Part shown: positions 1 to 64,000 of the stretch, one piece after another
Numbering within the stretch: position 1 is the first letter of the stretch
Layout: the number at the start of each line of letters is the position of its first letter
Assembly: GCF_003568845.1 (NCBI RefSeq)
Contig: NZ_CP030127.1
Coordinates: 837,501 to 901,500, forward strand
Direction of reading: 5' to 3'
Origin: Indioceanicola profundi
Lineage (GTDB): Bacteria; Pseudomonadota; Alphaproteobacteria; Azospirillales; Azospirillaceae
Length of the DNA stretch: 64,000 bases
Program-made: the position numbers and the translations under genes
Notes under the pieces: generated by a model
The model's input: the letters and a program-made list of their open reading frames with translations, nothing else
The model's database searches: none
Told to the model about the DNA's origin: nothing

Positions 1-250
1 CGGATCCAGCCGCTTCAGGAAAAATTAACCCTTATTTGAGCGCAATTACAGGGAGCTTGCGGATTGAATCGAATCCGAGGTGGTAGATGGTGGTGCGACA
101 GCAAGCCCGTAGGACTCGCGCATCCGCCCCGACAGGCTATACCTCTTTTGGCGAGACCTCAGCGGATTGTTAATCCGGCCGCCGTAATTGCGGGCCAAGG
201 AGCTTGGCTTGTGTCCGTAGCCGATATGGCATCCAGGCTGCCGCCCCAAC
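1..250. other. Left-edge stretch without a supported gene
   Basis: No convincing reading frame. A short hairpin (GCCAAG, GAG loop, CTTGGC, about 196-212) lies before the end of the thioredoxin-like gene and has no U-tract. Short overlapping frames on both strands look like random GC-rich frames. Confidence 0.4.
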
Positions 251-631
251 TCATCCGCCGCGGCCCTCTATCTGGCGAGTGATTGCATCGGCAAAGGCGT
301 CCACGCCCGGCCAGCTCGTTATCCGACCGCGAAGCCTGTGTCCCTTGAAGACCAGGAACACCGGAATTCCGTGCAATCCGAACCGGTTCGCCAAATCGAA
401 GTCGTCATAGACGTTGTCGTGCAGCCAGCGAACTTGTGGCCAGCGGAGCCGGCCCGCCGCGTCCAGGATCTCCCGCTTTGCAATGTCGCAATTCGGACAG
501 TCCCGTCCCCAGAGGAAGAGCACTGTCACGAGATCCCTGCCGGCCTCTGCCAACTTATCGTCCAGCGAACTGCTGGTTACACGCTCCATAGGGAAGCGCT
601 GGAAGAATTCGGGAACCATAATCTCAGCCAT
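251..631 (-). CDS. Thioredoxin-fold protein with CPNC active site
   Basis: A 126-residue protein with a single thioredoxin fold and no signal peptide, so probably a cytoplasmic thiol-disulfide oxidoreductase. The redox motif C-P-N-C is at residues 45-48, after a hydrophobic beta strand (VTVLFLWGRD). The cis-proline loop is visible as GLHGIPVFLVF. The motif differs from the CGPC of classical thioredoxins, so the redox potential and partner are unknown. The length fits a stand-alone thioredoxin. The start at 631 has a GGAAGGA-like ribosome site about 11 bases upstream. It is transcribed away from the membrane-protein genes to the right and has no clear functional partner here. Confidence 0.8.
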   Translation of the reverse strand: MAEIMVPEFFQRFPMERVTSSSLDDKLAEAGRDLVTVLFLWGRDCPNCDIAKREILDAAGRLRWPQVRWLHDNVYDDFDLANRFGLHGIPVFLVFKGHRLRGRITSWPGVDAFADAITRQIEGRGG

Positions 632-814
632 GCGCGCCTGTTCCTTCCGGGCCGGATCATTGGCCGTTGAAGGCCGTAGTACGTATGTGACGTTTGGACG
701 GATCGGTCAGCCCTATTTTTGTCCGCATTCCAGAGCAGATTTCAGCGTCCGAGCCGGGGACAAAACAGCCTGCACGCCCGTTATGACGCGGGCAACATTG
801 TGCAGAGCAACAAA

Positions 815-2470
815 ATGGCGGCAACCAGCGAGGCCTATTCGGGAGTGGTCCGCCCGGTCAGGGCGACGTCGCTCTCCACAGGGATTCTGACGGCTTTTAC
901 CTTCTTCCTGATCGTGCTCTCGGCTCTGCCGCTGCTGATTACCGATTCCCCCCCGGTCTTCGATTACCCCAATCACCTCGCACGAGTTCATATCCTGGCG
1001 CATCTGGACGAGGTCCCCGCCTTCGCGGCCAACTTTACCCTGGACAGTCTTTTCCTTCCGAATGTGCTGGCGGATTTGATCCTGCTGGCCCTCGAACCGT
1101 TCCTGGGAATCGAGCTGGCGGGTAAGGTTCTCCTTCTCCTTCTGGTGACCCTGACCGTTTCGGGAACGGTGGCGCTGGGCACGGCCGCCGCTGGCCGCCG
1201 CACCGTCTGGCCCCTGCTGGTCGCAGCGCTGGTCTGGAACGAGGTGATGGTCTGGGGCTTTCTGAATTATGTGCTGGGCGTCGGACTACTGCTCTGGGCC
1301 CTGGCCGCGTGGCTCCACCTCGATCGTGTTTCCAGGACGGGACAGCTTGCCTCGGGTGTGGTGTTCGGGCTGTTGCTGTTCCTGGCGCACATGGTCGCTT
1401 TCGGACTTTTTGCCGTGGCCATTGCCGTTCTGGAACTGGCGCGGGCCTGGACGCGCAGACAGGAAGGGCTCGCTCCGGTCATGCGGCGGCTGGTCGTCTC
1501 CGCCCTGATCTTCGTGCCGGCACTGGCGCTGTTCTGGATCAGCAGTCCGGCCAGCGGTCTGCCGATGGAGTTCCGCTTCGCCTTTACCGCGTGGCAGAAA
1601 TTCTCGCCCTTCACCCGCCTGCTTTCCACCGGCAACACCGTGCTGGATGTGGCAACGCTGGCCCTGGTGGTTGCAACCATCTGCATCCTGCTGTCCAGCC
1701 GGCGGGTCAAGCTGCATCCCGGACTGGGGCTGGTCGCGTTGGCCTTCGTCGTGATGGTGCTGACGCTGCCCTACTCCGCCATGGGCTCCTACTTCCTGGA
1801 CAGCCGCATCGCACCGGCTGCGGTGATCCTGCTGACAGCGGCATTGATCCCGGCGCGGCCATCCCCCCGGCTTGCCGCAGCGTTCTGTCTGGCGCTGGTG
1901 GCGGTGGTGGGAACCCGGGGCGTCGTCATGGCCCGTGACTGGGCGCCGCAGGATCAGCGCATTGCCGCAATCAAGCAAACGCTCCAGCAACTTCCCTCCG
2001 GCGCGATCCTGGTTCCGGCGGAGGCGGCGCCCTTTGAGCTTGGCGACTGGACCACAACCCGCCGCACCAACCCGGCGCATGAACATACGGCCACCTACGC
2101 CGCCATCCACCGCGACGCGGTCGTGGTCAACCTCTTCGCCCGCAAGGGCCAGAACCCCCTCATCTTCACGCCGGCCGAGAGCGCGCTGTTGGCAGTCGCA
2201 GGCAATCCCATCGCCCGCGCCGGCACGGATGAGGAGCTGGTCGGCTTTCTTGAGCGCGTGAACGAGGCAGCCCGCAGCATGAAAGACAGGCCCAGGGTCG
2301 GTGTACCCGGCATCTACGTCATCGTCTTCCATCGTGGGTGCGGGACGTTGCCCAAAGGCCTGCCGGTCCAGACGGTGGCCTGCGAGTCCGACCACATGCT
2401 GATGCGCATGCTGCCGGCGAAGCCGGAGAACGAAGATTACGACGCGGTGGCTGAAGGGAGCAGCTCATGA
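815..2470 (+). CDS. Polytopic membrane protein, putative GT-C-type glycosyltransferase
   Basis: About 551 residues with roughly ten or more hydrophobic segments, then a soluble C-terminal part from about residue 370. The first large periplasmic loop contains DYPNHLAR (about residues 50-57), an acidic motif in the position where GT-C enzymes carry their catalytic Asp. This suggests transfer of a sugar from a polyprenyl phosphate donor on the periplasmic face. The frame is open upstream to a TTG at 719, but the ATG at 815 is preferred because the upstream part is not hydrophobic or conserved-looking. It overlaps the next gene by 4 bases (ATGA), so the two are co-translated. A general EpsG/ArnT-like membrane protein is the alternative. 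The family assignment is inference from topology. Confidence 0.6.
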   Translation: MAATSEAYSGVVRPVRATSLSTGILTAFTFFLIVLSALPLLITDSPPVFDYPNHLARVHILAHLDEVPAFAANFTLDSLFLPNVLADLILLALEPFLGIELAGKVLLLLLVTLTVSGTVALGTAAAGRRTVWPLLVAALVWNEVMVWGFLNYVLGVGLLLWALAAWLHLDRVSRTGQLASGVVFGLLLFLAHMVAFGLFAVAIAVLELARAWTRRQEGLAPVMRRLVVSALIFVPALALFWISSPASGLPMEFRFAFTAWQKFSPFTRLLSTGNTVLDVATLALVVATICILLSSRRVKLHPGLGLVALAFVVMVLTLPYSAMGSYFLDSRIAPAAVILLTAALIPARPSPRLAAAFCLALVAVVGTRGVVMARDWAPQDQRIAAIKQTLQQLPSGAILVPAEAAPFELGDWTTTRRTNPAHEHTATYAAIHRDAVVVNLFARKGQNPLIFTPAESALLAVAGNPIARAGTDEELVGFLERVNEAARSMKDRPRVGVPGIYVIVFHRGCGTLPKGLPVQTVACESDHMLMRMLPAKPENEDYDAVAEGSSS

Positions 2471-3651
2471 GGAGAACCGTGGGGGAGCGGAATGAACCGG
2501 CCGCAAGGATCGCGGCCGCCATTCTCGTTGCCGGCCTTACAATGCTTATTGTGTGGCAGCTTCAGCGCTCCCTGCCGGGGCCGTTGCTCTGGGATTTCGG
2601 TTCCTTCATGGGGTCGGGGCGGGGCGCTGCGGAGGGGCTGAATCCCTACGACATCTATCCCGGCCTGACCTTCCGGCTGGAAATCCCCGGCTTCGAAAGT
2701 TGGAATCATAATCTTAATCCACCGGTGGCGCTGCTTCTGTTCCAGCCGCTCTCGCAGCTCGAGCCCTTCATGGCATTCCGTCTCTGGTGGGCTGTCACCG
2801 TGATATCCTATGCGGCCCTGGTCTGGCTGCTGGTCCAGCGCTACCGGCCCGAAGCGCCGCTGGTCCCGGCCCTGGCGGCATTTGCCGCGGCGGGCTTCTG
2901 GGACACGCTGATCCTGGGCCAGATCTATGTTCCCCTGGCTCTGGCGGCTGTCGGCGCTTGGCTGCTGCTGGAGCGGGATCGGCCCATCGCCGCGGGCATC
3001 CTGATCGGCATCGTCGTGGCCGTGAAGCCGAACTTCCTGGTCTGGCCCGGCCTGCTGTTCCTGGCCGGGCACTATCGCGCCGCCTTCGCCTGCGGCGCGT
3101 CTGCCGTGGCGCTCTCGATCATCCCCGCCCTGCTTTATGGGCCGGAGGTCTACCGGTTCTGGCTCGATCTCGTCGCCAATGATGAGGGCCGGGCCGTCTT
3201 CCTGACCAATGCGTCGCTTCCGGGCCTATTCCAGCGGTTTGGACTGAACAGTCTCGGCATGGCCGCAAGCCTGTTGCTGCTGGCAGGTCTCGCGTTCTGG
3301 GCTTGGCGGCGGCGGCCGGACCCGCTGCTGGCGAGCGCCCTCGGACTGCTGGGCGCTCTTTTAGCGTCGCCGCTGGCCTGGATCCATTACACGCTTTTCC
3401 TGCTGCCGCTCTTCTTCTGGCTACGGATGACGCCGCTCCTATCGGTCACAGCCTTGCTGCTGATCGTTCCGGTAACAGTCATCCTCGACCGCTTCATGGT
3501 GGCTCCGGCCTGGCAGCAGGCCACCATCGGGTCCGCCTATGGCTGGGCGCTGCTGCTGCTGTTCGCGGCCGTACTGCTGCAGGTCCGCGATCCCCGGACG
3601 GAGCCGTCGCCCCGGCGGCATCTGGAGCCCGCAATCAATCCGGCTGAGTAA
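2467..3651 (+). CDS. GT87 (DUF2029) family membrane glycosyltransferase
   Basis: A 394-residue protein with about ten membrane segments. The early loop motif DFGSFMGSGRGAAEGLNPYD is typical of DUF2029/GT87, the family of mycobacterial polyprenyl-phosphate-mannose and arabinose dependent transferases. The acidic residues in that loop would be catalytic. It shares an ATGA overlap with the preceding GT-C-like gene and lies opposite a polyprenyl-phosphoryl-arabinose donor operon, so it could use that donor to decorate a lipid, polysaccharide or pilin. Sugar and acceptor cannot be read from the sequence. Confidence 0.72.
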   Translation: MRRTVGERNEPAARIAAAILVAGLTMLIVWQLQRSLPGPLLWDFGSFMGSGRGAAEGLNPYDIYPGLTFRLEIPGFESWNHNLNPPVALLLFQPLSQLEPFMAFRLWWAVTVISYAALVWLLVQRYRPEAPLVPALAAFAAAGFWDTLILGQIYVPLALAAVGAWLLLERDRPIAAGILIGIVVAVKPNFLVWPGLLFLAGHYRAAFACGASAVALSIIPALLYGPEVYRFWLDLVANDEGRAVFLTNASLPGLFQRFGLNSLGMAASLLLLAGLAFWAWRRRPDPLLASALGLLGALLASPLAWIHYTLFLLPLFFWLRMTPLLSVTALLLIVPVTVILDRFMVAPAWQQATIGSAYGWALLLLFAAVLLQVRDPRTEPSPRRHLEPAINPAE

Positions 3652-3776
3652 GTGGAAGCAAGTGGGTCCGGCAAATTCGGCCCATCAGGGAGGAGGTGTG
3701 ACCGGTTGTGTCATCTCGGGTGCTAGAGGGTGCTGTTAACCGGTTGGTCAGCAGTACACCCCCCTTTTATCGCGCC

Positions 3777-5072
3777 ATGAAGATGCGCGACCTTTTCCTG
3801 ATCCTCGCCGGCGCCGCGGCCCTTGCGGTTCCGGCGACCAGTGCCCTCAGCACCCTGCCGACGGCGATCCCATCCCCGCGCCTTGGCCAGGGAGGGGCTG
3901 TACGTGTGCAGCCGCTGGCGACGCAGAAAATCTGTCAGCTCATCGGCGAGGTTGACCGGCAGACCGGCGCTCCCACCATCAATGCCACCGAGAGCCGCTT
4001 CGGCTTCTGGGGCAGCGATCTCGGCATTTCGGTGGAGCATGCCGGCCGGCTCTATTTCCTGTTCGGCGACACCCACGCCCGGCCCGGCCTCGGTCGCCCC
4101 CACGATACGGACCTGATCGCGAGCACCGCCGACCGGGACCCGGAACGCTGCCTGCGCCTCGACGTTCCGCGGGCGGAGGATGGCGGGTACCGGCCCCTCA
4201 CCATTCCCGGCGTATCTTCCGGCGCGTTCGAGGTGCCGACCGGCGGTTTCAGCGCCAACGGAAAGCTTTATCTCATCGCCAGCACGGACAACTCCCCGCA
4301 CCGTACCATGGGTCGCTCGGTCCTGGCCGCCTCGGAGGATGATGGGGCGAGCTTCACCAGGATCATGGACCTGTCCACGGACAAGTTCATCAATGTCGCA
4401 GCAACGGTGATCGGCTCGTCGGAAGTTCCTGGACTACCTACCCCGCCGGGCGGCGCCGTGCTGATGTGGGGCACCGGCACCTATCGTGCGAGCGCGCCGT
4501 TCCTGGCCATCTCCCCCTCCGCCCAGGTGGAGAATGCGGCTGCCCGCCGCTATTTCGCCGGCATGGAGAGCGGGCTTCCCCGCTGGAGCGACAAGGAGGC
4601 CGATGCGGTACCCTTGTTCCAGCAGTCCTGCATGGGCGAGGTCTCGGTCGCCTGGAACGAGCATCTGCGCAAGTGGGTCATGCTGTACAACTGCATGGGG
4701 CCGGGCGGCCGCTCGCAGATCCTGATGCGCTCCGCCGATCTGCCCTGGGGCCCGTGGGCGGAACCGCTGATCGTCTTCGACCCGGCAGTGGATGGCGACT
4801 GCCGCTTCATCCAGGCTGGCGGCCCCATGCCTGCGGGCCAGCCCTGCGCCATGGTGGGGGACCCGCACGTAAGGTTCTCCCCGGGCGATGCCTATGGCCC
4901 CTACCTCATCCCGTCCTTCAGCCGCCCGGCGCCGGGCGGCGGCGTTCACATCTACTTCACCATGTCCACCTGGAACCCCTACACCGTGGTGCTGATGCGT
5001 GCCACGCTGTTGCAGGATCAGCCGGAAGCACCGGCCCAGGACGCGGTGCCGCCAAGGCTGGTCGCCTACTGA
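3777..5072 (+). CDS. Exported DUF4185 beta-propeller-like protein
   Basis: About 431 residues beginning with a signal peptide (MKMRDLFLILAGAAALAVPA, cleavage near the following serine/threonine stretch). The body shows DUF4185 features: a FGDTHARPGLGRPHDTDLIA-type segment, repeated beta-strand/acidic-turn units, and a late HIYFTMSTWNPYTVVLM motif. DUF4185 proteins resemble five-bladed propeller glycosidases; some mycobacterial members act on arabinan. That would fit the neighbouring arabinose-donor genes, but catalysis is not shown. The frame is open to 3708; the ATG at 3777 is chosen because it begins the signal peptide. It ends 10 bases from the convergent DprE2-like gene. Confidence 0.7.
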   Translation: MKMRDLFLILAGAAALAVPATSALSTLPTAIPSPRLGQGGAVRVQPLATQKICQLIGEVDRQTGAPTINATESRFGFWGSDLGISVEHAGRLYFLFGDTHARPGLGRPHDTDLIASTADRDPERCLRLDVPRAEDGGYRPLTIPGVSSGAFEVPTGGFSANGKLYLIASTDNSPHRTMGRSVLAASEDDGASFTRIMDLSTDKFINVAATVIGSSEVPGLPTPPGGAVLMWGTGTYRASAPFLAISPSAQVENAAARRYFAGMESGLPRWSDKEADAVPLFQQSCMGEVSVAWNEHLRKWVMLYNCMGPGGRSQILMRSADLPWGPWAEPLIVFDPAVDGDCRFIQAGGPMPAGQPCAMVGDPHVRFSPGDAYGPYLIPSFSRPAPGGGVHIYFTMSTWNPYTVVLMRATLLQDQPEAPAQDAVPPRLVAY

Positions 5073-5082
5073 ACCGGCCAGG

Positions 5083-5859
5083 TCAGATGTTGGTGCGCTT
5101 GAACACCCGCTCCGGCACCGTGCGGATGATGGTCATGATGCCGAGCCAGGGCCAGGGCACATAAACCACGTCGCGCTTGGCCTTCAGGTGCTTCATGATG
5201 GTGGCGGCGAAGGCGTCCGGCTGCATGGCCATGGGCAGCTTGCCCAATGACCATGTCATGGCCGTGTCCAGGAACCCCGGCTTCACCGTCATCACATGCA
5301 CGCCCGCCCGGTGCATGCGCGCCCGGTAACCCTGGACATAGGCATGCAGCCCCGCTTTGGCGGAGCCGTAAACGTAGTTCTTGAGCCGCCCACGGTCGCC
5401 GGCAACGGAGCCGAGCACGACCACGCTGCCGCCCCCCTGCGCCTCCAGCCGGGGCGCGAAGCGGGAGAGGACGGAAACCGCGCCAAGATAGTTCGTCTCC
5501 ACCGTCCGGCGCGCGAGAGCGAAGTCGTTGTCGATTTCGGTCTGCTCCGGCATGTCGCCGAAGGCGATGAACAGGTTCAGCCGCCCGCGCCCGGCGAAGG
5601 CGGCGGCACGCTCCACCAGCCCGCAATGGCTGTCATAGTCGGTGGCGTTGAAATTCACCGCCTCCGCCCGGCAGTCATGACGGACGCGCAGATCGCCGGC
5701 CATGCGCCCAAGATCGTCCATGTCACGGCCGCAGAGCAGCAGGTCGGCATCGGGGGCAACGCCTCTGGAAAAGGCCCGCGCCACGGCGGAGGAAGCTCCC
5801 AGGATGACCCAGACCTCCCGCGCCAGGGGATCAGGGGGAAGTGCTGCCACGTCCGTCAT
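5083..5859 (-). CDS. SDR oxidoreductase, DprE2-like 2-ketoreductase
   Basis: A 258-residue short-chain dehydrogenase. The nucleotide-binding segment is WVILGASSAVARAF near residues 17-30. The catalytic triad is visible as Ser in VVLGSVAGDRG and Tyr/Lys in YVYGSAKAG. The C-terminus ends in a membrane-associating hydrophobic stretch (VPWPWLGIMTIIRTV). Mycobacterial DprE2 reduces the 2-keto intermediate made by DprE1 to decaprenylphosphoryl-arabinose using NADH. The assignment rests on SDR identity plus the directly overlapping DprE1-like gene (4-base overlap at 5856-5859). On sequence alone another SDR substrate is possible. It is the last gene of the operon. Confidence 0.75.
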   Translation of the reverse strand: MTDVAALPPDPLAREVWVILGASSAVARAFSRGVAPDADLLLCGRDMDDLGRMAGDLRVRHDCRAEAVNFNATDYDSHCGLVERAAAFAGRGRLNLFIAFGDMPEQTEIDNDFALARRTVETNYLGAVSVLSRFAPRLEAQGGGSVVVLGSVAGDRGRLKNYVYGSAKAGLHAYVQGYRARMHRAGVHVMTVKPGFLDTAMTWSLGKLPMAMQPDAFAATIMKHLKAKRDVVYVPWPWLGIMTIIRTVPERVFKRTNI

Positions 5860-7208
5860 GCCGCCCCTCCCTCACGGATTTTCAGACGCCGCGCCATATC
5901 GCTCATGAACTTGCCGTCAGGGTCCCACTTCTTCAACGCCGCCTGGAAGCCGGCCAAGCGCGGGTACATGGCCCGGAATCCGTCCGGCGACAGATGGCTG
6001 TCCTTGGCCAGATAGACGCGCCCGCCGGCATCCAAGGTCTGCCGTTCCAGCCGCGTCAGCAACTCATCCACGCCGGGGCGGTTCGGGATGTCCACTGCCA
6101 AGGTCAGGCCGGGCATGGAGAAGCTGAGGTCGCCCCGCCCCTCCCGGCCCATGGCCTTCAGAACGGCCAGGAAGCTGGCCCGGCCGGCCTTGCCCAGGGT
6201 TTCCAACAGGCCCCGCACCGCGGCGGGCGCCTCATCCTGCGGCACCACGCACTGGAACTGGTGGAAGCCAGCCTTGCCGTACATCCGGTTCCACTGGTGG
6301 ATGGCATCCAGCGGATAGAGGAAGCTGCGCCAGTGGGTCGGCCGCTCCGTCCCGCCGGCTGGCACGCGCCGCCAGTACATCTCGTTGAAGGCGCGAACCG
6401 TGGGGCCGCTCAACACGAATCCCGGCAGGTCGACCGGCAGACCGCGGGCCTTCACCGCCTGCTCCGGCAGGGGCTCCTCCGCGGGTGCGGCAAGCTCCAA
6501 CACGCCGCGGCCGAGATTGCGCCCACCGGCCAGGGCATCGATCCAGGCCACCGAATAGGGCGTGTCCGGATGCGGCGTGGTCAGCCCTTCCACCACGGCA
6601 TCCAGATCGGGCAAGCGCCTCAGCTTCACCATGGCGGCATTGCCGGGTACGCGCTGCAGGCGCAGGGATAGCGCGGTGATGATCCCGGTCAGGCCGATCC
6701 CGCCGACCGTAGCTGCGAACAGGTCGGCATTCTCCTGTGCCGAGGCGCGCACTACCTCGCCCTTCGCGGTCAGCACCTCGATCCATTGCAGATGGTCGCT
6801 GAAATTGCCGGCGGCCTCCTGGTTCTTGCCATGAACGTCGTTGGCGACGGCGCCGCCCAGCGTGGCAAAGGCGGTCCCTGGAGTCACCGGAACCAGCCAG
6901 CCCCGCGGCAGCAGCACCCGCATCAGGGTCTCAAAGGTAACGCCGGGTTCCGCAACCAGCTCTCCGGTAGCGGAATCGAAGGAGATCAGCCGGTCCAGCC
7001 GTTCAGTCAACAGGGCATAGCCGCCGCTGTTCAGCGCGGCATCGCCATAGGACCGGCCGGCGCCGAAGGCCAGCACGGGCTTGCCGTTGGAGCTTTCGAG
7101 GGCGGCGCGCAGCGCGGACTGACGCTCCGGTCGGGCCGCCTTGCTATCGGCGCGGGCCGTGCGGCCCCAGCCGGTCAGGCTGACATCACGCCAGGGAGAG
7201 GTGCTCAT
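5856..7208 (-). CDS. FAD-linked oxidase, DprE1-like (polyprenylphosphoryl-ribose 2'-oxidase)
   Basis: A 450-residue FAD_binding_4 protein. The FAD/pyrophosphate region is at residues 45-60 (FGAGRSYGDAALNSGG), with further cofactor contacts in TPGTAFATLGGAVANDVHGK and ATVGGIGLTGIITAL. The C-terminal ALO-like part contains AKDSHLSPDGFRAMYPR and ends in SDMARRLKI, both characteristic of DprE1. In mycobacteria DprE1 oxidises the C2 hydroxyl of decaprenylphosphoryl-beta-D-ribose, the first half of its epimerisation to the arabinose donor. It overlaps both neighbours by 4 bases. The expected partner DprE2 follows and a HAD-UbiA fusion precedes, so a complete donor pathway is likely. Confidence 0.85.
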   Translation of the reverse strand: MSTSPWRDVSLTGWGRTARADSKAARPERQSALRAALESSNGKPVLAFGAGRSYGDAALNSGGYALLTERLDRLISFDSATGELVAEPGVTFETLMRVLLPRGWLVPVTPGTAFATLGGAVANDVHGKNQEAAGNFSDHLQWIEVLTAKGEVVRASAQENADLFAATVGGIGLTGIITALSLRLQRVPGNAAMVKLRRLPDLDAVVEGLTTPHPDTPYSVAWIDALAGGRNLGRGVLELAAPAEEPLPEQAVKARGLPVDLPGFVLSGPTVRAFNEMYWRRVPAGGTERPTHWRSFLYPLDAIHQWNRMYGKAGFHQFQCVVPQDEAPAAVRGLLETLGKAGRASFLAVLKAMGREGRGDLSFSMPGLTLAVDIPNRPGVDELLTRLERQTLDAGGRVYLAKDSHLSPDGFRAMYPRLAGFQAALKKWDPDGKFMSDMARRLKIREGGAA

Positions 7209-8242
7209 GCGGCACCTCCGGCGGCGACGCCATGGCCGGCCGCCTCATCCGCCCGCATCATGCGGGTGGCGATGGGCAGGGCGATGAAGCCCAGCAGCAC
7301 CGCGAACCACAGCGTCGTGACGCGGATGACGGCGGTGGCCGCGACAGCCACGTCCGCCTGGACGCCCAAAGCCACCAGAAGCCCGAACATGGATACCTCC
7401 GTGCCGCCTAAACCGCCGGGCAGCATGGCGGCCGCCCCAACCAGCATGGCGAAACAGAAGACGAAAGCGGCCTGGAGCATGGTGACATCGGCCCCAAACA
7501 CGTCCAGCAGCACCTTCAGCGCATAAGCCTCCGCCCCCCAGCCGATAAGCGCCAGGACCAGACCACCGAGATAAAGTCCCGGCGAGCCGAGGCGACCCGC
7601 ATGCAGCAGCATGCGCCGCACGCGCCCGAACAGGCGCGGCGCCCGGCCGACAATGCGGTACGCTAGATTGACGATGGGCAGGCTCCAGCGCGGAGCGAGC
7701 AGCACGATGGAAGCGCCGCCGACCACGACCGCTCCGATCGCGATAGCCATCCCGTGGCCGGCAAACACGCCGCCCAGGCCGGCAATGGTCAGCAGCACCG
7801 CCGCCGCCGCATCGCTCAGACGGTCGGCGATCATCAATCCGGCCGTACGCTCATAGGGATAGCCATGGCCGCGGCGCAGGAACCAGAGCCGCACAGCCTC
7901 GCCCAGCTTGCCGGGCGTGGTCGACATGGCCAGCCCGGCCATATAATAGAGCCCGTTCTGCCCTGCCGGAACGGAGAGACCGGCACCGCGTGTGAAGATC
8001 AGCCAGCGCACCGTCCTGGCCAGATAATTGATGAGCGACAGCCCCAGCAGCGCAAGCGCCACGCCGGGTCCAATGCGGCCGAGCTGATGCAGCGCCTCCG
8101 GCCCGCCGGCCAGAATGCCGGCGATGATGGCGACAACGGCGAAGGCGACGGCGCCGCCGATCGCCCATTTCTCAATGCGTCCGAGGCCGACCGGCATGCC
8201 CTCGCGATTGCTGCTTCGGTCCATTCCTGTCAATCCTGTCAA
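7205..8242 (-). CDS. Flippase-like membrane protein (UPF0104/LPG synthase TM family)
   Basis: A 345-residue protein with about eight membrane segments and the pattern of the lysylphosphatidylglycerol synthetase transmembrane/UPF0104 family: an early NYLARTVRW motif, then STTPGKLGEAVRLWFLR and a late MLPGGLGGTEVSMFGLL. Such proteins often sit in operons making polyprenyl-linked sugars and are proposed to move lipids across the inner membrane. Here it lies between the HAD-UbiA fusion and the DprE1-like oxidase with 4-base overlaps on both sides, so flipping of the finished arabinosyl lipid is a reasonable guess. No catalytic LPG-synthase domain is present. Confidence 0.75.
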   Translation of the reverse strand: MTGLTGMDRSSNREGMPVGLGRIEKWAIGGAVAFAVVAIIAGILAGGPEALHQLGRIGPGVALALLGLSLINYLARTVRWLIFTRGAGLSVPAGQNGLYYMAGLAMSTTPGKLGEAVRLWFLRRGHGYPYERTAGLMIADRLSDAAAAVLLTIAGLGGVFAGHGMAIAIGAVVVGGASIVLLAPRWSLPIVNLAYRIVGRAPRLFGRVRRMLLHAGRLGSPGLYLGGLVLALIGWGAEAYALKVLLDVFGADVTMLQAAFVFCFAMLVGAAAMLPGGLGGTEVSMFGLLVALGVQADVAVAATAVIRVTTLWFAVLLGFIALPIATRMMRADEAAGHGVAAGGAA

Positions 8243-9738
8243 GCCCCCGGCAACCAGTTGATATGTGCGGCCACGACCAGCAGCACGGTCAGAACGCCCA
8301 GCATGCGGGACTGCCGGTCACGCAGAGCGAAGAGCACGGGGTCGTCGTTCATCTGTCCGCGGAGGGCCGTGAGCCAAGCGGAACTCAGCCAGTATCCGAG
8401 GATCATGCAGATGAACCACAGGATCTCCGGCGTCGCGTAGGAGTGTGCCGGGGAGTCCGGCTCCACCAGATACATGAAGAAGACCAGGGCCGAGCAGAAA
8501 CCGCTGGCCGCCCCCATGGCGAGCAGCCAGGGATGGTCGCCGGAGCGGTAGCCCCGCCCGGGCGTCGAACGCTTGCCGCTCCGCTCCAGTTCACTGCATT
8601 CCGTGTATCGCTTCATGGCTGCGAGGCTGAGAAAGAAGAACATTGAGAAGGTTAACAGCCACGGCGACATGACGGCCCCGATCACGGTGATGCCGGCCAG
8701 GATGCGCGTGGTGAACAGGAAGGCGAGGACAAAGAGGTCCAGGTTCGGAACGCGCTTCAGCCGGAACGAATAGGCCAACGTGACCACGAGGTAGAGCAGC
8801 GTCACAGCCGCGAATGCCGCCGGCGTGAACAGCAGCAGCACGCCCACCGCGGCCGCAAGCACAGGAATCGCCAGCAGACCGTTCGCAAGCGGCAGGGCGC
8901 CGCAGGCGAAGGGCCGCTTGCACTTACTCCTGTGCTGACGGTCATCGGCAAGGTCCAGCAGGTCATTCAGCAGATAGGTCGCCGAGGCGACGAGGCTGAG
9001 GATCAGCGTTCCGAGCGCCGCCATGGCGACTGCCCCGAGGTCCAGAACTTGGCCTGACAGCAGCAGCGGCACGAAGACCAGACCGTTCTTGGCCCATTGA
9101 TGGACGCGGAGCGCCTTGGCCCAGATGCGCCAGTTCGCCGGTTCCAACGCGAACTGCTCATGCACCACGACATCTTCCGGAAGCCGCTTGGCAAGCTTGG
9201 TTCCGTTGCCGACCAGCACGGCCGAGCGGCAATGCTCCCAGACATGGATGTCGGTGACGGCATCGCCGCAATAGGTGAAATCCGGTCCGAACTTGGCCGT
9301 GATCGCATCGATCTTACGGCGGCCGGACAGGTTCGTCACCCCGTCGCTGCCGATCGCGTCATGGAAGAAGCCGATATCGGCCGCAACCTTGTCGACCAGA
9401 CTTTGATCGGATGCGGAGACGATGGCGACCGTGCGCCCGTCCAGGCGCTGACGCAGCACCCAATCCAGGAAGTCCCGGTTCAGCGGCAGCGACCCGACGT
9501 CAAGATCCACCCGCCGGGCAATTTCCCGCTTCAGGTGGGCCTTGCCGCCGACGAAAAGCCAGTAGGGAATCAGCAACAGCAGCCAAGGCTGCTGTTTTAT
9601 CAATAACGTAAAGCTTTCATAGAGCAGATCGGTCCTGAGCAGCGTGCCGTCCAGATCGACGATTAATGGACGGCTTTCTACCACGCCGCGGGCTTCGTCG
9701 AAGTCGTTCGCGGCGATGGCGGTGTTGCTGTGCAGCAT
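8239..9738 (-). CDS. HAD phosphatase - UbiA prenyltransferase fusion (DPPR synthase/phosphatase-like)
   Basis: 499 residues starting at the ATG at 9738. The open frame runs to 10326, but that extension has no recognisable content and overlaps the response-regulator gene. Residues about 20-200 are a HAD hydrolase: DLDGT near residue 26, AIVSAS (motif II Ser) and GDAVTD (motif IV). The rest is a UbiA-type membrane prenyltransferase with NDLLDLADD and the second Asp motif in YSFRLKRVPNLD. In mycobacteria, Rv3806c (UbiA) transfers phosphoribose from PRPP to decaprenyl phosphate, and a separate phosphatase removes the 5-phosphate; here both may be one chain. First gene of the four-gene overlapping operon. 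Confidence 0.82.
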   Translation of the reverse strand: MLHSNTAIAANDFDEARGVVESRPLIVDLDGTLLRTDLLYESFTLLIKQQPWLLLLIPYWLFVGGKAHLKREIARRVDLDVGSLPLNRDFLDWVLRQRLDGRTVAIVSASDQSLVDKVAADIGFFHDAIGSDGVTNLSGRRKIDAITAKFGPDFTYCGDAVTDIHVWEHCRSAVLVGNGTKLAKRLPEDVVVHEQFALEPANWRIWAKALRVHQWAKNGLVFVPLLLSGQVLDLGAVAMAALGTLILSLVASATYLLNDLLDLADDRQHRSKCKRPFACGALPLANGLLAIPVLAAAVGVLLLFTPAAFAAVTLLYLVVTLAYSFRLKRVPNLDLFVLAFLFTTRILAGITVIGAVMSPWLLTFSMFFFLSLAAMKRYTECSELERSGKRSTPGRGYRSGDHPWLLAMGAASGFCSALVFFMYLVEPDSPAHSYATPEILWFICMILGYWLSSAWLTALRGQMNDDPVLFALRDRQSRMLGVLTVLLVVAAHINWLPGA

Positions 9739-9957
9739 GTAGGCCCCCTCGTCAGCGCCACCTCCAACACGCCGCCAACGCAAATGTCTCCGCGTTGCGG
9801 TGCAACATACGCGATATGAGCTGGGACTAATTTGTGACGAAGGGTCTGTAGTTCGGGAAAACCGCCGCTCAAGGGCATTCAACCCGTTTTTGTGACGCAA
9901 CCCTGTGCTGCTTCGCGCATTAGGATGCTGCGGGAACACTGGCGGGGTGGAGAGGAG

Positions 9958-10332
9958 ATGGGATTGAGGGTCCTGGTGGCGGAGGACGACGTGCTCATCG
10001 CGATGCAACTCGGATCTATACTCGAGGATCTGGGCCACGATGCGTGCTGGTTCGCCACAAGCGGCCCGGAAGCCATGGAGCTTGCCCGGCGGCACAAGCC
10101 GGACCTTGTGACCATGGACGGCCACCTCGCTGCCGGAACCTCCGGCATTCTGGCGGCATCGGCGATTTCCAGCACGCTCGGCATTCCCGTGGTCATGGTG
10201 TCGGGTCATCTCGATGCCCAGACCGCACAGGATGCCGGAGCGGTGGTTCTTGTCGGAAAGCCGTTTCAGCCGGCCGACATCGAGAATGCGCTCCACATCG
10301 CCTGCAAGCTCCGCCTGCCGACGCAAAGCTGA
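9958..10332 (+). CDS. Single-domain response regulator
   Basis: 124 residues forming one CheY-like receiver domain with no output domain. The acidic pocket is E9/D10/D11 (VLVAEDD), the phospho-acceptor is D54 (LVTMDGH), followed by Ser in VVMVSGH and Lys in LVGKP. The ATG at 9958 is preferred over a GTG at 9892 because AGAGGAG sits just before it and the domain begins immediately. Likely a signalling intermediate. No histidine kinase is adjacent; the nearest is about 19 kb away. Confidence 0.85.
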   Translation: MGLRVLVAEDDVLIAMQLGSILEDLGHDACWFATSGPEAMELARRHKPDLVTMDGHLAAGTSGILAASAISSTLGIPVVMVSGHLDAQTAQDAGAVVLVGKPFQPADIENALHIACKLRLPTQS

Positions 10333-10398
10333 CCATGGATAGCCGTCCGTCGGAAGCGGCGGGACACTTCTGACATCGGCATCCGATCAAGCGGTGGC

Positions 10399-10415
10399 TG
10401 AGGCGGCACGCCTCA
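10399..10415. terminator. Possible bidirectional terminator hairpin
   Basis: A 7-bp stem (TGAGGCG / CGCCTCA) with a 3-base loop between the convergent response-regulator and UDP-sugar decarboxylase genes. No U-tract follows on either strand, so the function is tentative. Confidence 0.35.
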
Positions 10416-10455
10416 TCTCGCGCGTACCGCCTCCTGACGGACGAGCCGGTTCCGC

Positions 10456-11469
10456 CTAAACCTTACCGGCGCCGACCTTGACGGCGGCTGGCGCGGGGGC
10501 GGTGAGACGCTCGGCGAAGTAGTCCACGGTGCGCCGCAGCCCCTCCTCCAGCGACACTCTCGGCTCCCACTCCAGCATCGTGCGGGCGCGGGTGATGTCC
10601 GGGCAGCGCTGGATCGGGTCGTCCACCGGCAAGGGCTCGAACACGATGGGGCTGGAGCTGCCGAGATAGTCGCGGATCTTTTCCGCCAGCTCCAGCACGC
10701 GGGTCTCCACCGGATTGCCGAGATTGATCGGGCCGGTCACCTCGTCCGGGGCGTTCATCAGGCGGATCATGCCCTCGATCAGATCGTCCACATAGCAGAA
10801 GGACCGGGTCTGCGAGCCGTCGCCATAGATGGTGATCGGCTCCCCCTGCAGGGCCTGGACGATGAAGTTCGACACCACGCGCCCGTCCGCCGGGTGCATG
10901 CGGGGCCCGTAGGTATTGAAGATGCGCATCACCCGGATGCGCAGATCGTGCTGGCGGTGATAGTCGAAGAACAGGGTCTCGGCACAGCGCTTGCCCTCGT
11001 CATAGCAGGCGCGCGGACCGATCGGGTTCACATTGCCGCGGTAATCCTCGGTCTGCGGATGCACCGTGGGATCGCCATACACCTCCGAGGTGGAGGCCTG
11101 GAGGATCTTGGCCCCGGTGCGCTTTGCCAGTCCCAGCATGTTGATGGCGCCGTGCACGCTGACCTTGGCCGTCTGGACGGGGTCGTGCTGATAGTGCACC
11201 GGGCTGGCCGGGCAGGCGAGATTGTAGATCTCGTCCACCTCCACATAGATCGGGAAGGTGATGTCGTGGCGCATCACCTCGAAATGCGGGTTCTGTAGCA
11301 GATGGGAGATGTTCGCGCGGTTGCCGGTGAAGAAGTTGTCGACGCAGAGCACGTCGTTCCCCATCGCCAGAAGCCGCTCACACAGGTGAGAACCAAGAAA
11401 TCCGGCGCCCCCCGTCACCAGGCAACGTTTGCGCCCACCAAACCGGTCCAGCAGCTCCCGACGGTGCAT
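10456..11469 (-). CDS. uxs: UDP-glucuronate decarboxylase (UDP-xylose synthase) family
   Basis: 337 residues of an extended SDR. Visible are the NAD-binding GGAGFLGSH, the NLACPASP segment diagnostic of UDP-glucuronate decarboxylases, the active-site STSEVYG, and the YxxxK pair in [11 protein letters not shown]. This enzyme makes UDP-xylose from UDP-glucuronate in the cytoplasm for polysaccharide synthesis. The frame is open to 11523, but the ATG at 11469 has a strong GGAGGG site 5 bases upstream. Monocistronic, with a hairpin at its 3' end. A dTDP-glucose dehydratase is less likely given the ACPASP motif. Confidence 0.88.
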
Positions 11470-11789
11470 TCTTTCCCTCCACGGTTTCTTGCAAGCTGAA
11501 CGCTTCAGCGGGCGATGCGGCACGGTAGAACCGGTTCAACATCTACAAAAGGGCAGGAAAAGTAGGTCGCCGGATGGCGAGGGATACCTCCGACCGAACG
11601 TAAAAACGCCAACGATCAGCTAGGATGCCCCCTCAATAGGCACCATGAAAGGCAGGAATACGGAACCGACCTATCCGTCCGCGCGGGGCGTCTGGAACGG
11701 GGCGGCCGGCATGCCGGCCGGACAGCGCACCGTGCTCTCAAAGGCTTATCGGACTTGTGCGGCGCGAAAGGCTGGACTATCAAGGCTGC

Positions 11790-11965
11790 ATCGAAGGTGC
11801 CCCCTCGGGGGTGAAAAGGGAATGCGGTGAGGTCCGGAAGGACTGAATCCGCGGCTGTCCCCGCAACTGTGAGCGGTGAGCGCTGCCCGTCTACGGCCAC
11901 TGGGAAACTGGGAAGGCCGGGCATGCGCCCTGACCCGCAAGCCAGGAGACCTGCCTTCGGAAATG
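11790..11965 (+). ncRNA. Cobalamin (AdoCbl) riboswitch
   Basis: The leader carries ordered cobalamin-aptamer landmarks: an initial AAGGTGCC-like element, GTGAAAAGGGAATGCGGTG, then CTGTCCCCGCAACTGTGAGC, GCCACTGGGAAACTGGGAAGGC, and the closing GACCCGCAAGCCAGGAGACC at about 11932-11951. It lies about 210 bases upstream of btuB and reads in the same direction, so adenosylcobalamin should repress the whole B12 uptake/synthesis operon. The expression platform was not resolved. Boundaries are approximate. Confidence 0.92.
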
Positions 11966-12173
11966 CGTCGCACGGCCGTTGGGCGGGGTGTCCTGGCGGG
12001 GCGGGTTTCCGTTTCGTGCCGGCGCTTCGGAAGGAGTGCGCCCGCGTGAACGCCATGCCATCGCATGTCGGCACCGACCCGGCCTGTCCGGTTCCGCCAG
12101 CATCCGTCCCTTGGACGGTTGCCGCGCGGGCCTGCTTCCGATTTCGCATCATCGCGGAACGGAGCCTTGAAAA

Positions 12174-14057
12174 GTGCCAAAGTCCAGTCTCTACCCAATG
12201 TCCCGCCGGCCAGCGTTGTGGCTGGCATTCGGCATCGCCGCCGTCCTTCCCCTACCGGCATTTGCCCAGGCGGGCGTGCAGGCCGGAGACATAGAGGAAA
12301 TCGTCATCACCGCCACGCGCGTGCCGACCCGCCTCGACCGTGTCGGCAGCAGCATCAGCGTGATCACCGCCAAGGAGATTGAACGTAGCCAGCAGCCCCA
12401 GGCCATAGACGTGCTGCGGCGCGTGCCGGGCGTCTCCATCTCCCGCAGCGGCGGGGTGGGATCGACGTCCCTCCTGCGCCTGCGCGGCTCAGAACCGGGC
12501 ATGGTCAAGGTGGTGATCGACGGCGTCGAGATGAACGATGCGTCCAGCGCCAACCGGGAGTTCGATTTCAACGCCCTGCTCACCGATGATATCGAGCGGA
12601 TCGAGGTGCTGCGCGGCCCGCAGAGCGCGCTTTACGGCAATGATGCCATGGCGGGCGTGATCAATATCATCACCCGTCGCGGCCAGGGTCCGCTCACGGT
12701 CCGCGGCCTGATCGAAGGCGGCGCCTACGACACCCTCCGCCAAAACCTGTCGGTGAGCGGCGCGTCCGGCGGCGTGGAATATGCCCTGTCGGGCAGCAAC
12801 TACGAGACGGACGGTTTCTCCCGCATTGCCGCAGGCGATGAGGATGACGGAAGCACCGCCCGGTCGGTGCAGGGCCGGCTCGGCTTCCGCCCCAATGAAC
12901 AGGTCCGGATCGACCTTTCCGGCGGCTGGTCCTGGCTGGACACGGATTTCGATCCCGGCGCCACCAGCGACGGGCTGGCCTTCCAGGAAAAGGAAACCCT
13001 GCATGGCCGGGCAGCAGGCATGCTGACCGGGTTGGATGGCAGATTGGAAACCACCATGGCCGTGGGCGCCAGCCGGACGGAGCGGGATTTCGACGAGCCT
13101 CTGGGCTTCTATCGCTTTTCCACCTTCGACAGCGACCAGCTCGGCGTCGACCTGCTCTCGAACCTGCGTCTGCGCGCGGCGGACGTGGCGACGCTCGGCG
13201 TCGCCTGGGACCGGGAAAAGGCTGAGACAACGAACACCAGTGCCGGCGTCACTGCGCCAGGCGTGTCGGCGGACGTGGAAACCTGGGCCGTGTTTGGCCA
13301 GTACCTGGCCGCCGTCACGGAGGAGCTGACGGTCACGCTGGGACTGCGCCATGATGATCACGCCCAGTTCGGTGGCGAGACGACCTGGCGCACCACCGCG
13401 GCCTATGCGCTGGACCAGACCGGAACCGTGTTCCGGGCCAGCTACGGCACCGCCCGGCGAGCGCCCAGCCTGTATCAGCTTTTCGACCCAAGCTTCGGCA
13501 ATGCCGAGTTGGAGGCGGAAGAAAGCTGGGGAGCGGATGCGGGCATGGAGCAGAGCCTGCTGGATGGCAAAGTGACCGCCGGGGTCACTGTGTTCCGGAA
13601 TCGCTACGACGATCTGATCGCCTTTACCAACGGCTATGTGAATGTCGGTGAGGCGCGCAGTCAGGGTATCGAGGCCAGCCTGTCCGCACGCCCGGCGAGC
13701 TGGTTGGAGCTGAGCGCGAACTATACCTGGCTGGACACCAAGAACCTGGATACCGGCCGCGAACTGCCGCGCCGTCCGCGCAACATGGTGAATCTCGCGG
13801 CGGATATCGCCTTGACGGAGGTTGCCAGCCTTGGGGCCGACCTGCGCTATGTCAGCTCTCAGCTTGATCGCGCCACCGCCACCTCGCCCCGGCTTGACGG
13901 ATACGCGGTCGTCAACCTGCTTGGGCGCTGGCGTGTGGCGGACGGCATCAGCCTGTTCGGCCGCATCGAAAACCTGTTCGACGAGGAGTATCAGGAGGTC
14001 CTGAACTACAACACGCCCGGCCGCTCCGCCTATGGCGGCGTCCGGGTGGAGTTCTGA
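12174..14057 (+). CDS. btuB: TonB-dependent vitamin B12 receptor BtuB
   Basis: 627 residues (GTG start at 12174 with GGAG upstream; an internal ATG at 12198 is an alternative). A signal peptide ends near FAQA. A TonB-box-like EEIVITATRVP follows at about residues 42-52, then a plug domain with SLLRLRG, the VLRGPQSALYGNDAMAGVIN block, and a 22-strand barrel ending in the aromatic terminus GVRVEF. Outer-membrane importer of cobalamin. The riboswitch upstream and btuFCD immediately downstream (3-base gap) support the substrate. The final motif NLFDEEYQEVLNYNTPGRS is typical of BtuB. Confidence 0.93.
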   Translation: MPKSSLYPMSRRPALWLAFGIAAVLPLPAFAQAGVQAGDIEEIVITATRVPTRLDRVGSSISVITAKEIERSQQPQAIDVLRRVPGVSISRSGGVGSTSLLRLRGSEPGMVKVVIDGVEMNDASSANREFDFNALLTDDIERIEVLRGPQSALYGNDAMAGVINIITRRGQGPLTVRGLIEGGAYDTLRQNLSVSGASGGVEYALSGSNYETDGFSRIAAGDEDDGSTARSVQGRLGFRPNEQVRIDLSGGWSWLDTDFDPGATSDGLAFQEKETLHGRAAGMLTGLDGRLETTMAVGASRTERDFDEPLGFYRFSTFDSDQLGVDLLSNLRLRAADVATLGVAWDREKAETTNTSAGVTAPGVSADVETWAVFGQYLAAVTEELTVTLGLRHDDHAQFGGETTWRTTAAYALDQTGTVFRASYGTARRAPSLYQLFDPSFGNAELEAEESWGADAGMEQSLLDGKVTAGVTVFRNRYDDLIAFTNGYVNVGEARSQGIEASLSARPASWLELSANYTWLDTKNLDTGRELPRRPRNMVNLAADIALTEVASLGADLRYVSSQLDRATATSPRLDGYAVVNLLGRWRVADGISLFGRIENLFDEEYQEVLNYNTPGRSAYGGVRVEF

Positions 14058-14060
14058 TCG

Positions 14061-14885
14061 ATGATCGCCCGCGCCCTTCTGATGCTGCTGTTTATCGCGC
14101 TGTCCGTCGGAGGGGCGCAGGCGGCGCCGACCCGCGTGGTTTCGCTCTCCCTCTGCACCGACCAGTTCGTGCTGGCGCTGGCAGAACGAGGACAGGTCGC
14201 GGCGTTGAGCCGTCTGGCCGGCGACCCGCATCTGTCGCCCTTTGCCGCCCAGGCAGCGGGCATGCCCCGGCATGGCGGCACGGCGGAGGAAATCCTGATG
14301 CTGAAGCCGGACCTTGTTGTAGCAGGCGGCTTCGCCCGCGGCCGTACGGTGGAGATGCTGGAACGGCTGGGCGTTCCCGTGCTGCGCCTGCGCTCCGCCA
14401 CCTTGCTGGCCGATATCCTGCCCCAGGTGGAGCAGGTGGCCCAGGCGCTTGGCCGTATGGAGGAGGGCCATGCCCTGCGGGCCTCCCTCGAAGCGCGGTA
14501 TGCCGCCAAGCAGGGCGGACAGCGGGTCGGCACGGCGGCGCTGTACCGCCCCGGCGGGGATGCGCCGGGCACCCGCGACCTTGCCAACGACATGATGTCG
14601 ACCGCCGGTCTGACCAACATTGCCGGCAGGCTGGCCCGCCGCGCCAATGGCCGGGTGTTCGTAGAGCAGCTGGTGCTGGACCCGCCGGACATATTGGTGG
14701 TGGACAGCCGACGGCCGGACCGGCCGGGCATCGGCCAATCCATCCTGGATCACCCCGCCCTGCGCCCCATCGCCGGCCGGATGCGGGAGGTGGAGTTCCC
14801 AATCAAATACTGGCTCTGCGCCGGTCCAGGCTCGTTCGACGGGGCCGAGGTGCTGCGTGCCGCAGCGTTGGAAACTAAGCCATGA
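14061..14885 (+). CDS. btuF: Periplasmic cobalamin-binding protein BtuF
   Basis: A 274-residue class III (helical backbone) substrate-binding protein with signal peptide (MIARALLMLLFIALSVGGAQA). The body starts with the usual PTRVVSLSLCTDQFVLALA, and AEEILMLKPDLVVAGG is the conserved domain-1 motif. It delivers cobalamin to BtuCD in the inner membrane. It starts 3 bases after btuB and overlaps btuC by 4 bases. A siderophore-binding role is possible by family, but the riboswitch context favours B12 or cobinamide. Confidence 0.88.
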   Translation: MIARALLMLLFIALSVGGAQAAPTRVVSLSLCTDQFVLALAERGQVAALSRLAGDPHLSPFAAQAAGMPRHGGTAEEILMLKPDLVVAGGFARGRTVEMLERLGVPVLRLRSATLLADILPQVEQVAQALGRMEEGHALRASLEARYAAKQGGQRVGTAALYRPGGDAPGTRDLANDMMSTAGLTNIAGRLARRANGRVFVEQLVLDPPDILVVDSRRPDRPGIGQSILDHPALRPIAGRMREVEFPIKYWLCAGPGSFDGAEVLRAAALETKP

Positions 14886-15904
14886 CCGTCCTTTCCGTTC
14901 CGGCACGGTCCCTTGTAGCTGACATGCCGCTCTGCAGTGGGCTGGCGGCGTTGCTGGCGGTGCTGTTCGTGACATCCCTGGTGGTCGGCCCGGCGGCGGT
15001 TCCGCCGGGAGAACTATTGGCCGGGCTCTTCGGTCGGGGCGATCCGGCCGTAGTGCTGGTTGCACAGGAGATAAGGCTGCCCCGCGCCCTGTTGGGAGCA
15101 TTGGTCGGGGCCGGGCTGGGCATGGCCGGGGCAGCGCTGCAGGGCTTTCTGCGCAATCCCCTGGCCGATCCTGGCCTGGTTGGCGCCTCCTCCTCCGCCT
15201 CGGTCGGGGCCGTGCTGGTGCTGTATTTCGGGCTGTCGGCCGCCTTTCCCCTGGCGCTGCCCCTGGCCGGAATGACGGGCGCTGGCGTCGGCATGGCCTT
15301 GATCCTGATGTTGGCTGGCAGGCAGGCAAGCGTACTGAGCTTGATCCTGGCCGGGGTGGCTGTGCAGACGCTGGCGGGATCGTTGACCTCCCTTGCCCTC
15401 AACCTCGCCCCCAACCCCCACGCGGCGCTGGAGATCGCCTTCTGGCTTCTCGGCTCGCTCACCGACCGCACGCTGGACCATGCCGCGGTGGCCGCCCCCT
15501 TCCTTGCCGCCGGGCTGGTCATGCTGTTCCAGGCCCGGCGGCATCTGGACGCGCTGGGTCTGGGGGAGCGGACAGCGGTCAGCCTGGGGGTGGACGTGGA
15601 CAGGCTGCGGCTGCGGGTCGTACTTGGCACGGTGCTGGCCGTGGGGTCCGGGGTTTCGGTGACCGGCAGCATCGGCTTCGTCGGGCTGGTGGTCCCGAAC
15701 CTGTTGCGCCCGCTGGTCGGGCATGAGCCCGGACGCCTGCTCCTGCCAAGCGCCCTGGCCGGCGGCGCCCTTCTGCTGCTGGCCGATATCCTGGTGCGGC
15801 TGGCGCCAACCAATGATGAGCTGAAGCTGGGCGTCGTCACCGGCCTGATCGGAGCGCCATTTTTCCTGCATCTGCTGCGCAAGTTGAGAGCGGAGGTCCG
15901 ATGA
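14882..15904 (+). CDS. btuC: Cobalamin ABC transporter permease BtuC
   Basis: A 340-residue FecCD-family permease with about ten membrane helices. Recognisable motifs are RLPRALLGALVGAGLGMAG, QGFLRNPLADPGLVGASS and, near the C-terminus, GSIGFVGLVVPNLLRPLVGH, which contacts the ATPase. It forms the inner-membrane channel for the BtuF-delivered substrate. Four-base overlaps with btuF and btuD indicate translational coupling. No internal defect was seen. Confidence 0.9.
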   Translation: MTVLSVPARSLVADMPLCSGLAALLAVLFVTSLVVGPAAVPPGELLAGLFGRGDPAVVLVAQEIRLPRALLGALVGAGLGMAGAALQGFLRNPLADPGLVGASSSASVGAVLVLYFGLSAAFPLALPLAGMTGAGVGMALILMLAGRQASVLSLILAGVAVQTLAGSLTSLALNLAPNPHAALEIAFWLLGSLTDRTLDHAAVAAPFLAAGLVMLFQARRHLDALGLGERTAVSLGVDVDRLRLRVVLGTVLAVGSGVSVTGSIGFVGLVVPNLLRPLVGHEPGRLLLPSALAGGALLLLADILVRLAPTNDELKLGVVTGLIGAPFFLHLLRKLRAEVR

Positions 15905-16695
15905 GCGGGCTACAGGCCACAGGCATCTCCGTCGCCCTGGGGGGCAGGCCGGTGCTGGACGGGGTAACCGCCCGGCTCACCCCTGGGGAGCTGGTCGGGC
16001 TTATCGGCCCGAACGGGGCCGGCAAGACCACCCTGCTCGGCGTGCTGGCTGGGCTGACCCGGCCCGACAGGGGAGAGGCGACGCTGGACGGTGAGCTGCT
16101 TGCCGCCCTACCGGGACCGGAACGGGCGCGGCGTCTGGCGTATCTGGACCAGAATGCCCACAGCCATTGGCCGTTACGGGCCGAGCGGGTGGTCACGCTG
16201 GGCCGGCTGCCACATGCCGATGCTTGGCGCGGTCCGGCGCCGGAGGATGCGGCGGCGGTGGAGCGCGCATTGGCGCGCTGTCAGGTCATGCATCTGCGCG
16301 ACCGCATCGCGACCACCCTGTCCGGCGGGGAACGGGCGCGGGTCATGTTGGCCAGGGCGCTGGCGGTGGAGCCTGACTATCTGCTGGCGGACGAACCCGC
16401 GGCAGGCCTTGACCCCTATCACCAGCTCCAGGTGATGGAACTGCTGGCCGGGTTGGCGGCTGCGGGCATGGGGGTACTCGTCGTGCTGCACGACCTTACG
16501 CTGGCGCTGCGCTTCTGCACCCGGCTCTGCCTGCTGGCGGAAGGGGCAGGGATCGTCGCCGATGCAGCTCCCGCCGACCTTATTGAAACCGGCCTGCTGG
16601 AGCGGGTCTATGGCATCGAGTTGCATCACGGCGCCCGCGACGGGCAGCCCTTTGCACTGCCCTGGCGACGTGGGCCGGGAGCATGCAATGCCTGA
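15901..16695 (+). CDS. btuD: Cobalamin ABC transporter ATPase BtuD
   Basis: A 264-residue ABC ATPase. Walker A is GPNGAGKTT (about residues 37-45), the signature is LSGGERARVMLARAL, Walker B is YLLADEPAAGLDP, and the switch histidine is in VVLHDLTLAL. It drives BtuC. It overlaps btuC by 4 bases and ends 8 bases into cobU, so uptake and adenosylation/assembly genes are one operon. A haem or siderophore ATPase would look the same; context decides. Confidence 0.9.
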   Translation: MSGLQATGISVALGGRPVLDGVTARLTPGELVGLIGPNGAGKTTLLGVLAGLTRPDRGEATLDGELLAALPGPERARRLAYLDQNAHSHWPLRAERVVTLGRLPHADAWRGPAPEDAAAVERALARCQVMHLRDRIATTLSGGERARVMLARALAVEPDYLLADEPAAGLDPYHQLQVMELLAGLAAAGMGVLVVLHDLTLALRFCTRLCLLAEGAGIVADAAPADLIETGLLERVYGIELHHGARDGQPFALPWRRGPGACNA

Positions 16696-17221
16696 TGCCC
16701 TGCCCCGCGTGACCCTGGTTCTCGGGGGTGCCCGCTCAGGCAAGAGCCGCCACGCCGAAACCCTGATCCGCGCCCTGCCTTCCCCATGGAGCTATATCGC
16801 CACTGCCCAGCCCTTTGATGCAGAGATGCAGGAGCGGATCGCCCGTCATCAGGAGGATCGTAGCGAAGGCTGGATCACGGTGGAGGAACCGCTGGATTTG
16901 GCCGCGGCCCTGCGGGCACAGGCGGGCGGGCCGGTTCTGGTCGACTGCCTGACCCTGTGGCTCAGCAATCTCATGCTGTCTGAGCGCGATCCGGAGATGG
17001 AGACGGGCCGCCTGCTTGCGGCACTGGATGTAGTGGCCGGACCCGTCGTGCTGGTGTCCAACGAGGTCGGGATGGGCATCGTGCCGGACAACGCCTTGGC
17101 CCGCGCCTTTCGCGATGCTGCCGGCCGGCTGAACCAGAGGGTAGCGGCCATGGCCGACCGCGTCGTGCTGGTGGTCGCCGGACTGCCTTTGACTGTGAAA
17201 CAGGAGACATCCCATGGATGA
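16688..17221 (+). CDS. cobU: Adenosylcobinamide kinase / guanylyltransferase
   Basis: 177 residues (start ATG at 16688 inside the end of btuD; the open frame to 16562 is only a btuD shadow). The P-loop is LVLGGARSGKSRHAE near the N-terminus, followed by the family motif YIATAQPFDAEMQERI and a histidine in IARHQEDR that in CobU is the guanylylation site region. VDCLTLWLSNLM and VSNEVGMGIVP are further CobU blocks. It activates adenosylcobinamide (phosphate) to GDP-cobinamide during salvage and de novo assembly. It overlaps cobO by 8 bases. Confidence 0.92.
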   Translation: MPDALPRVTLVLGGARSGKSRHAETLIRALPSPWSYIATAQPFDAEMQERIARHQEDRSEGWITVEEPLDLAAALRAQAGGPVLVDCLTLWLSNLMLSERDPEMETGRLLAALDVVAGPVVLVSNEVGMGIVPDNALARAFRDAAGRLNQRVAAMADRVVLVVAGLPLTVKQETSHG

Positions 17222-17831
17222 GTCGAACCCGGAGGAAGCGGCCGCCCGGCACAGGATCAAGATGCAGAAGCGCAAGGCCCTGCAGGACGCACGGATCGCC
17301 GCGGCCACGCAGGAGAAAGGCTTGCTGATGGTCCACACCGGCCCCGGCAAGGGCAAGTCCACCGCGGCTTTCGGGCTGATGATGCGCGCCGCCGGGCACG
17401 GCTTCCGAGTGGGGCTGGTCCAGTTCACCAAAGGTACTTGGGCGACGGGCGAGGATGTGGCGCTGGAGCGCTTTGCCGACCTGATCGACCGCCATGTGAT
17501 GGGAGAGGGTTTCACCTGGGAAACCCAGGACCGCGACCGCGACGTTGCCGCCGCTCGCCAAGCCTGGAAGAGGGCCAAGACGCTGATGGCGGACCCGGCC
17601 TACCGGCTGGTGGTGCTGGATGAGCTGAATATCGTGCTGCGCTACGGCTACCTGGATGTGGAGGAGATTGTAGCCGTGCTGTCCGCACGCCGGCCGGACC
17701 TGCATGTGCTCGTCACCGGACGCAACGCCAAGCCGCCCCTGATCGAAGCGGCCGATCTGATGACGGAGTTCGTTGCCGTGAAGCACCCCTTCCAGGCCGG
17801 TATCAAGGCGCAGGCGGGAATCGAGTTCTGA
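17214..17831 (+). CDS. cobO: Cob(I)alamin adenosyltransferase, CobO/BtuR type
   Basis: 205 residues with the CobA/CobO/BtuR P-loop [20 protein letters not shown] at about residues 40-59, a downstream [16 protein letters not shown] block and [17 protein letters not shown]. It adenosylates corrinoids using ATP. The N-terminal [20 protein letters not shown] helix is usual for alphaproteobacterial CobO. Stop and next start overlap as TGATG with cobQ. Confidence 0.93.
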
Positions 17832-19297
17832 TGAAGCGCCCGGCCAGCCTGATGATCCAGGGTACCGGTTCCGACGTCGGCAAGTCGTTGCTGGTGGCGG
17901 GGCTGGCGCGCGCCTTCTCCCGCCGCGGGCTGGCGGTTCGTCCCTTCAAGCCGCAGAACATGTCGAACAACGCGGCAGTCACGGCGGATGGGGGTGAGAT
18001 TGGACGGGCACAGGCATTGCAGGCGCTGGCCTGCGGCGTGGAGCCGACCGTCGACATGAATCCGGTGCTGCTGAAGCCACAGAGCGATATCGGCGCCCAG
18101 GTGGTGGTGCAGGGGCGGGTTTTGACCGCGGCGCGGGCCGGGGATTACCAGCGCCTGAAGGGCCAGCTTCTGACCCGCGTGCTTGAAAGCTTCGGGCGGT
18201 TGGGACAGGACGCCGATCTGGTGCTGGTGGAAGGCGCCGGCAGCCCGGCGGAAACCAATCTGCGCGCCGGCGACATCGCCAACATGGGCTTTGCCCAGGC
18301 CGCCAGCGTGCCGGTGGTGATCGCCGGCGACATAGACCGCGGCGGCGTGATCGCAAGCTTGGTAGGAACCCATGCCGTCCTGGCCCCGGAGGACAGAAGC
18401 CTGATACGGGGCTTTCTCATCAACCGGTTCCGGGGCGATGTCCGCCTGTTCGACGAAGGCATTTCGGAAATCGGGCGACACACAGGCTGGGCCTGCTTCG
18501 GTGTGCTGCCGTACCTGCCTGCTGCCCGCCGCCTGCCGGCAGAGGATGCGGTCGTCCTGGATCGCGCAGCAGGGCAAACGGCTGCCGGCCTGAAGATCGC
18601 CGTGCCGATGCTGAGCCGCATCGCCAATTTCGACGATCTCGACCCATTGCATCTTGAGCCGGAGGTAGAAGTGGAGATGGTGTCGCCCGGCCGCGCCATT
18701 CCCGGCGATGCCGCCTTGGTGATCCTGCCGGGCAGCAAGGCTACCATCGCGGACCTGAAGTTTATGCGGGCACAGGGCTGGGACATCGACATCCAGGCGC
18801 ACCTGCGGCGTGGCGGACATGTGCTGGGCCTGTGTGGCGGCTACCAGATGCTGGGCCGGACGGTATCCGACCCTGAGGGTATCGAGGGCCCGGCAGAGAC
18901 GGTGACTGGCTTGGGCCTGCTGGAGGTGGAGACGGTTCTGGCTGGGCCGAAGGTCCTGCGCCGCGTCGCGGGCAGGATGGTGGATGGCGGTGCGCCATTC
19001 GACGGGTATGAGATCCATATCGGCCGCACCGGGGGGCCGGACACGGCACGACCACTGCTCCGTTTCGAGGACGGAACGTTGGACGGCGCAGTCAGCGCGG
19101 ACGGCAGGATCGGCGGCTGTTATGTCCATGGCATCTTCGCCGATGACCGCCTGCGCGCCGCCTTTCTGAAGCGGTTCGGCTGCACGGGCGGCCTGTCCTA
19201 CCGGGCAAGCGTCGAGACGGCATTGGACGGGATCGCCGATGCCATGGAATTGCACCTGGACCTGGATGGGCTGCTCGCCATCGCCCGGCAGGGGTGA
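17831..19297 (+). CDS. cobQ: Cobyric acid synthase CobQ
   Basis: 488 residues. The N-terminal DTB-synthetase-like ATPase begins with the P-loop [20 protein letters not shown] and [12 protein letters not shown]. The C-terminal glutamine amidotransferase has its nucleophile Cys in GLCGGYQML and a catalytic His in [10 protein letters not shown]. It amidates side chains b, d, e and g of the corrin ring. It is the last gene of the riboswitch operon and is convergent with cbiB (13-base gap). All expected catalytic blocks are intact. Confidence 0.95.
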
Positions 19298-19310
19298 CGG
19301 AATGTCCGCC

Positions 19311-20348
19311 CTAGACCAGCAGTGCCGCGAAGACACCTGCCGCCCCCAGAAGCCACAGGATCGCCAGAGCCCCACGGTACAGATGCAGAGCGTCCCGGAT
19401 ATCCGCTGCGGTGGCAGCGGCCCGGCCCCGCCCCATCCAGGCATCCTCCACCCGCGTTTCCCCATAGACCCGAGGCCCCGCCAGCCGAAGTCCCAACGCC
19501 CCTGCCATGGCAGCCTCCGGCCAGCCTGCGTTCGGGGAGCGGTGCCGGGGCGCATCGCGCCAAGCCGCCCATACCGCACCCGACGCGCTGAAGCCGGAGC
19601 GGAACAGGGCAGCGCCGGCGATCAGCAGGGCTGTGAGGCGGGAAGCCGGCAGGTTCAACAAATCATCCAGCCGTGCCGCCGCCCAACCAAAATACAGGTG
19701 ACGGGGCGTGCGGTGCCCGATCATGCTGTCCGCGGTATTTACCGCCTTGTAGAACAGCAGTCCCGGCAGTCCTCCGACCAGCAGCCAGATGGCCGGCGCC
19801 ACGACGCCGTCCGAAAAATTCTCGGCAAGACTCTCGATGGCGGCGCGGGAGACGCCGGCCTCATCCAGGCTTTCCGGATTGCGCCCGACGATATGGGCCA
19901 CCGCACGACGTCCGGCCGGGAGTCCCCCCGCCCCAAGCGCCGCAGGAACATCCGCGACGAACCGGTACAGGCTGCGCTGGGCCAGCAGCGTGGCGGCGAC
20001 AATAGCTTCCAGCAGCAGCCCTGCCAGTCGATACGGTTCCGGAATGAGGTCGACCAGCTTCTGGATGGCAAGGCCCGCCGCGATTGCTCCGGCCGACAGC
20101 ATCACGACTGCAAGAACGCCGGCCGCGCGCTGGCCCGCGCTGCTCCGGCATGGTCGGTTCAATCCTCTGTCCAATACGGATATCACGGCGCCGATCCAGA
20201 CGACCGGATGCCGGATCGCGCGATAGAGCCGGTCCGGGTAGCCGAACGCCGCCTCGACTGCCAATGCGGTAAGCAGCAGGAGAAAGGCGTGCGCCAGCGC
20301 GTCTTCGATGAGGGAGGAAAGTGGGTCCATGGCGCGATCCCATAGCAT
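19311..20348 (-). CDS. cbiB: Adenosylcobinamide-phosphate synthase CbiB/CobD
   Basis: 345 residues if the ATG at 20348 is used, 339 if the ATG at 20330 is used. A membrane protein of about four to five helices with the family blocks EAAFGYPDRLYRAIRHPVVW, SLAENFSDGVVAPAIWLLVG, KAVNTADSMIGHRTPRHLYF and a C-terminal MAGALGLRLAGPR. It attaches the aminopropanol (phosphate) arm to adenosylcobyric acid. The ATG at 20330 shares bases with the start of the divergent cobC gene. A GGAG two bases before 20348 keeps the longer form possible. Confidence 0.92.
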   Translation of the reverse strand: MLWDRAMDPLSSLIEDALAHAFLLLLTALAVEAAFGYPDRLYRAIRHPVVWIGAVISVLDRGLNRPCRSSAGQRAAGVLAVVMLSAGAIAAGLAIQKLVDLIPEPYRLAGLLLEAIVAATLLAQRSLYRFVADVPAALGAGGLPAGRRAVAHIVGRNPESLDEAGVSRAAIESLAENFSDGVVAPAIWLLVGGLPGLLFYKAVNTADSMIGHRTPRHLYFGWAAARLDDLLNLPASRLTALLIAGAALFRSGFSASGAVWAAWRDAPRHRSPNAGWPEAAMAGALGLRLAGPRVYGETRVEDAWMGRGRAAATAADIRDALHLYRGALAILWLLGAAGVFAALLV

Positions 20349-21375
20349 AGCTCCATTTGCGGGACAGCCGCCCGCTTCGCCAGCCCTGCCCCATGGCGGC
20401 GAGCTCGACGCGGCCCGCCGCCTCTATCCTGACGCCCCACAGCCCTGGATCGACCTCAGCACCGGCATCAATCCCTGGCCCTATCCTGTCGAGCCGGTCT
20501 CACGGGAAGCATGGACGCGGCTGCCGGGAGCGGACGCACTGGCCAGGTTGCTGACGGCAGCCGCGCAATGTTACGGCGCGCCCGGACCGGCCGATGTGGT
20601 AGCTGCCCCAGGCACGCAGGCCTTGATCCAGATGCTGCCGCGTCTGCGCCATCCGGGTCGTGTCGTGATACAGGCGCCGACCTATGCCGAGCATGCCAGA
20701 TGTTGGGCGCTGGCCGGGCATGAGGTCGTTTTGGTGGATGATCCGGAAGCCGGGCTGGACAGCGCCGACGTCTGCATCATCGTCAATCCCAACAATCCCG
20801 ACGGACGGCGGCACGATCCCACAAGGTTGGGCCGCTGGGCCGCCCGGCTGGCGGCACGAGGCGGTTGGCTGCTGGTGGACGAGGCTTTTTCCGACGCCGA
20901 TCCAGGGCTCAGCGCGGCCAGATTCGTGGGATCGCCCGGCCTCGTAATCCTTCGCTCCTTCGGGAAGTTCTACGGTCTGGCCGGGGTGCGGCTGGGATTC
21001 GTCCTCACCGATGCCGGTCTGGCCGGGCGGATCGCCGACATGCTCGGCCCCTGGGCAGTGGCCGGCCCGGCGCTGGAGGTCGGAACGCGGGCGCTGCTGG
21101 ATCATGCATGGGCCGACCGGACCCGCCGCCGCTTGACAGCGGCGGCTGCGGGGCTGGACCAAATCCTGTCGCACGGTGGGCTGGACGTATTGGGCGGAAC
21201 GAGTCTGTTCCGGCTGGCAGGCATCCGCGACGCCGAAGTTCTGTTCGAACGGCTGGCTCGAGCCGGAATCTGGGTGCGGCGCTTCCCCGACCAGCCGGAC
21301 CGGCTCCGCTTCGGCCTGCTGCCGGACGACAGGGCGGCGGACCGTCTGCAGGATGCACTGGCTGGTCGCCCCTGA
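20329..21375 (+). CDS. cobC: Threonine-phosphate decarboxylase-like aminotransferase CobC
   Basis: A 348-residue fold-type I PLP enzyme. The ATG at 20329 is chosen over one at 20308 because GGGAGGA lies 8-12 bases before it. Blocks seen are WIDLSTGINPWPYP, IVNPNNPDGR, LVDEAFSD, and the PLP lysine in RSFGKFYGLAGVRLGF. In cobalamin synthesis the CobC/CobD enzyme makes aminopropanol phosphate from threonine phosphate, the substrate of the divergent CbiB. A histidinol-phosphate aminotransferase paralogue is excluded mainly by context. Confidence 0.9.
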   Translation: MARSHSIAPFAGQPPASPALPHGGELDAARRLYPDAPQPWIDLSTGINPWPYPVEPVSREAWTRLPGADALARLLTAAAQCYGAPGPADVVAAPGTQALIQMLPRLRHPGRVVIQAPTYAEHARCWALAGHEVVLVDDPEAGLDSADVCIIVNPNNPDGRRHDPTRLGRWAARLAARGGWLLVDEAFSDADPGLSAARFVGSPGLVILRSFGKFYGLAGVRLGFVLTDAGLAGRIADMLGPWAVAGPALEVGTRALLDHAWADRTRRRLTAAAAGLDQILSHGGLDVLGGTSLFRLAGIRDAEVLFERLARAGIWVRRFPDQPDRLRFGLLPDDRAADRLQDALAGRP

Positions 21376-21399
21376 CGCCCAGCCATCCCAGGCGCTGCC

Positions 21400-22866
21400 T
21401 CAGCGGCGTTCCGCCGAGGTCAGCCGAATCCCTGCACAGCTTTCCGTACCGGACTCCGGCTGGGTGCCGAGCGGGGGCTTGGCCAGGGTGGCCGCTACCC
21501 AGTCCGCCAACACCTCTGCCACGCGCGGGTTGCCGGCCGCCGGCTCCTCACCTTGCGTCCGCGCTTCTTGGCGCACCTCCCCACGGCTGCCGACCCGGTC
21601 CATGCCATGGTCGGTCTCCAGAAATTCGACGTAGCAGGCGGTTCCAGGCCGGTAGTGGTTCACGACTTCGGCGATCAGGCGGTGATCCTCATCATTCACG
21701 GCCGCCGCATCCTCCGCCCCGTGCAGCACCAGCGTCTCCGCCAGCGTATCGCGCCAGGCGGCGGTCAGTGGCTGCTCGGGCAACTGGTGCCAGTAGCTGT
21801 AATGCCGCCCAAACAGTCGTTCCTCGCCGTCCCAGCCGTGGAAATCCCTGAGAATGCGGCCATGCAGCGCGTCCTCAGCTTCCAGATCGGCGGGCGGACG
21901 CTTTTCCAGATAGAAGCGGCGCAGGGTCTCGCGGGCGCTTTCCGCCCGTTCGGCGGACTGCACCGGATCGCCGTCGCCGAAGACGACGTCCTGAATGCGG
22001 ATCACATCCAGGATATAATCGTGCCAGTTCCGCAGAACGGTACCATAGACCGCCACGCCGCGCGGCGCCGGCCCTTGGGCGGCGAGCAGCGGTGCTTCCA
22101 GACCGCCCATCGAGTGGCCGAACATGAAGATCCGTTCCGGCGGGATGCCGCGCACTTCCATCATGGCCTTGTAACCGGCCTGGAACGCGGCCAGCTCGGT
22201 TTCGAAGTCGATGGAATCGCACCGCGGCGTTCCCCTGCTGTCCCCCATGCCCGACTTTTCCACCCGATAGGTGCCGACGCCGTGGGCCAGCAGTTCAGCA
22301 GTCAGCCGGGAATAGATGAAGTCCGGACTTGGCGACTCCACGGACGAACAGGTGTAGCCCTGGATGATGAAGACCACGGGCGCATCCGGGCGCCCCTCCG
22401 GCAGCACCAGGATGTCGCGCAGCCTGCCGCCCTGGAAAGGCACGGCGCCATAGCTGACCGATGCGTCCCGATACGTCTCCTCCGGCTTGCCGACGGCCGT
22501 GCCGGAAACCGTCAGTTCCCGGCCGTCCCGCCAAAGGGTGAGTTCCAGCGCATCTCCAGCCCGCACCACGCCAATGGCGGCGACCAGCCCTGCGGGCGAG
22601 GAGATCGCCGTGCCGTTGAGCGCCAGGATCACATCGCCGGTCTGGACTCCGAGCCGCTCCGCGTTGAGGGCGGGCAGAACCTGCCGCACTAGCACGCCGC
22701 GCCCCTCGCCGACCTCGGCGACCAGCTCCGGCGGTACTGCGACGGGCGCCACCCCGAGGGCGGCCGTCCGGGGAAGCACATCCTCCGCGGCCCGAACAGG
22801 ACTGGCGGCGAACCCGGCTCCGATCAGGAGCAAGGCCAGTGCGGGAGCAAGGCGGCGAAGCGGCAT
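21400..22866 (-). CDS. Exported PDZ - alpha/beta hydrolase
   Basis: 488 residues from the ATG at 22866 (GGAG upstream; the frame to 22974 is not needed). A signal peptide MPLRRLAPALALLLIGAGFA ends near VRAAE. Residues about 45-130 form a PDZ domain (GVLVRQVLPALNAERLGVQ, GDVILALNG). The remainder is an alpha/beta hydrolase: FIIQGYTCSS oxyanion region, nucleophile elbow MFGHSMGG (Ser), late Asp in VLHGAEDAAAVNDEDHR and His in LETDHGMDR. Probably a periplasmic or surface esterase/peptidase of unknown substrate. Convergent with cobC, 24-base gap. Confidence 0.8.
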   Translation of the reverse strand: MPLRRLAPALALLLIGAGFAASPVRAAEDVLPRTAALGVAPVAVPPELVAEVGEGRGVLVRQVLPALNAERLGVQTGDVILALNGTAISSPAGLVAAIGVVRAGDALELTLWRDGRELTVSGTAVGKPEETYRDASVSYGAVPFQGGRLRDILVLPEGRPDAPVVFIIQGYTCSSVESPSPDFIYSRLTAELLAHGVGTYRVEKSGMGDSRGTPRCDSIDFETELAAFQAGYKAMMEVRGIPPERIFMFGHSMGGLEAPLLAAQGPAPRGVAVYGTVLRNWHDYILDVIRIQDVVFGDGDPVQSAERAESARETLRRFYLEKRPPADLEAEDALHGRILRDFHGWDGEERLFGRHYSYWHQLPEQPLTAAWRDTLAETLVLHGAEDAAAVNDEDHRLIAEVVNHYRPGTACYVEFLETDHGMDRVGSRGEVRQEARTQGEEPAAGNPRVAEVLADWVAATLAKPPLGTQPESGTESCAGIRLTSAERR

Positions 22867-23078
22867 GGGGGAATCTCCGGGCCGGGTTGCATGGATGCAG
22901 ATTAGCCCGGCAGACGGGGGATGTAGAGGCCACTGCCGCAGTCTTGCCTGGAGCCACCTGCTGAAACGAGGCACCCTGATTGGGATGGCTGCGCACCCAG
23001 TCCGGATGGGCGCGTATCCGCAAGTCCGCGGCTAGACTGCCGCGCAACGACGAATAACCAGGATTCGGGAGGAACCGC

Positions 23079-24773
23079 GTGACCACAGCAGGGCAGAACT
23101 TCATTGCCGCGCGCGACGCGCTTCTGGCCGCGCGCACCGACTATGCCGCCGCGCGGGCGACGTTCCGCTGGCCGGAGACGGAGCGCTTCAACTGGGCGCT
23201 GGACTATTTCGACACGATCGCCCGCGGCAATGACCGCACGGCGCTGCATGTGGTGCAGGAGGATGGCGGCGACGTCCGCCTGTCCTATGCCCAGCTCTCG
23301 GAGCGGTCCTCGCGCCTGGCCAACTGGCTGCGCGGCGAGGGCGTGCAGCGCGGCGACCGCATCCTGCTTATGCTGCCCAATGTGGCCCCGCTCTGGGAAG
23401 TAATGCTGGCCGCCATGAAGCTCGGCGCGGTGGTGATCCCGGCCACCACCCTGCTGGAAGGGGAGGAGTTGCGCGACCGGCTGAGCCGCGGCGGGGCCAA
23501 GTTCGTGATCGCCACAAAGGAACAGTGCGTCAAGTTCGACGGCATGGGCGAGGGCTTCCACCGGATCGCGATCGGCGGAGCTCCGGACGGCTGGCGGGCG
23601 CTGGAAGCCGGCTATGACGCGCCGGCCGAGTTCGCCCCCGATGGGGAGACCCAGGGCGACGACCCGATGTTGCTCTATTTCACTTCCGGCACCACGGCCA
23701 AGCCGAAGCTGGTGCTGCATACCCACCGCAGCTATCCGGTCGGGCACCTGTCAACCCTGTACTGGGTCGGGCTGCGGCCGGGCGACGTGCATTGGAACAT
23801 CAGCTCTCCTGGCTGGGCCAAGCATGCCTGGAGCAACGTCTTCATGCCGCTGAACGCGGAAGCCACGGTTTTCGTCTATAATTTCAGCCGGTTTAACGCA
23901 CGGGCCGTTCTGGACACGATGGTGCAGCATGGCGTCACCTGCCTGTGCGCGCCGCCCACCGTCTGGCGCATGCTGATCCAGGAGGACCTCAAGGCCTGGC
24001 CGGTCAAGCTGCGCGAGGTGGTCGGGGCTGGTGAGCCGCTGAATCCGGAGGTGATCGAGCAGGTGCGGGATGCCTGGGGATTGGATATCCGCGACGGCTA
24101 CGGCCAGACCGAGACCACGGCCCAGATCGGCAATCCGCCCGGCCAGCCGGTCAAGCCCGGCAGCATGGGACGGCCGCTTCCGGGCTACGATGTCGTGCTG
24201 CTGGACGCCGACGGCAATGAGACGGAGGAAGGGGAGATTGCTATGCGCCTCAATCCCCGTCCGGCGGGTCTGATGGCCGGATATCAAGCTGCGGCGGGCG
24301 AGCCGGTACAGCCGCCCCAGGGCGAATACTATCGCACGGGCGATGTCGCCAGCCGGGATGCCGACGGCTATCTGACCTATGTCGGGCGAGCCGATGACGT
24401 GTTCAAAGCCAGTGACTACCGGATCAGCCCCTTCGAGCTGGAAAGCGCCCTGATCGAGCATGACGCGATTGCGGAAGCTGCCGTCGTCCCCTCGCCCGAT
24501 CCCGTCCGCCTAGCCGTGCCGAAGGCCTTCCTGGTCCTGGCCGGCGGGTTCACGCCCGACCGGGCCCTGGCGCTGGAGGTGTTCCGGCACATCCGTGCCG
24601 CCCTGCCCCCTTACAAGCGCATCCGCCGCATCGAGTTCTCCGACCTGCCGAAGACGATTTCCGGCAAGATCCGGCGCGTGGAACTGCGCAAGGCGGAACT
24701 TGCCCGGACCATGCCGGCGGAGCGGCGGCCGCTGGAGTTCTGGGAGGAGGATTTCCCTGAACTGAAAGGCTAG
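23079..24773 (+). CDS. AMP-forming acyl-CoA synthetase
   Basis: 564 residues with a GTG start preceded by GGGAGGAA. ANL-family motifs are in order: the P-loop-like YFTSGTTAKPK (about residue 203), GYGQTETT, YRTGDVASRDADGYL, and the C-terminal catalytic lysine in PKTISGKIRR. NISSPGWAKHAWSNVFMPL resembles acetyl-/medium-chain acyl-CoA synthetases. It activates a carboxylate to its CoA ester in the cytoplasm; chain length cannot be assigned. Stand-alone gene with a strong hairpin downstream. Confidence 0.88.
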   Translation: MTTAGQNFIAARDALLAARTDYAAARATFRWPETERFNWALDYFDTIARGNDRTALHVVQEDGGDVRLSYAQLSERSSRLANWLRGEGVQRGDRILLMLPNVAPLWEVMLAAMKLGAVVIPATTLLEGEELRDRLSRGGAKFVIATKEQCVKFDGMGEGFHRIAIGGAPDGWRALEAGYDAPAEFAPDGETQGDDPMLLYFTSGTTAKPKLVLHTHRSYPVGHLSTLYWVGLRPGDVHWNISSPGWAKHAWSNVFMPLNAEATVFVYNFSRFNARAVLDTMVQHGVTCLCAPPTVWRMLIQEDLKAWPVKLREVVGAGEPLNPEVIEQVRDAWGLDIRDGYGQTETTAQIGNPPGQPVKPGSMGRPLPGYDVVLLDADGNETEEGEIAMRLNPRPAGLMAGYQAAAGEPVQPPQGEYYRTGDVASRDADGYLTYVGRADDVFKASDYRISPFELESALIEHDAIAEAAVVPSPDPVRLAVPKAFLVLAGGFTPDRALALEVFRHIRAALPPYKRIRRIEFSDLPKTISGKIRRVELRKAELARTMPAERRPLEFWEEDFPELKG

Positions 24774-24787
24774 AGGAAGGGCGCAGA

Positions 24788-24819
24788 CCGGCCGATGCGG
24801 GCACTCCCGCATCGGCCGG
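24788..24819 (+). terminator. Strong hairpin after acyl-CoA synthetase gene
   Basis: A perfect 14-bp GC-rich stem (CCGGCCGATGCGGG and its complement) with a CACT loop, 14 bases after the stop codon. No U-tract follows, so it may be a pause/processing hairpin rather than a classical intrinsic terminator. Confidence 0.6.
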
Positions 24820-25146
24820 CACCGTACCGTATCAGTACTGCTCCCGGGCAGGCCCTACGCAGGATTATCTAAAATTTGCGAAAAAGTGCAATTGGTGCAA
24901 TCCTTGGATTGACCGCGGGCACCGGCGGGATGGGACGTCCGAAATCCTGCGTGCCGTTAGCGTTTCGCTAACCGCGGGGCGGTAGCAAAAACTGGCCGCC
25001 CTGTCTTTCCGGGCGTTCGGGTGGAGTATGCAGCACGATGGGCAGGTCTCTTCGATGTGCCTTATGAAGTTCCTGGCTGAGCGGAAGGCGTCTCCGACGA
25101 TGCATCGGTGGACGGTGCTGCCGTGTGATCGGAGCCTGCTGTCATC
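24820..25146. other. Intergenic region before the MHYT-HD-GYP gene
   Basis: About 330 bases without a supported gene. An A/T-richer patch at about 24866-24890 (ATTATCTAAAATTTGCGAAAAAG) stands out and may hold promoter elements. No operator was recognised. Confidence 0.35.
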
Positions 25147-26565
25147 ATGAATCTGGAAATCGCGGGACTCTGCTTCACTTCGGAAGCGGGCGCCGCATCG
25201 TCGCACGATGTCTGGCTGGTCGTGCTCTCCTATGTCATCGCGGCACTCGGGTCCTTCACATCCCTCGACATGGCGGAGCGCCTGCGCCATGCCTCCGGAC
25301 ATGCGGCTCGGATATGGCACTTCGGTGCTGCCGTGGTCCTGGGCGGCAGCATCTGGGCGATGCATTTTGTCGGCATGCTGGCCTACTCGACTGAAGTCGA
25401 ACTTGCCTATGAGCCCGGCCTCACTCTGGCTTCCCTGGCGATTGCGGTCGGGTTCGTCTGGCTGGGGCTCTATCTGGTCAGGGGGCGCCAGCCTGAATTC
25501 AGGCGGCTCGCGGTGGCCGGCACCATATTGGGGCTCGGCGTGGCAGCCATGCATTATGCCGGGATGGCGGCGATCCGCCTCTCCGGCAGTGTCGCCTACA
25601 CGCCCGTTCTATGGACCGTCTCTATCCTGATCGCCATCGCCGCGGCGACGGCTGCGCTCTGGCTCGCCCTCAATGTATGGGCGGCGTGGCAACGCGCCAT
25701 CGCAGCCCTCGTGATGGCGCTGGCGATCTGCGGGATGCACTATACGGGAATCGCCTCCACAGTGATCAGGTTGGATGCCCTTGACCTGAAGGCGCACGGC
25801 CTGTCCAACGGCCCCCTGGCAGTGGCGGTGGGGGCCGGCACGCTGGCTCTCCTTTTCATCGCCCTGATCTCCTCGGTCGCGGACCGCAGGCTTTCGTCCG
25901 CGTTGGCGCGCGAAGCTGAGACCCTGCGCGCAAAGAATGCCGAACTGCAGGCCGTGCAGATGCAGCTTGAGGCCACGCAACGCGAAATCATCCGGCGCCT
26001 CTGCTCGGCTGGCGAATTCCGCGACGACATCACCGGACAGCATGTCGCCCGCATGGGCATGCTGGCGCATCGGCTTGCCCTGGCCGCGGGTTGCGACCGC
26101 GCATATGCCGACCGCCTCCGTGAAGCGGCGCCGCTGCACGATATCGGAAAGATCGGCATACCTGACGGGGTGCTGCACAAGCCGGGGAAGCTCGATCCCG
26201 ACGAATGGGCCGTGATGCAGACCCATGCGGAGATCGGCGCCCAAATCCTGGGCGGCAGCAATCTGCCGCTGCTGGATCTGGCCGCGGAGATCGCCGCGAC
26301 CCATCATGAGAAATGGGACGGCACCGGCTACCCTCGAGGGCTGAAGGGTGAGGAAATTCCCCTATCCGGCCGGATCGTGGCGCTGGCGGACGTATTCGAT
26401 GCGCTGTTGTCGCCCCGGCCCTATAAGGAACCCTGGCCGATGAGCCGGGTGGTGGCCCTGATCCGCGAGCAGTCAGGACGGCATTTCGATCCCCATCTGG
26501 TGGAGATCTTCCTGGCCGAACTTGACAGCATGATAACGGTGCGGGGCGCACTCGAAAGCGTGTGA
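25147..26565 (+). CDS. MHYT - HD-GYP cyclic-di-GMP phosphodiesterase
   Basis: 472 residues. The N-terminal half is a seven-helix MHYT sensor with the repeated motif as MHFVGM, MHYAGM and MHYTGI, proposed in this family to bind a metal for gas sensing. A coiled linker of about 30 residues follows. The HD-GYP domain (about 285-460) is intact: HDIGKIG (about residue 331), THHEKWDGTGYPRG and LADVFDALLSPRPYK, so it should hydrolyse c-di-GMP. Inner-membrane protein that would link an external signal (O2, NO or CO is speculative) to motility or biofilm. Monocistronic. Confidence 0.9.
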   Translation: MNLEIAGLCFTSEAGAASSHDVWLVVLSYVIAALGSFTSLDMAERLRHASGHAARIWHFGAAVVLGGSIWAMHFVGMLAYSTEVELAYEPGLTLASLAIAVGFVWLGLYLVRGRQPEFRRLAVAGTILGLGVAAMHYAGMAAIRLSGSVAYTPVLWTVSILIAIAAATAALWLALNVWAAWQRAIAALVMALAICGMHYTGIASTVIRLDALDLKAHGLSNGPLAVAVGAGTLALLFIALISSVADRRLSSALAREAETLRAKNAELQAVQMQLEATQREIIRRLCSAGEFRDDITGQHVARMGMLAHRLALAAGCDRAYADRLREAAPLHDIGKIGIPDGVLHKPGKLDPDEWAVMQTHAEIGAQILGGSNLPLLDLAAEIAATHHEKWDGTGYPRGLKGEEIPLSGRIVALADVFDALLSPRPYKEPWPMSRVVALIREQSGRHFDPHLVEIFLAELDSMITVRGALESV

Positions 26566-26589
26566 CCCATCTTCGTGAATGCGCCTGAT

Positions 26590-26617
26590 GCCGCCCGCAG
26601 CCGGAACTGCGGACGGC
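26590..26617. terminator. Possible terminator hairpin
   Basis: GCCG-C-CCGCAG pairs with CTGCGG-A-CGGC around a 6-base loop, between the convergent HD-GYP gene and a small minus-strand frame. One mismatch, no U-tract. Confidence 0.35.
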
Positions 26618-26627
26618 CCGGGCCGCG

Positions 26628-26786
26628 TCAGACCGGGTGGCCCGGCGTCGGCTTCTTGTCGCGATCGGCGTTCTGCGGCTTGATCTTGGCGCCCTGCTCG
26701 AAAGCCGGCTCATCCTTACGGCCGCCGCCGGCCTGACTGCCTCCGGACGCAGGGCCGGTTGCCTTCTTGTCCTCTCCCATTTTCAT
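26628..26786 (-). CDS. Small hydrophilic protein, unknown
   Basis: A 52-residue Lys/Gly/Asp-rich frame beginning MKMGEDKKATGPASGGSQAG, with an AAGGA site just upstream of the ATG at 26786. The composition is that of a disordered, stress-type small protein. No family recognised. It lies 81 bases downstream of the DUF1206 gene on the same strand. The start and ribosome site are the only support. Confidence 0.4.
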   Translation of the reverse strand: MKMGEDKKATGPASGGSQAGGGRKDEPAFEQGAKIKPQNADRDKKPTPGHPV

Positions 26787-26867
26787 CTTCCTTGTTCGGT
26801 TGCGACGGAACGCCGGGAGCAACAGAACCGGCGGGGGAGCGTTCCGGGATTTGCTTCCGTCCCAGCC

Positions 26868-27692
26868 CTATCCGCCAGCCGCGGACCGCAGCCGATGCAC
26901 CGCCTTCGGCGCGTCGATCCGGCGGTAGATAGCTTCCACGATGCTGTAGATGCCGAAAGCGATCAAGCCCAGCGCCAGCAGGCCCAGCAGCCAGGGCCCG
27001 AACGGCTGTGACTGCAAGGTGCGGAGCACATCGCCAAGCCCGCCAACCTCGGAAGCATCCGCATGTAGAGCCGCCGTAATGAAGAAGCCGCCGAGAATGA
27101 TGAAGACAACGCCCTTGGCCGAAAGACCAGCCCGACCGACCGGGTCGACGATGCGCCGCACCTGCGGATCGGGCGACATGTGCTTGCGGAACCCGGCCTT
27201 ATAGGCCTTCACGAAATGACCGACGGCGGCACCCAGCACCGCGACACCGACAGCGCCGACCAGCCACTGCCCGAAGGGCTTTTCCAGCAGCCATGCCGTC
27301 CAGTCCTGGGCACCGCCGCCGCCGCTTCCGCCGTCGGACCCGGTGACCAGGCCGACGGCAAAAATCGCCAGACTGGTATGGATCACGGCACTGGCCAGAA
27401 GACCGCCACGGATGGCGAGCCCCTTGGCGCTGGCGCCATGGTCATCCACGTCGAGTACGGCCTGGACCGCCCGCCATAGCGAATAGCCCAGCAGGCCGAG
27501 GGCGATGACCGCCAGCAGAATACGGCCCATAGGCTCATCCAGCAGCGATGATAGCGCGCCCTCGCTGTCGGTCGGGCTACCGCTGCCCCTGGCTGCCTGG
27601 ATCGCGAAATACCCGATGATCAGATAGACCACACCGCGGGCGGCATAACCCAGCCGCGCCAGCCAACTCACCCGCCGCAAGGGATCGACCAT
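26868..27692 (-). CDS. DUF1206 membrane protein
   Basis: 274 residues from the ATG at 27692 (the longer frame to 27863 has a non-hydrophobic extension). Three tandem DUF1206 units of two membrane helices each are visible: RRVSWLARLGYAARGVVYLI, a second with AKGLAIRGGLLASAVIHTSL, and a third with VDPVGRAGLSAKGVVFIIL. Each unit starts with the family's Gly-(hydrophobic)-Ala-x-Gly pattern. Inner-membrane protein of unknown function. Confidence 0.85.
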   Translation of the reverse strand: MVDPLRRVSWLARLGYAARGVVYLIIGYFAIQAARGSGSPTDSEGALSSLLDEPMGRILLAVIALGLLGYSLWRAVQAVLDVDDHGASAKGLAIRGGLLASAVIHTSLAIFAVGLVTGSDGGSGGGGAQDWTAWLLEKPFGQWLVGAVGVAVLGAAVGHFVKAYKAGFRKHMSPDPQVRRIVDPVGRAGLSAKGVVFIILGGFFITAALHADASEVGGLGDVLRTLQSQPFGPWLLGLLALGLIAFGIYSIVEAIYRRIDAPKAVHRLRSAAGG

Positions 27693-27943
27693 GGCAATCT
27701 CCGCTCCGTCAGGATGGTATCCCCCGACCGACGAAAACGGGCGGGAATACTCAAACCGATACGGACCGGTGCTGGTTCCGCCTGATCTGCTCGACCGCCC
27801 GCCAGCATGACGCAGCCGGGCCAGCGGCATCGTCATTCCGACTGCAAGTGCTAATAGCTTCAAGATTGCCGTGCGCCGGGACGCTTGCCGAATATCTAAC
27901 TGGCTTGCCCGTCACTTAAGAGCCCGTTCCCCGGCCCCGCTGG

Positions 27944-28783
27944 TCAGATCATGGGCAGGCTGCGCGGCTTTGGACCGCGCGGGAAGACGGCGTCGATCCG
28001 CGCCAGCTCCGCATCCGACAGGACAAGGCCGCCTGCGGCCGCATTGTCCGCGGCATGTACGGGCTGCCCGGTCTTCGGAATGGCGAAAAGAGATGGACGG
28101 CGGGTCAGGGCGGCCAGGGCCACTTGGCGCGAACTGGCGCCATGAGCGTCGGCGATCTCCGCCAGCAGGCGTCCGCCTTCCGTCCGGGGGCCGGGGAACT
28201 GGCCGCTGCCGAAGGGGCTGTAGGCGACGACGGCAACATTGTTCGCCTCGCACCAGGGAATGACGGCGTGCTCGATGGCCCGCTCCTCCAGATGATAGAG
28301 CACCTGGTTGCAGGCAATCCGCCCCGGCCCGACGATGGCCAGCGCTTCCTCCAGATCGCCCTCGTCGAAATTACTGACGCCCCAGGAGAGTATCTTTCCT
28401 TCGCTCTGCAGTTCCTCCAGCGCTTCAATAGTGTCCGCGAGAGGATGTCCGCCGCGCCAGTGCAGCAGATAACAATCCAACCGATCCGTCTTGAGCCGGG
28501 CCAGCGAGCGTTCGCAGGCGGCACGCGTCCCGCGCCTCGAAGCGTTCTGCGGAAGCACTTTGGAGACCAGGAAGACCTCATCCCGGCGGCCTGCGATGGC
28601 CTCTGCCACCAGCGGCTCCGCCTCGCCGTACATTTCCGCCGTGTCGATGTGGCTCATGCCCAGCTCCAGGCCGTGACGCAGGGCGGCGATTGCGCCGCGC
28701 CGATCATCCAGGTCGAGGTTCCAGGTTCCCTGCCCGATGACAGGGACGGAGCGTCCCGTGGAGCCGAAGACATGGTGGCGCAT
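27944..28783 (-). CDS. Aldo/keto reductase
   Basis: A 279-residue AKR. The catalytic tetrad is visible as Asp/Tyr in IDTAEMYGEAE, Lys in FLVSKVLPQN and His in CYLLHWRGG; the late cofactor segment AIPKTGQPVHAADNA is intact. It would reduce an aldehyde or ketone with NAD(P)H in the cytoplasm. Substrate unknown. Single gene between the DUF1206 gene and the hybrid kinase. Confidence 0.88.
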   Translation of the reverse strand: MRHHVFGSTGRSVPVIGQGTWNLDLDDRRGAIAALRHGLELGMSHIDTAEMYGEAEPLVAEAIAGRRDEVFLVSKVLPQNASRRGTRAACERSLARLKTDRLDCYLLHWRGGHPLADTIEALEELQSEGKILSWGVSNFDEGDLEEALAIVGPGRIACNQVLYHLEERAIEHAVIPWCEANNVAVVAYSPFGSGQFPGPRTEGGRLLAEIADAHGASSRQVALAALTRRPSLFAIPKTGQPVHAADNAAAGGLVLSDAELARIDAVFPRGPKPRSLPMI

Positions 28784-28908
28784 GGTTCCATCCTTCCTGA
28801 CCGGAGCGGCCGCAACCGGCGTATCGGCGATACCCGACTTCCAGCTGGCGATCGACCCTAAGCAGGCGCGCGGACTGTTGCAATCGGAACAGCGGCCGCA
28901 CTGCTATC

Positions 28909-31752
28909 CTATCCGCGCCCGTCCAGAAGGCGCTGCACGGACTGGAGAAGCTGGCGCGGGGCGATCGGCTTGTGAACGAGCATCACGTCGCACATCGCGG
29001 CATCCCTCTGGCATTCGGCGCCGATCTCCCCGGTCAGCAGGATGCTGGGAACGGGCCGGCCGATCCGCTCCCGCAGCTTCCGGATCGCCTCCGTCCCGAC
29101 CTGGTCGTCGCGCAGGCGGTAGTCGGCGATGATGACATCCGGCACCCGCTCCAGCGCCTGCACACGCTCCAGCGCCTGTTCCGTGGAACCGGCGACGACG
29201 ACATCGAAGCCCCAGTTCTGGAAGGCCGTCCGCAGCCCCATGAGGACGATCACGTCGTCATCGACCAGAACCGCGACGCGCCCCTGTTCGGGCTCCGTAA
29301 CAGCCGGTTCGGCGGGCTCCGCATGTTCGTCCGCTGCCGCAGCCTGAATTGTGATTGAGAATGCGGTTCCCTTTCCGAGGTCGGACCGCAGTGCGACGGG
29401 GTGGTCCAGCAGCTTCGACAGGCGCTGAACGATGGCTAGACCGAGACCCAGCCCCTGCGTCCGGTCCCGTTCCGAATTCCCCACCTGATAGAACTCGTCG
29501 AAGATCCGCGCCGAATGTTCCGCCGAGATGCCGATGCCGCTGTCGGCGACCTGGATGGAAACATGGCCGTCCGCAACCTCGCACGACACGCGGACGAATC
29601 CTTGTCCGGTATAGCGGATGGCATTCTCGATCAGATTGCGCAGCATGCGCCCGAGCAGCAACCGATCGCTGCGCACGGCAAGGGACTGTGGCGGCTGAAC
29701 GATCCGGAAGTCCAGCCCCTTGCTGGCTGCCACGGGCGCGTAGGCGTCGTCCAGTTCTTCCAGCAACGGGGCGAGCGGGAAATCGGCGATCTGCGGAACA
29801 ATGACGCCGGCATCCAATCGCGACACGTCCAGCAGAGAGTTGAGCAGGTCCCTAAGCGCGTCGAGCGCACGTTCCAGGGACATCAGGGCGGTACGCCCAC
29901 GCTCGTCCGTGACATGGCGGTAGAGGGTCCCCGCGAACAGGAGTGCGGACTGCAGAGGCTGGCGCAGATCGTGGCTCGCCGCGGCGAGGAAGCGTGACTT
30001 GGACGTATTGGCCTCATCCGCCCTCATCTTCGCATCGTGCAAAGCCTGCTCAAGTTCCTTCTGGCGGGTCATGTCGATGTTCAGCCCACTGAAATGCACT
30101 GGTCTCCCGTCAGCGTCGTAGCGGATTCGGCCGATCGACAGCACCCAGTGCACCGATCCGTCCGGATGCACGACACGGTATTCGAGCCGCGTGTAGGGCA
30201 GCTGCTCCGCCTCGGGCATTGTCCGATCCGATATCTGTGCACTCTCGACATCGTCCGGGTGGACTGCCGCAAGCCATGTGGCGTTGATGGCGCGGTGAAT
30301 CTTCGGGTCGAGCCCCAGGATACGGTAGCTTTCCTCGGACCAACGCCCCTGCCCGGTACGGAGATCCCAGTCGAAGGTGCCGGCCTGGGCTGATTCGAGA
30401 GCCAGGCTCAGCCCATCGTTGCTCTCGCGCAACGCCGCTTCCGCTTCCTTGCGCTTGGTCACGTCCAGCACGAAGACCGACATGCCGTCCTTGGAAGGAT
30501 AGACACGGACCCAGAGCCAGCGGCCGGTGCGCGCCCCCCGGAACTCAGCTTCCACTGGCCGCTGCTTGGCTACAGCTTCACGTGCATCACGGGCAATGGG
30601 GCCATTCGCCAATTCGGGGAAAGCTTCCCACAGCGTCAGACCCAGCAGGTCGCGCCCCTGTGCGATCAGCGATTTCGCCTGTTCGCTGAGGAAGGTGAAG
30701 CGCCATTCCCGGTCCAACTCGATCACCCCGTCCGCTGTGCTGGCCAGGAGCGCCGCGGTCCGGAGTGCGTGCTGCTGGGCCTGCTGGTGGACCTGCAGGT
30801 ACCGGCGCACTCCCCAGGCAGACCCGAGTGCCGTCAACAGCAGTAATCCCCCAAAAATCAGCACCGACCAGAAGCTGGCCCGACGGACAGGGCGCATGGC
30901 CGCGCCGTGATCGATCCCGACATGCATGTACAGACCCGAAAAGCCTGTCGTGATCGGGGAATAGGCGGTGGTGCGCCGAATGCCGTCCAGCCCCTCCACC
31001 TCGACCACGCCGCGCGTCGTTTCCTCAAACAGGCGTTGGAAACGGTCCGGCAGTGGCTGACCGGTCAGTTGTCCCATGTCCGGCACCCGCGCCAGCACAG
31101 TCCCCTTCCGGTCCGCCAGGAGAACGGAGGCATTCTCCGGCAGCGGCTTGCGGGCGAGAAATTCCCGCAACCACCCCGTATCCAGAAAAGCAGTGACAAC
31201 GCCCGCGATATTGCCAGTCCCGTCACGATAGGCAAGCGCCGTGGGGATAGCCGGACGTCCGGTGGTGCGGGACAGCATGAACTGGCCGCTGACGGCCCGC
31301 TCGGACGCCAGCGCCTCGCGGAAATAGGGACGGTCCCCGGTCGCAAGACCGACCGCGCCGGCCTCGGTCGAGCACCATACCGTTCCTTCGCTATCGGCCA
31401 CATTGATGGCGAGATATTGCGGATAGCTGGCCCTGATCCGGGCCATAGACGTCTGGCAGGTCGGTGGGTCCATCCGGCCGACACCCATCTCGCTTATGGC
31501 TAGGAGCACGTGATGGACATCGTCGACGATGCGCTGCTGTTCGCCTTCCAGAAGATCCAGCAGCCGGCTCGCCTCCTCACGGATTTCTACCGCCCGCGAC
31601 TGCCGGAGTTGGAAGACCGTGAAAAGTTGGAACGCCACAAGCGGCAGTCCGACAAGAAGGATCAGGGACATCAGGCGGCCGGCGGGCCAGCGACGATCGA
31701 CGCGCGACACCCCAAATAGCGCGCCAACCTCCGTGCTATCCCGTTCGTTCAT
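28909..31752 (-). CDS. Hybrid sensor histidine kinase (Cache-PAS-PAS-HisKA-HATPase-REC)
   Basis: 947 residues from the ATG at 31752. First membrane helix about 28-48, a periplasmic dCache-like sensor about 55-300, second helix about 315-333, two PAS domains (the second with FDWDLRTGQGRWS and AVHPDDVESA), then the phospho-acceptor H-box AAASHDLRQPLQS, ATPase boxes LIENAIRYTG, VADSGIGIS and GLGLGLAIV, and a C-terminal receiver with VDDD and the acceptor Asp in VIIADYRLRD. The SHDLRQPLQ type is common in alphaproteobacterial hybrid kinases. No HPt protein or output regulator is adjacent, so the phosphorelay target is unknown. Confidence 0.92.
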   Translation of the reverse strand: MNERDSTEVGALFGVSRVDRRWPAGRLMSLILLVGLPLVAFQLFTVFQLRQSRAVEIREEASRLLDLLEGEQQRIVDDVHHVLLAISEMGVGRMDPPTCQTSMARIRASYPQYLAINVADSEGTVWCSTEAGAVGLATGDRPYFREALASERAVSGQFMLSRTTGRPAIPTALAYRDGTGNIAGVVTAFLDTGWLREFLARKPLPENASVLLADRKGTVLARVPDMGQLTGQPLPDRFQRLFEETTRGVVEVEGLDGIRRTTAYSPITTGFSGLYMHVGIDHGAAMRPVRRASFWSVLIFGGLLLLTALGSAWGVRRYLQVHQQAQQHALRTAALLASTADGVIELDREWRFTFLSEQAKSLIAQGRDLLGLTLWEAFPELANGPIARDAREAVAKQRPVEAEFRGARTGRWLWVRVYPSKDGMSVFVLDVTKRKEAEAALRESNDGLSLALESAQAGTFDWDLRTGQGRWSEESYRILGLDPKIHRAINATWLAAVHPDDVESAQISDRTMPEAEQLPYTRLEYRVVHPDGSVHWVLSIGRIRYDADGRPVHFSGLNIDMTRQKELEQALHDAKMRADEANTSKSRFLAAASHDLRQPLQSALLFAGTLYRHVTDERGRTALMSLERALDALRDLLNSLLDVSRLDAGVIVPQIADFPLAPLLEELDDAYAPVAASKGLDFRIVQPPQSLAVRSDRLLLGRMLRNLIENAIRYTGQGFVRVSCEVADGHVSIQVADSGIGISAEHSARIFDEFYQVGNSERDRTQGLGLGLAIVQRLSKLLDHPVALRSDLGKGTAFSITIQAAAADEHAEPAEPAVTEPEQGRVAVLVDDDVIVLMGLRTAFQNWGFDVVVAGSTEQALERVQALERVPDVIIADYRLRDDQVGTEAIRKLRERIGRPVPSILLTGEIGAECQRDAAMCDVMLVHKPIAPRQLLQSVQRLLDGRG

Positions 31753-32259
31753 GATTTCGCCACGGAATTTATAAACTTCCCGCCGGCAGGGAAGCACCTG
31801 CGCAGCTCAAAGAGTGCTAATCGCTCCGCATTTGAGCATGCACGCCACCGCCATAGAAGTATTACGATCGTATGGGATGAGAACTGCACTTTAGTAGCAT
31901 CTGTACTTCTGTTCCACCTGGAACCTACGTATGAGGCGTCAGGGGCTCAACAAGGTGGCAGGATGCGGGATGCAGGATCGGACGGGCCTCGCCCTGCTAT
32001 GTGGAACCGCCTTTCCAGTGGCCCGGATGGTTCACCCAGTTACGCCACATCTGCTATCCGCGAATCCGCATAGGCGGCGGAGACATGCTACCTCCGACAT
32101 CATGTTCCCGGACTAAACAGCGATACCTCCGAGAAAATATGAGTAAAATTGCGTATTTCATGTCCTCATAAAAATGTCGGGCGATTTGCAAGTCGAGACC
32201 GGACGGCCTCACAGCGCATCAGAGCACGACCGAAGTTCTCGAACCGCAGGCGACTTGCC
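31753..32259. other. Divergent intergenic region between hybrid kinase and sigma-like gene
   Basis: About 500 bases with no supported gene. The part at 31800-31920 is locally A/T-richer than the surroundings and probably holds the promoters for both divergent genes. No palindrome was convincing. Confidence 0.4.
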
Positions 32260-32889
32260 ATGGCCCTGTTAACTTCTTCCTCCGGCGCCACAGATGCCGA
32301 ATGGCCTCGGAAGGGCGTTGCGGCTGAAGCGGACAGCGGAAGTGAAGCGGCGACAGAACCAAATTCTCCTGCGGCACATGTCCGTGCGATGTCTTCATTG
32401 CCGGTAGCGCTATCGGGCCTCCGACGTTTCGGTTCCGCACTGACAGGCAGCGTCGCCAATGGGGACGACTTCGCCCAGGCGGCGGCGGAGCGCGCACCGC
32501 AGAGGCCGGGACTGATGGACAGCATGCATAGCCTGGGAAGCTGGATGCGCCGTATCATTTCCAATGGCTGGCTGGACAACCGCAAATCGGCGCGCCAGCG
32601 TTATGAAGCCGCGACCGGCGGACGTGACGGGCTGATCGGCGGGGATGGCGGAGATGCTATACTCTACCAGTCGCAGCTTTGCGCCACCCGGAAGGCGATG
32701 GACAGATTGACGCCGGAACTGCGGGAAGCCTTGATCCTGGTCACCATCGACGGGCTGAGCTACCGCGATGCGGCCGCCCGGCTGGGCGTTCCGGTAGCTT
32801 GTCTGAACAGCCGCGTGGCGCGTGCCAGGGCTTTCATTGCCGAACAGATCGGCCTTTTCCAGAACGCCCCGGCCAGACGCCAGCACTGA
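32260..32889 (+). CDS. Divergent ECF-type sigma factor
   Basis: 209 residues from the ATG at 32260; a start at the ATG at 32389 (166 residues) would fit the domain better. The N-terminal 43 residues are low-complexity. A sigma-2-like region follows (LPVALSGLRRFGSALTGS, GDDFAQAAAERA), then a weakly conserved stretch (WMRRIISNGWLDNRKSARQR), and a clear sigma-4 helix-turn-helix (LTPELREALILVTIDGLSY, RDAAARLGVPVACLNSRVAR). Likely an alternative sigma factor recruiting RNA polymerase to stress genes. No anti-sigma gene is adjacent; an anti-sigma-like gene lies 14 kb away. Divergent from the hybrid kinase. Confidence 0.7.
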   Translation: MALLTSSSGATDAEWPRKGVAAEADSGSEAATEPNSPAAHVRAMSSLPVALSGLRRFGSALTGSVANGDDFAQAAAERAPQRPGLMDSMHSLGSWMRRIISNGWLDNRKSARQRYEAATGGRDGLIGGDGGDAILYQSQLCATRKAMDRLTPELREALILVTIDGLSYRDAAARLGVPVACLNSRVARARAFIAEQIGLFQNAPARRQH

Positions 32890-33008
32890 CACGTGCAAGG
32901 CTGCGGTCTCCTCGACAGGCTGGTACACATGGAACAGCGGACCCGATGTGGATCGGGGCCGCTGTGCTGTTTCTGCGCGGTCAGTCGTCGTTCCGACATT
33001 ACCGCCGG

Positions 33009-33044
33009 AATCGGCCGGGCGGATGATCCTCCGCCCGGCCGATT
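33009..33044. terminator. Bidirectional terminator hairpin
   Basis: A perfect 15-bp stem (AATCGGCCGGGCGGA and its complement) with a 6-base loop between the convergent sigma-like gene and the di-heme peroxidase-like gene. A short T-run follows on the + strand. Confidence 0.7.
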
Positions 33045-33053
33045 TCCAGTCGG

Positions 33054-35258
33054 CTACTTGGCCGGCATCCCGTTGATGTTGCGGGCCATGTCGAAAAGGT
33101 TGCCGGTATTGGAAGGGCACTTGTTCGACGGGTACCCGGCCTCACCCGTGGCCTTCAGGATACGCAGCCGGTCCGCAAGCCTGCCGTCCTTCTTGACCGT
33201 ATTGGGCTTGTGCCCGTCGGGGAGCAGCAGTTCCGGATGGTCGAAGGGCGCTCTTGAACACCGCACCCGCTCATCCGTCAGTGCCTTCATGAAGGCAACC
33301 AGATCGGCCTGTTCCCTCTGTGTGAGGCCCAGCGGGGTGATGTCGGGGGCTTTCTCCGGATTGTCGAAGTCGCCGCCGCGATTATAGAACTCCACCACCT
33401 GCTCCAACGTGGCCTGACCGCCATTGTGGAAGTAGGGCGGCGTCAGCGCGATGTTCCGCAAGGTCGGCGTCTTGAACGCGCCGTCCACGGCCAGGCGCTC
33501 CTTCTTCAGATTGGTCCGGGGGGGCCGTACATCGGGGCCGCAGCCGGCCTCGGCCTGTCCAGGGAACTGCACCTCGAACCCGCAGGGATCGACGATGAAG
33601 GAATCCACCTTCGGACGCTGCACCCACTGCCGGGCGAAGGACAGCGGAGAGCCGTACGCATCCATGCCACCGACACCCAGATCTTCCTGAGTGGGCCGGA
33701 CGCCGATGTTGTAGAAGCCGTTGTCATAAAGGGTCACCTGACCATCGGCATTGAGCATGCGCTCCACCAGCTTGGGCTGGCTACCGGGCTTGTTAAGGGA
33801 AGCCGCCTTTGAGAAAACCGCGCCGTCATGGCAGGAGATGCACTTGCCCTTGCCCTCGAAGACTTCCTTGCCGCGCTGCTGCTGGGCGTTCAGTTCCCCG
33901 CGATCGAACGGACTGTCATCGGATACCAGCATCGCCTCGTACAGCATCACCGTCAGGCCGAAGAACAGCGGGAAGTTCAGCTCCATCTGGGTATAGCCGT
34001 TGGGATCGGGCACCAGCGTGGCCGTGCCGTCGCCGGCATTCACGATCTTGTACCGGCCCGTCGCCGACCAGAAACGCTTGGCAAAGGCCTTCTTGATCAT
34101 GTCTTCATAGGTGTGCTTGAGGCCCATCTTGGATGGGGCCACGAGTTCGCCGAGCGGGCCGACGCGACCAAGCAGGCTGTCGGTCACGTCCACCGTCTGA
34201 AGCTTCAGCGCCGGCTGGGCCAGCAGCTTGCGGCCGATATCGGCGAAAATCCGGCTCGTACAGGACATTTCGAAGTCGCTGAGGAGCGGTCCCACTGCCT
34301 GCGACGCCGTGCTGGCATCCTCCAACCGCAGGGCCTGCAGGACCAGGCTGCCATCGGCTTTCTGGACCACCGCACGCGCGGCGGGGTCCTTCTTGATGTC
34401 GCGGCGGCCGAAGACCCCGGCGCCGCTGAACAGGTTGTTGGCGCGGCCATCCCAGAAGTTGCGGTGGTAGAACACCGAATTGATGACGGACGGCGAATTG
34501 CGGGGCTCAACCTTGCGGACACCGTTCCCGCCGACATTGAAGACGGGATGGGCCGAGACCTTGCACCTGTCCGTGTTGGTCGCCCGAGGCTGCTGCTTGG
34601 GCCGCTCCAGCGTGCCGATATAGTCGCCCGCGAAGGTGCCCTGCGAGGCCGCGACGTCGTTGGTGTCGTACAGCACCTTGCTCTTCGCGTTCTTCGGGTT
34701 CTGGAGCTTGCGGAATGGAAAGTCCTCCGGCACCAGCGTGATGTTCGGGCCGGCAACCTGGCCTGAGGCAGTCAGCCCGCCTCCACCGCTTCCGCCGAAG
34801 GTCGTGTCGCCGGCCGCAAGGCCGGGATTGAGCTGGTTCGTGATGCGTGGGTCGGCGCCGGCGCGGAAATGGCAACTGGCGCAGGCAACCGTGTCACTGC
34901 CGACCTGCTGATCCCAGAACAGGGCCTTGCCGGCAGCCTTCGCCCAGTCCTTGTTCCTGATGATGCCGGTCAGCTCAGGCAAAGGCGGAGCCTTTCCCTT
35001 CAGGGATTCCAGCGGACGATCCTGGGGTTCGTCTACATCCTGCTCCAGATCGTCCGGATCCGTATCCTCGACGTCCTCAATCTCCTCCGGATCTTCATCG
35101 ACGTCTCCGACCTCGTCCTCAACCTCCTCATGCTCCGGTTCAGGGCTGTCCGGCACCGACTGAGCGATGCCCGGCGCCGGAAAGGCGAGAGCGATGGCGG
35201 CGGAGACGACCAATCCCCTGGCGGCTCTGGGCACACGGCTTGAAAATTGCTTCAACAC
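33054..35258 (-). CDS. Exported di-heme cytochrome c peroxidase-like protein with acidic segment
   Basis: 734 residues assuming the GTG at 35258, which begins a normal signal peptide (VLKQFSSRVPRAARGLVVSA, cleavage near GIAQS). No in-frame ATG fits; the frame is open to 35729 with no recognisable content. Residues about 40-82 are extremely rich in Asp/Glu. Two c-type heme sites are seen: CASCH at about residue 126 and CISCH at about 473, the arrangement of the CcpA/MauG superfamily. The protein is much longer than classical CcpA (about 330-350 residues). Periplasmic or secreted redox enzyme. It lies next to a type II secretion locus, so export by that system is conceivable but unproven. Confidence 0.8.
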   Translation of the reverse strand: MLKQFSSRVPRAARGLVVSAAIALAFPAPGIAQSVPDSPEPEHEEVEDEVGDVDEDPEEIEDVEDTDPDDLEQDVDEPQDRPLESLKGKAPPLPELTGIIRNKDWAKAAGKALFWDQQVGSDTVACASCHFRAGADPRITNQLNPGLAAGDTTFGGSGGGGLTASGQVAGPNITLVPEDFPFRKLQNPKNAKSKVLYDTNDVAASQGTFAGDYIGTLERPKQQPRATNTDRCKVSAHPVFNVGGNGVRKVEPRNSPSVINSVFYHRNFWDGRANNLFSGAGVFGRRDIKKDPAARAVVQKADGSLVLQALRLEDASTASQAVGPLLSDFEMSCTSRIFADIGRKLLAQPALKLQTVDVTDSLLGRVGPLGELVAPSKMGLKHTYEDMIKKAFAKRFWSATGRYKIVNAGDGTATLVPDPNGYTQMELNFPLFFGLTVMLYEAMLVSDDSPFDRGELNAQQQRGKEVFEGKGKCISCHDGAVFSKAASLNKPGSQPKLVERMLNADGQVTLYDNGFYNIGVRPTQEDLGVGGMDAYGSPLSFARQWVQRPKVDSFIVDPCGFEVQFPGQAEAGCGPDVRPPRTNLKKERLAVDGAFKTPTLRNIALTPPYFHNGGQATLEQVVEFYNRGGDFDNPEKAPDITPLGLTQREQADLVAFMKALTDERVRCSRAPFDHPELLLPDGHKPNTVKKDGRLADRLRILKATGEAGYPSNKCPSNTGNLFDMARNINGMPAK

Positions 35259-35423
35259 GGGAGGGCATTCCTGGCTTAGCGCCAAGGCTGAGCGGTGCCG
35301 TGGGAATGCATGCCGATCAGGTCCGCCTGCGTCAGTCGCTGACGTTTTACGGACCTTCCGGAAGGCGCAAGGCCTCCGGTTCATCATGTATACCCTCGCC
35401 CCTACCCGCCTGAGCGGCAGTTT

Positions 35424-35445
35424 GGACCATTTGTCGGGATGGTCC
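35424..35445. promoter_or_regulatory. Inverted repeat GGACCAT-N8-ATGGTCC
   Basis: A perfect 7-bp dyad with an 8-base spacer about 170 bases upstream of the di-heme protein start. The geometry suits a dimeric repressor or activator. Its right half lies in a 13-base direct repeat. Confidence 0.3.
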
Positions 35446-35615
35446 GGGGGGCCGGGCATGCAAGTGGGAGTTTGCATCCCGCACCGGCCGGCAGTACAGC
35501 ACCTTGTTCGCAGGGCGGCCCGGCGCAGAAGCGCCCCTGGCGCTCTGGATGAGGTAACTCGCAGGGATCGAAAAGAACCGCCGGACCGGTTCGTCTTCCT
35601 TCTGTCGGGATGGTC
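35432..35615. repeat. 13-base direct repeat TGTCGGGATGGTC
   Basis: Identical copies at 35432-35444 and 35603-35615, start to start 171 bases. Short enough to be chance, but both lie in the same intergenic region. Confidence 0.35.
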
Positions 35616-35710
35616 TGGTGGGTTCGTGCACTCTTTGACGCCACGCGGGCGTATCGGGCAGGGCCGCGCATGTTCCGCCCAGTGCCGCAGCACCGGGCGA
35701 AGCGCCCGCA

Positions 35711-36499
35711 CTACGGCAGAATTGTCCAATCCAGCCAGACAAGCGGTTGCGTGCGGTTACGCGAGATGCGCACCGTCGCCTCGCGCCTGAAAGAGATGCC
35801 GCGCAGGCTGGCGCTGGCTCCGATCCGGTAGAGCTGCTGGCGAGATTGCCCATTCCATGTCGCCATCGCAGCCTGTGCGCCCATGGCCTGCCGCAGCTGT
35901 TCCGGCGACTTCTGCGGATCGGTCAATGCCCGCCCTGAAAAGATCGTGATCAGGGGCCGCATCGCGCGGTAGACCGCCTCGTCCACGCCGAGCACCTGCT
36001 GAAGCTCGCTCACCGAATCAAACGGGGCATCCTTCGCCTGCGCGGCCAGACCCGCTGCGGCATAGTCGGGGTCTTCCGCGCCATTCGGCGTGGTGAAGCT
36101 GTCGGTGTCACGGAAATCCACGATCCGGCTGGCAAGAACCGGCACCAGGTCGCTTGGCAGGCCTGCCGCCTGTCCTGCGATCAGCAGGAGGTCGTGCGGC
36201 GCGCCGTTCAGGTCAACGAGCCCGTCCACGTCGGCGATGGAGACCATGACCAGGATTCCCGCCACCTCGGTTTCATAGACCGTATCGGGCGGCATCTCCA
36301 CACGGACCTCCGCGTCGAGGAGTTGAAAGGCGGCTTCCTCGATCGCTCCGTCCACCGCCCCGCGGACCCTGGCTGTCGCCTCCGCCACGTCGATCCTGCC
36401 CATGTCCACGCGGGACCGGACCATGATGAGCGTGGCGAAGACGCCGATCGCGACAATCAGCCAGAGTACCGACGGCAGGGCGAAGCCCGGACGTTTCAC
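35711..36499 (-). CDS. gspK: Type II secretion minor pseudopilin GspK
   Basis: 262 residues starting MKRPGFALPSVLWLIVAIGV, a short leader with Gly-Phe prepilin cleavage site and a hydrophobic N-terminal helix. GspK-like features follow: DVDGLVDLNGAPHDLL, VDFRDTDSFTTPNGAEDPDY and DSVSELQQVLGVDEAVYR (SAM-like helical domain). Member of the pseudopilus tip complex with GspI and GspJ. It overlaps the end of gspD by 4 bases, so the two are co-transcribed, and it lies apart from the other pseudopilins. Confidence 0.87.
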   Translation of the reverse strand: MKRPGFALPSVLWLIVAIGVFATLIMVRSRVDMGRIDVAEATARVRGAVDGAIEEAAFQLLDAEVRVEMPPDTVYETEVAGILVMVSIADVDGLVDLNGAPHDLLLIAGQAAGLPSDLVPVLASRIVDFRDTDSFTTPNGAEDPDYAAAGLAAQAKDAPFDSVSELQQVLGVDEAVYRAMRPLITIFSGRALTDPQKSPEQLRQAMGAQAAMATWNGQSRQQLYRIGASASLRGISFRREATVRISRNRTQPLVWLDWTILP

Positions 36500-38804
36500 G
36501 AAGCGGCCCCGTCCGGTGTCTCGGCGTGGTCATCCAGCGCCGGCACCGCGGACTCCGGCACCACCTCGATGACTGGAGCGGCCGGCAGCGGCAACCCGCC
36601 CGGCGGCTGCATCGAGAGCATCTTCATCCGCAGCTCGTCGGTCATCAGCCGCGCATCCTCATCCGTTGCGATGACCCGCGGCGTGAGAAGCACAAGCAAC
36701 TCCGTACGGCGGCTGTCGGTCCTTCGAGTGCTGAACAGCGCGCCAATCGCCGGCAGGCTCGACAGGATCGGTACGCCTTCCCTGCTGCGCGACGTGCGGT
36801 CCCGGATCAAACCGCCCAGACCGATGGTCTGACCGCTACGGACGGCGACGCTGCTGGCGATGCGCCGTTGCGAGATGGTGGGCGCATCGATCCCGGATGT
36901 CAGCGTCACGCCGGCTTCCGACACATTCTGGACGATGTCCAGCATCACCATGCCGCCATCATTGACCCTGGGCACGACTTCGAGCGTCACGCCGGTTTCA
37001 ATGAACTCGATGGAGTTGACGATTACGCCGTCGGGGTTCTCCAAATTGACAGCCTGCTGAACCGGAATCGGAACGCTGTCGCCCACCTGGAGCGAGGCCA
37101 TCTGATTGGTCAGCGCCAGCACCTGCGGCGAGGAGATCACCCGCACCTCGGTGATGCTGGACAGCGCGCTGAGCACAGCGCGGGCATCGCCGCCGTTGAA
37201 AATTGCCGCGGAGCCCGGCAGGGCGGGAACGATGTTGGTGCCGGCCGTCTGGCTGAGAACCGCCTGGAAGTTGCCGCTCTGGAAGAACCATTGCAGCCCG
37301 TAGGCCAGCTCGTCCTCCAGCGTGACTTCGGCGATGGTCGCCTCGATCATGACCTGTAGAGGAATCTGGTCGAGTTGGGTCAGCGCCCGCTCGATGTTCC
37401 GGTACTGTTGGCGCGTGGCATAGACGACGACAGCGTTGCGCCCCTCATCGGCGATGATCCGCATGTTTCCGGGCAGCGTGCCGGTCTGCGCCGCGCCGAA
37501 GGCGGAGACCGGAGCATCGCCGCCGGCGAACAGATCCGTCCCGGCGGAGGCGAGCGGACCGCCCCCGCCCGCAAGTCCCGTTCCCTCCGCAGTTCCCGTC
37601 TGCCCGGCGAGCCCCTCCATTCCGCCGCCAGCCGTCGTGCTGCCGCCAGCCGGTTGGCCGCCAATGCCGGCCCCCCTTCCCCGGCCTGCGAGCCGAAGCC
37701 CGAGGTGGAGACGCGCGTCCGCCGCGCCGTGTCGCCCGGTGAAATCTGGCCGTTCTGAGGCGATCCTGCCCCGGACCCGTAGATCTGGCCAAGGGCGCCA
37801 GCCAAGTCGGCGGCGCGGACATTCTGTGCCCGGTAGACGAACAGTTCGGGCTGGTCGCCTCCCCCCTCCTGGTCCAGGCGGCGTGTCCATTCCAGCACAC
37901 GGTCGAGCTGGCCGGCATCCCGCGTTACGATCGCGACGGCCCCGAGCCGCTGCAACGGAACCAGACGCACCGTCCCCTCTTCTCCGACATCGAAGATCTG
38001 CGACAGTTCGGCGACGAGAGCATCGGGTGCGGCATAGCGCAGAGGATGCAGAGCGATCGACAGCCCCCTGAGGCGGTCCACATCCATGGACCGGAGCAGT
38101 TTGGCAAGCGCCTCCGTGCGGCTGCCCGGCCCGGCGATCAGGAGTGCATTCAGTCTGGGTTCACTCACCAGGCTCGTCCCGCCCTGGGCGAACGGCCCGA
38201 GGAGCTGCGCCGCCGTTTCGGCCGAGAGGTTCTGGAGAGGAACGATCTGGACCCCGATTCCGGCGCCCGCATCAAGGCTCACGGGGAAATCCACCGTCCG
38301 ATCGGACGGAACCACCTGATAGCCGCCCGGGATGGGAACCAGTGCCGCCCCGTGCATCAGCAGCACCTGCTCCACCAGCGGAAGCACCTGATCACGTGGA
38401 ATCTGTCCCTGCGTCTCCAGTGTGACCGTTCCCTCGATACGGCTGTCCACCGCGTAGTTCAGACCGAGGATGCCGCCGAGCACCGCCCCTGCGAACTCAC
38501 GCACATCGGTGTTCGGAAAGTTGAGCTGGACGCCATCGGCCGCGCCGTTCCCCACCGGCGGCGCCTCGCCTCCCGACCGTATCCGCAGGCCGCCGCGCTC
38601 GATGTAGGTTTCGCGCTGGACCCTGTCGCCAAGGGCGGTTGGTTCCGCCGTTGGGCTGCTGCTTCTTGGCCGGACCTGACCTTCGGACGGCTTTCGGACC
38701 AGTAGGCCCGCCATGCGCTCTTCGACGCTGGTCGGGCGCGGCGTACAGCCTGCGGCGGCAAGCATGGCGAGCGCGGCGACAGACGCGACACTTGACTTGA
38801 ACAA
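36496..38804 (-). pseudogene. gspD: Type II secretion secretin GspD, split by a one-base frameshift
   Basis: The N-terminal part (from a TTG at 38804 with GGGGAG upstream) carries a lipoprotein signal (lipobox LAAAGC) and the N0/N1 domains (NFPNTDVREFAGAVLGGILG). The C-terminal part, in another frame to 36496, carries the secretin: MRIIADEGRNAVVVYATRQQ, LQVMIEATIAEVTLEDELAY, VRSGQTIGLGGLIRDRTSR and TELLVLLTPRVI. The frames meet in a Gly-rich linker at a C6 run (37671-37676, + strand). One extra base there restores a single 769-residue frame of normal secretin length. All domains are otherwise intact, so a sequencing error, a recent mutation or slippage are each possible. Confidence 0.85.
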
Positions 38805-38974
38805 GGTAGGGCTCCCCGCAGAACAAATCGAATGGATTAGTTTTTCTCCTTTTGCGCGTCCTGGACTTCCCCGCACCGTCCTAAGACTTTCGCATAGGAG
38901 CTTTACGTTTTGCTTTTTCATAGAATACGAACAGTGAGCGCCGACGTATCGCGCTATAATGTGGTAATGCGACG

Positions 38975-39613
38975 ATGAGCATTGTTCAGTTCGCTTACTT
39001 AATCATACCTGGACTGGTCATCGGACATGTGATCGGCGCGTGGGCTCTTACGCAGCAGGATCAATCACTTGGCCGCGTCGGCACTTCCTGCTTCCGGCTC
39101 TGCATGGTTGCGGCCGGCGCCCTGATCGGCTTCATTGCCGCCGGTTTCCCGCCCTGGCCAAGCATGGCGGTCGCCGGACTGGGGTGGGCGTTGCTCGCCG
39201 TCTCGGCCCTTGATCTGCGAGCGATGGTGATCTCCGACGGGATGGCCCTGCCGGTCGCGGCAGCCGGTCTCGTCATGGCGGCCCTGGACGGCATGGCCGT
39301 ACTCGCCCTGCATGCGGCTGCGGCTCTCGCCGGGTTCCTGGCCGTCTGGCTGGTCAGCCGCGGCATCAGAATGGCCCGCGGGGTAGAGGCAATCGGCAGC
39401 GGTGATGCCGTGCTTCTGGCTGCCGCCGGAGCCTGGGTCGGGCCCGACCTGCTGCCGGTCGTCATGGTCACGTCCGGACTGGTCGGCATGTGCGCCCTCG
39501 GCGTGATGGCCGCTGCCAGCGGGGCTTCGCTCCAGACCAGAATTCCCTTCGGCCCGGCCATCGCCTTGGCGGCTTGGCTGGCCTATGTGCTGAAACTGAG
39601 TGGTGGCATCTGA
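38975..39613 (+). CDS. gspO: Type IV prepilin peptidase (A24), GspO-like, short form
   Basis: A 212-residue membrane protein with about six helices. The two aspartates of A24 peptidases are visible in SALDLRAMVISDG and in the GxGD motif EAIGSGDAVLLAAAGAWVG. IPFGPAIALAAW closes the family signature. It lacks the N-terminal cysteine-containing methyltransferase domain of full GspO/PilD, so it may only cleave. It should process the pseudopilins encoded further right. It overlaps gspE as TGATG and is divergent from gspD. Confidence 0.83.
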   Translation: MSIVQFAYLIIPGLVIGHVIGAWALTQQDQSLGRVGTSCFRLCMVAAGALIGFIAAGFPPWPSMAVAGLGWALLAVSALDLRAMVISDGMALPVAAAGLVMAALDGMAVLALHAAAALAGFLAVWLVSRGIRMARGVEAIGSGDAVLLAAAGAWVGPDLLPVVMVTSGLVGMCALGVMAAASGASLQTRIPFGPAIALAAWLAYVLKLSGGI

Positions 39614-41301
39614 TGCTGGACGTCATGGACCGGACACTGGCGACGGAGCGGCTGGTCGAACACCTCGCCACCGCCGGTCTTCTCAAGGACGCCGACCTGT
39701 CGCGGGCGCGAATGGCGAGCGCCGAGGCGGGCATGCCACTGTTCCACGCCCTGACATCGCTCGGCATCGTGCCGGAGGCGGAACTGGTTGCCGCGATTTC
39801 CGCCGTCACGGGCGTGCCTCCGGTGACGCCGGAGGAATGGCCGGCGGAATTGCCCGGCGATGCCAGCCTCCGCTGGCTGGAAAGCGCCAAGGTCCTTCCG
39901 CTCCGGATAGAGACCGGACGCATCGTGGTCGCCACGGCCGATCCCACCGACACGGCCGTGCTTGAAGCCTTGTCCCTCTTCTTCGATTGTCCGGTGGAAC
40001 CGCGGGTGGCCTCCCTGTCGGAGTTGCAGCGGAACATCGCGCGGTTCGCGCAAAGGGTGACCATCACAGCCCAGGCCGCTGCCGGTGACGATGTGAAGCG
40101 ACTGCGCGATCTGGCAAGCGAGGCACCGGTGGTCCGCTACGTCAGTCGTATGATTCAGGACGCGGTGCAGCGCCGCGCCACCGACATCCATCTGGAAGCG
40201 ATGGGTCACGGCCCCGCCTTGCGGCTGCGGGTCGACGGCCTATTGGTGGACGGGGAACCGCCGCCGGGCGACTCCCTGGCGCCGGTGGTCTCCCGCCTTA
40301 AAATCCTGGCCGGGCTTGACATCGCCGAGCGGCGTCTTCCGCAGGACGGGCGGTTCGATGCGACGGCCAGCGGGCGGACAGTGGATATCCGCGTCTCCAC
40401 CGTGCCCACCCTGCATGGTGAAAGCGTGGTGCTGCGCGTCCACGACCCCTCCGCGGTGGAGCTGGATCTGGAGAAGCTGGGGTTCACGCCGACCATCCGG
40501 GAGGCCTGGCTGGCCGCGGCGACCCGGCCCAATGGCATCCTGTTGGTGACCGCCCCGACCGGGCACGGGAAGACCACGACGCTCTATTCCACCCTGCTGA
40601 CCATCGAGAACCCGACCCTGAAGGTTTTCACCATCGAGGACCCGATCGAGCGGCAATTGCCGCGCATCAACCAGACGCAGGTAAAGCCCGCCATCGGCCT
40701 GACCTTTGCCAGCACCTTCCGTTCCCTGCTGCGGCAGAACCCGGACATCGTGCTGGTGGGCGAGTTGCGCGACCGGGAAACGGCCGTGGTGGCTACGGAA
40801 GCTTCGCTGACAGGACACCGGGTGCTCAGCACCCTGCACACCAACGATGCGGCAAGCGCGCTGGCCCGCCTTGGCGCCATGAACATCGATACCTACGTTT
40901 TGGCCTCTTCCCTGAACGGCATCCTTGCCCAGCGCCTGATCCGGACCCTGTGCCCCCACTGCGCCAAACCGCATCCTGCCGGAATGTCGCTGCTGGAGAG
41001 CCTGAACCTCGCCCACCTGTCCTTGGGTTCCGGCGGGCTGAAAGCGCCGGGCGGCTGCCCGCAATGCGGCGGGAGCGGCTGGAAAGGCCAGACCGCCATC
41101 GCCGAGTTCCTTCCCATCTCGCCCGAAATCCGGAAGGCGATGGTCGCCCGCTTGGATGCCGGGCACATCGCAGCCGTAGCCCGCGAGGCCGGCATGGTGA
41201 GCATGATGGAGGATGGCATGCGTAAGGCTCTGCAAGGCACCACCACGCCGGAGGAGGTGCTCCGCGTCGTTGCCATCGAGGCCGACGATGCCGCTGTTTG
41301 A
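39613..41301 (+). CDS. gspE: Type II secretion ATPase GspE
   Basis: 562 residues from the ATG at 39613. An N1E/MshEN-like N-terminal domain is followed by the secretion ATPase: Walker A TAPTGHGKTTTLYST at about residue 314, Asp box FTIEDPIE, Walker B QNPDIVLVGELRDRET, His box STLHTNDAASALARL, and the tetracysteine zinc motif (CPHC and CPQC, about 437-482). It powers the pseudopilus from the cytoplasmic side. Translationally coupled to the peptidase gene and overlapping gspF by 14 bases. Confidence 0.95.
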   Translation: MLDVMDRTLATERLVEHLATAGLLKDADLSRARMASAEAGMPLFHALTSLGIVPEAELVAAISAVTGVPPVTPEEWPAELPGDASLRWLESAKVLPLRIETGRIVVATADPTDTAVLEALSLFFDCPVEPRVASLSELQRNIARFAQRVTITAQAAAGDDVKRLRDLASEAPVVRYVSRMIQDAVQRRATDIHLEAMGHGPALRLRVDGLLVDGEPPPGDSLAPVVSRLKILAGLDIAERRLPQDGRFDATASGRTVDIRVSTVPTLHGESVVLRVHDPSAVELDLEKLGFTPTIREAWLAAATRPNGILLVTAPTGHGKTTTLYSTLLTIENPTLKVFTIEDPIERQLPRINQTQVKPAIGLTFASTFRSLLRQNPDIVLVGELRDRETAVVATEASLTGHRVLSTLHTNDAASALARLGAMNIDTYVLASSLNGILAQRLIRTLCPHCAKPHPAGMSLLESLNLAHLSLGSGGLKAPGGCPQCGGSGWKGQTAIAEFLPISPEIRKAMVARLDAGHIAAVAREAGMVSMMEDGMRKALQGTTTPEEVLRVVAIEADDAAV

Positions 41302-42481
41302 GTACGAGGTCGTCGAGCAGGACGGACGCCGCGCCGTCGGCATGCTGGCCGGGACAGACAGCCAGGACGTGGCCCGGCGGCTCCAGGCCCGCGGGGGCGT
41401 GCCGCTACGTGTATCCGAACGGCAGGTGCCCCGCGCGGGCGGGCGCGGCGCTTCCGCCATCATCGTGGCCCGGCTGTGTCAGGATCTGGCATCGCTGCTG
41501 CGGGCGGGCATGCGCATCGACGACGCCCTGATCGCTCTGGCGGAGGCGGCGGATCTCGGCCCGGCTGGCAAGATCCTGCCGACGTTAGCCGCCCGCGTCC
41601 GCGCCGGCCAGCGCCTGTCCGAAGCCCTGGCGGAGCGGCCGGACCTGGCGCCCGGCTATCTGGTCGGATTGGTGGCTGCCGGCGAGGAAACGGGCGATCT
41701 GGCGGGCGTTCTTGAGGTGGCGGGACGGCTTGCCGGCCGGCAAGCCGAGACGGTGCGCTCGCTAAAGTCCAGCCTCACCTATCCCATCATCCTGCTGACG
41801 ACCGCCGGGATCAGCATCGGGGTGCTGTTCACGATCGTGATCCCCCAGTTGGAGCCGCTGTTCGCCGGGGCGGAGGGCCGCCTGCCCTGGGTAACGCTGG
41901 TCGTCCTGGCGGTGAGCCGCGCGGTCCGCGAATACGGAATGATCGCGCTGATCGTCCTGGCTTTGACCGTCCTTGGGATCAGGCTTGCCATGGGCAGCCC
42001 GGCCGGCCGTCGCTGGGTTGACGAGACTCTGCTCCGGCTGCCCATCATCGGGCCGCTGGTGCGGGCGGCACAGGCTTCACAATTCGCCCGCATGATCTCC
42101 GGCCTGCTGGCAGGCGGGCTGGTACTGGAGAAGGCGCTGGAGCTGGCGCAAGGCGGCCTCAGCAACAGCGTGATGCGCGATGCCGTGTCGCGGGTTCAGG
42201 ACGGGGTCGTCCGGGGCGAGCGGATGGGTGACAGTCTGGCGGCCACCGGAGCCTTCCCGAAGGTTGTCTCCGACCTGGCCCGTGTCGGCGAGTCCGGCGG
42301 CAGCCTGCCCACCTCCCTAGCCCGCGCGGCCGATATACTGGAGGAACGGTCGGAGAGCGGGACCAAACGGTTGCTCGCGATCCTTGGGCCGGCGGTAACG
42401 CTGCTGCTGGGCGGCCTGATCGCGCTGACCGTTGCTTCGGTGGTGCTGGCCATCATGAGCGTCAACACCATCGCCCAATAA
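41288..42481 (+). CDS. gspF: Type II secretion inner-membrane platform protein GspF
   Basis: 397 residues from the ATG at 41288 inside the end of gspE. Typical N-terminus MPLFEYEVVEQDGRRAVGML, two T2SSF domains (SLLRAGMRIDDALIAL with VAAGEETGDLAGVL; and RMISGLLAGGLVLEKALEL with LARVGESGGSLPTSL) and three membrane helices. Integral platform protein that converts GspE motion into pseudopilus growth. Last gene of the plus-strand unit, with a hairpin downstream. Confidence 0.95.
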   Translation: MPLFEYEVVEQDGRRAVGMLAGTDSQDVARRLQARGGVPLRVSERQVPRAGGRGASAIIVARLCQDLASLLRAGMRIDDALIALAEAADLGPAGKILPTLAARVRAGQRLSEALAERPDLAPGYLVGLVAAGEETGDLAGVLEVAGRLAGRQAETVRSLKSSLTYPIILLTTAGISIGVLFTIVIPQLEPLFAGAEGRLPWVTLVVLAVSRAVREYGMIALIVLALTVLGIRLAMGSPAGRRWVDETLLRLPIIGPLVRAAQASQFARMISGLLAGGLVLEKALELAQGGLSNSVMRDAVSRVQDGVVRGERMGDSLAATGAFPKVVSDLARVGESGGSLPTSLARAADILEERSESGTKRLLAILGPAVTLLLGGLIALTVASVVLAIMSVNTIAQ

Positions 42482-42488
42482 GCAAAAC

Positions 42489-42520
42489 AGCGGGACCGCC
42501 CCGATATGGGCGGCCCTGCT
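42489..42520. terminator. Bidirectional terminator hairpin after gspF
   Basis: AGCGGGACCGCCC pairs with GGGCGGCCCTGCT (12 of 13 positions including one G-T) around a 6-base loop, between convergent gspF and the GspC/N-like gene. Confidence 0.55.
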
Positions 42521-42533
42521 GGCCGGCGGCTAT

Positions 42534-42998
42534 TTACTTCCGGATCACCACCGGCACATCGACCGTGGCGCCATCGCTGCCGAAGGACACGAAGTCCGGG
42601 CGGATCGTTTCGACCGTCCAGCCAGCGATATCGTCACCCTGGCGGACACTCTTCTGCCGACCATCCTCGTCGCTCACCACCACGATAGCGATCCCGCCGG
42701 ACAAGGCGACGCCCTGCACTCTCGGCACGCCGGGCTGGCCGGTATCGCCCAACGCGATCTCCACGTCCCCCTCTGGCGGGCGGCGTCCGGGGGAAAAGAT
42801 CGGGCGCTCCGTCATCGTGACGACATGGGGCTCCACGGCGACCACCGGAAGGGGACCTGCCTTCGCGGCGGCAAGCTGCCCGTTCTCCGCGCCGGTGAGC
42901 GGGCCGGCCGGAGGCGGCGTCGGCTGCCACGCCAGCGCCGTCCAGGCCAAGGCTGCGCCGGCGACAAGGGCGGAGACGGGAAGGATGTGGCGTTTCAT
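42534..42998 (-). CDS. GspC/GspN-like type II secretion protein
   Basis: 154 residues: a short cytoplasmic start, one membrane anchor (HILPVSALVAGAALAWTALA), a Pro-rich linker and a compact periplasmic domain with ERPIFSPGRRPPEGD, VQGVALSGGIAIVVV and VRQGDDIAGWTVETIRPDFV. This resembles the HR domain of GspC (or PilP), which docks onto the secretin, but the protein lacks a PDZ or coiled-coil domain. It overlaps gspM by 4 bases as the last gene of the minus-strand unit. No other GspC is in the window, so it probably fills that role; GspN is the alternative. Confidence 0.6.
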   Translation of the reverse strand: MKRHILPVSALVAGAALAWTALAWQPTPPPAGPLTGAENGQLAAAKAGPLPVVAVEPHVVTMTERPIFSPGRRPPEGDVEIALGDTGQPGVPRVQGVALSGGIAIVVVSDEDGRQKSVRQGDDIAGWTVETIRPDFVSFGSDGATVDVPVVIRK

Positions 42999-43555
42999 CG
43001 TGCGGCCTCCACTGCGACGGCCTCGATCTCGGCCTGGAGGAGAAGGGGGACGATCCCGTCTTCTGCGGCCTGGGCCGAAGTGCCAATGCTGATCTGGGCG
43101 ATGGACAGGACCGGATCATGTTTGGCGAACGCTGCCAGGAAGTCCGGCAGGTTCGGCTCATCAAGATTAGCACGCAGCCGCGTCCGGACGGTCAGCACAT
43201 CGCCGTTCTTCTTCGCCGAGAGCGGCTCAAGGCTCAGCACCTGGGCGCCAGCCCCTGCCGCCACGGCCTGGGCCAACGACTGTAATTCCGCCGCGGCCAG
43301 AGCCTCGCCTGTCGCCTGGAGGGTACCGGCGACACGGCCGCGCGCCTTCAGGGCGGCCTCGATCTCCGGGGCCCGGGCCGCAGAGGCTTCCAGCCGGTGC
43401 TGCCATTCCGCCGCGGCGGCGACCCGGTCCCACCCCTCCTGCCAGCGGAGGACCAGCGGGGCCACCAGCCATTGGCAGAAGCCCGCGACCAGGATGAACA
43501 GAATGGACAGGGCCAGAGCCCGCCGGATCGGCGGGGACAGGTCAGCGATTGCCAT
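42995..43555 (-). CDS. gspM: Type II secretion assembly protein GspM
   Basis: 186 residues from the ATG at 43555. One N-terminal membrane helix (ALALSILFILVAGFCQWLVA), an Ala-rich coiled-coil stretch, and a ferredoxin-like periplasmic domain ending EAVAVEAAR. The size, topology and position between gspL and the GspC-like gene identify it as GspM; sequence conservation in this family is low. It overlaps gspL by 14 bases. Confidence 0.75.
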   Translation of the reverse strand: MAIADLSPPIRRALALSILFILVAGFCQWLVAPLVLRWQEGWDRVAAAAEWQHRLEASAARAPEIEAALKARGRVAGTLQATGEALAAAELQSLAQAVAAGAGAQVLSLEPLSAKKNGDVLTVRTRLRANLDEPNLPDFLAAFAKHDPVLSIAQISIGTSAQAAEDGIVPLLLQAEIEAVAVEAAR

Positions 43556-44606
43556 GGGCCACCTTGCTGGTCTGGGCTTCGATCTGCGCCACCAACCCGA
43601 ACTGGTCGCCGCCATCGGGAGCGGGAACCACAGGTCCGCGCAGCGCTGTAGCGGCGAAGAGCGGGGAGTCTTCGATGTCCCGCGCTACGACTGCGGCAGA
43701 GCCGCCCTCGGCCTGCACTTCAACGCTTCCGGTGGTGAAGCGCAGGCTGGTAACATGGGTGGCGTCCTCCACCACGCGCGTGAGTTCGGCCAGGGCGGCC
43801 AGGGCCGTCACGCGGGCGCGGAATTCCTGGACCGTGCTCTGCAGCGCGGCGTCGGCCTGCAGCCTCTCCTCCATCTGGGCGGTGCGACCTGCAGTGACGC
43901 GGAGCTGTGCCAACTGCGCCTCCATCTCCTCCGCCAGACGTTCGACCCGCTGGACCGGGACGATCACAGCGATGGCAAGCGCGGCCGCTGCTCCGGCCCA
44001 GCCTGCGGCATGCAGGCGCTTGGTCCGGGGGGGAATGGTCGGTCCGGCCGCCAGCGGCAGATCGACTTGCTCGCCATCCAGTTCCGCCTGGAGACTGGCC
44101 GCCCGCGCACCAGCGGCCGTGATCGCATCGAGGACCGGCGCGATCACCCGCTTCGGCAGGCAGACCATGTCCACCGTCAGGGTACGCGCCCCGTCCTGCC
44201 GCGGAAGCAAGCGGTAACCGATCAGAACGTCGGCAGCACGGAACGGTGTCCGCCGGTCCACCTCGAACGCCAGCGCCGTCTGAAGGGAAGCCTGGACGCT
44301 GGCGGGCAGCGAAAGGCGCTGGACCAGAAAAGCGCCCTCCTCCACACGGATCTGAAGGGACGCGTTCCGCAGGAAGGGCGCCATATCCTGCACCGCGATC
44401 TGCGACCGCGCCCACTCCGCGCCTGTTACCGCGCGCCCATCCCGACGAAGGGAGATGCGCTCCCGCGTCAGACGCAGTTCCGCGCGTCGTGCGCGGGCAA
44501 GCCGCTTGAGCCGGGCCGGCACACAGGCGGCCAGCTCCCCCACCCACCAGGAAAAGCCCTGACGTAACCCATCCAGCGCGCCCTGTGCAGTCAAAGTCTT
44601 GTCCAT
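43542..44606 (-). CDS. gspL: Type II secretion protein GspL (PilM/PilN-like)
   Basis: 354 residues from the ATG at 44606. A cytoplasmic actin-like part (MAPFLRNASLQIRVEEGAFL, TALAFEVDRRTPFRAADVLI) precedes one membrane helix (AGWAGAAAALAIAVIVPVQ, about residue 225) and a periplasmic coiled-coil plus ferredoxin-like domain. It links GspE to the pseudopilus base. It starts one base after the end of gspJ. The frame to 44738 is upstream noise. Confidence 0.82.
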   Translation of the reverse strand: MDKTLTAQGALDGLRQGFSWWVGELAACVPARLKRLARARRAELRLTRERISLRRDGRAVTGAEWARSQIAVQDMAPFLRNASLQIRVEEGAFLVQRLSLPASVQASLQTALAFEVDRRTPFRAADVLIGYRLLPRQDGARTLTVDMVCLPKRVIAPVLDAITAAGARAASLQAELDGEQVDLPLAAGPTIPPRTKRLHAAGWAGAAAALAIAVIVPVQRVERLAEEMEAQLAQLRVTAGRTAQMEERLQADAALQSTVQEFRARVTALAALAELTRVVEDATHVTSLRFTTGSVEVQAEGGSAAVVARDIEDSPLFAATALRGPVVPAPDGGDQFGLVAQIEAQTSKVAHGNR

Positions 44607-44607
44607 G

Positions 44608-45156
44608 TCAGCCCCCTGCCCGAAGGCGTGCGGTGATGGTCCAGGGCTCGTCCTCGGGACCGAGACGAAGTTCCACGATGACCGGCAGCTGCGTCGGGGT
44701 CTGCCACTCGGACAGCCAAGGCCCCGTCGGCGTTTCACGATAGCGCAACCTCAGCCCGGCCGGGGCTGGTGCAATCAGGTGTGTCTTGGGCTCAACCGCG
44801 TTGGTCCGCAACGGGGCCCAACTCATGACGATGCCGTCACGGTCCGGCTTTAGGTTCACCAGATGCGGGCCGGCCTGTCCGAAGCGCGCCGGAAGATCGG
44901 TGACGAACGCGATCCGGCCGGCCTCTCCCTGGAACAGCAGGGGCGCATTGTCCCGCCGGCGCGACCGCACCGGCTGCGCCGCGCTGAGCCAGTCCTGAAG
45001 CTGGCGCGCCAGGACGAAGCCGTCCCCGCGGTCTCCCGGCGCTTCCGCCGCCTTGCGGACAAGGGCGAGCGCATGCTGTCCGCCCATCCAAATCATCCCG
45101 AACAGGGTCAGGGCGATCATGGCTTCCAGCAGCGACAGGCCCGGCCGCCGCTTCAT
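44608..45156 (-). CDS. gspJ: Type II secretion minor pseudopilin GspJ
   Basis: 182 residues beginning MKRRPGLSLLEAMIALTLFG. The prepilin cleavage site is Gly-Leu rather than the usual Gly-Phe, with Glu at mature position 5. The rest is a beta-rich domain ending RLGPEDEPWTITARLRAGG. Minor pseudopilin of the tip complex. It overlaps gspI by 4 bases. Confidence 0.83.
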   Translation of the reverse strand: MKRRPGLSLLEAMIALTLFGMIWMGGQHALALVRKAAEAPGDRGDGFVLARQLQDWLSAAQPVRSRRRDNAPLLFQGEAGRIAFVTDLPARFGQAGPHLVNLKPDRDGIVMSWAPLRTNAVEPKTHLIAPAPAGLRLRYRETPTGPWLSEWQTPTQLPVIVELRLGPEDEPWTITARLRAGG

Positions 45157-45572
45157 GGCGTCACCTCTTCCAGGATGACCCGGCGGGTCTTGATCTGGAC
45201 AAAGCGCGCACCCGGTTCAGGGCTTTCCGCGACCTGGACGGTAAGGTCCACCAGTCGGGCCGGAACGCCGCGCGGGCGGGGCCGCGCGCAGCAGATTTCC
45301 AACCGCCAGGGGCGGCCGTCCGCGGTTTCGCCGTCCAGAGTGGTGACTGCACGGTCGAATGCCTCGGGCGGAAACTGCCGCTCCACGGTCGCAAGAGCGG
45401 CTTCGGCGGCCAGTACCGCCGCCTCCGTCCGGGGGGCCTGCGCCGATACCCGGCTTGCCAGGGAGACGCGCGGCAGAAGAACGCCCAACGAGATGCCCAG
45501 GATTGCCAGAGCCACTAGGCTTTCCAGCAGGATGAAACCCGGGCGGCGCGCGGGATGATGCCTATTCCACAT
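45153..45572 (-). CDS. gspI: Type II secretion minor pseudopilin GspI
   Basis: 139 residues with a leader ending at Gly-Phe in RRPGFILLESLVALAILGIS and Glu5 of the mature helix. Short globular domain with two Cys in EICCARPRPRG. Minor pseudopilin that nucleates the tip with GspJ and GspK. Overlaps gspH by 11 bases and gspJ by 4. Confidence 0.83.
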   Translation of the reverse strand: MWNRHHPARRPGFILLESLVALAILGISLGVLLPRVSLASRVSAQAPRTEAAVLAAEAALATVERQFPPEAFDRAVTTLDGETADGRPWRLEICCARPRPRGVPARLVDLTVQVAESPEPGARFVQIKTRRVILEEVTP

Positions 45573-45981
45573 CGACGCGACCCGTCACGAAATCGATGGC
45601 GATGCGAGACGCCCCATCGCCTTCGCCCAGGGTGAGCCGCCCGCCGGACGATCCGCCATCGGCATCGAACCGGATCAGCGCCGGCCGGCCCGGCGCACAG
45701 ATGCCGAGGACGTCCAGCGGTCCGCCCGGCAATTCTCCTTTGGCAAGAGCCGGCTCCGTCCACCAGGTGCGCCCGTGCAGGTCGAAGAAGACCTCGACGG
45801 GCTGGCGCTGGGCCGTTGCCGTCTGCCGGGCCAGTGTGAGGCCGGAAACGATGGCGCGCGTCGTCATCTGCCGCTGGGCAGCCTCGACCCAGCCCTTCAT
45901 GTTGGGGATGGCCATGGCCGTCAGGCCCAGGATCGACACTGTGACCAGGGCCTCGAGCAGGCTGAAGCCGGGGCGGTTCAT
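45562..45981 (-). CDS. gspH: Type II secretion minor pseudopilin GspH
   Basis: 139 residues beginning MNRPGFSLLEALVTVSILGL, a canonical type IV pilin-like leader, followed by IVSGLTLARQTATAQRQPVE, the GspH/FimT signature helix. Pseudopilus component. It lies 10 bases after gspG and overlaps gspI. Confidence 0.85.
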   Translation of the reverse strand: MNRPGFSLLEALVTVSILGLTAMAIPNMKGWVEAAQRQMTTRAIVSGLTLARQTATAQRQPVEVFFDLHGRTWWTEPALAKGELPGGPLDVLGICAPGRPALIRFDADGGSSGGRLTLGEGDGASRIAIDFVTGRVDVE

Positions 45982-45991
45982 TCCAGTTCCC

Positions 45992-46426
45992 CTACCAGCT
46001 CGTCACGTCGCGCGCTTCACCTTCGCCGCCAGCGGCATTGTCGGCGCCGAGACTGAAGACTTCGACTTCCTGCGTGGCGCCGGGGTAGCGGTACTGGTAG
46101 GGGCGACCCCACGGATCGACCAGGTTTTCCGCCTTGCGGATATAGGGACCGTTCCAGCGCACCGCATCCTGAGGCCGCTCCACGAGTGCGCGCAGTCCCT
46201 CGGACTGGTTTGGGAAGCTGCCGACATCCAGCCGGTAGAGTTCCAGCGTGGATGCCAGATTCTGGACCTGGAGGCTGGCCGCATCGGATTTCGCTCCACC
46301 CAGCATCTTGCCCAGCGTGGGCGAGGTCACGGCGTAGATCAGGCCAAGGATGACCAGACAGACCAGAGCTTCCAACAGCGTGAAGCCCGGACGGCCTTTC
46401 GCCTGCTTCTGGTTCCGACGGTTCAT
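45992..46426 (-). CDS. gspG: Type II secretion major pseudopilin GspG
   Basis: 144 residues from the ATG at 46426, with GGAGGAGG directly upstream. Leader ends at Gly-Phe in GRPGFTLLEALVCLVILGLI. The body has the GspG pattern: LELYRLDVGSFPNQSEGLRA, then WNGPYIRKAENLVDPWGRPY and a C-terminal GEGEARDVTSW, which includes the calcium-loop region. First gene of the seven-gene pseudopilin unit. Confidence 0.93.
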   Translation of the reverse strand: MNRRNQKQAKGRPGFTLLEALVCLVILGLIYAVTSPTLGKMLGGAKSDAASLQVQNLASTLELYRLDVGSFPNQSEGLRALVERPQDAVRWNGPYIRKAENLVDPWGRPYQYRYPGATQEVEVFSLGADNAAGGEGEARDVTSW

Positions 46427-47027
46427 TGTCTCCTCCTCCGGGGAGCGTCGCGGCAGCGCGCCTCCCCCGCATTGCTCGTTGGCAGCGCCATGGGATGTGA
46501 AGATCGGCGACGGATGCGAAAGATGGTGCGGCTGCTTGCCGGACTGGCGTGACCTCGGCAGCGGGAAGGTGATGGCAGACGCTTTCCGATACTGGCGTCC
46601 GCGGCGGCGGAGATCGCTGGCCGCCATTCCGGCGATTACTTTAAAATAGCGCGTTTCCATTATGCGACCGCGCACCGAAATGCGCCTCCCGAGAGCCGGT
46701 ATTCTTCATCATGTCACATGCAGACCAGACGAAGCCCGACGATATCGGACATGTGACTTGGCTCATTCAGCCCTCCACATATCCACCTCGGCAGACGCCT
46801 GCCCTGCTAATGAAGAGACGATCAGCGCCGGTCTTTCTTTTTAAGCGGCCCATGTATCTGGAGAGGTAGCCCGCCCGGCAACCGGGGTGCAGGGGCGCGC
46901 CTGGCCTGAACAAGACAGGTTCGGAGATTGCCGCCGTAGGCGGACGGTCAGGAATGCGGGGCACAACGCCACGAGCTGGTGGCTTTGGCTGGAAAGTTCA
47001 GCGGGCGGCATATACGCCCGCCCCCCC
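46427..47027. other. Intergenic region upstream of gspG
   Basis: About 600 bases with no supported gene. It must hold the promoter of the minus-strand secretion unit. Short frames on both strands lack ribosome sites and recognisable content. A C-run (47023-47029) sits at the end of the next gene. Confidence 0.4.
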
Positions 47028-47345
47028 CTATGCCATGGAAAAATAGAGAGCCGCAGCGATTGCCAGGACAAGGATGATGACCGCGATGGCCAGCGTTCCC
47101 GATATCCGCCTGACGGGGCCGCCGCACCGTGGCTGCGGCTCCTGTTCCGGCGGCGCAAGCTCCGTCCTTGTACCCGCTCCATCGGCATGGGCCGCGCGCA
47201 CGAGCACCGACACGCTGCGGAAGGCCTCAAGCCGCGCCTGTGCTTCCGGATCGCGCTGAAGCTCGGCATCCACGAATGCTCTATCTTCTTCGCTCAGTTC
47301 ACCGTCTTCGTAGGCCGCCAGCAAGTCGTCGGTAAGTTTTCTCAT
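47028..47345 (-). CDS. Anti-sigma-factor-like small membrane protein
   Basis: 105 residues. The N-terminal MRKLTDDLLAAYEDGELSEE and the following AFVDAELQRDPEAQARLEAF match the start of zinc-finger anti-sigma factors of the RsrA/ChrR/FecR type, but the usual HxxxCxxC metal motif is absent. The C-terminus is a single membrane helix (ISGTLAIAVIILVLAIAAAL) ending the protein, so it is tail-anchored with the anti-sigma-like domain in the cytoplasm. No sigma-factor gene is adjacent. Partner unknown. Confidence 0.7.
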   Translation of the reverse strand: MRKLTDDLLAAYEDGELSEEDRAFVDAELQRDPEAQARLEAFRSVSVLVRAAHADGAGTRTELAPPEQEPQPRCGGPVRRISGTLAIAVIILVLAIAAALYFSMA

Positions 47346-47898
47346 GCTCGTCCCACCACGCCAAGGTCAGGCGTCTACGAGGAAGTCGAGACCTGTCGCA
47401 TTTCGGCCGACCAGAGGCAATGCGACGATTTCCCGCGTTAATTCAATGATATCAGGCACCATGAGCCGCGCCGGGGCTGCTGCGACGCGCGGCATTCCGC
47501 TGTCAGCCGGAAAGCCGAAGACACTCACGCTGTCGGGTTGACGAGCCGCCCTTCGAAGCAATGGGACCGCCTTTCCATCGTGAACTGCGGAAATCTAATC
47601 CCTTCTGCGGCCTGATCAACGATTATATCTGACGTATATTTCAGCGTATTTTGCGAGATTTCCTTTTGCGTGCTCGCCCTCTGCATTCCGGAGGCCGGGT
47701 GGTCGTATGCACGGGGCTGTTCGCCGACACCAGTGCCAAGTGGTCGCTTGCAGGTATGGCGTCATCACTTCGAATAAGCCGCATATCTACGGTCGAAGCC
47801 GGAACGAGCTGCATCCGCGTCCGTTCCGGCTGCGACAGCCGACCCGCTTCCCCGAGCCCTTTCAAGACACTTGGCCATGGCTGGCCCGGGATGCAGGC
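47346..47898. other. Region between anti-sigma-like gene and IS element
   Basis: About 550 bases with no well-supported gene. A minus-strand frame of 64 residues (47367-47561, or 31 residues from 47462) lies 21 bases upstream of the anti-sigma-like gene and could be a small leader gene, but it has no family and no clear ribosome site. Confidence 0.35.
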
Positions 47899-47901
47899 TT
47901 A

Positions 47902-47920
47902 GAACCTATTTCAGTAGGCA
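47902..47920. repeat. IS left terminal inverted repeat
   Basis: Matches the complement of 48788-48806 at 16 of 19 positions; adjacent to the TTA target duplication. Confidence 0.85.
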
Positions 47921-48734
47921 GACGAACTCCCAGACGGTGATGGCGCAGACGAAGTGGAGCATGGCTTCATAGGTGTCGGCGCGCTTTTCCCATCGGACGA
48001 GGATGCGGCGGTATCGGTTCAGCCAGGAATGTGCCCGCTCGATCATCCAGCGGCGGGGTTGGTGCGGGTGGGCGGGCGTTGCCGTGCGATCCTCACCCCT
48101 GCGGCGGATGTGGGTCGTGAGCCTGTAATCATACCCAAGCTGCCGCGGCCCGTCATAGTCGTAGCCCTTATCGAGGCAGAGATGCTGAGGATGCGCTGGG
48201 GTGGGCTCAGGCCGCGGCACGACAACAGCCTCAAGCGTCTGCTCCAGCAGCTTGAAGTCGATCACGTTGGCGCCAGCGACCGCGAGGCCGAGGGGGAGGC
48301 CGCGTCCATCGGTCAGCAGGGACCGCTTGGTGCCCAGCTTGGAGCGGTCGGTCGGGTTGGGGCCGACTTTTTTCCCCGCCCAACGGTGCCTTGGTCATTG
48401 CTCCGTCTGCCGACATCCAACTCCAATCAATCCCGACCAGGCCGTCATAGGCCAGCAGCCCCTCACGCCAGAAGGCCTCGAACACACCGGCCTCGGTCCA
48501 TTCGCGAAAACGGCGGTAGGCGGAAGATGGCGAACAGATGCCGGTGGCTTTGAGCGCCTGCCACTGACTACCCGTGCGCAGGACAAAGAAGATCGCGTCC
48601 ATCGCGGCGCGATCTGGAACCCGCGGATTATGGCAGCCCAGCGGATGCGCTGGACGCTCCGGCAGCAGCGGCTCCATGCGCCACCAGAGCTCATCCGGCA
48701 ACCGCCAGCCATCGTCCTGGACCAATCTCCCCAT
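47906..48734 (-). CDS. IS5-family transposase, two overlapping frames (frameshift)
   Basis: The first frame starts at the ATG at 48734 (GGAGGT upstream) with an IS5 N-terminal DUF4096-like domain (DGWRLPDELWWRMEPLLPE) and the first DDE aspartate in GIDWSWMSADGAM. The second frame, to 47906, holds the rest of the DDE domain (LCLDKGYDYDGPRQLGYDY, ERAHSWLNRYRRILVRWEKR). They join at an A6 run (48368-48373 complement) after APLGGEK. One base fewer there gives a continuous GEKVGPNP reading. Programmed slippage, common in this IS group, or a disabling mutation are both possible. Confidence 0.85.
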
Positions 48735-48787
48735 CGTGACCTCCACCCGTTGAAGAGCAAAAGTCCAACAGCCCAGATACGGCAAGC

Positions 48788-48806
48788 TCCCTACTGGAAT
48801 AGGCTC
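48788..48806. repeat. IS right terminal inverted repeat
   Basis: Partner of the repeat at 47902-47920; followed by the second TTA copy (48807-48809). Confidence 0.85.
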
Positions 48807-48932
48807 TTAGCTGAGGAAACTGGTGGCGATTGCCTACCGGGCTCTGACGTCGTTGGTTATACTGGCACATCCCGGGGAATGTGCTGCGCAACTGTGTGGC
48901 GGCCTGTATCAAGTCCAGGCTTCTTTGCCATG

Positions 48933-48955
48933 TGCCGAACTGTCCTGACATGCAA
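48933..48955. promoter_or_regulatory. TGTC-CT-GACA box, copy 1
   Basis: TGCCGAACTGTCCTGACATGCA contains the dyad TGTC-N2-GACA. It resembles the second copy near the start of the oxidase gene at 17 of 20 positions. Possible operator. Confidence 0.3.
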
Positions 48956-49187
48956 GAGGACGAGGACGCACCGAGCTTCTTCTTCCTTTCCATTCGGCTT
49001 ACCGCTCACGTCCAGTGCGCCCGACCCCTTAGACGGGAATACTGGAAGGGGCAGCTCCTTCTTCCAGCATGGATTCCGAGTTTTACATGCCGGGCTGGGA
49101 TGTACGCCGTCGCCTCGGATGTAATCCCACGGACTCCATTGCGCTCCCCGCGGCACCATGCGCAATCATTTGACGTGTGCACCCGTC

Positions 49188-49209
49188 TGCCGAGCTGTCC
49201 TGACAAGCA
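49188..49209. promoter_or_regulatory. TGTC-CT-GACA box, copy 2
   Basis: TGCCGAGCTGTCCTGACAAGCA lies about 50 bases before the ATG of the first oxidase gene. Same dyad as copy 1, about 255 bases apart. Possible operator or chance repeat. Confidence 0.3.
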
Positions 49210-49254
49210 GCTTGAACGGGCCGCGTTGGCGGCCCAGGCAGAGGGGGCTCTTTC

Positions 49255-50445
49255 ATGAAACGGCGTAGTTTTCTTAAGCGCGGTCTGCTGTCAGGGGCGG
49301 TGGCGGCTGGCGCCGCTGTATCGCCGCTGGGTCTGCGCCAGGGTTTCGCAGGCGACGATGACGTCCTGGAGGACATCCTGGACGATTTCGAAGGGCCCGA
49401 GATCCGTCTCGACATCGACGACGTCAAGCTTGAGCTGATCGATGGCAAGCGGGTGTTCATGTGGGCGTTCGGCCTGCATGACGATGCCCCGACAATCCCC
49501 GGTCCGGTGCTGCGCCTTGAGCAGGGCAAGACCTACCTGTTCGAGATCAGGAACCGGTCCACGTCGCGGCATTCCTTCACCATTCCCGGCATGGTCTCGC
49601 CCGATGGGCTGGCAGTTCATGTCGAACTGGAGGGCAAGGACGACAGCGACAATAGCAGGAAGTCCATCCTGGTCCTGGCCAAGGATTGCGGGGCCTTCCT
49701 GTACCAGGACGCCCTCAACGCTCCGATCGGCCGGGTCATGGGCCTGCACGGCTTCTGTGTCGTCGAACCCAAGGAGAACATTACGGTCGGCAACGGCAAC
49801 ATCCCTTACCCGACCAGCGTCGCGCCGCAGGCGGTGACAAGCCTGTTCGAGACGCTTGGCCTTGAAGGCAGCGTGTTTCCGGGAAATGGCTGGAAGGCCA
49901 AGTCCGATCGCGAACGGGAATGGATTTTCAATTCCGTCGATCCGCGCTGGTGCGACCGGTTCGAACAGGGTCAGGTCGTGAGCGCCGGCGAAGCCACCGA
50001 CTTCAAGCCCCGCTATTTCACGCTGAACGGCAATAGCGGCTATGATGCCGCCCACGACCATGACTGCGTGCCGACAGGAACCATCGGTCAGCCGCTGATC
50101 CTCCGGACCGCGAATGCTGGCCTTGCCTGGCATTCCCCCCATATTCACGGCAACCATGTCTACGAGTTCAGCCGCCGCTCAGCCAAAGGCGAATTGAGGC
50201 TGCACGACAATATCCGCGAGATCGATACCTGGACCATGCCGCCGGGCGAGATCGCTGAACTTCTGCTGCCGTTCAAGATGCCGCCGGATATTCCGCTGTC
50301 CAAACGGCCGCCCAACGCGCAGGAGAAGTTCCCCTACTCGTTTCCCATGCACTGCCACAATGAGATTTCCCAAACCTCCGGCGGCGGCTCCTACCCGATG
50401 GGGCTGGTCACCGATTGGGTGATCACGGGTCCGTACAAGGGCTGA
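49255..50445 (+). CDS. Tat-exported multicopper-oxidase-like protein (C-terminal motif half)
   Basis: 396 residues. The signal peptide has a twin-arginine motif (KRRSFLKRG) and a hydrophobic core (LLSGAVAAGAAVSPLG), so export is folded through Tat. An acidic stretch follows. The first cupredoxin-like domain has lost copper ligands: RHSFTIPG replaces HWHG (about residue 105), and the second-motif position reads AFLYQDALNAPIGRVMGLHG. The last domain keeps the third and fourth multicopper motifs: HSPHIHGNH (about 291) and PMHCHNEIS (about 364). The His normally four residues after HCH is missing. Ligands absent here are present in the next gene. Alone, this chain could not build a standard trinuclear cluster. 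Confidence 0.8.
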   Translation: MKRRSFLKRGLLSGAVAAGAAVSPLGLRQGFAGDDDVLEDILDDFEGPEIRLDIDDVKLELIDGKRVFMWAFGLHDDAPTIPGPVLRLEQGKTYLFEIRNRSTSRHSFTIPGMVSPDGLAVHVELEGKDDSDNSRKSILVLAKDCGAFLYQDALNAPIGRVMGLHGFCVVEPKENITVGNGNIPYPTSVAPQAVTSLFETLGLEGSVFPGNGWKAKSDREREWIFNSVDPRWCDRFEQGQVVSAGEATDFKPRYFTLNGNSGYDAAHDHDCVPTGTIGQPLILRTANAGLAWHSPHIHGNHVYEFSRRSAKGELRLHDNIREIDTWTMPPGEIAELLLPFKMPPDIPLSKRPPNAQEKFPYSFPMHCHNEISQTSGGGSYPMGLVTDWVITGPYKG

Positions 50446-50478
50446 TCCGCGCAACAGACCGCGCCAACGAGGACAATC

Positions 50479-51528
50479 ATGACCGACATCATCATCTCGC
50501 ATCCTGCGCACGATCCGGCGGCATTCGACGAGTTCGGCTGCCATGTCTATGCCGCCAGCCCGTCCACGCCCGACAAGCTGACGCCGACCAAGAGGTTCTT
50601 CCGCCAGGTATCCAGCTGGAACGTCACCATGGCGGATGGCAAGAGCGTGCCGTTCTGGGGGTTCAAGGACCCGAACGTCAGCGGCAGCGACAGCCCCTGG
50701 CCGTCCAAGATCATCCGCGTGAATGTCGGCGACATCGTTCATTGCAACATGAAGCCGTCCAAGGGCACCCATACCATCCATTGGCACGGGATCGAACCGA
50801 CCCCGATGAATGATGGCGTCGGCCACACCTCCTTCGAGGTGAAGAGCGAATATACCTATCAGTGGCAGGCTTCTACGGCGGGCACCTATTTCTATCACTG
50901 CCACAAGAACACCGTGCTGCACTTCGAAATGGGCATGTACGGCATACTGATCGTGGACCCGAAGTCCAAGACCAAGAAGCTTTACGATCCGGAGGAGGGC
51001 GACAAACTTGGCGACGCCACCATCCCTGCCCGCTATCCGGCATATGACGCCGAGGGCATCTGGTGCTTTGACGATGTCGACCCCCGCTGGCACTTGTACG
51101 ACCACGATGCCGGCATCTGCGGCGAAGACATCGGCATGGACCGGTTCGAGCCGAAGTATTTCCTGTGCAGCGGCGTGCCGAGCAACAAGACGCTCACCGA
51201 CTCCCGCACGCTAGTAAAGGCCAAGGCCGGCAGCCCTGTGCTGTTGCGCATCGTCAATGCATCCTACAGCGAGCTGCGGATCACTTTCCCGAAGGATGTT
51301 CTGGTCGCTGAAGAGGACGGCCGCGTTTTCCGCACCAATCCCCTCAGGGGGAACTTCTCCAAGCCGTTCTGGACCAGAACGCTGAACCTGAGCACCGCCC
51401 AACGGTATTCCGTCTTCCTGGACGCGCCCGCGGCCGGCAGGTCGTGTGACGTGAAGACCGAGTTCCTGCACTGGTGCGACTACAACCGGGTCCAGGGCAC
51501 GGTCACAACCCGGGTGCTGGGCACCTGA
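50479..51528 (+). CDS. Multicopper-oxidase-like protein (N-terminal motif half), no signal peptide
   Basis: 349 residues starting MTDIIISHPAHDPAAFDEFG, with no Sec or Tat signal. The first cupredoxin domain keeps the first two multicopper motifs: THTIHWHGIEP (about residue 100) and TYFYHCHKNTVLHFEMGMYG (about 138), the latter with a Cys-His-Met set suitable for a type 1 copper. The second domain (from about residue 245, GSPVLLRIVNASYSELRITF) has no third or fourth motif, and the protein ends there. It lies 33 bases after the partner gene. The two chains together carry one full set of four motifs. A heterodimer exported on the partner's Tat signal is inferred. Confidence 0.78.
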   Translation: MTDIIISHPAHDPAAFDEFGCHVYAASPSTPDKLTPTKRFFRQVSSWNVTMADGKSVPFWGFKDPNVSGSDSPWPSKIIRVNVGDIVHCNMKPSKGTHTIHWHGIEPTPMNDGVGHTSFEVKSEYTYQWQASTAGTYFYHCHKNTVLHFEMGMYGILIVDPKSKTKKLYDPEEGDKLGDATIPARYPAYDAEGIWCFDDVDPRWHLYDHDAGICGEDIGMDRFEPKYFLCSGVPSNKTLTDSRTLVKAKAGSPVLLRIVNASYSELRITFPKDVLVAEEDGRVFRTNPLRGNFSKPFWTRTLNLSTAQRYSVFLDAPAAGRSCDVKTEFLHWCDYNRVQGTVTTRVLGT

Positions 51529-51570
51529 CCCGCCCGGCAGGACGGGACGAAAACCGAAGAGGAGGAAGAG

Positions 51571-52380
51571 ATGAAGGTCGCGCTGTCGGTTGCCGCTGTT
51601 TGTGCGCTCGGGCTTGTCGGGGCTGCAGCATTGCCGCAAGGGCTGATCCCCGGTTGGGGATCAGCCTCCGAGCAGGTTGAAGCTGCCGGAACAACCGCCC
51701 ACGGTCATGAAGAACGGGAACACCGCAGCGCGGCCCGTGAAGAGCTGGAGCGTCAGGGGATCACCGTCAAGAACGGCGGAGCCAAGGTCACCAGGATCGA
51801 GCCGGAAACGGGCTACAGCCATGGGCATTGGCCGGAACCGTCGAGCCTTGGCGGCGACTTCTCACTGGTCACGCACAAGGGGCAGCCGGTGACGCTGGAC
51901 AGCTTCAAGGGCAAACCCAGCGTGATCTTCTTCGGATATGCGAAGTGCGACGATATCTGCCCCTTCAGCGTGCAGCTGATGGGCGCGGCCCTGGATGCCA
52001 TGCCGGACAAGGGAGAGGCGATCAACGCCCTTTTCGTCAGCTTCGACCAGAAATACGAGACGCGGGAAGATCTGGCCCGCTTCATGGCCAAATCGCATCC
52101 CAAGCTGGTCGGGCTGACCGGCACCCGCGCCCAGGTCCATGAAGTGTCGGCCAAGTTCAAGGTCCACCGGGAAATGATGCCGCATGTCATGTGGAAGAGC
52201 GCGGACGAGCCGGGCTGGCGGCATACGTCGCACTACTACCTGCTCTCCGCGGAAGGGAATGTGGTCGACTATGTCTACCCCACCATCTCGCCCGAAGAGT
52301 TGGCGCAGAAGCTGACTGATCTGGCGAACGGCATCATGCCGGTGCCCAAGGTGACGGCAGCCAATACGGCGCAGCATTAA
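51571..52380 (+). CDS. Sco1/SenC-family copper chaperone
   Basis: 269 residues with an N-terminal signal/anchor (MKVALSVAAVCALGLVGAAA) and a His/Glu-rich segment (HGHEEREH). The thioredoxin-like domain has the Sco copper-binding motif CDDICP (CxxxC, about residue 126), preceded by VIFFGYAKC, and the third ligand His in RHTSHYYLL (about 217). Sco proteins deliver copper to CuA or related sites from the periplasm. Here the adjacent genes are multicopper-oxidase-like and no cytochrome oxidase gene is present, so loading of that pair is the likely task. Confidence 0.9.
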   Translation: MKVALSVAAVCALGLVGAAALPQGLIPGWGSASEQVEAAGTTAHGHEEREHRSAAREELERQGITVKNGGAKVTRIEPETGYSHGHWPEPSSLGGDFSLVTHKGQPVTLDSFKGKPSVIFFGYAKCDDICPFSVQLMGAALDAMPDKGEAINALFVSFDQKYETREDLARFMAKSHPKLVGLTGTRAQVHEVSAKFKVHREMMPHVMWKSADEPGWRHTSHYYLLSAEGNVVDYVYPTISPEELAQKLTDLANGIMPVPKVTAANTAQH

Positions 52381-52448
52381 CAGTCGATTTGGGCGGAGGC
52401 TCCCGTCTGGCGCGCTCCGCCCCGAACCTTCCGCACTGGGGAATGGAA

Positions 52449-52622
52449 ATGGGCAATATCGGCATCTGGCAGATCGTATTGGTTCTTCTGGTTTTCATGC
52501 TGCTCTTCGGTGCGGGCAAGCTTCCGCAGGTCGCAGCCGATCTCGCCAAGGGCGTGCGCGGCTTTAAGCGGGAACTCAATGGCGGCGAAGAAGCGGCCGC
52601 CGACAATGTGAAGCAGTCCTGA
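52449..52622 (+). CDS. tatA: TatA/E-type twin-arginine translocase subunit
   Basis: 57 residues starting MGNIGIWQIVLVLLVFMLLF (an ATG at 52443 is an alternative). One membrane helix, the FGAGKLPQ hinge (most TatA proteins have FGRGKIPE) and an amphipathic helix LAKGVRGFKREL, then a charged tail. No tatB or tatC is nearby, so this is an extra TatA placed within the copper-oxidase locus. It probably supports export of the Tat-dependent oxidase of the same locus. Starts 68 bases after the Sco gene. Confidence 0.88.
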   Translation: MGNIGIWQIVLVLLVFMLLFGAGKLPQVAADLAKGVRGFKRELNGGEEAAADNVKQS

Positions 52623-52713
52623 GGGCGGACCTGAACGTTCTCAGGCCCTCCTATAGTTCGTATAGTACCGAATGCCGCTGGACAGGCCCCGCCCTTCGAC
52701 CTTTCATGGCCTC

Positions 52714-53178
52714 ATGAACCGCCGCCCCCCCATATCCCGAAACACCATGCGCAAGGCTGCCCACTGGCTGCTGCTTTGCGCGTTGATGGTCCAGGCCTGG
52801 GTGCCGGCAGGCTTCATGCCCGATATCGGCCGCTTGGCCGAAGGAGGGTTCCCCCTGGTCCTCTGCACCAGGATCATCCAGTCCGGTTCCGCACAAGAAA
52901 GCGCCGTGGCCGCGGACCATGACCATGGTCCGGACATGCATGCCGGCCATCATGACGCCGGTCATGCACCGGCGGAGATGGCGCCGGTCGGTCCCTGCCC
53001 GTTTGCCACCATGGCCGGGGCCGCGCTGCCGGTTCTGCTCTATGCGCTTCTTCTGCTGGTGGTCTGGCCGCGCTCACCGGTTCCAAAACCGCCCCGCACG
53101 GATGTGCGCCGCCCGCTTGCCCGTAGTGCGGACTGCCTCGCCCGCGGACCGCCCGGTCCGGCAGTTTCGGTCGCCTGA
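52714..53178 (+). CDS. DUF2946-like His-rich membrane protein
   Basis: 154 residues from the ATG at 52714; starts at 52672 or 52747 are possible. An N-terminal helix (AAHWLLLCALMVQAWVPAGF) leads to the DUF2946-type GGFPLVLCT, then a His/Asp/Met-rich loop (DHDHGPDMHAGHHDAGHAP) suited to copper or zinc binding, a PCPFATM segment and a second membrane helix. The family is often found beside copper genes. Transport or sequestration of periplasmic copper is a guess from context. Confidence 0.65.
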   Translation: MNRRPPISRNTMRKAAHWLLLCALMVQAWVPAGFMPDIGRLAEGGFPLVLCTRIIQSGSAQESAVAADHDHGPDMHAGHHDAGHAPAEMAPVGPCPFATMAGAALPVLLYALLLLVVWPRSPVPKPPRTDVRRPLARSADCLARGPPGPAVSVA

Positions 53179-53341
53179 GCCGGCCACCGGCAGGATCTGC
53201 CCCGGCAGACACCCGGCCGCCCGCCTGCCTCGGCTGCGATCCCCATGACAGCCACCAAGCACCCGGCCTTTCAGCGCTGGCGCACGATGCCGCGCGCGGC
53301 GGGCTGTGTGCACCCTGGGTATCCCACCGTGCGAGACTGCG

Positions 53342-55387
53342 ATGACTTCCCGACCGCATCTGTTCCTGCGGGCTTCACTGGCCGTTCTAGGCCTGAGCCT
53401 CACCACGCCGGCCCGCGCCGAAACACCCCCACGTACGGCCGCATCGGCCAACGACGCGTCCTTCATCATCGATGAGCTTATCGTGACCGGGTCGCGCATC
53501 CGGTCCAGCGCCAACGTCTTTACCTCTGTCGACGCCATCGGCGCTGACCAGATCGAAAGGCAGAGTGTCGACAATGCGTGGGAACTGCTGGGCCGTATGC
53601 CGGGCGTCCTGCTCACCGATTTCAACCAGGGCACGACCTCCGGCAAGTTTTCGTTCCGCGGTTTCAACGGCGAAGGCGAGATCAATGCCGTTAAGCTGCT
53701 GATCGACGGCATTCCCAGCAACAGCAATGACGGCAACATGCCGTTCATCGACATGGTGTTCCCGCTGGAGCTGGAATCCATCGAGACCGTCCGCGGGACC
53801 ACCGATCCCCGCTGGGGCATCTACAACATCGCCGGCAGCGCCGACATGCGCACCAGGACCGGCGGCGACTATCTGCTGGCCCGCCTGACCGGCGGCAGCT
53901 ACGGCACTGCAGAGGCGCAGGTCGTCGCCGGGGCCGAGGCCGGCGGGTTGAGCCAGAACTATATGTCCGCTTATCGGCAATCCAACGGCTACCGCGACCA
54001 TGCGGAATTCGACCGGGTTAGCGCAGCCGGCAAGTGGTTCTACGCGTTGAACGGCGGCGCGACCAGGATCGGGGCCATCGCACGCTACGCGCAGAACAGA
54101 GCGGAGGAGCCGGGCTATCTGACATTCGAGGATTCCAGAACGACGCCGCAGCTTTCCTACCCCTTTTCGGAGACGGATGGCGGGCGACGGCACCTCGGCC
54201 AGTTCAGCCTGCATCTGGACGCCGACATTACCGATGAGTTGGATGCATCCGCCAAAGCCTATGTGAACCGCTTCAAGGACCGGCGCTGGGTTCAGTTCTC
54301 AGCCGATGTCGCCCAGCAGGAGCGGATTGCCGACGAGTGGCATTGGGGCGGCGTTGCGGCCGTGCACTACACGCCCTCGATCAGCTTCCTGCACGGTCTG
54401 ACCATTGAGGGCGGTGGAGACTTCCAGATCCAGGAGAATGAAAGCCTGCGCTATCTCACCGCCCAGCGGGAGCGCACGCGTCAGACCCGCGATCAGAGTT
54501 TCGATTTCGACATCTATGGCGGTTATGTGCAGGCCGTTATCGAACCTGTCAGCTTTCTGAAGATCGGCCCGGCCTACAGGATCGACGTGCTCGACGGCTC
54601 CTTCCGGGACGGTCTGACCGGTGGGCGCTACGAGATCAACGACTATGGCGTCATCGAGCAGCCGAAGCTGAGCGCCGCGCTCACGCCCATCGATGGCATC
54701 GTGCTCTACGGCAACTGGGGACGCACCTTCCAGACCGGCGTCGGATCGGGCGCCTACAAGGTCCCACCGCGCACCGCCGATCTGGAACCGTCAATCAACG
54801 AGGGCTGGGAAGCGGGCGTCAAGCTCACCCATGGCGACTGGGTGGAAACGCGTTTGGCCTATTGGGAGCAGACAGCCTCCGGCGAGGTGCGGCGGCGCTT
54901 GAACGACCCGCTCGGCGATTTCGACAATCTTGGCCGTACGAAGCGGGAGGGCATCGATGCACAGATCAACCTCCACCCGTGGGAGGCGGTCGAGCTATGG
55001 CTTGCCTATGCGTGGCAGCGCGCCCTGATCGTGGAGCCGGACCCGGCCTCCCCGGCCACCCGCGGCAACCGGATCGACCATGTTCCGGCGCACCTCGTCT
55101 CGGGCGGGGTGGATGTCCAGGTCACGCCCTTGCTGCGCCTCTCCCTCTGGGGAAACGGGCAGAGCAGCTACTATCTGGAGCAGACGAATACGGCGGGACG
55201 GTTCGGCGACTACGTCCTGCTGCATGTCGAGGCGGCGTACCGGATCAGCGAATCCCTCGAGGCATCCATCCAGGTCAAGAACCTGACGAACACCTACTAC
55301 GGATATGTCTGGTGGGACGGCGCGCAGAGCCTGCACTCGCCGGGCGACCGGCGGGCCGTCTACGGCACCCTTGGCCTTCGGTTCTGA
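53342..55387 (+). CDS. TonB-dependent outer-membrane receptor
   Basis: 681 residues from the ATG at 53342 (signal peptide MTSRPHLFLRASLAVLGLSL, cleavage near ARAE). A TonB-box-like IIDELIVTGSRIR precedes the plug (GKFSFRGFNGEGEINAVKLL, ETVRGTTDPRWGIYNIAGSA). The barrel ends with the aromatic GTLGLRF. Position inside a copper-handling gene set suggests uptake of copper or a copper chelate, as for OprC/NosA-type receptors. No copper-specific motif was recognised, and a siderophore substrate is possible. Twelve bases before the PepSY gene. Confidence 0.88.
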   Translation: MTSRPHLFLRASLAVLGLSLTTPARAETPPRTAASANDASFIIDELIVTGSRIRSSANVFTSVDAIGADQIERQSVDNAWELLGRMPGVLLTDFNQGTTSGKFSFRGFNGEGEINAVKLLIDGIPSNSNDGNMPFIDMVFPLELESIETVRGTTDPRWGIYNIAGSADMRTRTGGDYLLARLTGGSYGTAEAQVVAGAEAGGLSQNYMSAYRQSNGYRDHAEFDRVSAAGKWFYALNGGATRIGAIARYAQNRAEEPGYLTFEDSRTTPQLSYPFSETDGGRRHLGQFSLHLDADITDELDASAKAYVNRFKDRRWVQFSADVAQQERIADEWHWGGVAAVHYTPSISFLHGLTIEGGGDFQIQENESLRYLTAQRERTRQTRDQSFDFDIYGGYVQAVIEPVSFLKIGPAYRIDVLDGSFRDGLTGGRYEINDYGVIEQPKLSAALTPIDGIVLYGNWGRTFQTGVGSGAYKVPPRTADLEPSINEGWEAGVKLTHGDWVETRLAYWEQTASGEVRRRLNDPLGDFDNLGRTKREGIDAQINLHPWEAVELWLAYAWQRALIVEPDPASPATRGNRIDHVPAHLVSGGVDVQVTPLLRLSLWGNGQSSYYLEQTNTAGRFGDYVLLHVEAAYRISESLEASIQVKNLTNTYYGYVWWDGAQSLHSPGDRRAVYGTLGLRF

Positions 55388-55399
55388 CGGGAGACAGAG

Positions 55400-56644
55400 A
55401 TGAAACCCTGTTCCGTCGATGGCAAATCCGCTACGCCGCGCCGCTGGTTGCGCAGCTTCTGGCGTCTGGCCCACCTTTATCTCGGCCTGTCGACTGGCGC
55501 CTTGTTCGTCCTGGCCGGAATCACCGGCAGCATTCTGGTCTATTACGTCGAGATCGACCGCTGGCTGAACCCCGAGATACGGGCCGTGGCGTCCAATGCC
55601 CGCCCTTCCTCCTACGAGGACGTGTTCCGTGCTCTTCAGCAGTCTGCGCCCGAGCGAATCGGCGCATGGCGCATCGAAGTGACGGAAAGCGGCGGGGCCA
55701 TTCCCGTACGCTTCTACAAGCCGTCGGAGAGGGCCGGACACGGCTTCAGCCCCTTGATGGCCTGGGTCGATCCGGAAACGCTGGAGGTGGTGCGCAGCAC
55801 CTTCTGGGGCGACTACGCCATGACCTGGATCTACGACCTGCACTTCCGCCTGCTCCTGGGACCGGCAGGGGCCACCATCATGGGGATCGCGGGGCTGGTC
55901 CTGTTGGTTCTGATGCTGAGCGGCGTGTATCTCTGGTGGCCCGCTAGAGGGAAATGGCTGTCCGGCCTGACGGTCAAGGCCAGGACGTCGCCGCAACGAC
56001 GGATCTATGACATCCACAAGGTAACGGGCGTGTACGGGCTGGCGGTGCTGCTGGTCCTTGTCCTGACGGGCGTGGTGCTGAGCCTGCCCGGAACAGTGCG
56101 CCCGCTTCTGGACCGGATGTCCCCCCTGCACGCGCCCTCGGCCGTGTCGCAATGGGTGCCTGGGGCGGAGCGGATCGCGGTGGACATGGCTATGCGCATC
56201 GCGCAGGCGCGGTTCCCGGGGGCCGAGCTGGCATGGATCGAGACTCCGGCCGGCCCCAACGGAACCTTCCGCATCAATCTCTGGCAGGAGGGAGAGCCGA
56301 GCCGGCGCTTCCCGCGCACCAATGTCTGGATCGATCCGTCCTCCGGTCACATCCTGGATGTGCGCGACGGCCGCAATGATAGTGCAGGCGATACCCTGCT
56401 CGCCTGGATGCACCCGCTGCACAGCGGGGAGGCGTTCGGTACAGCGGGCCGTTTGCTGATCCTGCTGTCCGGCATCCTGCCGGTGCTGCTGTTCGCGACC
56501 GGCTTGGTCCGGTGGCGGCAGAAGCAGGACGGTCGCAGCACTGCCCGCCTGAAGTCCGTCGCATCCGAGGTCCGGCCGAAGTCGCACCGCGGTCCAGAAA
56601 TCCGTGCTTCTGTCACCCCCGAACAGGCTTCCCAAGCGGGTTAG
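55400..56644 (+). CDS. PepSY-associated membrane protein (PiuB-like)
   Basis: 414 residues with four membrane segments. The first is typical of the family (RLAHLYLGLSTGALFVLAGI), the second follows YDLHFRLLLGPAGATIMGIA, the third RIYDIHKVTGVYGLAVLLVL, the fourth LLILLSGILPVLLFATGLV. His residues in each helix region could bind heme or metal. Such proteins accompany TonB receptors and are thought to be inner-membrane metal/siderophore reductases or permeases. Coupled to the receptor gene (12-base gap). Confidence 0.85.
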   Translation: MKPCSVDGKSATPRRWLRSFWRLAHLYLGLSTGALFVLAGITGSILVYYVEIDRWLNPEIRAVASNARPSSYEDVFRALQQSAPERIGAWRIEVTESGGAIPVRFYKPSERAGHGFSPLMAWVDPETLEVVRSTFWGDYAMTWIYDLHFRLLLGPAGATIMGIAGLVLLVLMLSGVYLWWPARGKWLSGLTVKARTSPQRRIYDIHKVTGVYGLAVLLVLVLTGVVLSLPGTVRPLLDRMSPLHAPSAVSQWVPGAERIAVDMAMRIAQARFPGAELAWIETPAGPNGTFRINLWQEGEPSRRFPRTNVWIDPSSGHILDVRDGRNDSAGDTLLAWMHPLHSGEAFGTAGRLLILLSGILPVLLFATGLVRWRQKQDGRSTARLKSVASEVRPKSHRGPEIRASVTPEQASQAG

Positions 56645-56774
56645 CCCATAAACGGCCAGAAAGAACAGCGCAACGCAGATCGTCCTATGGGCATGCCGGG
56701 GCGATTACGGTGCAAGCGCATCCCGTCCGGCAAATGGATCTTGGAATGTCATTGCCAGAGAAGGGTACGCAGAG

Positions 56775-59700
56775 ATGACGAATCCTCGTGTCTTCATTTC
56801 CTCCGATATTGGCGGAAGCGACAAGGACGATGATCAATCTCTTGTCCATGCACTTCTTTATGCCGATGACCTGCGAATTGAAGGCCTGGTGTCTTCTCCT
56901 GCACCCCATGGCGGTCGCGCCAAGGACATCCATGAGGTGATCGATGCCTACGCCAAGGATTACGCGAACCTCAAGAGCCACTCCTCGGACTATCCCACGC
57001 CGGACTATCTGCGCTCAGTGACGCACCAGGGTTCGACCAGCGCCCAGCCCTCGGCCGGCTATTCCAACTCCACCGCCGGTTCGCGCGCCATCGTTGAGGC
57101 CGCCCGCGAGGGGTCGGCGTCCGATCCGCTCTACATCCTGACCTGGGGCGCCATGACCGATGTCGCCCAGGCGCTGCATGATGCGCCGGACATCGTGAAC
57201 AAGATCCGCCTGCTCTCGATCGGGGCCACCAACACGACCTTCGACAAGAACGCCCGCGACTACATCTACAACAACATGGATAAGGGCGAGGCGTTCGAGA
57301 ACCTCTGGTGGGTCGAGAACAACTCCACCTTCCGCGGCATGTACGCCAGCTCCAGCGGCGCCAACGATCCCTCGATCCACAATGGCTGGATCGACGCCAA
57401 TGTGAAGGGCCATGGCGCGCTCGGCGAATACTTCGCCAGGATGAGCGTGGATCTTTACGGGGCCGGCTCTGTCGATGGCCTGAAGATGGGCGACACCCCC
57501 TCGCTCATGTACCTGCTGGACAATGCACAGAAAGGTGATCCTAGCGACGATGGTTGGGGCGGCAGCTTCAAAAGGACGGGGCACGCGGACAACTACTGGA
57601 CGGACAGCGAGTCCGGCGGTGACAGGCTGGGCTCCTACAATGGCGCCAAGACGGTCTATGAGCACCGCAACGAGTATCTGAAGGACTTCGCCGCCCGTCT
57701 GGACCGCGCCAAATCCTCGGGCGACAACAAGGATGAGAGCCCGGCTCCGGCTCCGTCAAAGCCTGCTCCGGCGCCGCCGCCGGAACCGGAGGCATCCCCG
57801 GACATGCCGAAGCCGGAGCCGGAGAAGGAACCGCCCCCGCCCCGTGAGCCCGAGATGGCGGTCGCGAGGATCTCCGTCGGCAGAACTGAAGCCGAGGACC
57901 TCGACCTGTCCGAGAGTTATGAGGTCGGAACTGACAGCAGGGCATCCGGTGACATCTTTGTCGAACTCTCCGGCAATGGCGCGCTCTCGGGCGCGTTCTC
58001 AGGCCCGTCCGATCGCTATGATGTGAGTTTCGGTTTCCGGAACGGCAATAGCGATACCGTTCCCTTCACCGTGCGCCTTAATCTCGACAAAGGCGATGTC
58101 CTGAACCTCTCCGCCACCCACTGGCGTGGCGACTTCGCCCGGCTCGACTGGCTGGACATCAGGAAGGCGGAGGGGAACACCCCGGACTCCGATGGCTCCG
58201 CTGTCAGCGATTGGATGCAGGTCGACAGCGCCGCCAGCTTCCTCCTAACCGTCGATGAGAAGAACGCTGCTGCCTGGGCTGTGGCAAACGGCAGTCACCC
58301 CGCCGAACCGGAGGAAGGAACCGACCCTGAGGAGGAAAGCGAGCTTCCCCCCGTCACCTGGATCGGCGTCGAGGCCACTGGGCTGCCGGGCGAAGACGCC
58401 GTCATCACGGTCGGCGGCACCGAAGCAGAGACGCTCGATCTGGAAGAATACAAGGTCGAAGGGCGCGGAAGCGCGTCCGCCGGTTCGTCCATCACGGTGG
58501 ATGGAAGCGGACAGGCATCCGGAGTCTTCTCCGGCCCACCCGGCAGATACGATCTGAGCGTCGGCTATATCAATGAGGATGATGGGGAGGCCACCTGGAC
58601 GGTTCTGATCAACGGTGAAAAGGTCGACAGCTGGATTGGAACAGGCGGCAGAAACAGCACCGAATTCCGCAAAATAGCGTTGGATCTGCTGCCCGGCGAC
58701 AGGATCATCCTGGCCGGCGAGGCTGACGGTTCGGAATATGCCCGCTTCGATTCCGTAACCATCGACCCGGCCTGGGGCTCCGCCATCACGGAAGGAAGAA
58801 CCGAAGCGGAGACGCTGTCACTCGGCGGCGGCTACATTGTCGAAACGCGCGGCGATGCCTCCGCCGGAAGCCTGATCATGGTGGATGGCAGCGGTCAGGC
58901 CGCCGGGATTTTCACCGGCGCTTCCGGCACTCATGAGATCACGGTTGGCTACCTGAACGAGGATAACGGAACCTCCAGCTTCGCCGTGCTGATCAACGGG
59001 GTAGAGGCGAACGCCTGGACCGGGACCGGCGGCAGCAACAAAGAATCGACGCGAAGCTTCACTGCCGACCTGAAGACAGGCGATACCATCACCCTGGCCG
59101 GCACGCAGGAGAGCCAGGAACGTGCCCGGTTCGACTGGCTGACTGTGGACCCCGTGGGTACGGATGTGCCGACGCCCAAGCCCGTGCAGAAACCAGAGTC
59201 GACGCCGGAGCCGGTGAAAGCCGAGCCTTCCGGTCTTCAGAACGGGGATTTCGACGCCTTCGCCTTTGTGGGTCAGTCGAACGCGGCCGGTCACTTCTTC
59301 AAGCGCGGCGGGGACCAGTCCGGCGGCTCGCTCGGCAGCGATGTGTTCGAGAAGACCCTGTCGGCCAAGCTGGACGGGGCGGTGAAGACCATCAACGCCG
59401 CCAGCTCGGGCAGCGGTTCGAACGAGAAGGTGGACGGTTCGAGCTACTGGTGGAACCTCAGCCAGGACAAGCCCGGCCCGGCGCTGCGCGAGGCCGTGTC
59501 CAAGATCAAGGCCGGTCTCGGCGGCAAGGATCTCGACGGCTTCATCTGGGCCCAGGGCGAGGACGACGCCCGTGCGGTCAAGAGCGACTGGAGCAACCTG
59601 TCCGAGGTGGTGAACGACTTCACCACCGCCACCAGGAAGGTGTTCGGCTACCTGCAGGACCAGTTCGGGGACGACCTGCCGATCTTCGTCCAGGAGCTGG

Positions 59701-59951
59701 GCGCCTTCCGCCAGGACAATGCCTGGCTGGACGGCCCCGTCGGGGCGCTGGACAAGCTCCGCGAGGCCCAATCCAAGCTGATCTCCGGCATGGATGACGT
59801 GTATCTGGGCGCAAAGACCGCCGGTCTAGCCGCCTATGACGACATTCACTTCAACAATGCCTCGTACGGCACGATCGCGATGCGTCTGGCCGACAGCGTC
59901 GCCGTCGAACTGGTCGGTTTTCGTGGCGTTGCCGCTGTCGGCGACGCGTGA
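56775..59951 (+). CDS. Modular carbohydrate-active protein: DUF1593 - three beta-sandwich repeats - CE6-like esterase
   Basis: 1058 residues. Residues 1-315 are a DUF1593 domain, a nucleoside-hydrolase-like fold, with SSDIGGSDKDDDQSLVHALL (Asp cluster) at the N-terminus. A Pro/Glu-rich linker (about 318-362) follows. Three related units start with a G-x-TEAE-x-L motif at about 365, 542 and 670; the last two are alike throughout and resemble carbohydrate-binding sandwiches. After a second Pro linker, an SGNH/CE6 acetylesterase domain has its Ser in FVGQSNAAG (about 832), WAQGEDDA, and Asp/His in YDDIHFNN (about 1021). No Sec or Tat signal is seen. Probably acts on a glycan, but export route and substrate are unknown. 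Confidence 0.8.
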   Translation: MTNPRVFISSDIGGSDKDDDQSLVHALLYADDLRIEGLVSSPAPHGGRAKDIHEVIDAYAKDYANLKSHSSDYPTPDYLRSVTHQGSTSAQPSAGYSNSTAGSRAIVEAAREGSASDPLYILTWGAMTDVAQALHDAPDIVNKIRLLSIGATNTTFDKNARDYIYNNMDKGEAFENLWWVENNSTFRGMYASSSGANDPSIHNGWIDANVKGHGALGEYFARMSVDLYGAGSVDGLKMGDTPSLMYLLDNAQKGDPSDDGWGGSFKRTGHADNYWTDSESGGDRLGSYNGAKTVYEHRNEYLKDFAARLDRAKSSGDNKDESPAPAPSKPAPAPPPEPEASPDMPKPEPEKEPPPPREPEMAVARISVGRTEAEDLDLSESYEVGTDSRASGDIFVELSGNGALSGAFSGPSDRYDVSFGFRNGNSDTVPFTVRLNLDKGDVLNLSATHWRGDFARLDWLDIRKAEGNTPDSDGSAVSDWMQVDSAASFLLTVDEKNAAAWAVANGSHPAEPEEGTDPEEESELPPVTWIGVEATGLPGEDAVITVGGTEAETLDLEEYKVEGRGSASAGSSITVDGSGQASGVFSGPPGRYDLSVGYINEDDGEATWTVLINGEKVDSWIGTGGRNSTEFRKIALDLLPGDRIILAGEADGSEYARFDSVTIDPAWGSAITEGRTEAETLSLGGGYIVETRGDASAGSLIMVDGSGQAAGIFTGASGTHEITVGYLNEDNGTSSFAVLINGVEANAWTGTGGSNKESTRSFTADLKTGDTITLAGTQESQERARFDWLTVDPVGTDVPTPKPVQKPESTPEPVKAEPSGLQNGDFDAFAFVGQSNAAGHFFKRGGDQSGGSLGSDVFEKTLSAKLDGAVKTINAASSGSGSNEKVDGSSYWWNLSQDKPGPALREAVSKIKAGLGGKDLDGFIWAQGEDDARAVKSDWSNLSEVVNDFTTATRKVFGYLQDQFGDDLPIFVQELGAFRQDNAWLDGPVGALDKLREAQSKLISGMDDVYLGAKTAGLAAYDDIHFNNASYGTIAMRLADSVAVELVGFRGVAAVGDA

Positions 59952-59960
59952 GAATGGAAA

Positions 59961-59986
59961 CGGGGCGGCGTCGCAACGCCGCCCCG
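59961..59986. terminator. Bidirectional terminator hairpin
   Basis: An 11-bp perfect stem (CGGGGCGGCGT / ACGCCGCCCCG) with a 4-base loop between the convergent modular-protein and catalase genes. Confidence 0.6.
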
Positions 59987-60005
59987 GTCCAGGTCCGTGC
60001 CGCCG

Positions 60006-61739
60006 TTACTCGGCGGCCCGGCTCTGCGCCTGCTGACCCATGTTCCGCATTCCGCCAAGTACCTCTTCGGCCGTAGCCTTGTGGTTCTTGACGGAGCTCG
60101 TCCACTGGCCCCAGACGGTCGGGTCGATCTTGTCGCCGTTATTACCCAGATTCTGCAGACGGCGCTTATCATCTTCGGTCAGCACCTGCTTCGGCAGGGG
60201 CTGGAGGTGACGTACATCATCGGCGGAGATACCGAGCATCTCGCCCACCCGGTTGCCGTAATCGTCATGCACCAGCAGGAAATGCCAGATCATGCGTTCC
60301 TGCACGTCGCGTTCGCACTGCCCCAGCAGCGTGCCCATGTTCAGCACCAGATCGTCCCGCTCCCAATCCATCATGGTGCAGAAGCGGCCGCGGGCCTGGG
60401 AATAGTCGTTGCGGCGTTCGAGGACGCTACGGGTCAGGCGGCCACGGATTTCCGGCGAATTGTTCGGCTCTTCTCGCGGCGCTTCCATTAGGCCATTATG
60501 GATCGACGGTTCGAAGTTGATGTGCGGATTCTGGCCCGGTGCGAGGTCCCGGTAGAAGGACATCTGCCCGCCTACCTGATTGGTCGCCACCCGGGCATTC
60601 TTGGGGGCGTTGACCGGGAGCTGGAGATAGTTCGGGCCGACCCGGTAACGCTGGGTGTCGGAGTAGGAGAAGGTGCGGCCGACCAGCATCTTATCGTCGG
60701 AGAAGTCCAGACCGTCCACCAGCACGCCCGTGCCCATGGCGATCTGCTCATTCTCATTGAAGTGATCCTCCACATTGCGGTTCAGCGTCATGACGCCGAT
60801 CTTGCGCAACGGGAAATCCTTCTCCGGCCAGATCTTGGTGTCGTCCAGCGGGTCCCAATCCAGCTCGGGGTGGTCATGATCCTCCATGATCTGGACGAAC
60901 ACATCCCACTGCGGGTACTCGCCCCGCTCGATGGCCTCGTACAGATCCTTGGAGGCGGAGCCGAGGTCCTGGCCCTGCACCTTGGCCGCTTCCTCCGCCG
61001 TCAGGCTGGCAATGCCGCAGCGGGGATGGAAATGGTACTTCACCAGCACGGTCTCGCCCTGGGCATTGACCATCTTGTAGGTGTTTACGCCGAAGCCTTC
61101 CATGTGCCGGTAGCTGGCCGGAATTCCACGCGGGCTGAACAGGTGCGTCAGCATGTGCATGGACTCGGGCGTCTGGCTCATGAAGTCGAAGATCCGGTTC
61201 GGCTCCTGGCGGAAGGTCACCGGGTCAGGCTTCAGCGAGTGGATCACGTCCGGGAACTTGATGGCGTCGCGGATGAAGAACACCGCCAGGTTATTGCCGA
61301 CAAGGTCCCAATTGCCGTCTTCGGTATAGAATTTCACGGCGAAGCCGCGCGGATCGCGGGCGGTTTCCGAAGAATCGCGCCCACCGATGACGGTCGAGAA
61401 ACGAATGGCCAGCGGTGTCTTCTTGCCGGCCTGCTGGAACAGCTTGGCGCGGGTGTATTTGGACGCCGGCTCATCCCCGATCTTGCCGGTGGCCTCGAAC
61501 TCGCCATAGCAGACGAAGCCGCGGGCATGGACCACGCGCTCGGGAATGCGCTCGCGGTCGAAATGGGAGATCTTCTCCAGGAACTGATAGTTCTCCAGCG
61601 TGGCCGGACCGCGGCTGCCGACCGTCCGCTGGGACTGGTTGTTGGTGATCGGATGTCCCTGCCGGTTGGTCAGGACGCGCTCCGAGCCGTTCGGCGATCC
61701 ACCCATTCCGGAGCGGGGCTCGTTGGGGCTCTTGTCCAT
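60006..61739 (-). CDS. kat: Monofunctional heme catalase
   Basis: 577 residues from the ATG at 61739 (GGAGGAG upstream; the longer frame to 61871 is not needed). The catalytic His is in [19 protein letters not shown], the distal Asn in [19 protein letters not shown], and the proximal heme Tyr in [17 protein letters not shown]. The C-terminal ~90-residue extension after the core is helical and ends [16 protein letters not shown]. It breaks down hydrogen peroxide in the cytoplasm. An Irr-box-like palindrome lies about 170 bases upstream, so iron/heme control is likely. Confidence 0.95.
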
Positions 61740-62181
61740 TGTCTCCTCCATGACGTTGTCGGCAACACCGAGATCGGTATCCGGCCAGGCTCCGAACCGC
61801 CTCGCGGGCGGCAGGACATGCAACAACCGGCCAGGAACGTAATCGACCCTCTGCATGCCGCGGCGTGGCATTGCAGTGTCTCAATCCCATCGGCGCAGCC
61901 CGCCGACAGATTAGAATTATTCTAAAGAATGGCTGTCAAGGAACCTTGGCCTGTGCCATCCTTAATTGCCCGTGCACGGCCGTTCTGACCGGACCTGCCT
62001 CTTTCGGCGGGCCATTCATACCGTGCAACGGCAGCCGGCAGCTTCCGGCTCGGCCCATTGTCAGTCGGGCTACGCAAGTTCCGGCCATCCGGAAACAGTC
62101 GGGATCGGCATCGGTCCCGTAGGTTCCGGCAAATAAACGGGCAGTCGCCGGCTGCCGGATAATCCAATGGGAGGTTCGGTG
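61740..62181. other. Divergent promoter region of catalase and a small unknown gene
   Basis: About 440 bases with no supported gene, holding the palindrome at 61911-61925 and presumably both divergent promoters. Confidence 0.45.
61911..61925. promoter_or_regulatory. Irr-type iron control element (ICE-like palindrome)
   Basis: TTAGAATTATTCTAA is a perfect 7-1-7 dyad that matches the ICE core TTAGAA-N3-TTCTAA bound by the alphaproteobacterial regulator Irr. It lies about 172 bases upstream of the catalase start in an otherwise GC-rich region. Fur/PerR-type operators have a different core. Irr itself is not encoded in the window. Confidence 0.65.
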
Positions 62182-62487
62182 ATGGTTCAGCCGATTGCCC
62201 TCAACGCTCACCGGGAAATCGCCGCCTTTGCCGAGACGGTGGCCGATATCTGCCGTCGGCGCCTGTGCGAGCGTCCGTTCGATCCCGTGCCGCTGGAGCA
62301 CATCATGGCCCAGACCATGGAGACCCGTCCGCGCGTCGAAGCCGCCGTCACGTGGCTTGAACGGGAGGAGCGCCTGCACCTCGGCCACTATGTCATGCGG
62401 TCGCGCCCACATGTGGCCGTGGACGCGGTGGACAGGATCGACGATGTCGTGATCAGGCTCAAGGAACGCGGAACGGCGGGCGGTTGA
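62182..62487 (+). CDS. Small protein of unknown function
   Basis: 101 residues from the ATG at 62182, with GGGAGG 8 bases upstream (an in-frame ATG at 62167 lies before that site). Helical and soluble: residues 1-30 include FAETVADICRRRLCE, the middle EHIMAQTMETRPRVEAAVTW is winged-helix-like, followed by LEREERLHLGHYVMRSR, possibly the wing. It may be a small DNA-binding or regulatory protein. No family was recognised. Divergent from catalase and convergent with the sensor kinase. Confidence 0.6.
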   Translation: MVQPIALNAHREIAAFAETVADICRRRLCERPFDPVPLEHIMAQTMETRPRVEAAVTWLEREERLHLGHYVMRSRPHVAVDAVDRIDDVVIRLKERGTAGG

Positions 62488-62516
62488 TGCCGCTCGGCAT
62501 TCCGCGCGGGTGCCGG

Positions 62517-64000
62517 TCAGACCAGCGCGCCGTCAGGCGCTTTCTCCTCGGCGGCGACAAGGCGGGATGCGGGGAACACCAGCGCCGCCGTGGTTCCCAA
62601 GCCGGGCATGCTCTCGATCAGCAGCTCGCCGCCATGCAGGTTGATCAGGCTGCGCGTCAGCGGCAGGCCCAGGCCCGTGCCCTGGTGCCGACGGGCAAGG
62701 CTTCCGTCGACCTGCCGGAACGGCTCCAGCGCCACCGGCACGTCCTCCGGCCTCATGCCGCATCCCGTATCGACGACCTCGATCCGCAGATGCTCCCCGA
62801 CCGATGCGCGCACAGTGACCTGCCCCCCGGCCGGCGTGAACCGCACCGCGTTCGACAGCAGGTTCAGCAACATCTGCCGTAGGCGCTGAGCATCCGCGAT
62901 GAGCCGGGGCGGATTGGCCGGCAGGTCGATCCGAAGGTCCACGCCAAGGGTGTCCGCATCCGCCTGGACCATGCGGACCGCCTCGCTCACGGCGACAGCG
63001 ATCTCGAGCGGCTCCGGCTGAAGTTCGAGCCGGTTGGCCGCCACCTTCGAGAAATCCAGAACATCCGAAACAAGCCCGAGCAGATGATACCCGCTGGCAT
63101 GGATGTCGGCGGCATAGCCCCGGTACCGCTCGGGAAGCGGTCCCCATACGCCGTCGCGCATCAGTTCGGAAAATCCGATGATCGCGTTCAGCGGCGTGCG
63201 CAGCTCGTGGCTCATCGTCGCGAGAAACAGGGACTTGGCTTCGCTTGCCGCCTCGGCGGAGCGCAACGCCTCCTGCAAGGCCGATTGCGTCTGCTGCCAT
63301 GCGCGCAGGACCCGCGCCGCCAGCACAAACACCAGCACCACCACGCCGAGGATGCCGGTGACCAGGAACTCCATCAGTTCGGTACCCGGGGTCGACGGCG
63401 CCCAGCTTAGATGTCCCGCAACTCGGCCGTCGATAGCTTCGAGCGGCAAATGCACGTCCGCATCGCTGTTCGCGTCCGCCCAGTGCAGATTGGTGATCAT
63501 GAACTGGTCGGCGATCTTGTCGAGAACCCGGCCGTCGATCTCCTTCACGACCAGCAGCACCCCCCGCCCGGGCGGCTGCATCTTCACCTCCCAATGCGTG
63601 AAGGGGCTGGCGATAATGAAGTTCGGCTTTCCACCCACCACGATGATGCCGCTCACCGGGACAACGTCGGTCAGCGAGGACTTCCGTGCTTCCGCTGCCA
63701 ATGCTGCCGCCTCCGGGCCAAGATAGCCCAGCGCATCCTCGCCCACATGGTCCGGTCCGACCGAGGCGAGGATCGTCCGGTTGACCTCATCAAGAATGAA
63801 AACGCCGGTGAGGTGGTAGCTTTCGGCCAGCGCCTCGCCAAAGTTCGACCAAGCCCAGTCTATGTCCTTCTGGACGAAGACCCGGTCGACCGCATCCCCC
63901 CACCAGCTGTAGCTTACGGCGACGTCGGCCAAAGTCCTGAGCTCCGCGCCCACGGCGGAACGGACGAGGTGAGCCTCGTTCCGGAGCGATATCCGGTTCT
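62517..64000 (-). CDS. CHASE4-type sensor histidine kinase, 5' end beyond the window
   Basis: About 494 residues are visible; the frame stays open to the right edge, so the N-terminus and first membrane helix are missing. The sensor segment has the CHASE4 pattern RSAVGAELRTLADVAVSYSW and WWGDAVDRV, then TGVFILDEVNRTI. A membrane helix (FLVTGILGVVVLVFVLAARV) leads to HisKA (ATMSHELRTPLNAIIGFSEL) and an ATPase domain (LLNLLSNAVRFTPAGG, VVDTGCGMRPEDVP, GTGLGLPLTRSLI). No receiver domain is attached and no response regulator is adjacent. It resembles alphaproteobacterial PleC/DivJ-like kinases in its H-box. Confidence 0.88.
   Translation of the reverse strand, partial: NRISLRNEAHLVRSAVGAELRTLADVAVSYSWWGDAVDRVFVQKDIDWAWSNFGEALAESYHLTGVFILDEVNRTILASVGPDHVGEDALGYLGPEAAALAAEARKSSLTDVVPVSGIIVVGGKPNFIIASPFTHWEVKMQPPGRGVLLVVKEIDGRVLDKIADQFMITNLHWADANSDADVHLPLEAIDGRVAGHLSWAPSTPGTELMEFLVTGILGVVVLVFVLAARVLRAWQQTQSALQEALRSAEAASEAKSLFLATMSHELRTPLNAIIGFSELMRDGVWGPLPERYRGYAADIHASGYHLLGLVSDVLDFSKVAANRLELQPEPLEIAVAVSEAVRMVQADADTLGVDLRIDLPANPPRLIADAQRLRQMLLNLLSNAVRFTPAGGQVTVRASVGEHLRIEVVDTGCGMRPEDVPVALEPFRQVDGSLARRHQGTGLGLPLTRSLINLHGGELLIESMPGLGTTAALVFPASRLVAAEEKAPDGALV

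What the first reader, a model, noticed from the sequence alone, without database searches (positions are those of the whole stretch)
49255..56644. A copper-enzyme locus: two partial multicopper oxidases, Sco chaperone, TatA, His-rich DUF2946 protein, TonB receptor and PepSY protein
Seven genes on one strand combine a Tat-signalled oxidase-like protein, a second oxidase-like chain, a copper chaperone (CDDICP), an extra Tat subunit, a His/Met-rich membrane protein and an outer-/inner-membrane import pair. Each family is known, but the grouping suggests one dedicated system: metal import, metal loading and folded export of a two-subunit copper enzyme. I do not know a described system with this exact composition.
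Basis: partly seen in the sequence, partly recalled or inferred. Interest (0 to 1): 0.82.

Follow-up and report, generated by a model that had tools for sequence, protein, structure and literature searches.

The report
Two-chain copper oxidase beside secretion genes
Two neighbouring genes each encode half of a copper oxidase's active site, so the enzyme probably works only as a pair, with one chain carrying the other out of the cell; secretion genes, a haem peroxidase and copper-supply genes sit beside it.

Summary
The seven + strand ORFs are real, but the grouping is only partly right. Core: MCO_A lies beside MCO_B in 38 of 39 loci found with MCO_B alone, from Alphaproteobacteria to Geobacteraceae and Nitrospirae. 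The eight histidines expected of a trinuclear copper site are split four and four between the chains. MCO_A has a twin-arginine motif in 48 of 48 chains examined; MCO_B has no signal-like core in 45 of 49. A read-through model (pTM 0.85) follows four of ceruloplasmin's six domains. I infer an obligate heteromeric multicopper oxidase exported by Tat piggyback. Sco recurs; an extra TatA is rare (3 of 40); no TonB receptor lies near MCO_A in four of four carrying Skermanella genomes. The last three genes resemble the described cruR-crtA-crpH copper-uptake operon. Listings showed no described two-gene multicopper oxidase. Nothing was tested at the bench; the substrate is unknown.

The parts
49255..50445 (+). 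MCO_A: Tat-signalled two-domain cupredoxin chain; domain 2 carries HIH (296/298) and HCH (366/368); no copper motif seen in domain 1
50479..51528 (+). MCO_B: two-domain cupredoxin chain without a recognisable signal; domain 1 carries HTIHWH (98/101/103) and YHCHx5H (140-148); no copper motif seen in domain 2
51571..52380 (+). Sco/SenC copper chaperone (CDDIC motif)
   Evidence: neighbour conservation
52449..52622 (+). extra TatA; two further TatA/B-family genes lie at C1:1244115-1244545
   Evidence: within 5 kb of MCO_A in 3 of 40 genomes
52747..53178 (+). CruR/CutF-like upstream ORF: signal/TM-like start, His-rich stretch, CPFA, 45 residues, RGPP near the C-terminus
   Evidence: family description PMC9426467 section 9
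53342..55387 (+). TonB-dependent receptor following the CruR-like ORF (CrtA-like by position only)
55400..56644 (+). PepSY_TM protein; its only solved-structure match at E 0.01 is 7abw (FoxB by recall)
33054..35729 (-). large di-haem cytochrome c peroxidase (CCP_MauG), 74-76% identical to the copy beside five Skermanella MCO loci
35711..36499 (-). GspK, type II secretion
36496..38921 (-). GspD secretin, read in two overlapping frames (frameshift, real or assembly)
38975..39613 (+). prepilin peptidase (Peptidase_A24)
39490..41301 (+). GspE ATPase (T2SSE; start of the listed ORF probably too early)
41213..42481 (+). GspF
42534..43615 (-). GspC-like by position only (42534-42998, no Pfam support) and GspM (42995-43615, T2SSM_b)
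43542..44738 (-). GspL-like: PilN domain match below the cut-off (19.8 against 22.8 bits); related to the L080 protein with PilN over the cut-off
44608..46423 (-). pseudopilins: GspG by Pfam T2SSG; GspI has the N-methyl motif; GspH and GspJ named by order and pilin-like N-termini

Best explanation
MCO_A and MCO_B are the two subunits of one multicopper oxidase. Shown by sequence: each chain has two cupredoxin domains; four histidines in HxH pairs are invariant in domain 2 of MCO_A and four in domain 1 of MCO_B, which also has the cysteine and histidines expected of a type 1 copper; the other domains show no copper motif. Inferred: the trinuclear site forms only where A domain 2 meets B domain 1, as between subunits of homotrimeric two-domain oxidases or between domains 6 and 1 of ceruloplasmin. 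The model fills four of six positions of a ceruloplasmin-like ring, so a third two-domain chain (a second A or B) probably closes it. Only A has a clear Tat signal, so the pair is probably assembled in the cytoplasm and B leaves as a passenger on A. Copper is then loaded outside the inner membrane, with Sco as the likely donor. In this island and in relatives a type II secretion system, which moves folded proteins, is the likely route across the outer membrane, and a di-haem peroxidase is a likely partner in oxidising an external substrate. The downstream CruR-like ORF, TonB receptor and PepSY protein form a neighbouring copper-uptake unit, probably transcribed on its own. Odds: heteromer 0.85, Tat piggyback 0.75, type II secretion of the enzyme 0.5, substrate class unknown (Mn(II) or phenolic polymers are guesses).
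For: A lies beside B in 38 of 39 loci found with B alone. A1: twin arginines, H296, H298, H366, H368 invariant in 32 of 32; A2: H98, H101, H103, H140, C141, H142, H148 invariant in 33 of 33. Wider set: both A motifs in 50 of 51, B YHCHx5H in 51 of 51. No A has the B-type YHCH and no B the A-type HxH[GA]N. The middle residue of A's second motif is C in 39, S in 5, D in 4, G in 2 of 50, so A needs no type 1 cysteine. A and B distances correlate over 29 loci, r 0.75, maximum of 2000 permutations 0.22. RRxPhi in A 48 of 48, 44 with a charge-free hydrophobic core behind it; no such core near the start of B in 45 of 49. Model pLDDT 83.9, pTM 0.85; residues 47-757 align to ceruloplasmin 2-697, Z 22.3, 509 residues, rmsd 3.7. 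GspG within 15 kb of MCO_A in 12 of 40 genomes; in four Skermanella loci A-B-Sco lie inside the gsp cluster with a 74-76% identical peroxidase (L080, L084, L085, L086). CCP_MauG within 15 kb in 14 of 40 genomes.
Against: No complex has been observed. The model joined A to B through the read-through stop and the 11 codons between the genes, which favours contact, and AlphaFold knows ceruloplasmin; atomic distances could not be measured here. Four B chains have a charge-free hydrophobic stretch near the start: L015, L020 and L022 look like possible signals, L038 is proline-rich. The bare RRxPhi pattern also occurs in the first 60 residues of 10 of 49 B chains, with a core behind it only in L038, and eight of 49 B chains exceed hydropathy 1.0 in their first 50 residues, a level that 30% of internal B segments reach too. 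L079 has A without an adjacent B. Copies 2 and 3 in the same genome stand without Sco, secretion or peroxidase genes detectable by tblastn, so these are not obligatory neighbours. GspD of the window is split by a frameshift. No secretion gene was found near the pair in the non-alphaproteobacterial loci. Several carriers belong to anaerobic groups (by recall), which sits oddly with an O2-reducing oxidase.
Confidence: 0.7

Rival explanations
1. The pair is a periplasmic Cu(I) oxidase for copper resistance (CutO/CueO-like role), controlled and supplied by the copper genes around it; the type II secretion genes are old neighbours without a role in its export.
For: Copper genes flank it in relatives: strict CruR-type ORF divergently upstream in 6 of 11 Skermanella loci, CopC-CopD and YcnI/DUF1775 in L078, Sco in 9 of 11. 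CutF precedes the oxidase gene cutO in R. capsulatus (PMC8456105, PMC9973294). Copies 2 and 3 and the non-alphaproteobacterial loci lack detectable secretion genes nearby. GspD of the window is split.
Against: GspG is near in 12 of 40 genomes, including Hyphomonadaceae, Rhizobiaceae and Hyphomicrobiaceae records besides the window's family, and the oxidase genes sit inside the gsp cluster in four Skermanella loci. A di-haem peroxidase is near in 14 of 40 genomes against PepSY_TM in 5 of 40; copper-export genes were not counted.
Confidence: 0.3
2. All seven genes form one operon and one dedicated system: import, loading, Tat export, oxidase.
For: Same strand, gaps of 33, 42, 68, 124, 163 and 12 bases, families copper- or Tat-related. 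Strict CruR-type ORFs (6 of 11 loci) and PepSY_TM genes recur next to the pair in Skermanella. TatA also lies near MCO_A in a Geobacteraceae and a Desulfuromonadales genome.
Against: No TonB receptor near MCO_A in the four Skermanella genomes searched; TatA near it in only 3 of 40. CruR-type ORFs head their own operons (PMC9426467), and in the six Skermanella loci they point away from MCO_A. A promoter-like site lies at 52638-52666, before the CruR-like ORF, though such sites are no commoner than chance (2 found, 1.5 expected).
Confidence: 0.15
3. A and B are not a working oxidase but a structural or binding pair, like FtsP/SufI or factor VIII, that kept the fold.
For: Two of four domains show no copper motif; some carriers look anaerobic (record titles, recall); factor V/VIII and SufI are among the fold matches.
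Against: The ligand set expected of a trinuclear site and of a type 1 site in B is invariant over very distant sequences, which a purely structural role would hardly keep; Sco beside it in many loci.
Confidence: 0.1
4. Each chain forms its own homo-oligomer and the pair is only genetically linked.
For: Both have the two-domain fold; B alone resembles the two-domain laccase 2zwn (Z 25.5).
Against: Neither chain has the motifs in both domains, so a homo-oligomer would lack half of the eight histidines.
Confidence: 0.07

Closest known systems
Homotrimeric two-domain multicopper oxidases (2zwn metagenome laccase, 3g5w blue copper oxidase of Nitrosomonas, small laccases)
   Same: Two cupredoxin domains per chain; B domain 1 aligns with the HTIHWH and HCH...H motifs of 2zwn; B aligns to 2zwn with Z 25.5, rmsd 2.4 over 256 residues
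   Different: Known ones are built from identical chains with motifs in both domains (recalled; trimeric class described in the abstract start of PMC13151041); here the motifs are divided between two different chains
Ceruloplasmin and Mnx (MnxG, 9bxa) six-domain oxidases
   Same: A+B model follows four of the six ceruloplasmin domains in order (Z 22.3); Mnx is the second Foldseek hit
   Different: One polypeptide with six domains there (recalled); two genes with four domains here, third unit unknown
cutFOG of Rhodobacter capsulatus (CutO oxidase with the sensor CutF)
   Same: Oxidase genes next to a CutF/CruR-type ORF in Skermanella and near a degenerate one in the window
   Different: CutO is encoded by one gene; here two chains, and the sensor ORF does not directly precede the oxidase genes
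cruR-crtA-crpH (bp2923-bfrG-bp2921) copper-uptake operon of Bordetella pertussis
   Same: Order CruR-like ORF, TonB receptor, PepSY_TM
   Different: Window ORF has CPFA for CXXC and RGPP for RAPP; CrtA membership not established; lies beside an oxidase pair
OmpB multicopper protein and its atypical type II system in Geobacter (Mehta et al. 2006, seen only in a reference list)
   Same: A multicopper protein linked to type II secretion
   Different: By recall OmpB is a single large protein; relation to A/B not tested
Tat hitchhiker enzymes (hydrogenases, nitrite oxidoreductase NxrAB)
   Same: Only one subunit has the signal (PMC3578206 passages)
   Different: Those are metal enzymes of other families; my searches listed none for a multicopper oxidase

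Membership tests
two-domain multicopper oxidase | two cupredoxin domains per chain | tested here: met
   B aligns to 2zwn, A to 3wia nitrite reductase
two-domain multicopper oxidase | trinuclear-site motifs in both domains of one chain, so that identical chains form the site | tested here: not met
   A has motifs only in domain 2, B only in domain 1
two-domain multicopper oxidase | trimeric assembly with four coppers per active unit | not testable with these tools
   needs protein
Tat hitchhiker complex | one partner with a twin-arginine signal | tested here: met
   RRxPhi in 48 of 48 A chains, 44 with a charge-free core (L029, L033, L034, L041 miss my rule); starts were chosen upstream of the RR pair; 4 of 52 chains set aside
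Tat hitchhiker complex | other partner without an export signal | tested here: met
   no charge-free hydrophobic core near the start in 45 of 49 B chains; L015, L020, L022 possible signals, L038 doubtful; 3 of 52 set aside; no dedicated signal predictor was available
Tat hitchhiker complex | export of the passenger depends on the partner | not testable with these tools
   needs mutants
type II secretion system | secretin, ATPase, platform protein and major pseudopilin encoded together | tested here: met
   GspD, E, F, G with K, M and prepilin peptidase over Pfam cut-offs
type II secretion system | intact secretin | tested here: inconclusive
   gspD in two overlapping frames; three other secretins in the genome
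CruR/CutF (DUF2946) | Pfam DUF2946 score over the curated cut-off | tested here: not met
   12.7 against 23.7 bits, nearly full-length alignment
CruR/CutF (DUF2946) | CXXC copper motif and C-terminal RAPP | tested here: not met
   CPFA and RGPP instead; the loose pattern that finds it also matches seven unrelated-looking frames in other loci
CruR/CutF (DUF2946) | spacing of about 45 residues between the motifs, short ORF before copper genes | tested here: met
   45 residues; first of three genes with TonB receptor and PepSY_TM; reported spacing 45
CrtA TonB-dependent copper transporter | membership of the CrtA sequence cluster, conserved ligand-site residues, 707-911 residues | tested here: inconclusive
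   681 residues from ATG 53342, below the reported range; no PDB sequence match at E 1; CrtA sequence not compared
PepSY_TM reductase (FoxB/CrpH superfamily) | PepSY_TM domain over the cut-off | tested here: met
   218 bits against 28.8; 7abw (FoxB by recall) is its only solved-structure match, E 1e-23
PepSY_TM reductase (FoxB/CrpH superfamily) | haem-binding histidines and reductase activity | not tested
   -
Sco/SenC | SCO1-SenC domain with CxxxC | tested here: met
   112.5 bits; CDDIC in the sequence
TatA | TatA_B_E domain | tested here: met
   48.8 bits; TIGR01411 58.7 over its cut-off 53.9

The most novel reading that the evidence does not exclude
The first multicopper oxidase whose trinuclear copper site is built between two separately encoded, mutually degenerate chains. 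It arose by duplication of a two-domain oxidase followed by complementary loss, is pre-assembled in the cytoplasm, exported as a pair by Tat piggyback, loaded by its own Sco, and passed through a dedicated type II secretion system together with a di-haem peroxidase for oxidation outside the cell.
Probability: 0.35. Interest if true: 0.8.

Novelty: new variant of a known kind. Interest (0 to 1): 0.62.

Why it matters
If right, it is a clear case of an active site split between paralogous subunits after duplication, which ties the evolution of two-domain oxidases to that of six-domain ones such as ceruloplasmin. It would add a copper oxidase to the enzymes exported by Tat piggyback, and gives a testable Tat-then-type-II route for a folded multisubunit oxidase. 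The invariant ligand sets and the A-B gene pair give a signature for annotating it; at present Pfam barely recognises A, so it is easily logged as two partial oxidases.

Tried and rejected
That the two genes are fragments of a broken three-domain oxidase: rejected, because both are two-domain chains conserved as separate genes from Alphaproteobacteria to Nitrospirae, and no fused frame appeared (longest open frame holding an A match: 573 aa). That TatA marks the system generally: 3 of 40 genomes only. That the window's TonB receptor travels with the pair: no Plug-domain gene within 15 kb of MCO_A in the four Skermanella genomes searched. That tblastn with the window's proteins shows all neighbours: it missed the PepSY_TM and CruR-like genes in Skermanella which profile and motif searches then found, so tblastn counts for short or variable genes are lower bounds. 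That the window's DUF2946-like ORF is a plain CruR: it fails the strict pattern and the Pfam cut-off; the loose pattern also hits L020, L039, L043 (twice), L046, L050 and L051. Naming a substrate: an animal-type haem peroxidase lies beside the pair in 6 of 39 loci, the source locus of the query included (Pfam run on the L035 copy only; L020 has a weak 67-residue hit), and such peroxidases are known in Mn(II) oxidation by recall; not enough to commit. A match to the literature on Mn oxidase complexes: the 13 papers listed all came in through 'multicopper oxidase complex', mostly Mn oxidation; none was opened. Copper-regulated transcription could not be tested; promoter and terminator scans gave no more sites than chance. 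How common the pair is: 4 of 58 relatives besides the window's own genome, all in one genus of which a fifth member (G016) lacks it; 2 of 387 sampled genomes of the class, one of them the window's own (where only up to five candidates per genome were scored), so it looks rare and patchy.


Full report
Observation. The seven ORFs exist on the + strand as stated and the family calls hold, except that MCO_A is barely recognised by Pfam (E 0.0015, below cut-off) and the DUF2946 match is below its cut-off (12.7 against 23.7 bits). The window is G000:C2:837501-901500 of a 5.37 Mb genome in four contigs. Its relatives of genus g8 are taken to be Skermanella, because G025 has the same size and hit coordinates as G059, the genome of L009, titled Skermanella aerolata; Skermanella belongs to Azospirillaceae.

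The oxidase pair. A scan of genome contigs with MCO_B alone gave 39 loci, and MCO_A lies next to it in 38; the exception, L043, starts inside MCO_B. In L009, L019 and L023 the MCO_A frame is broken or truncated. Record titles range over Alphaproteobacteria, an Acidimicrobiia, a Bdellovibrio MAG, Deltaproteobacteria/Desulfuromonadales and Nitrospirae. A and B are distant paralogues (about 22-28% identity). The window's genome has three copies of the pair. The pair looks rare: 4 of 58 relatives besides the window's own genome, all in genus g8, whose fifth member searched (G016) lacks it; 2 of 387 sampled genomes of the class, one being the window's own (only up to five candidates per genome were scored there).

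Divided ligands. The A alignment holds 32 of 41 chains available then (left out: L009, L019, L023 broken; L026 start unclear; L020 close to L015; L039, L041, L042, L047 long or divergent). Its invariant columns include R3, R4, H296, H298, H366 and H368. The B alignment holds 33 of 42 chains (left out: L016, L020, L023, L032, L039, L042, L043, L044, L047); H98, T99, H101, H103, H140, C141, H142 and H148 are invariant. In a wider set of 51 A and 51 B chains, which includes the chains left out above, both A motifs occur in 50 (L023 is broken), B's HT[IV]HxH in 50 (L043 is cut by its contig end), and YHCHx5H in 51; a stricter B pattern first missed nine Skermanella chains because they read YLYHCH. 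No A has B's YHCH and no B has A's HxH[GA]N. From established knowledge of multicopper oxidases, four HxH motifs, two from each of two cupredoxin domains, bind the three trinuclear coppers, and a Cys-His-(Met) set beside one HxH binds type 1 copper. Here B domain 1 supplies two HxH motifs and the type 1 set (aligned with the laccase 2zwn), and A domain 2 supplies the other two. In A the residue between the histidines of the second motif is Cys in 39, Ser in 5, Asp in 4 and Gly in 2 of 50, so a type 1 site is not kept in A. The simplest reading is complementary loss after duplication, leaving an obligate heteromer. A and B distances correlate across 29 shared loci (r 0.75; maximum of 2000 permutations 0.22); this shows shared inheritance, not contact.

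Model. The two ORFs share a frame with 11 codons between A's stop and B's start, so the pair could be folded as a read-through chain. Mean pLDDT is 83.9 and pTM 0.85. Foldseek ranks a venom prothrombinase (factor V type), Mnx (9bxa) and ceruloplasmin first. VIA-align 2 lays model residues 47-757 on ceruloplasmin 2-697 with Z 22.3, 509 residues, rmsd 3.7, that is, four of six domains in order (domain limits recalled). B alone fits 2zwn (Z 25.5) and A fits a nitrite reductase (Z 18.9). In that register A domain 2 meets B domain 1, the interface type that holds the trinuclear site in ceruloplasmin (domains 6/1, recalled). A ring of six domains needs a third two-domain chain; which one is open.

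Export. A carries RRxPhi near the N-terminus in 48 of 48 chains examined (4 of 52 set aside; starts were chosen upstream of the RR pair, a bias, but the pair is invariant), 44 of them with a charge-free hydrophobic core behind it. In B, 45 of 49 chains (3 of 52 set aside) have no charge-free hydrophobic core in the first 40 residues; L015, L020 and L022 have one that could be a signal and L038 a proline-rich one. The bare RRxPhi pattern occurs in the first 60 residues of 10 of 49 B chains, with a core behind it only in L038. No dedicated signal-peptide predictor was at hand. Passenger export on a Tat-signalled partner is established for other enzymes (PMC3578206 passages). The genome has two further TatA/B-family genes at C1:1244115-1244545, so the window's TatA is an extra copy; such genes lie within 5 kb of MCO_A in 3 of 40 genomes.

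The missed partners. Upstream, at 35711-46423, lies a type II secretion cluster (over Pfam cut-offs: GspK, GspD, prepilin peptidase, GspE, GspF, GspM, GspG; GspL below), and at 33054-35729 a large di-haem peroxidase (CCP_MauG). In Skermanella the oxidase genes sit inside the secretion cluster: L080, L084, L085 and L086 have gspD and gspO (and, except in L085, gspE and gspF) on one side, MCO_A-MCO_B-Sco, then gspL and a peroxidase 74-76% identical to the window's. Of the 11 Skermanella loci fetched, 5 have secretion genes, 5 the peroxidase, 9 Sco and 10 an adjacent MCO_B (tblastn). Of 39 database loci, 9 have secretion genes, 11 Sco, 4 this peroxidase and 6 an animal-type haem peroxidase, its source locus included (tblastn; Pfam on one copy). 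With profiles over 40 genomes: GspG within 15 kb of MCO_A in 12, eleven of them alphaproteobacterial by title or kinship and one an unnamed bacterium; CCP_MauG within 15 kb in 14 (G000, G007, G030, G034, G059, G075, G076, G078, G079, G081, G085, G087, G088, G089). T2SS genes as such are common in these genomes (GspG in 36 of 41), so it is the closeness that counts: with one to four GspG genes in genomes of several Mb, chance would give about one genome in fifty (my estimate). The genomes are related, so 12 is not 12 independent events, but at least four families are involved by title.

The copper genes. The ORF at 52747-53178 has a signal-like start, a His-rich stretch, CPFA, exactly 45 residues, then RGPP near its end. 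CruR of B. pertussis has CXXC and RAPP separated by 45 residues and controls the TonB receptor gene behind it (PMC9426467 abstract and sections 9, 10). CutF-like proteins with varied cysteine motifs but a conserved PP are reported (PMC8456105 section 28), and CutF controls an oxidase gene (PMC9973294 abstract and section 11). CrtA genes are followed by PepSY_TM genes in more than 75% of loci and headed by cruR in more than 40% (PMC12914433 section 4); CrpH supports haem-copper oxidases (PMC13038864 abstract and section 20). The window's last three genes therefore repeat a described operon layout, with degenerate motifs; the loose pattern that includes the window's ORF is not specific, since it also hits seven other frames in the fetched loci. 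That copper is imported for respiration in B. pertussis is evidence against assuming that this operon serves the oxidase. In favour of a link, ORFs with the strict CXXC-RAPP pattern lie divergently upstream of MCO_A in 6 of 11 Skermanella loci (L078, L080, L081, L084, L085, L086) and, overlapping copies of the same loci aside, nowhere else in the fetched DNA; two of the six score over the DUF2946 cut-off in a genome search (those of L078 and L081) and the L080 one does not (19.7 bits). PepSY_TM lies within 1.4 kb of an MCO_A gene in all four MCO_A-bearing Skermanella genomes.

Verdict. What is unusual is the division of one copper site between two genes with one export signal; secretion genes and a peroxidase are commoner partners than TatA and the TonB receptor. 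Searches for a described two-gene oxidase or its hitchhiking (listings) showed nothing of the kind in the open-access library; subscription journals are mostly not covered.

Noticed in passing
window 36496-38921 (-): The secretin gene gspD is split over two overlapping frames; real frameshift or assembly error. Three other secretin genes exist in the genome.
   Followed up: partly
window 47906-48785 (-): IS4/5-type transposase in two overlapping frames (DUF4096) between the secretion cluster and MCO_A; it may have separated a once continuous island.
   Followed up: no
window 32149-32889 (+) and 47028-47345 (-): A sigma-70-like (ECF-type) factor and a zinc-finger anti-sigma-like protein flank the secretion/peroxidase block (the zf-HC2 match is just below its cut-off); similar-looking sigma or anti-sigma ORFs lie near the pair in L076 and L083 by eye.
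   Followed up: partly
window 56775-59951 (+): 1058-residue protein with Sde182 nucleoside-hydrolase-like and SASA esterase domains directly after the PepSY gene; a possible secreted protein.
   Followed up: no
L018:6078-11997 (+), also near MCO_A in L013, L016, L022, L025, L035: Very large animal-type haem peroxidase beside the oxidase pair, in loci where the di-haem peroxidase was not found by tblastn.
   Followed up: partly
L030:6281-8284, L031:6162-8234 (+): A protein of about 670-690 aa directly upstream of MCO_A in two Geobacter-type loci, with a CHRD domain in L030; di-haem peroxidase directly downstream of MCO_B.
   Followed up: partly
L038:7933-9132 (+): A third gene, a diverged MCO_A relative, follows A and B; it could be the third chain that closes the ring.
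   Followed up: no
L049:2235-3236 (-), L080:17449-18657 and 18994-19887 (-): Secreted-looking proteins without Pfam match beside oxidase pairs; look alike by eye.
   Followed up: no
L078, L081: Oxidase pair beside a copper island: strict CruR-type ORF, and in L078 YcnI/DUF1775 and CopC-CopD (Pfam); Sco- and PCuAC-like ORFs by eye.
   Followed up: partly
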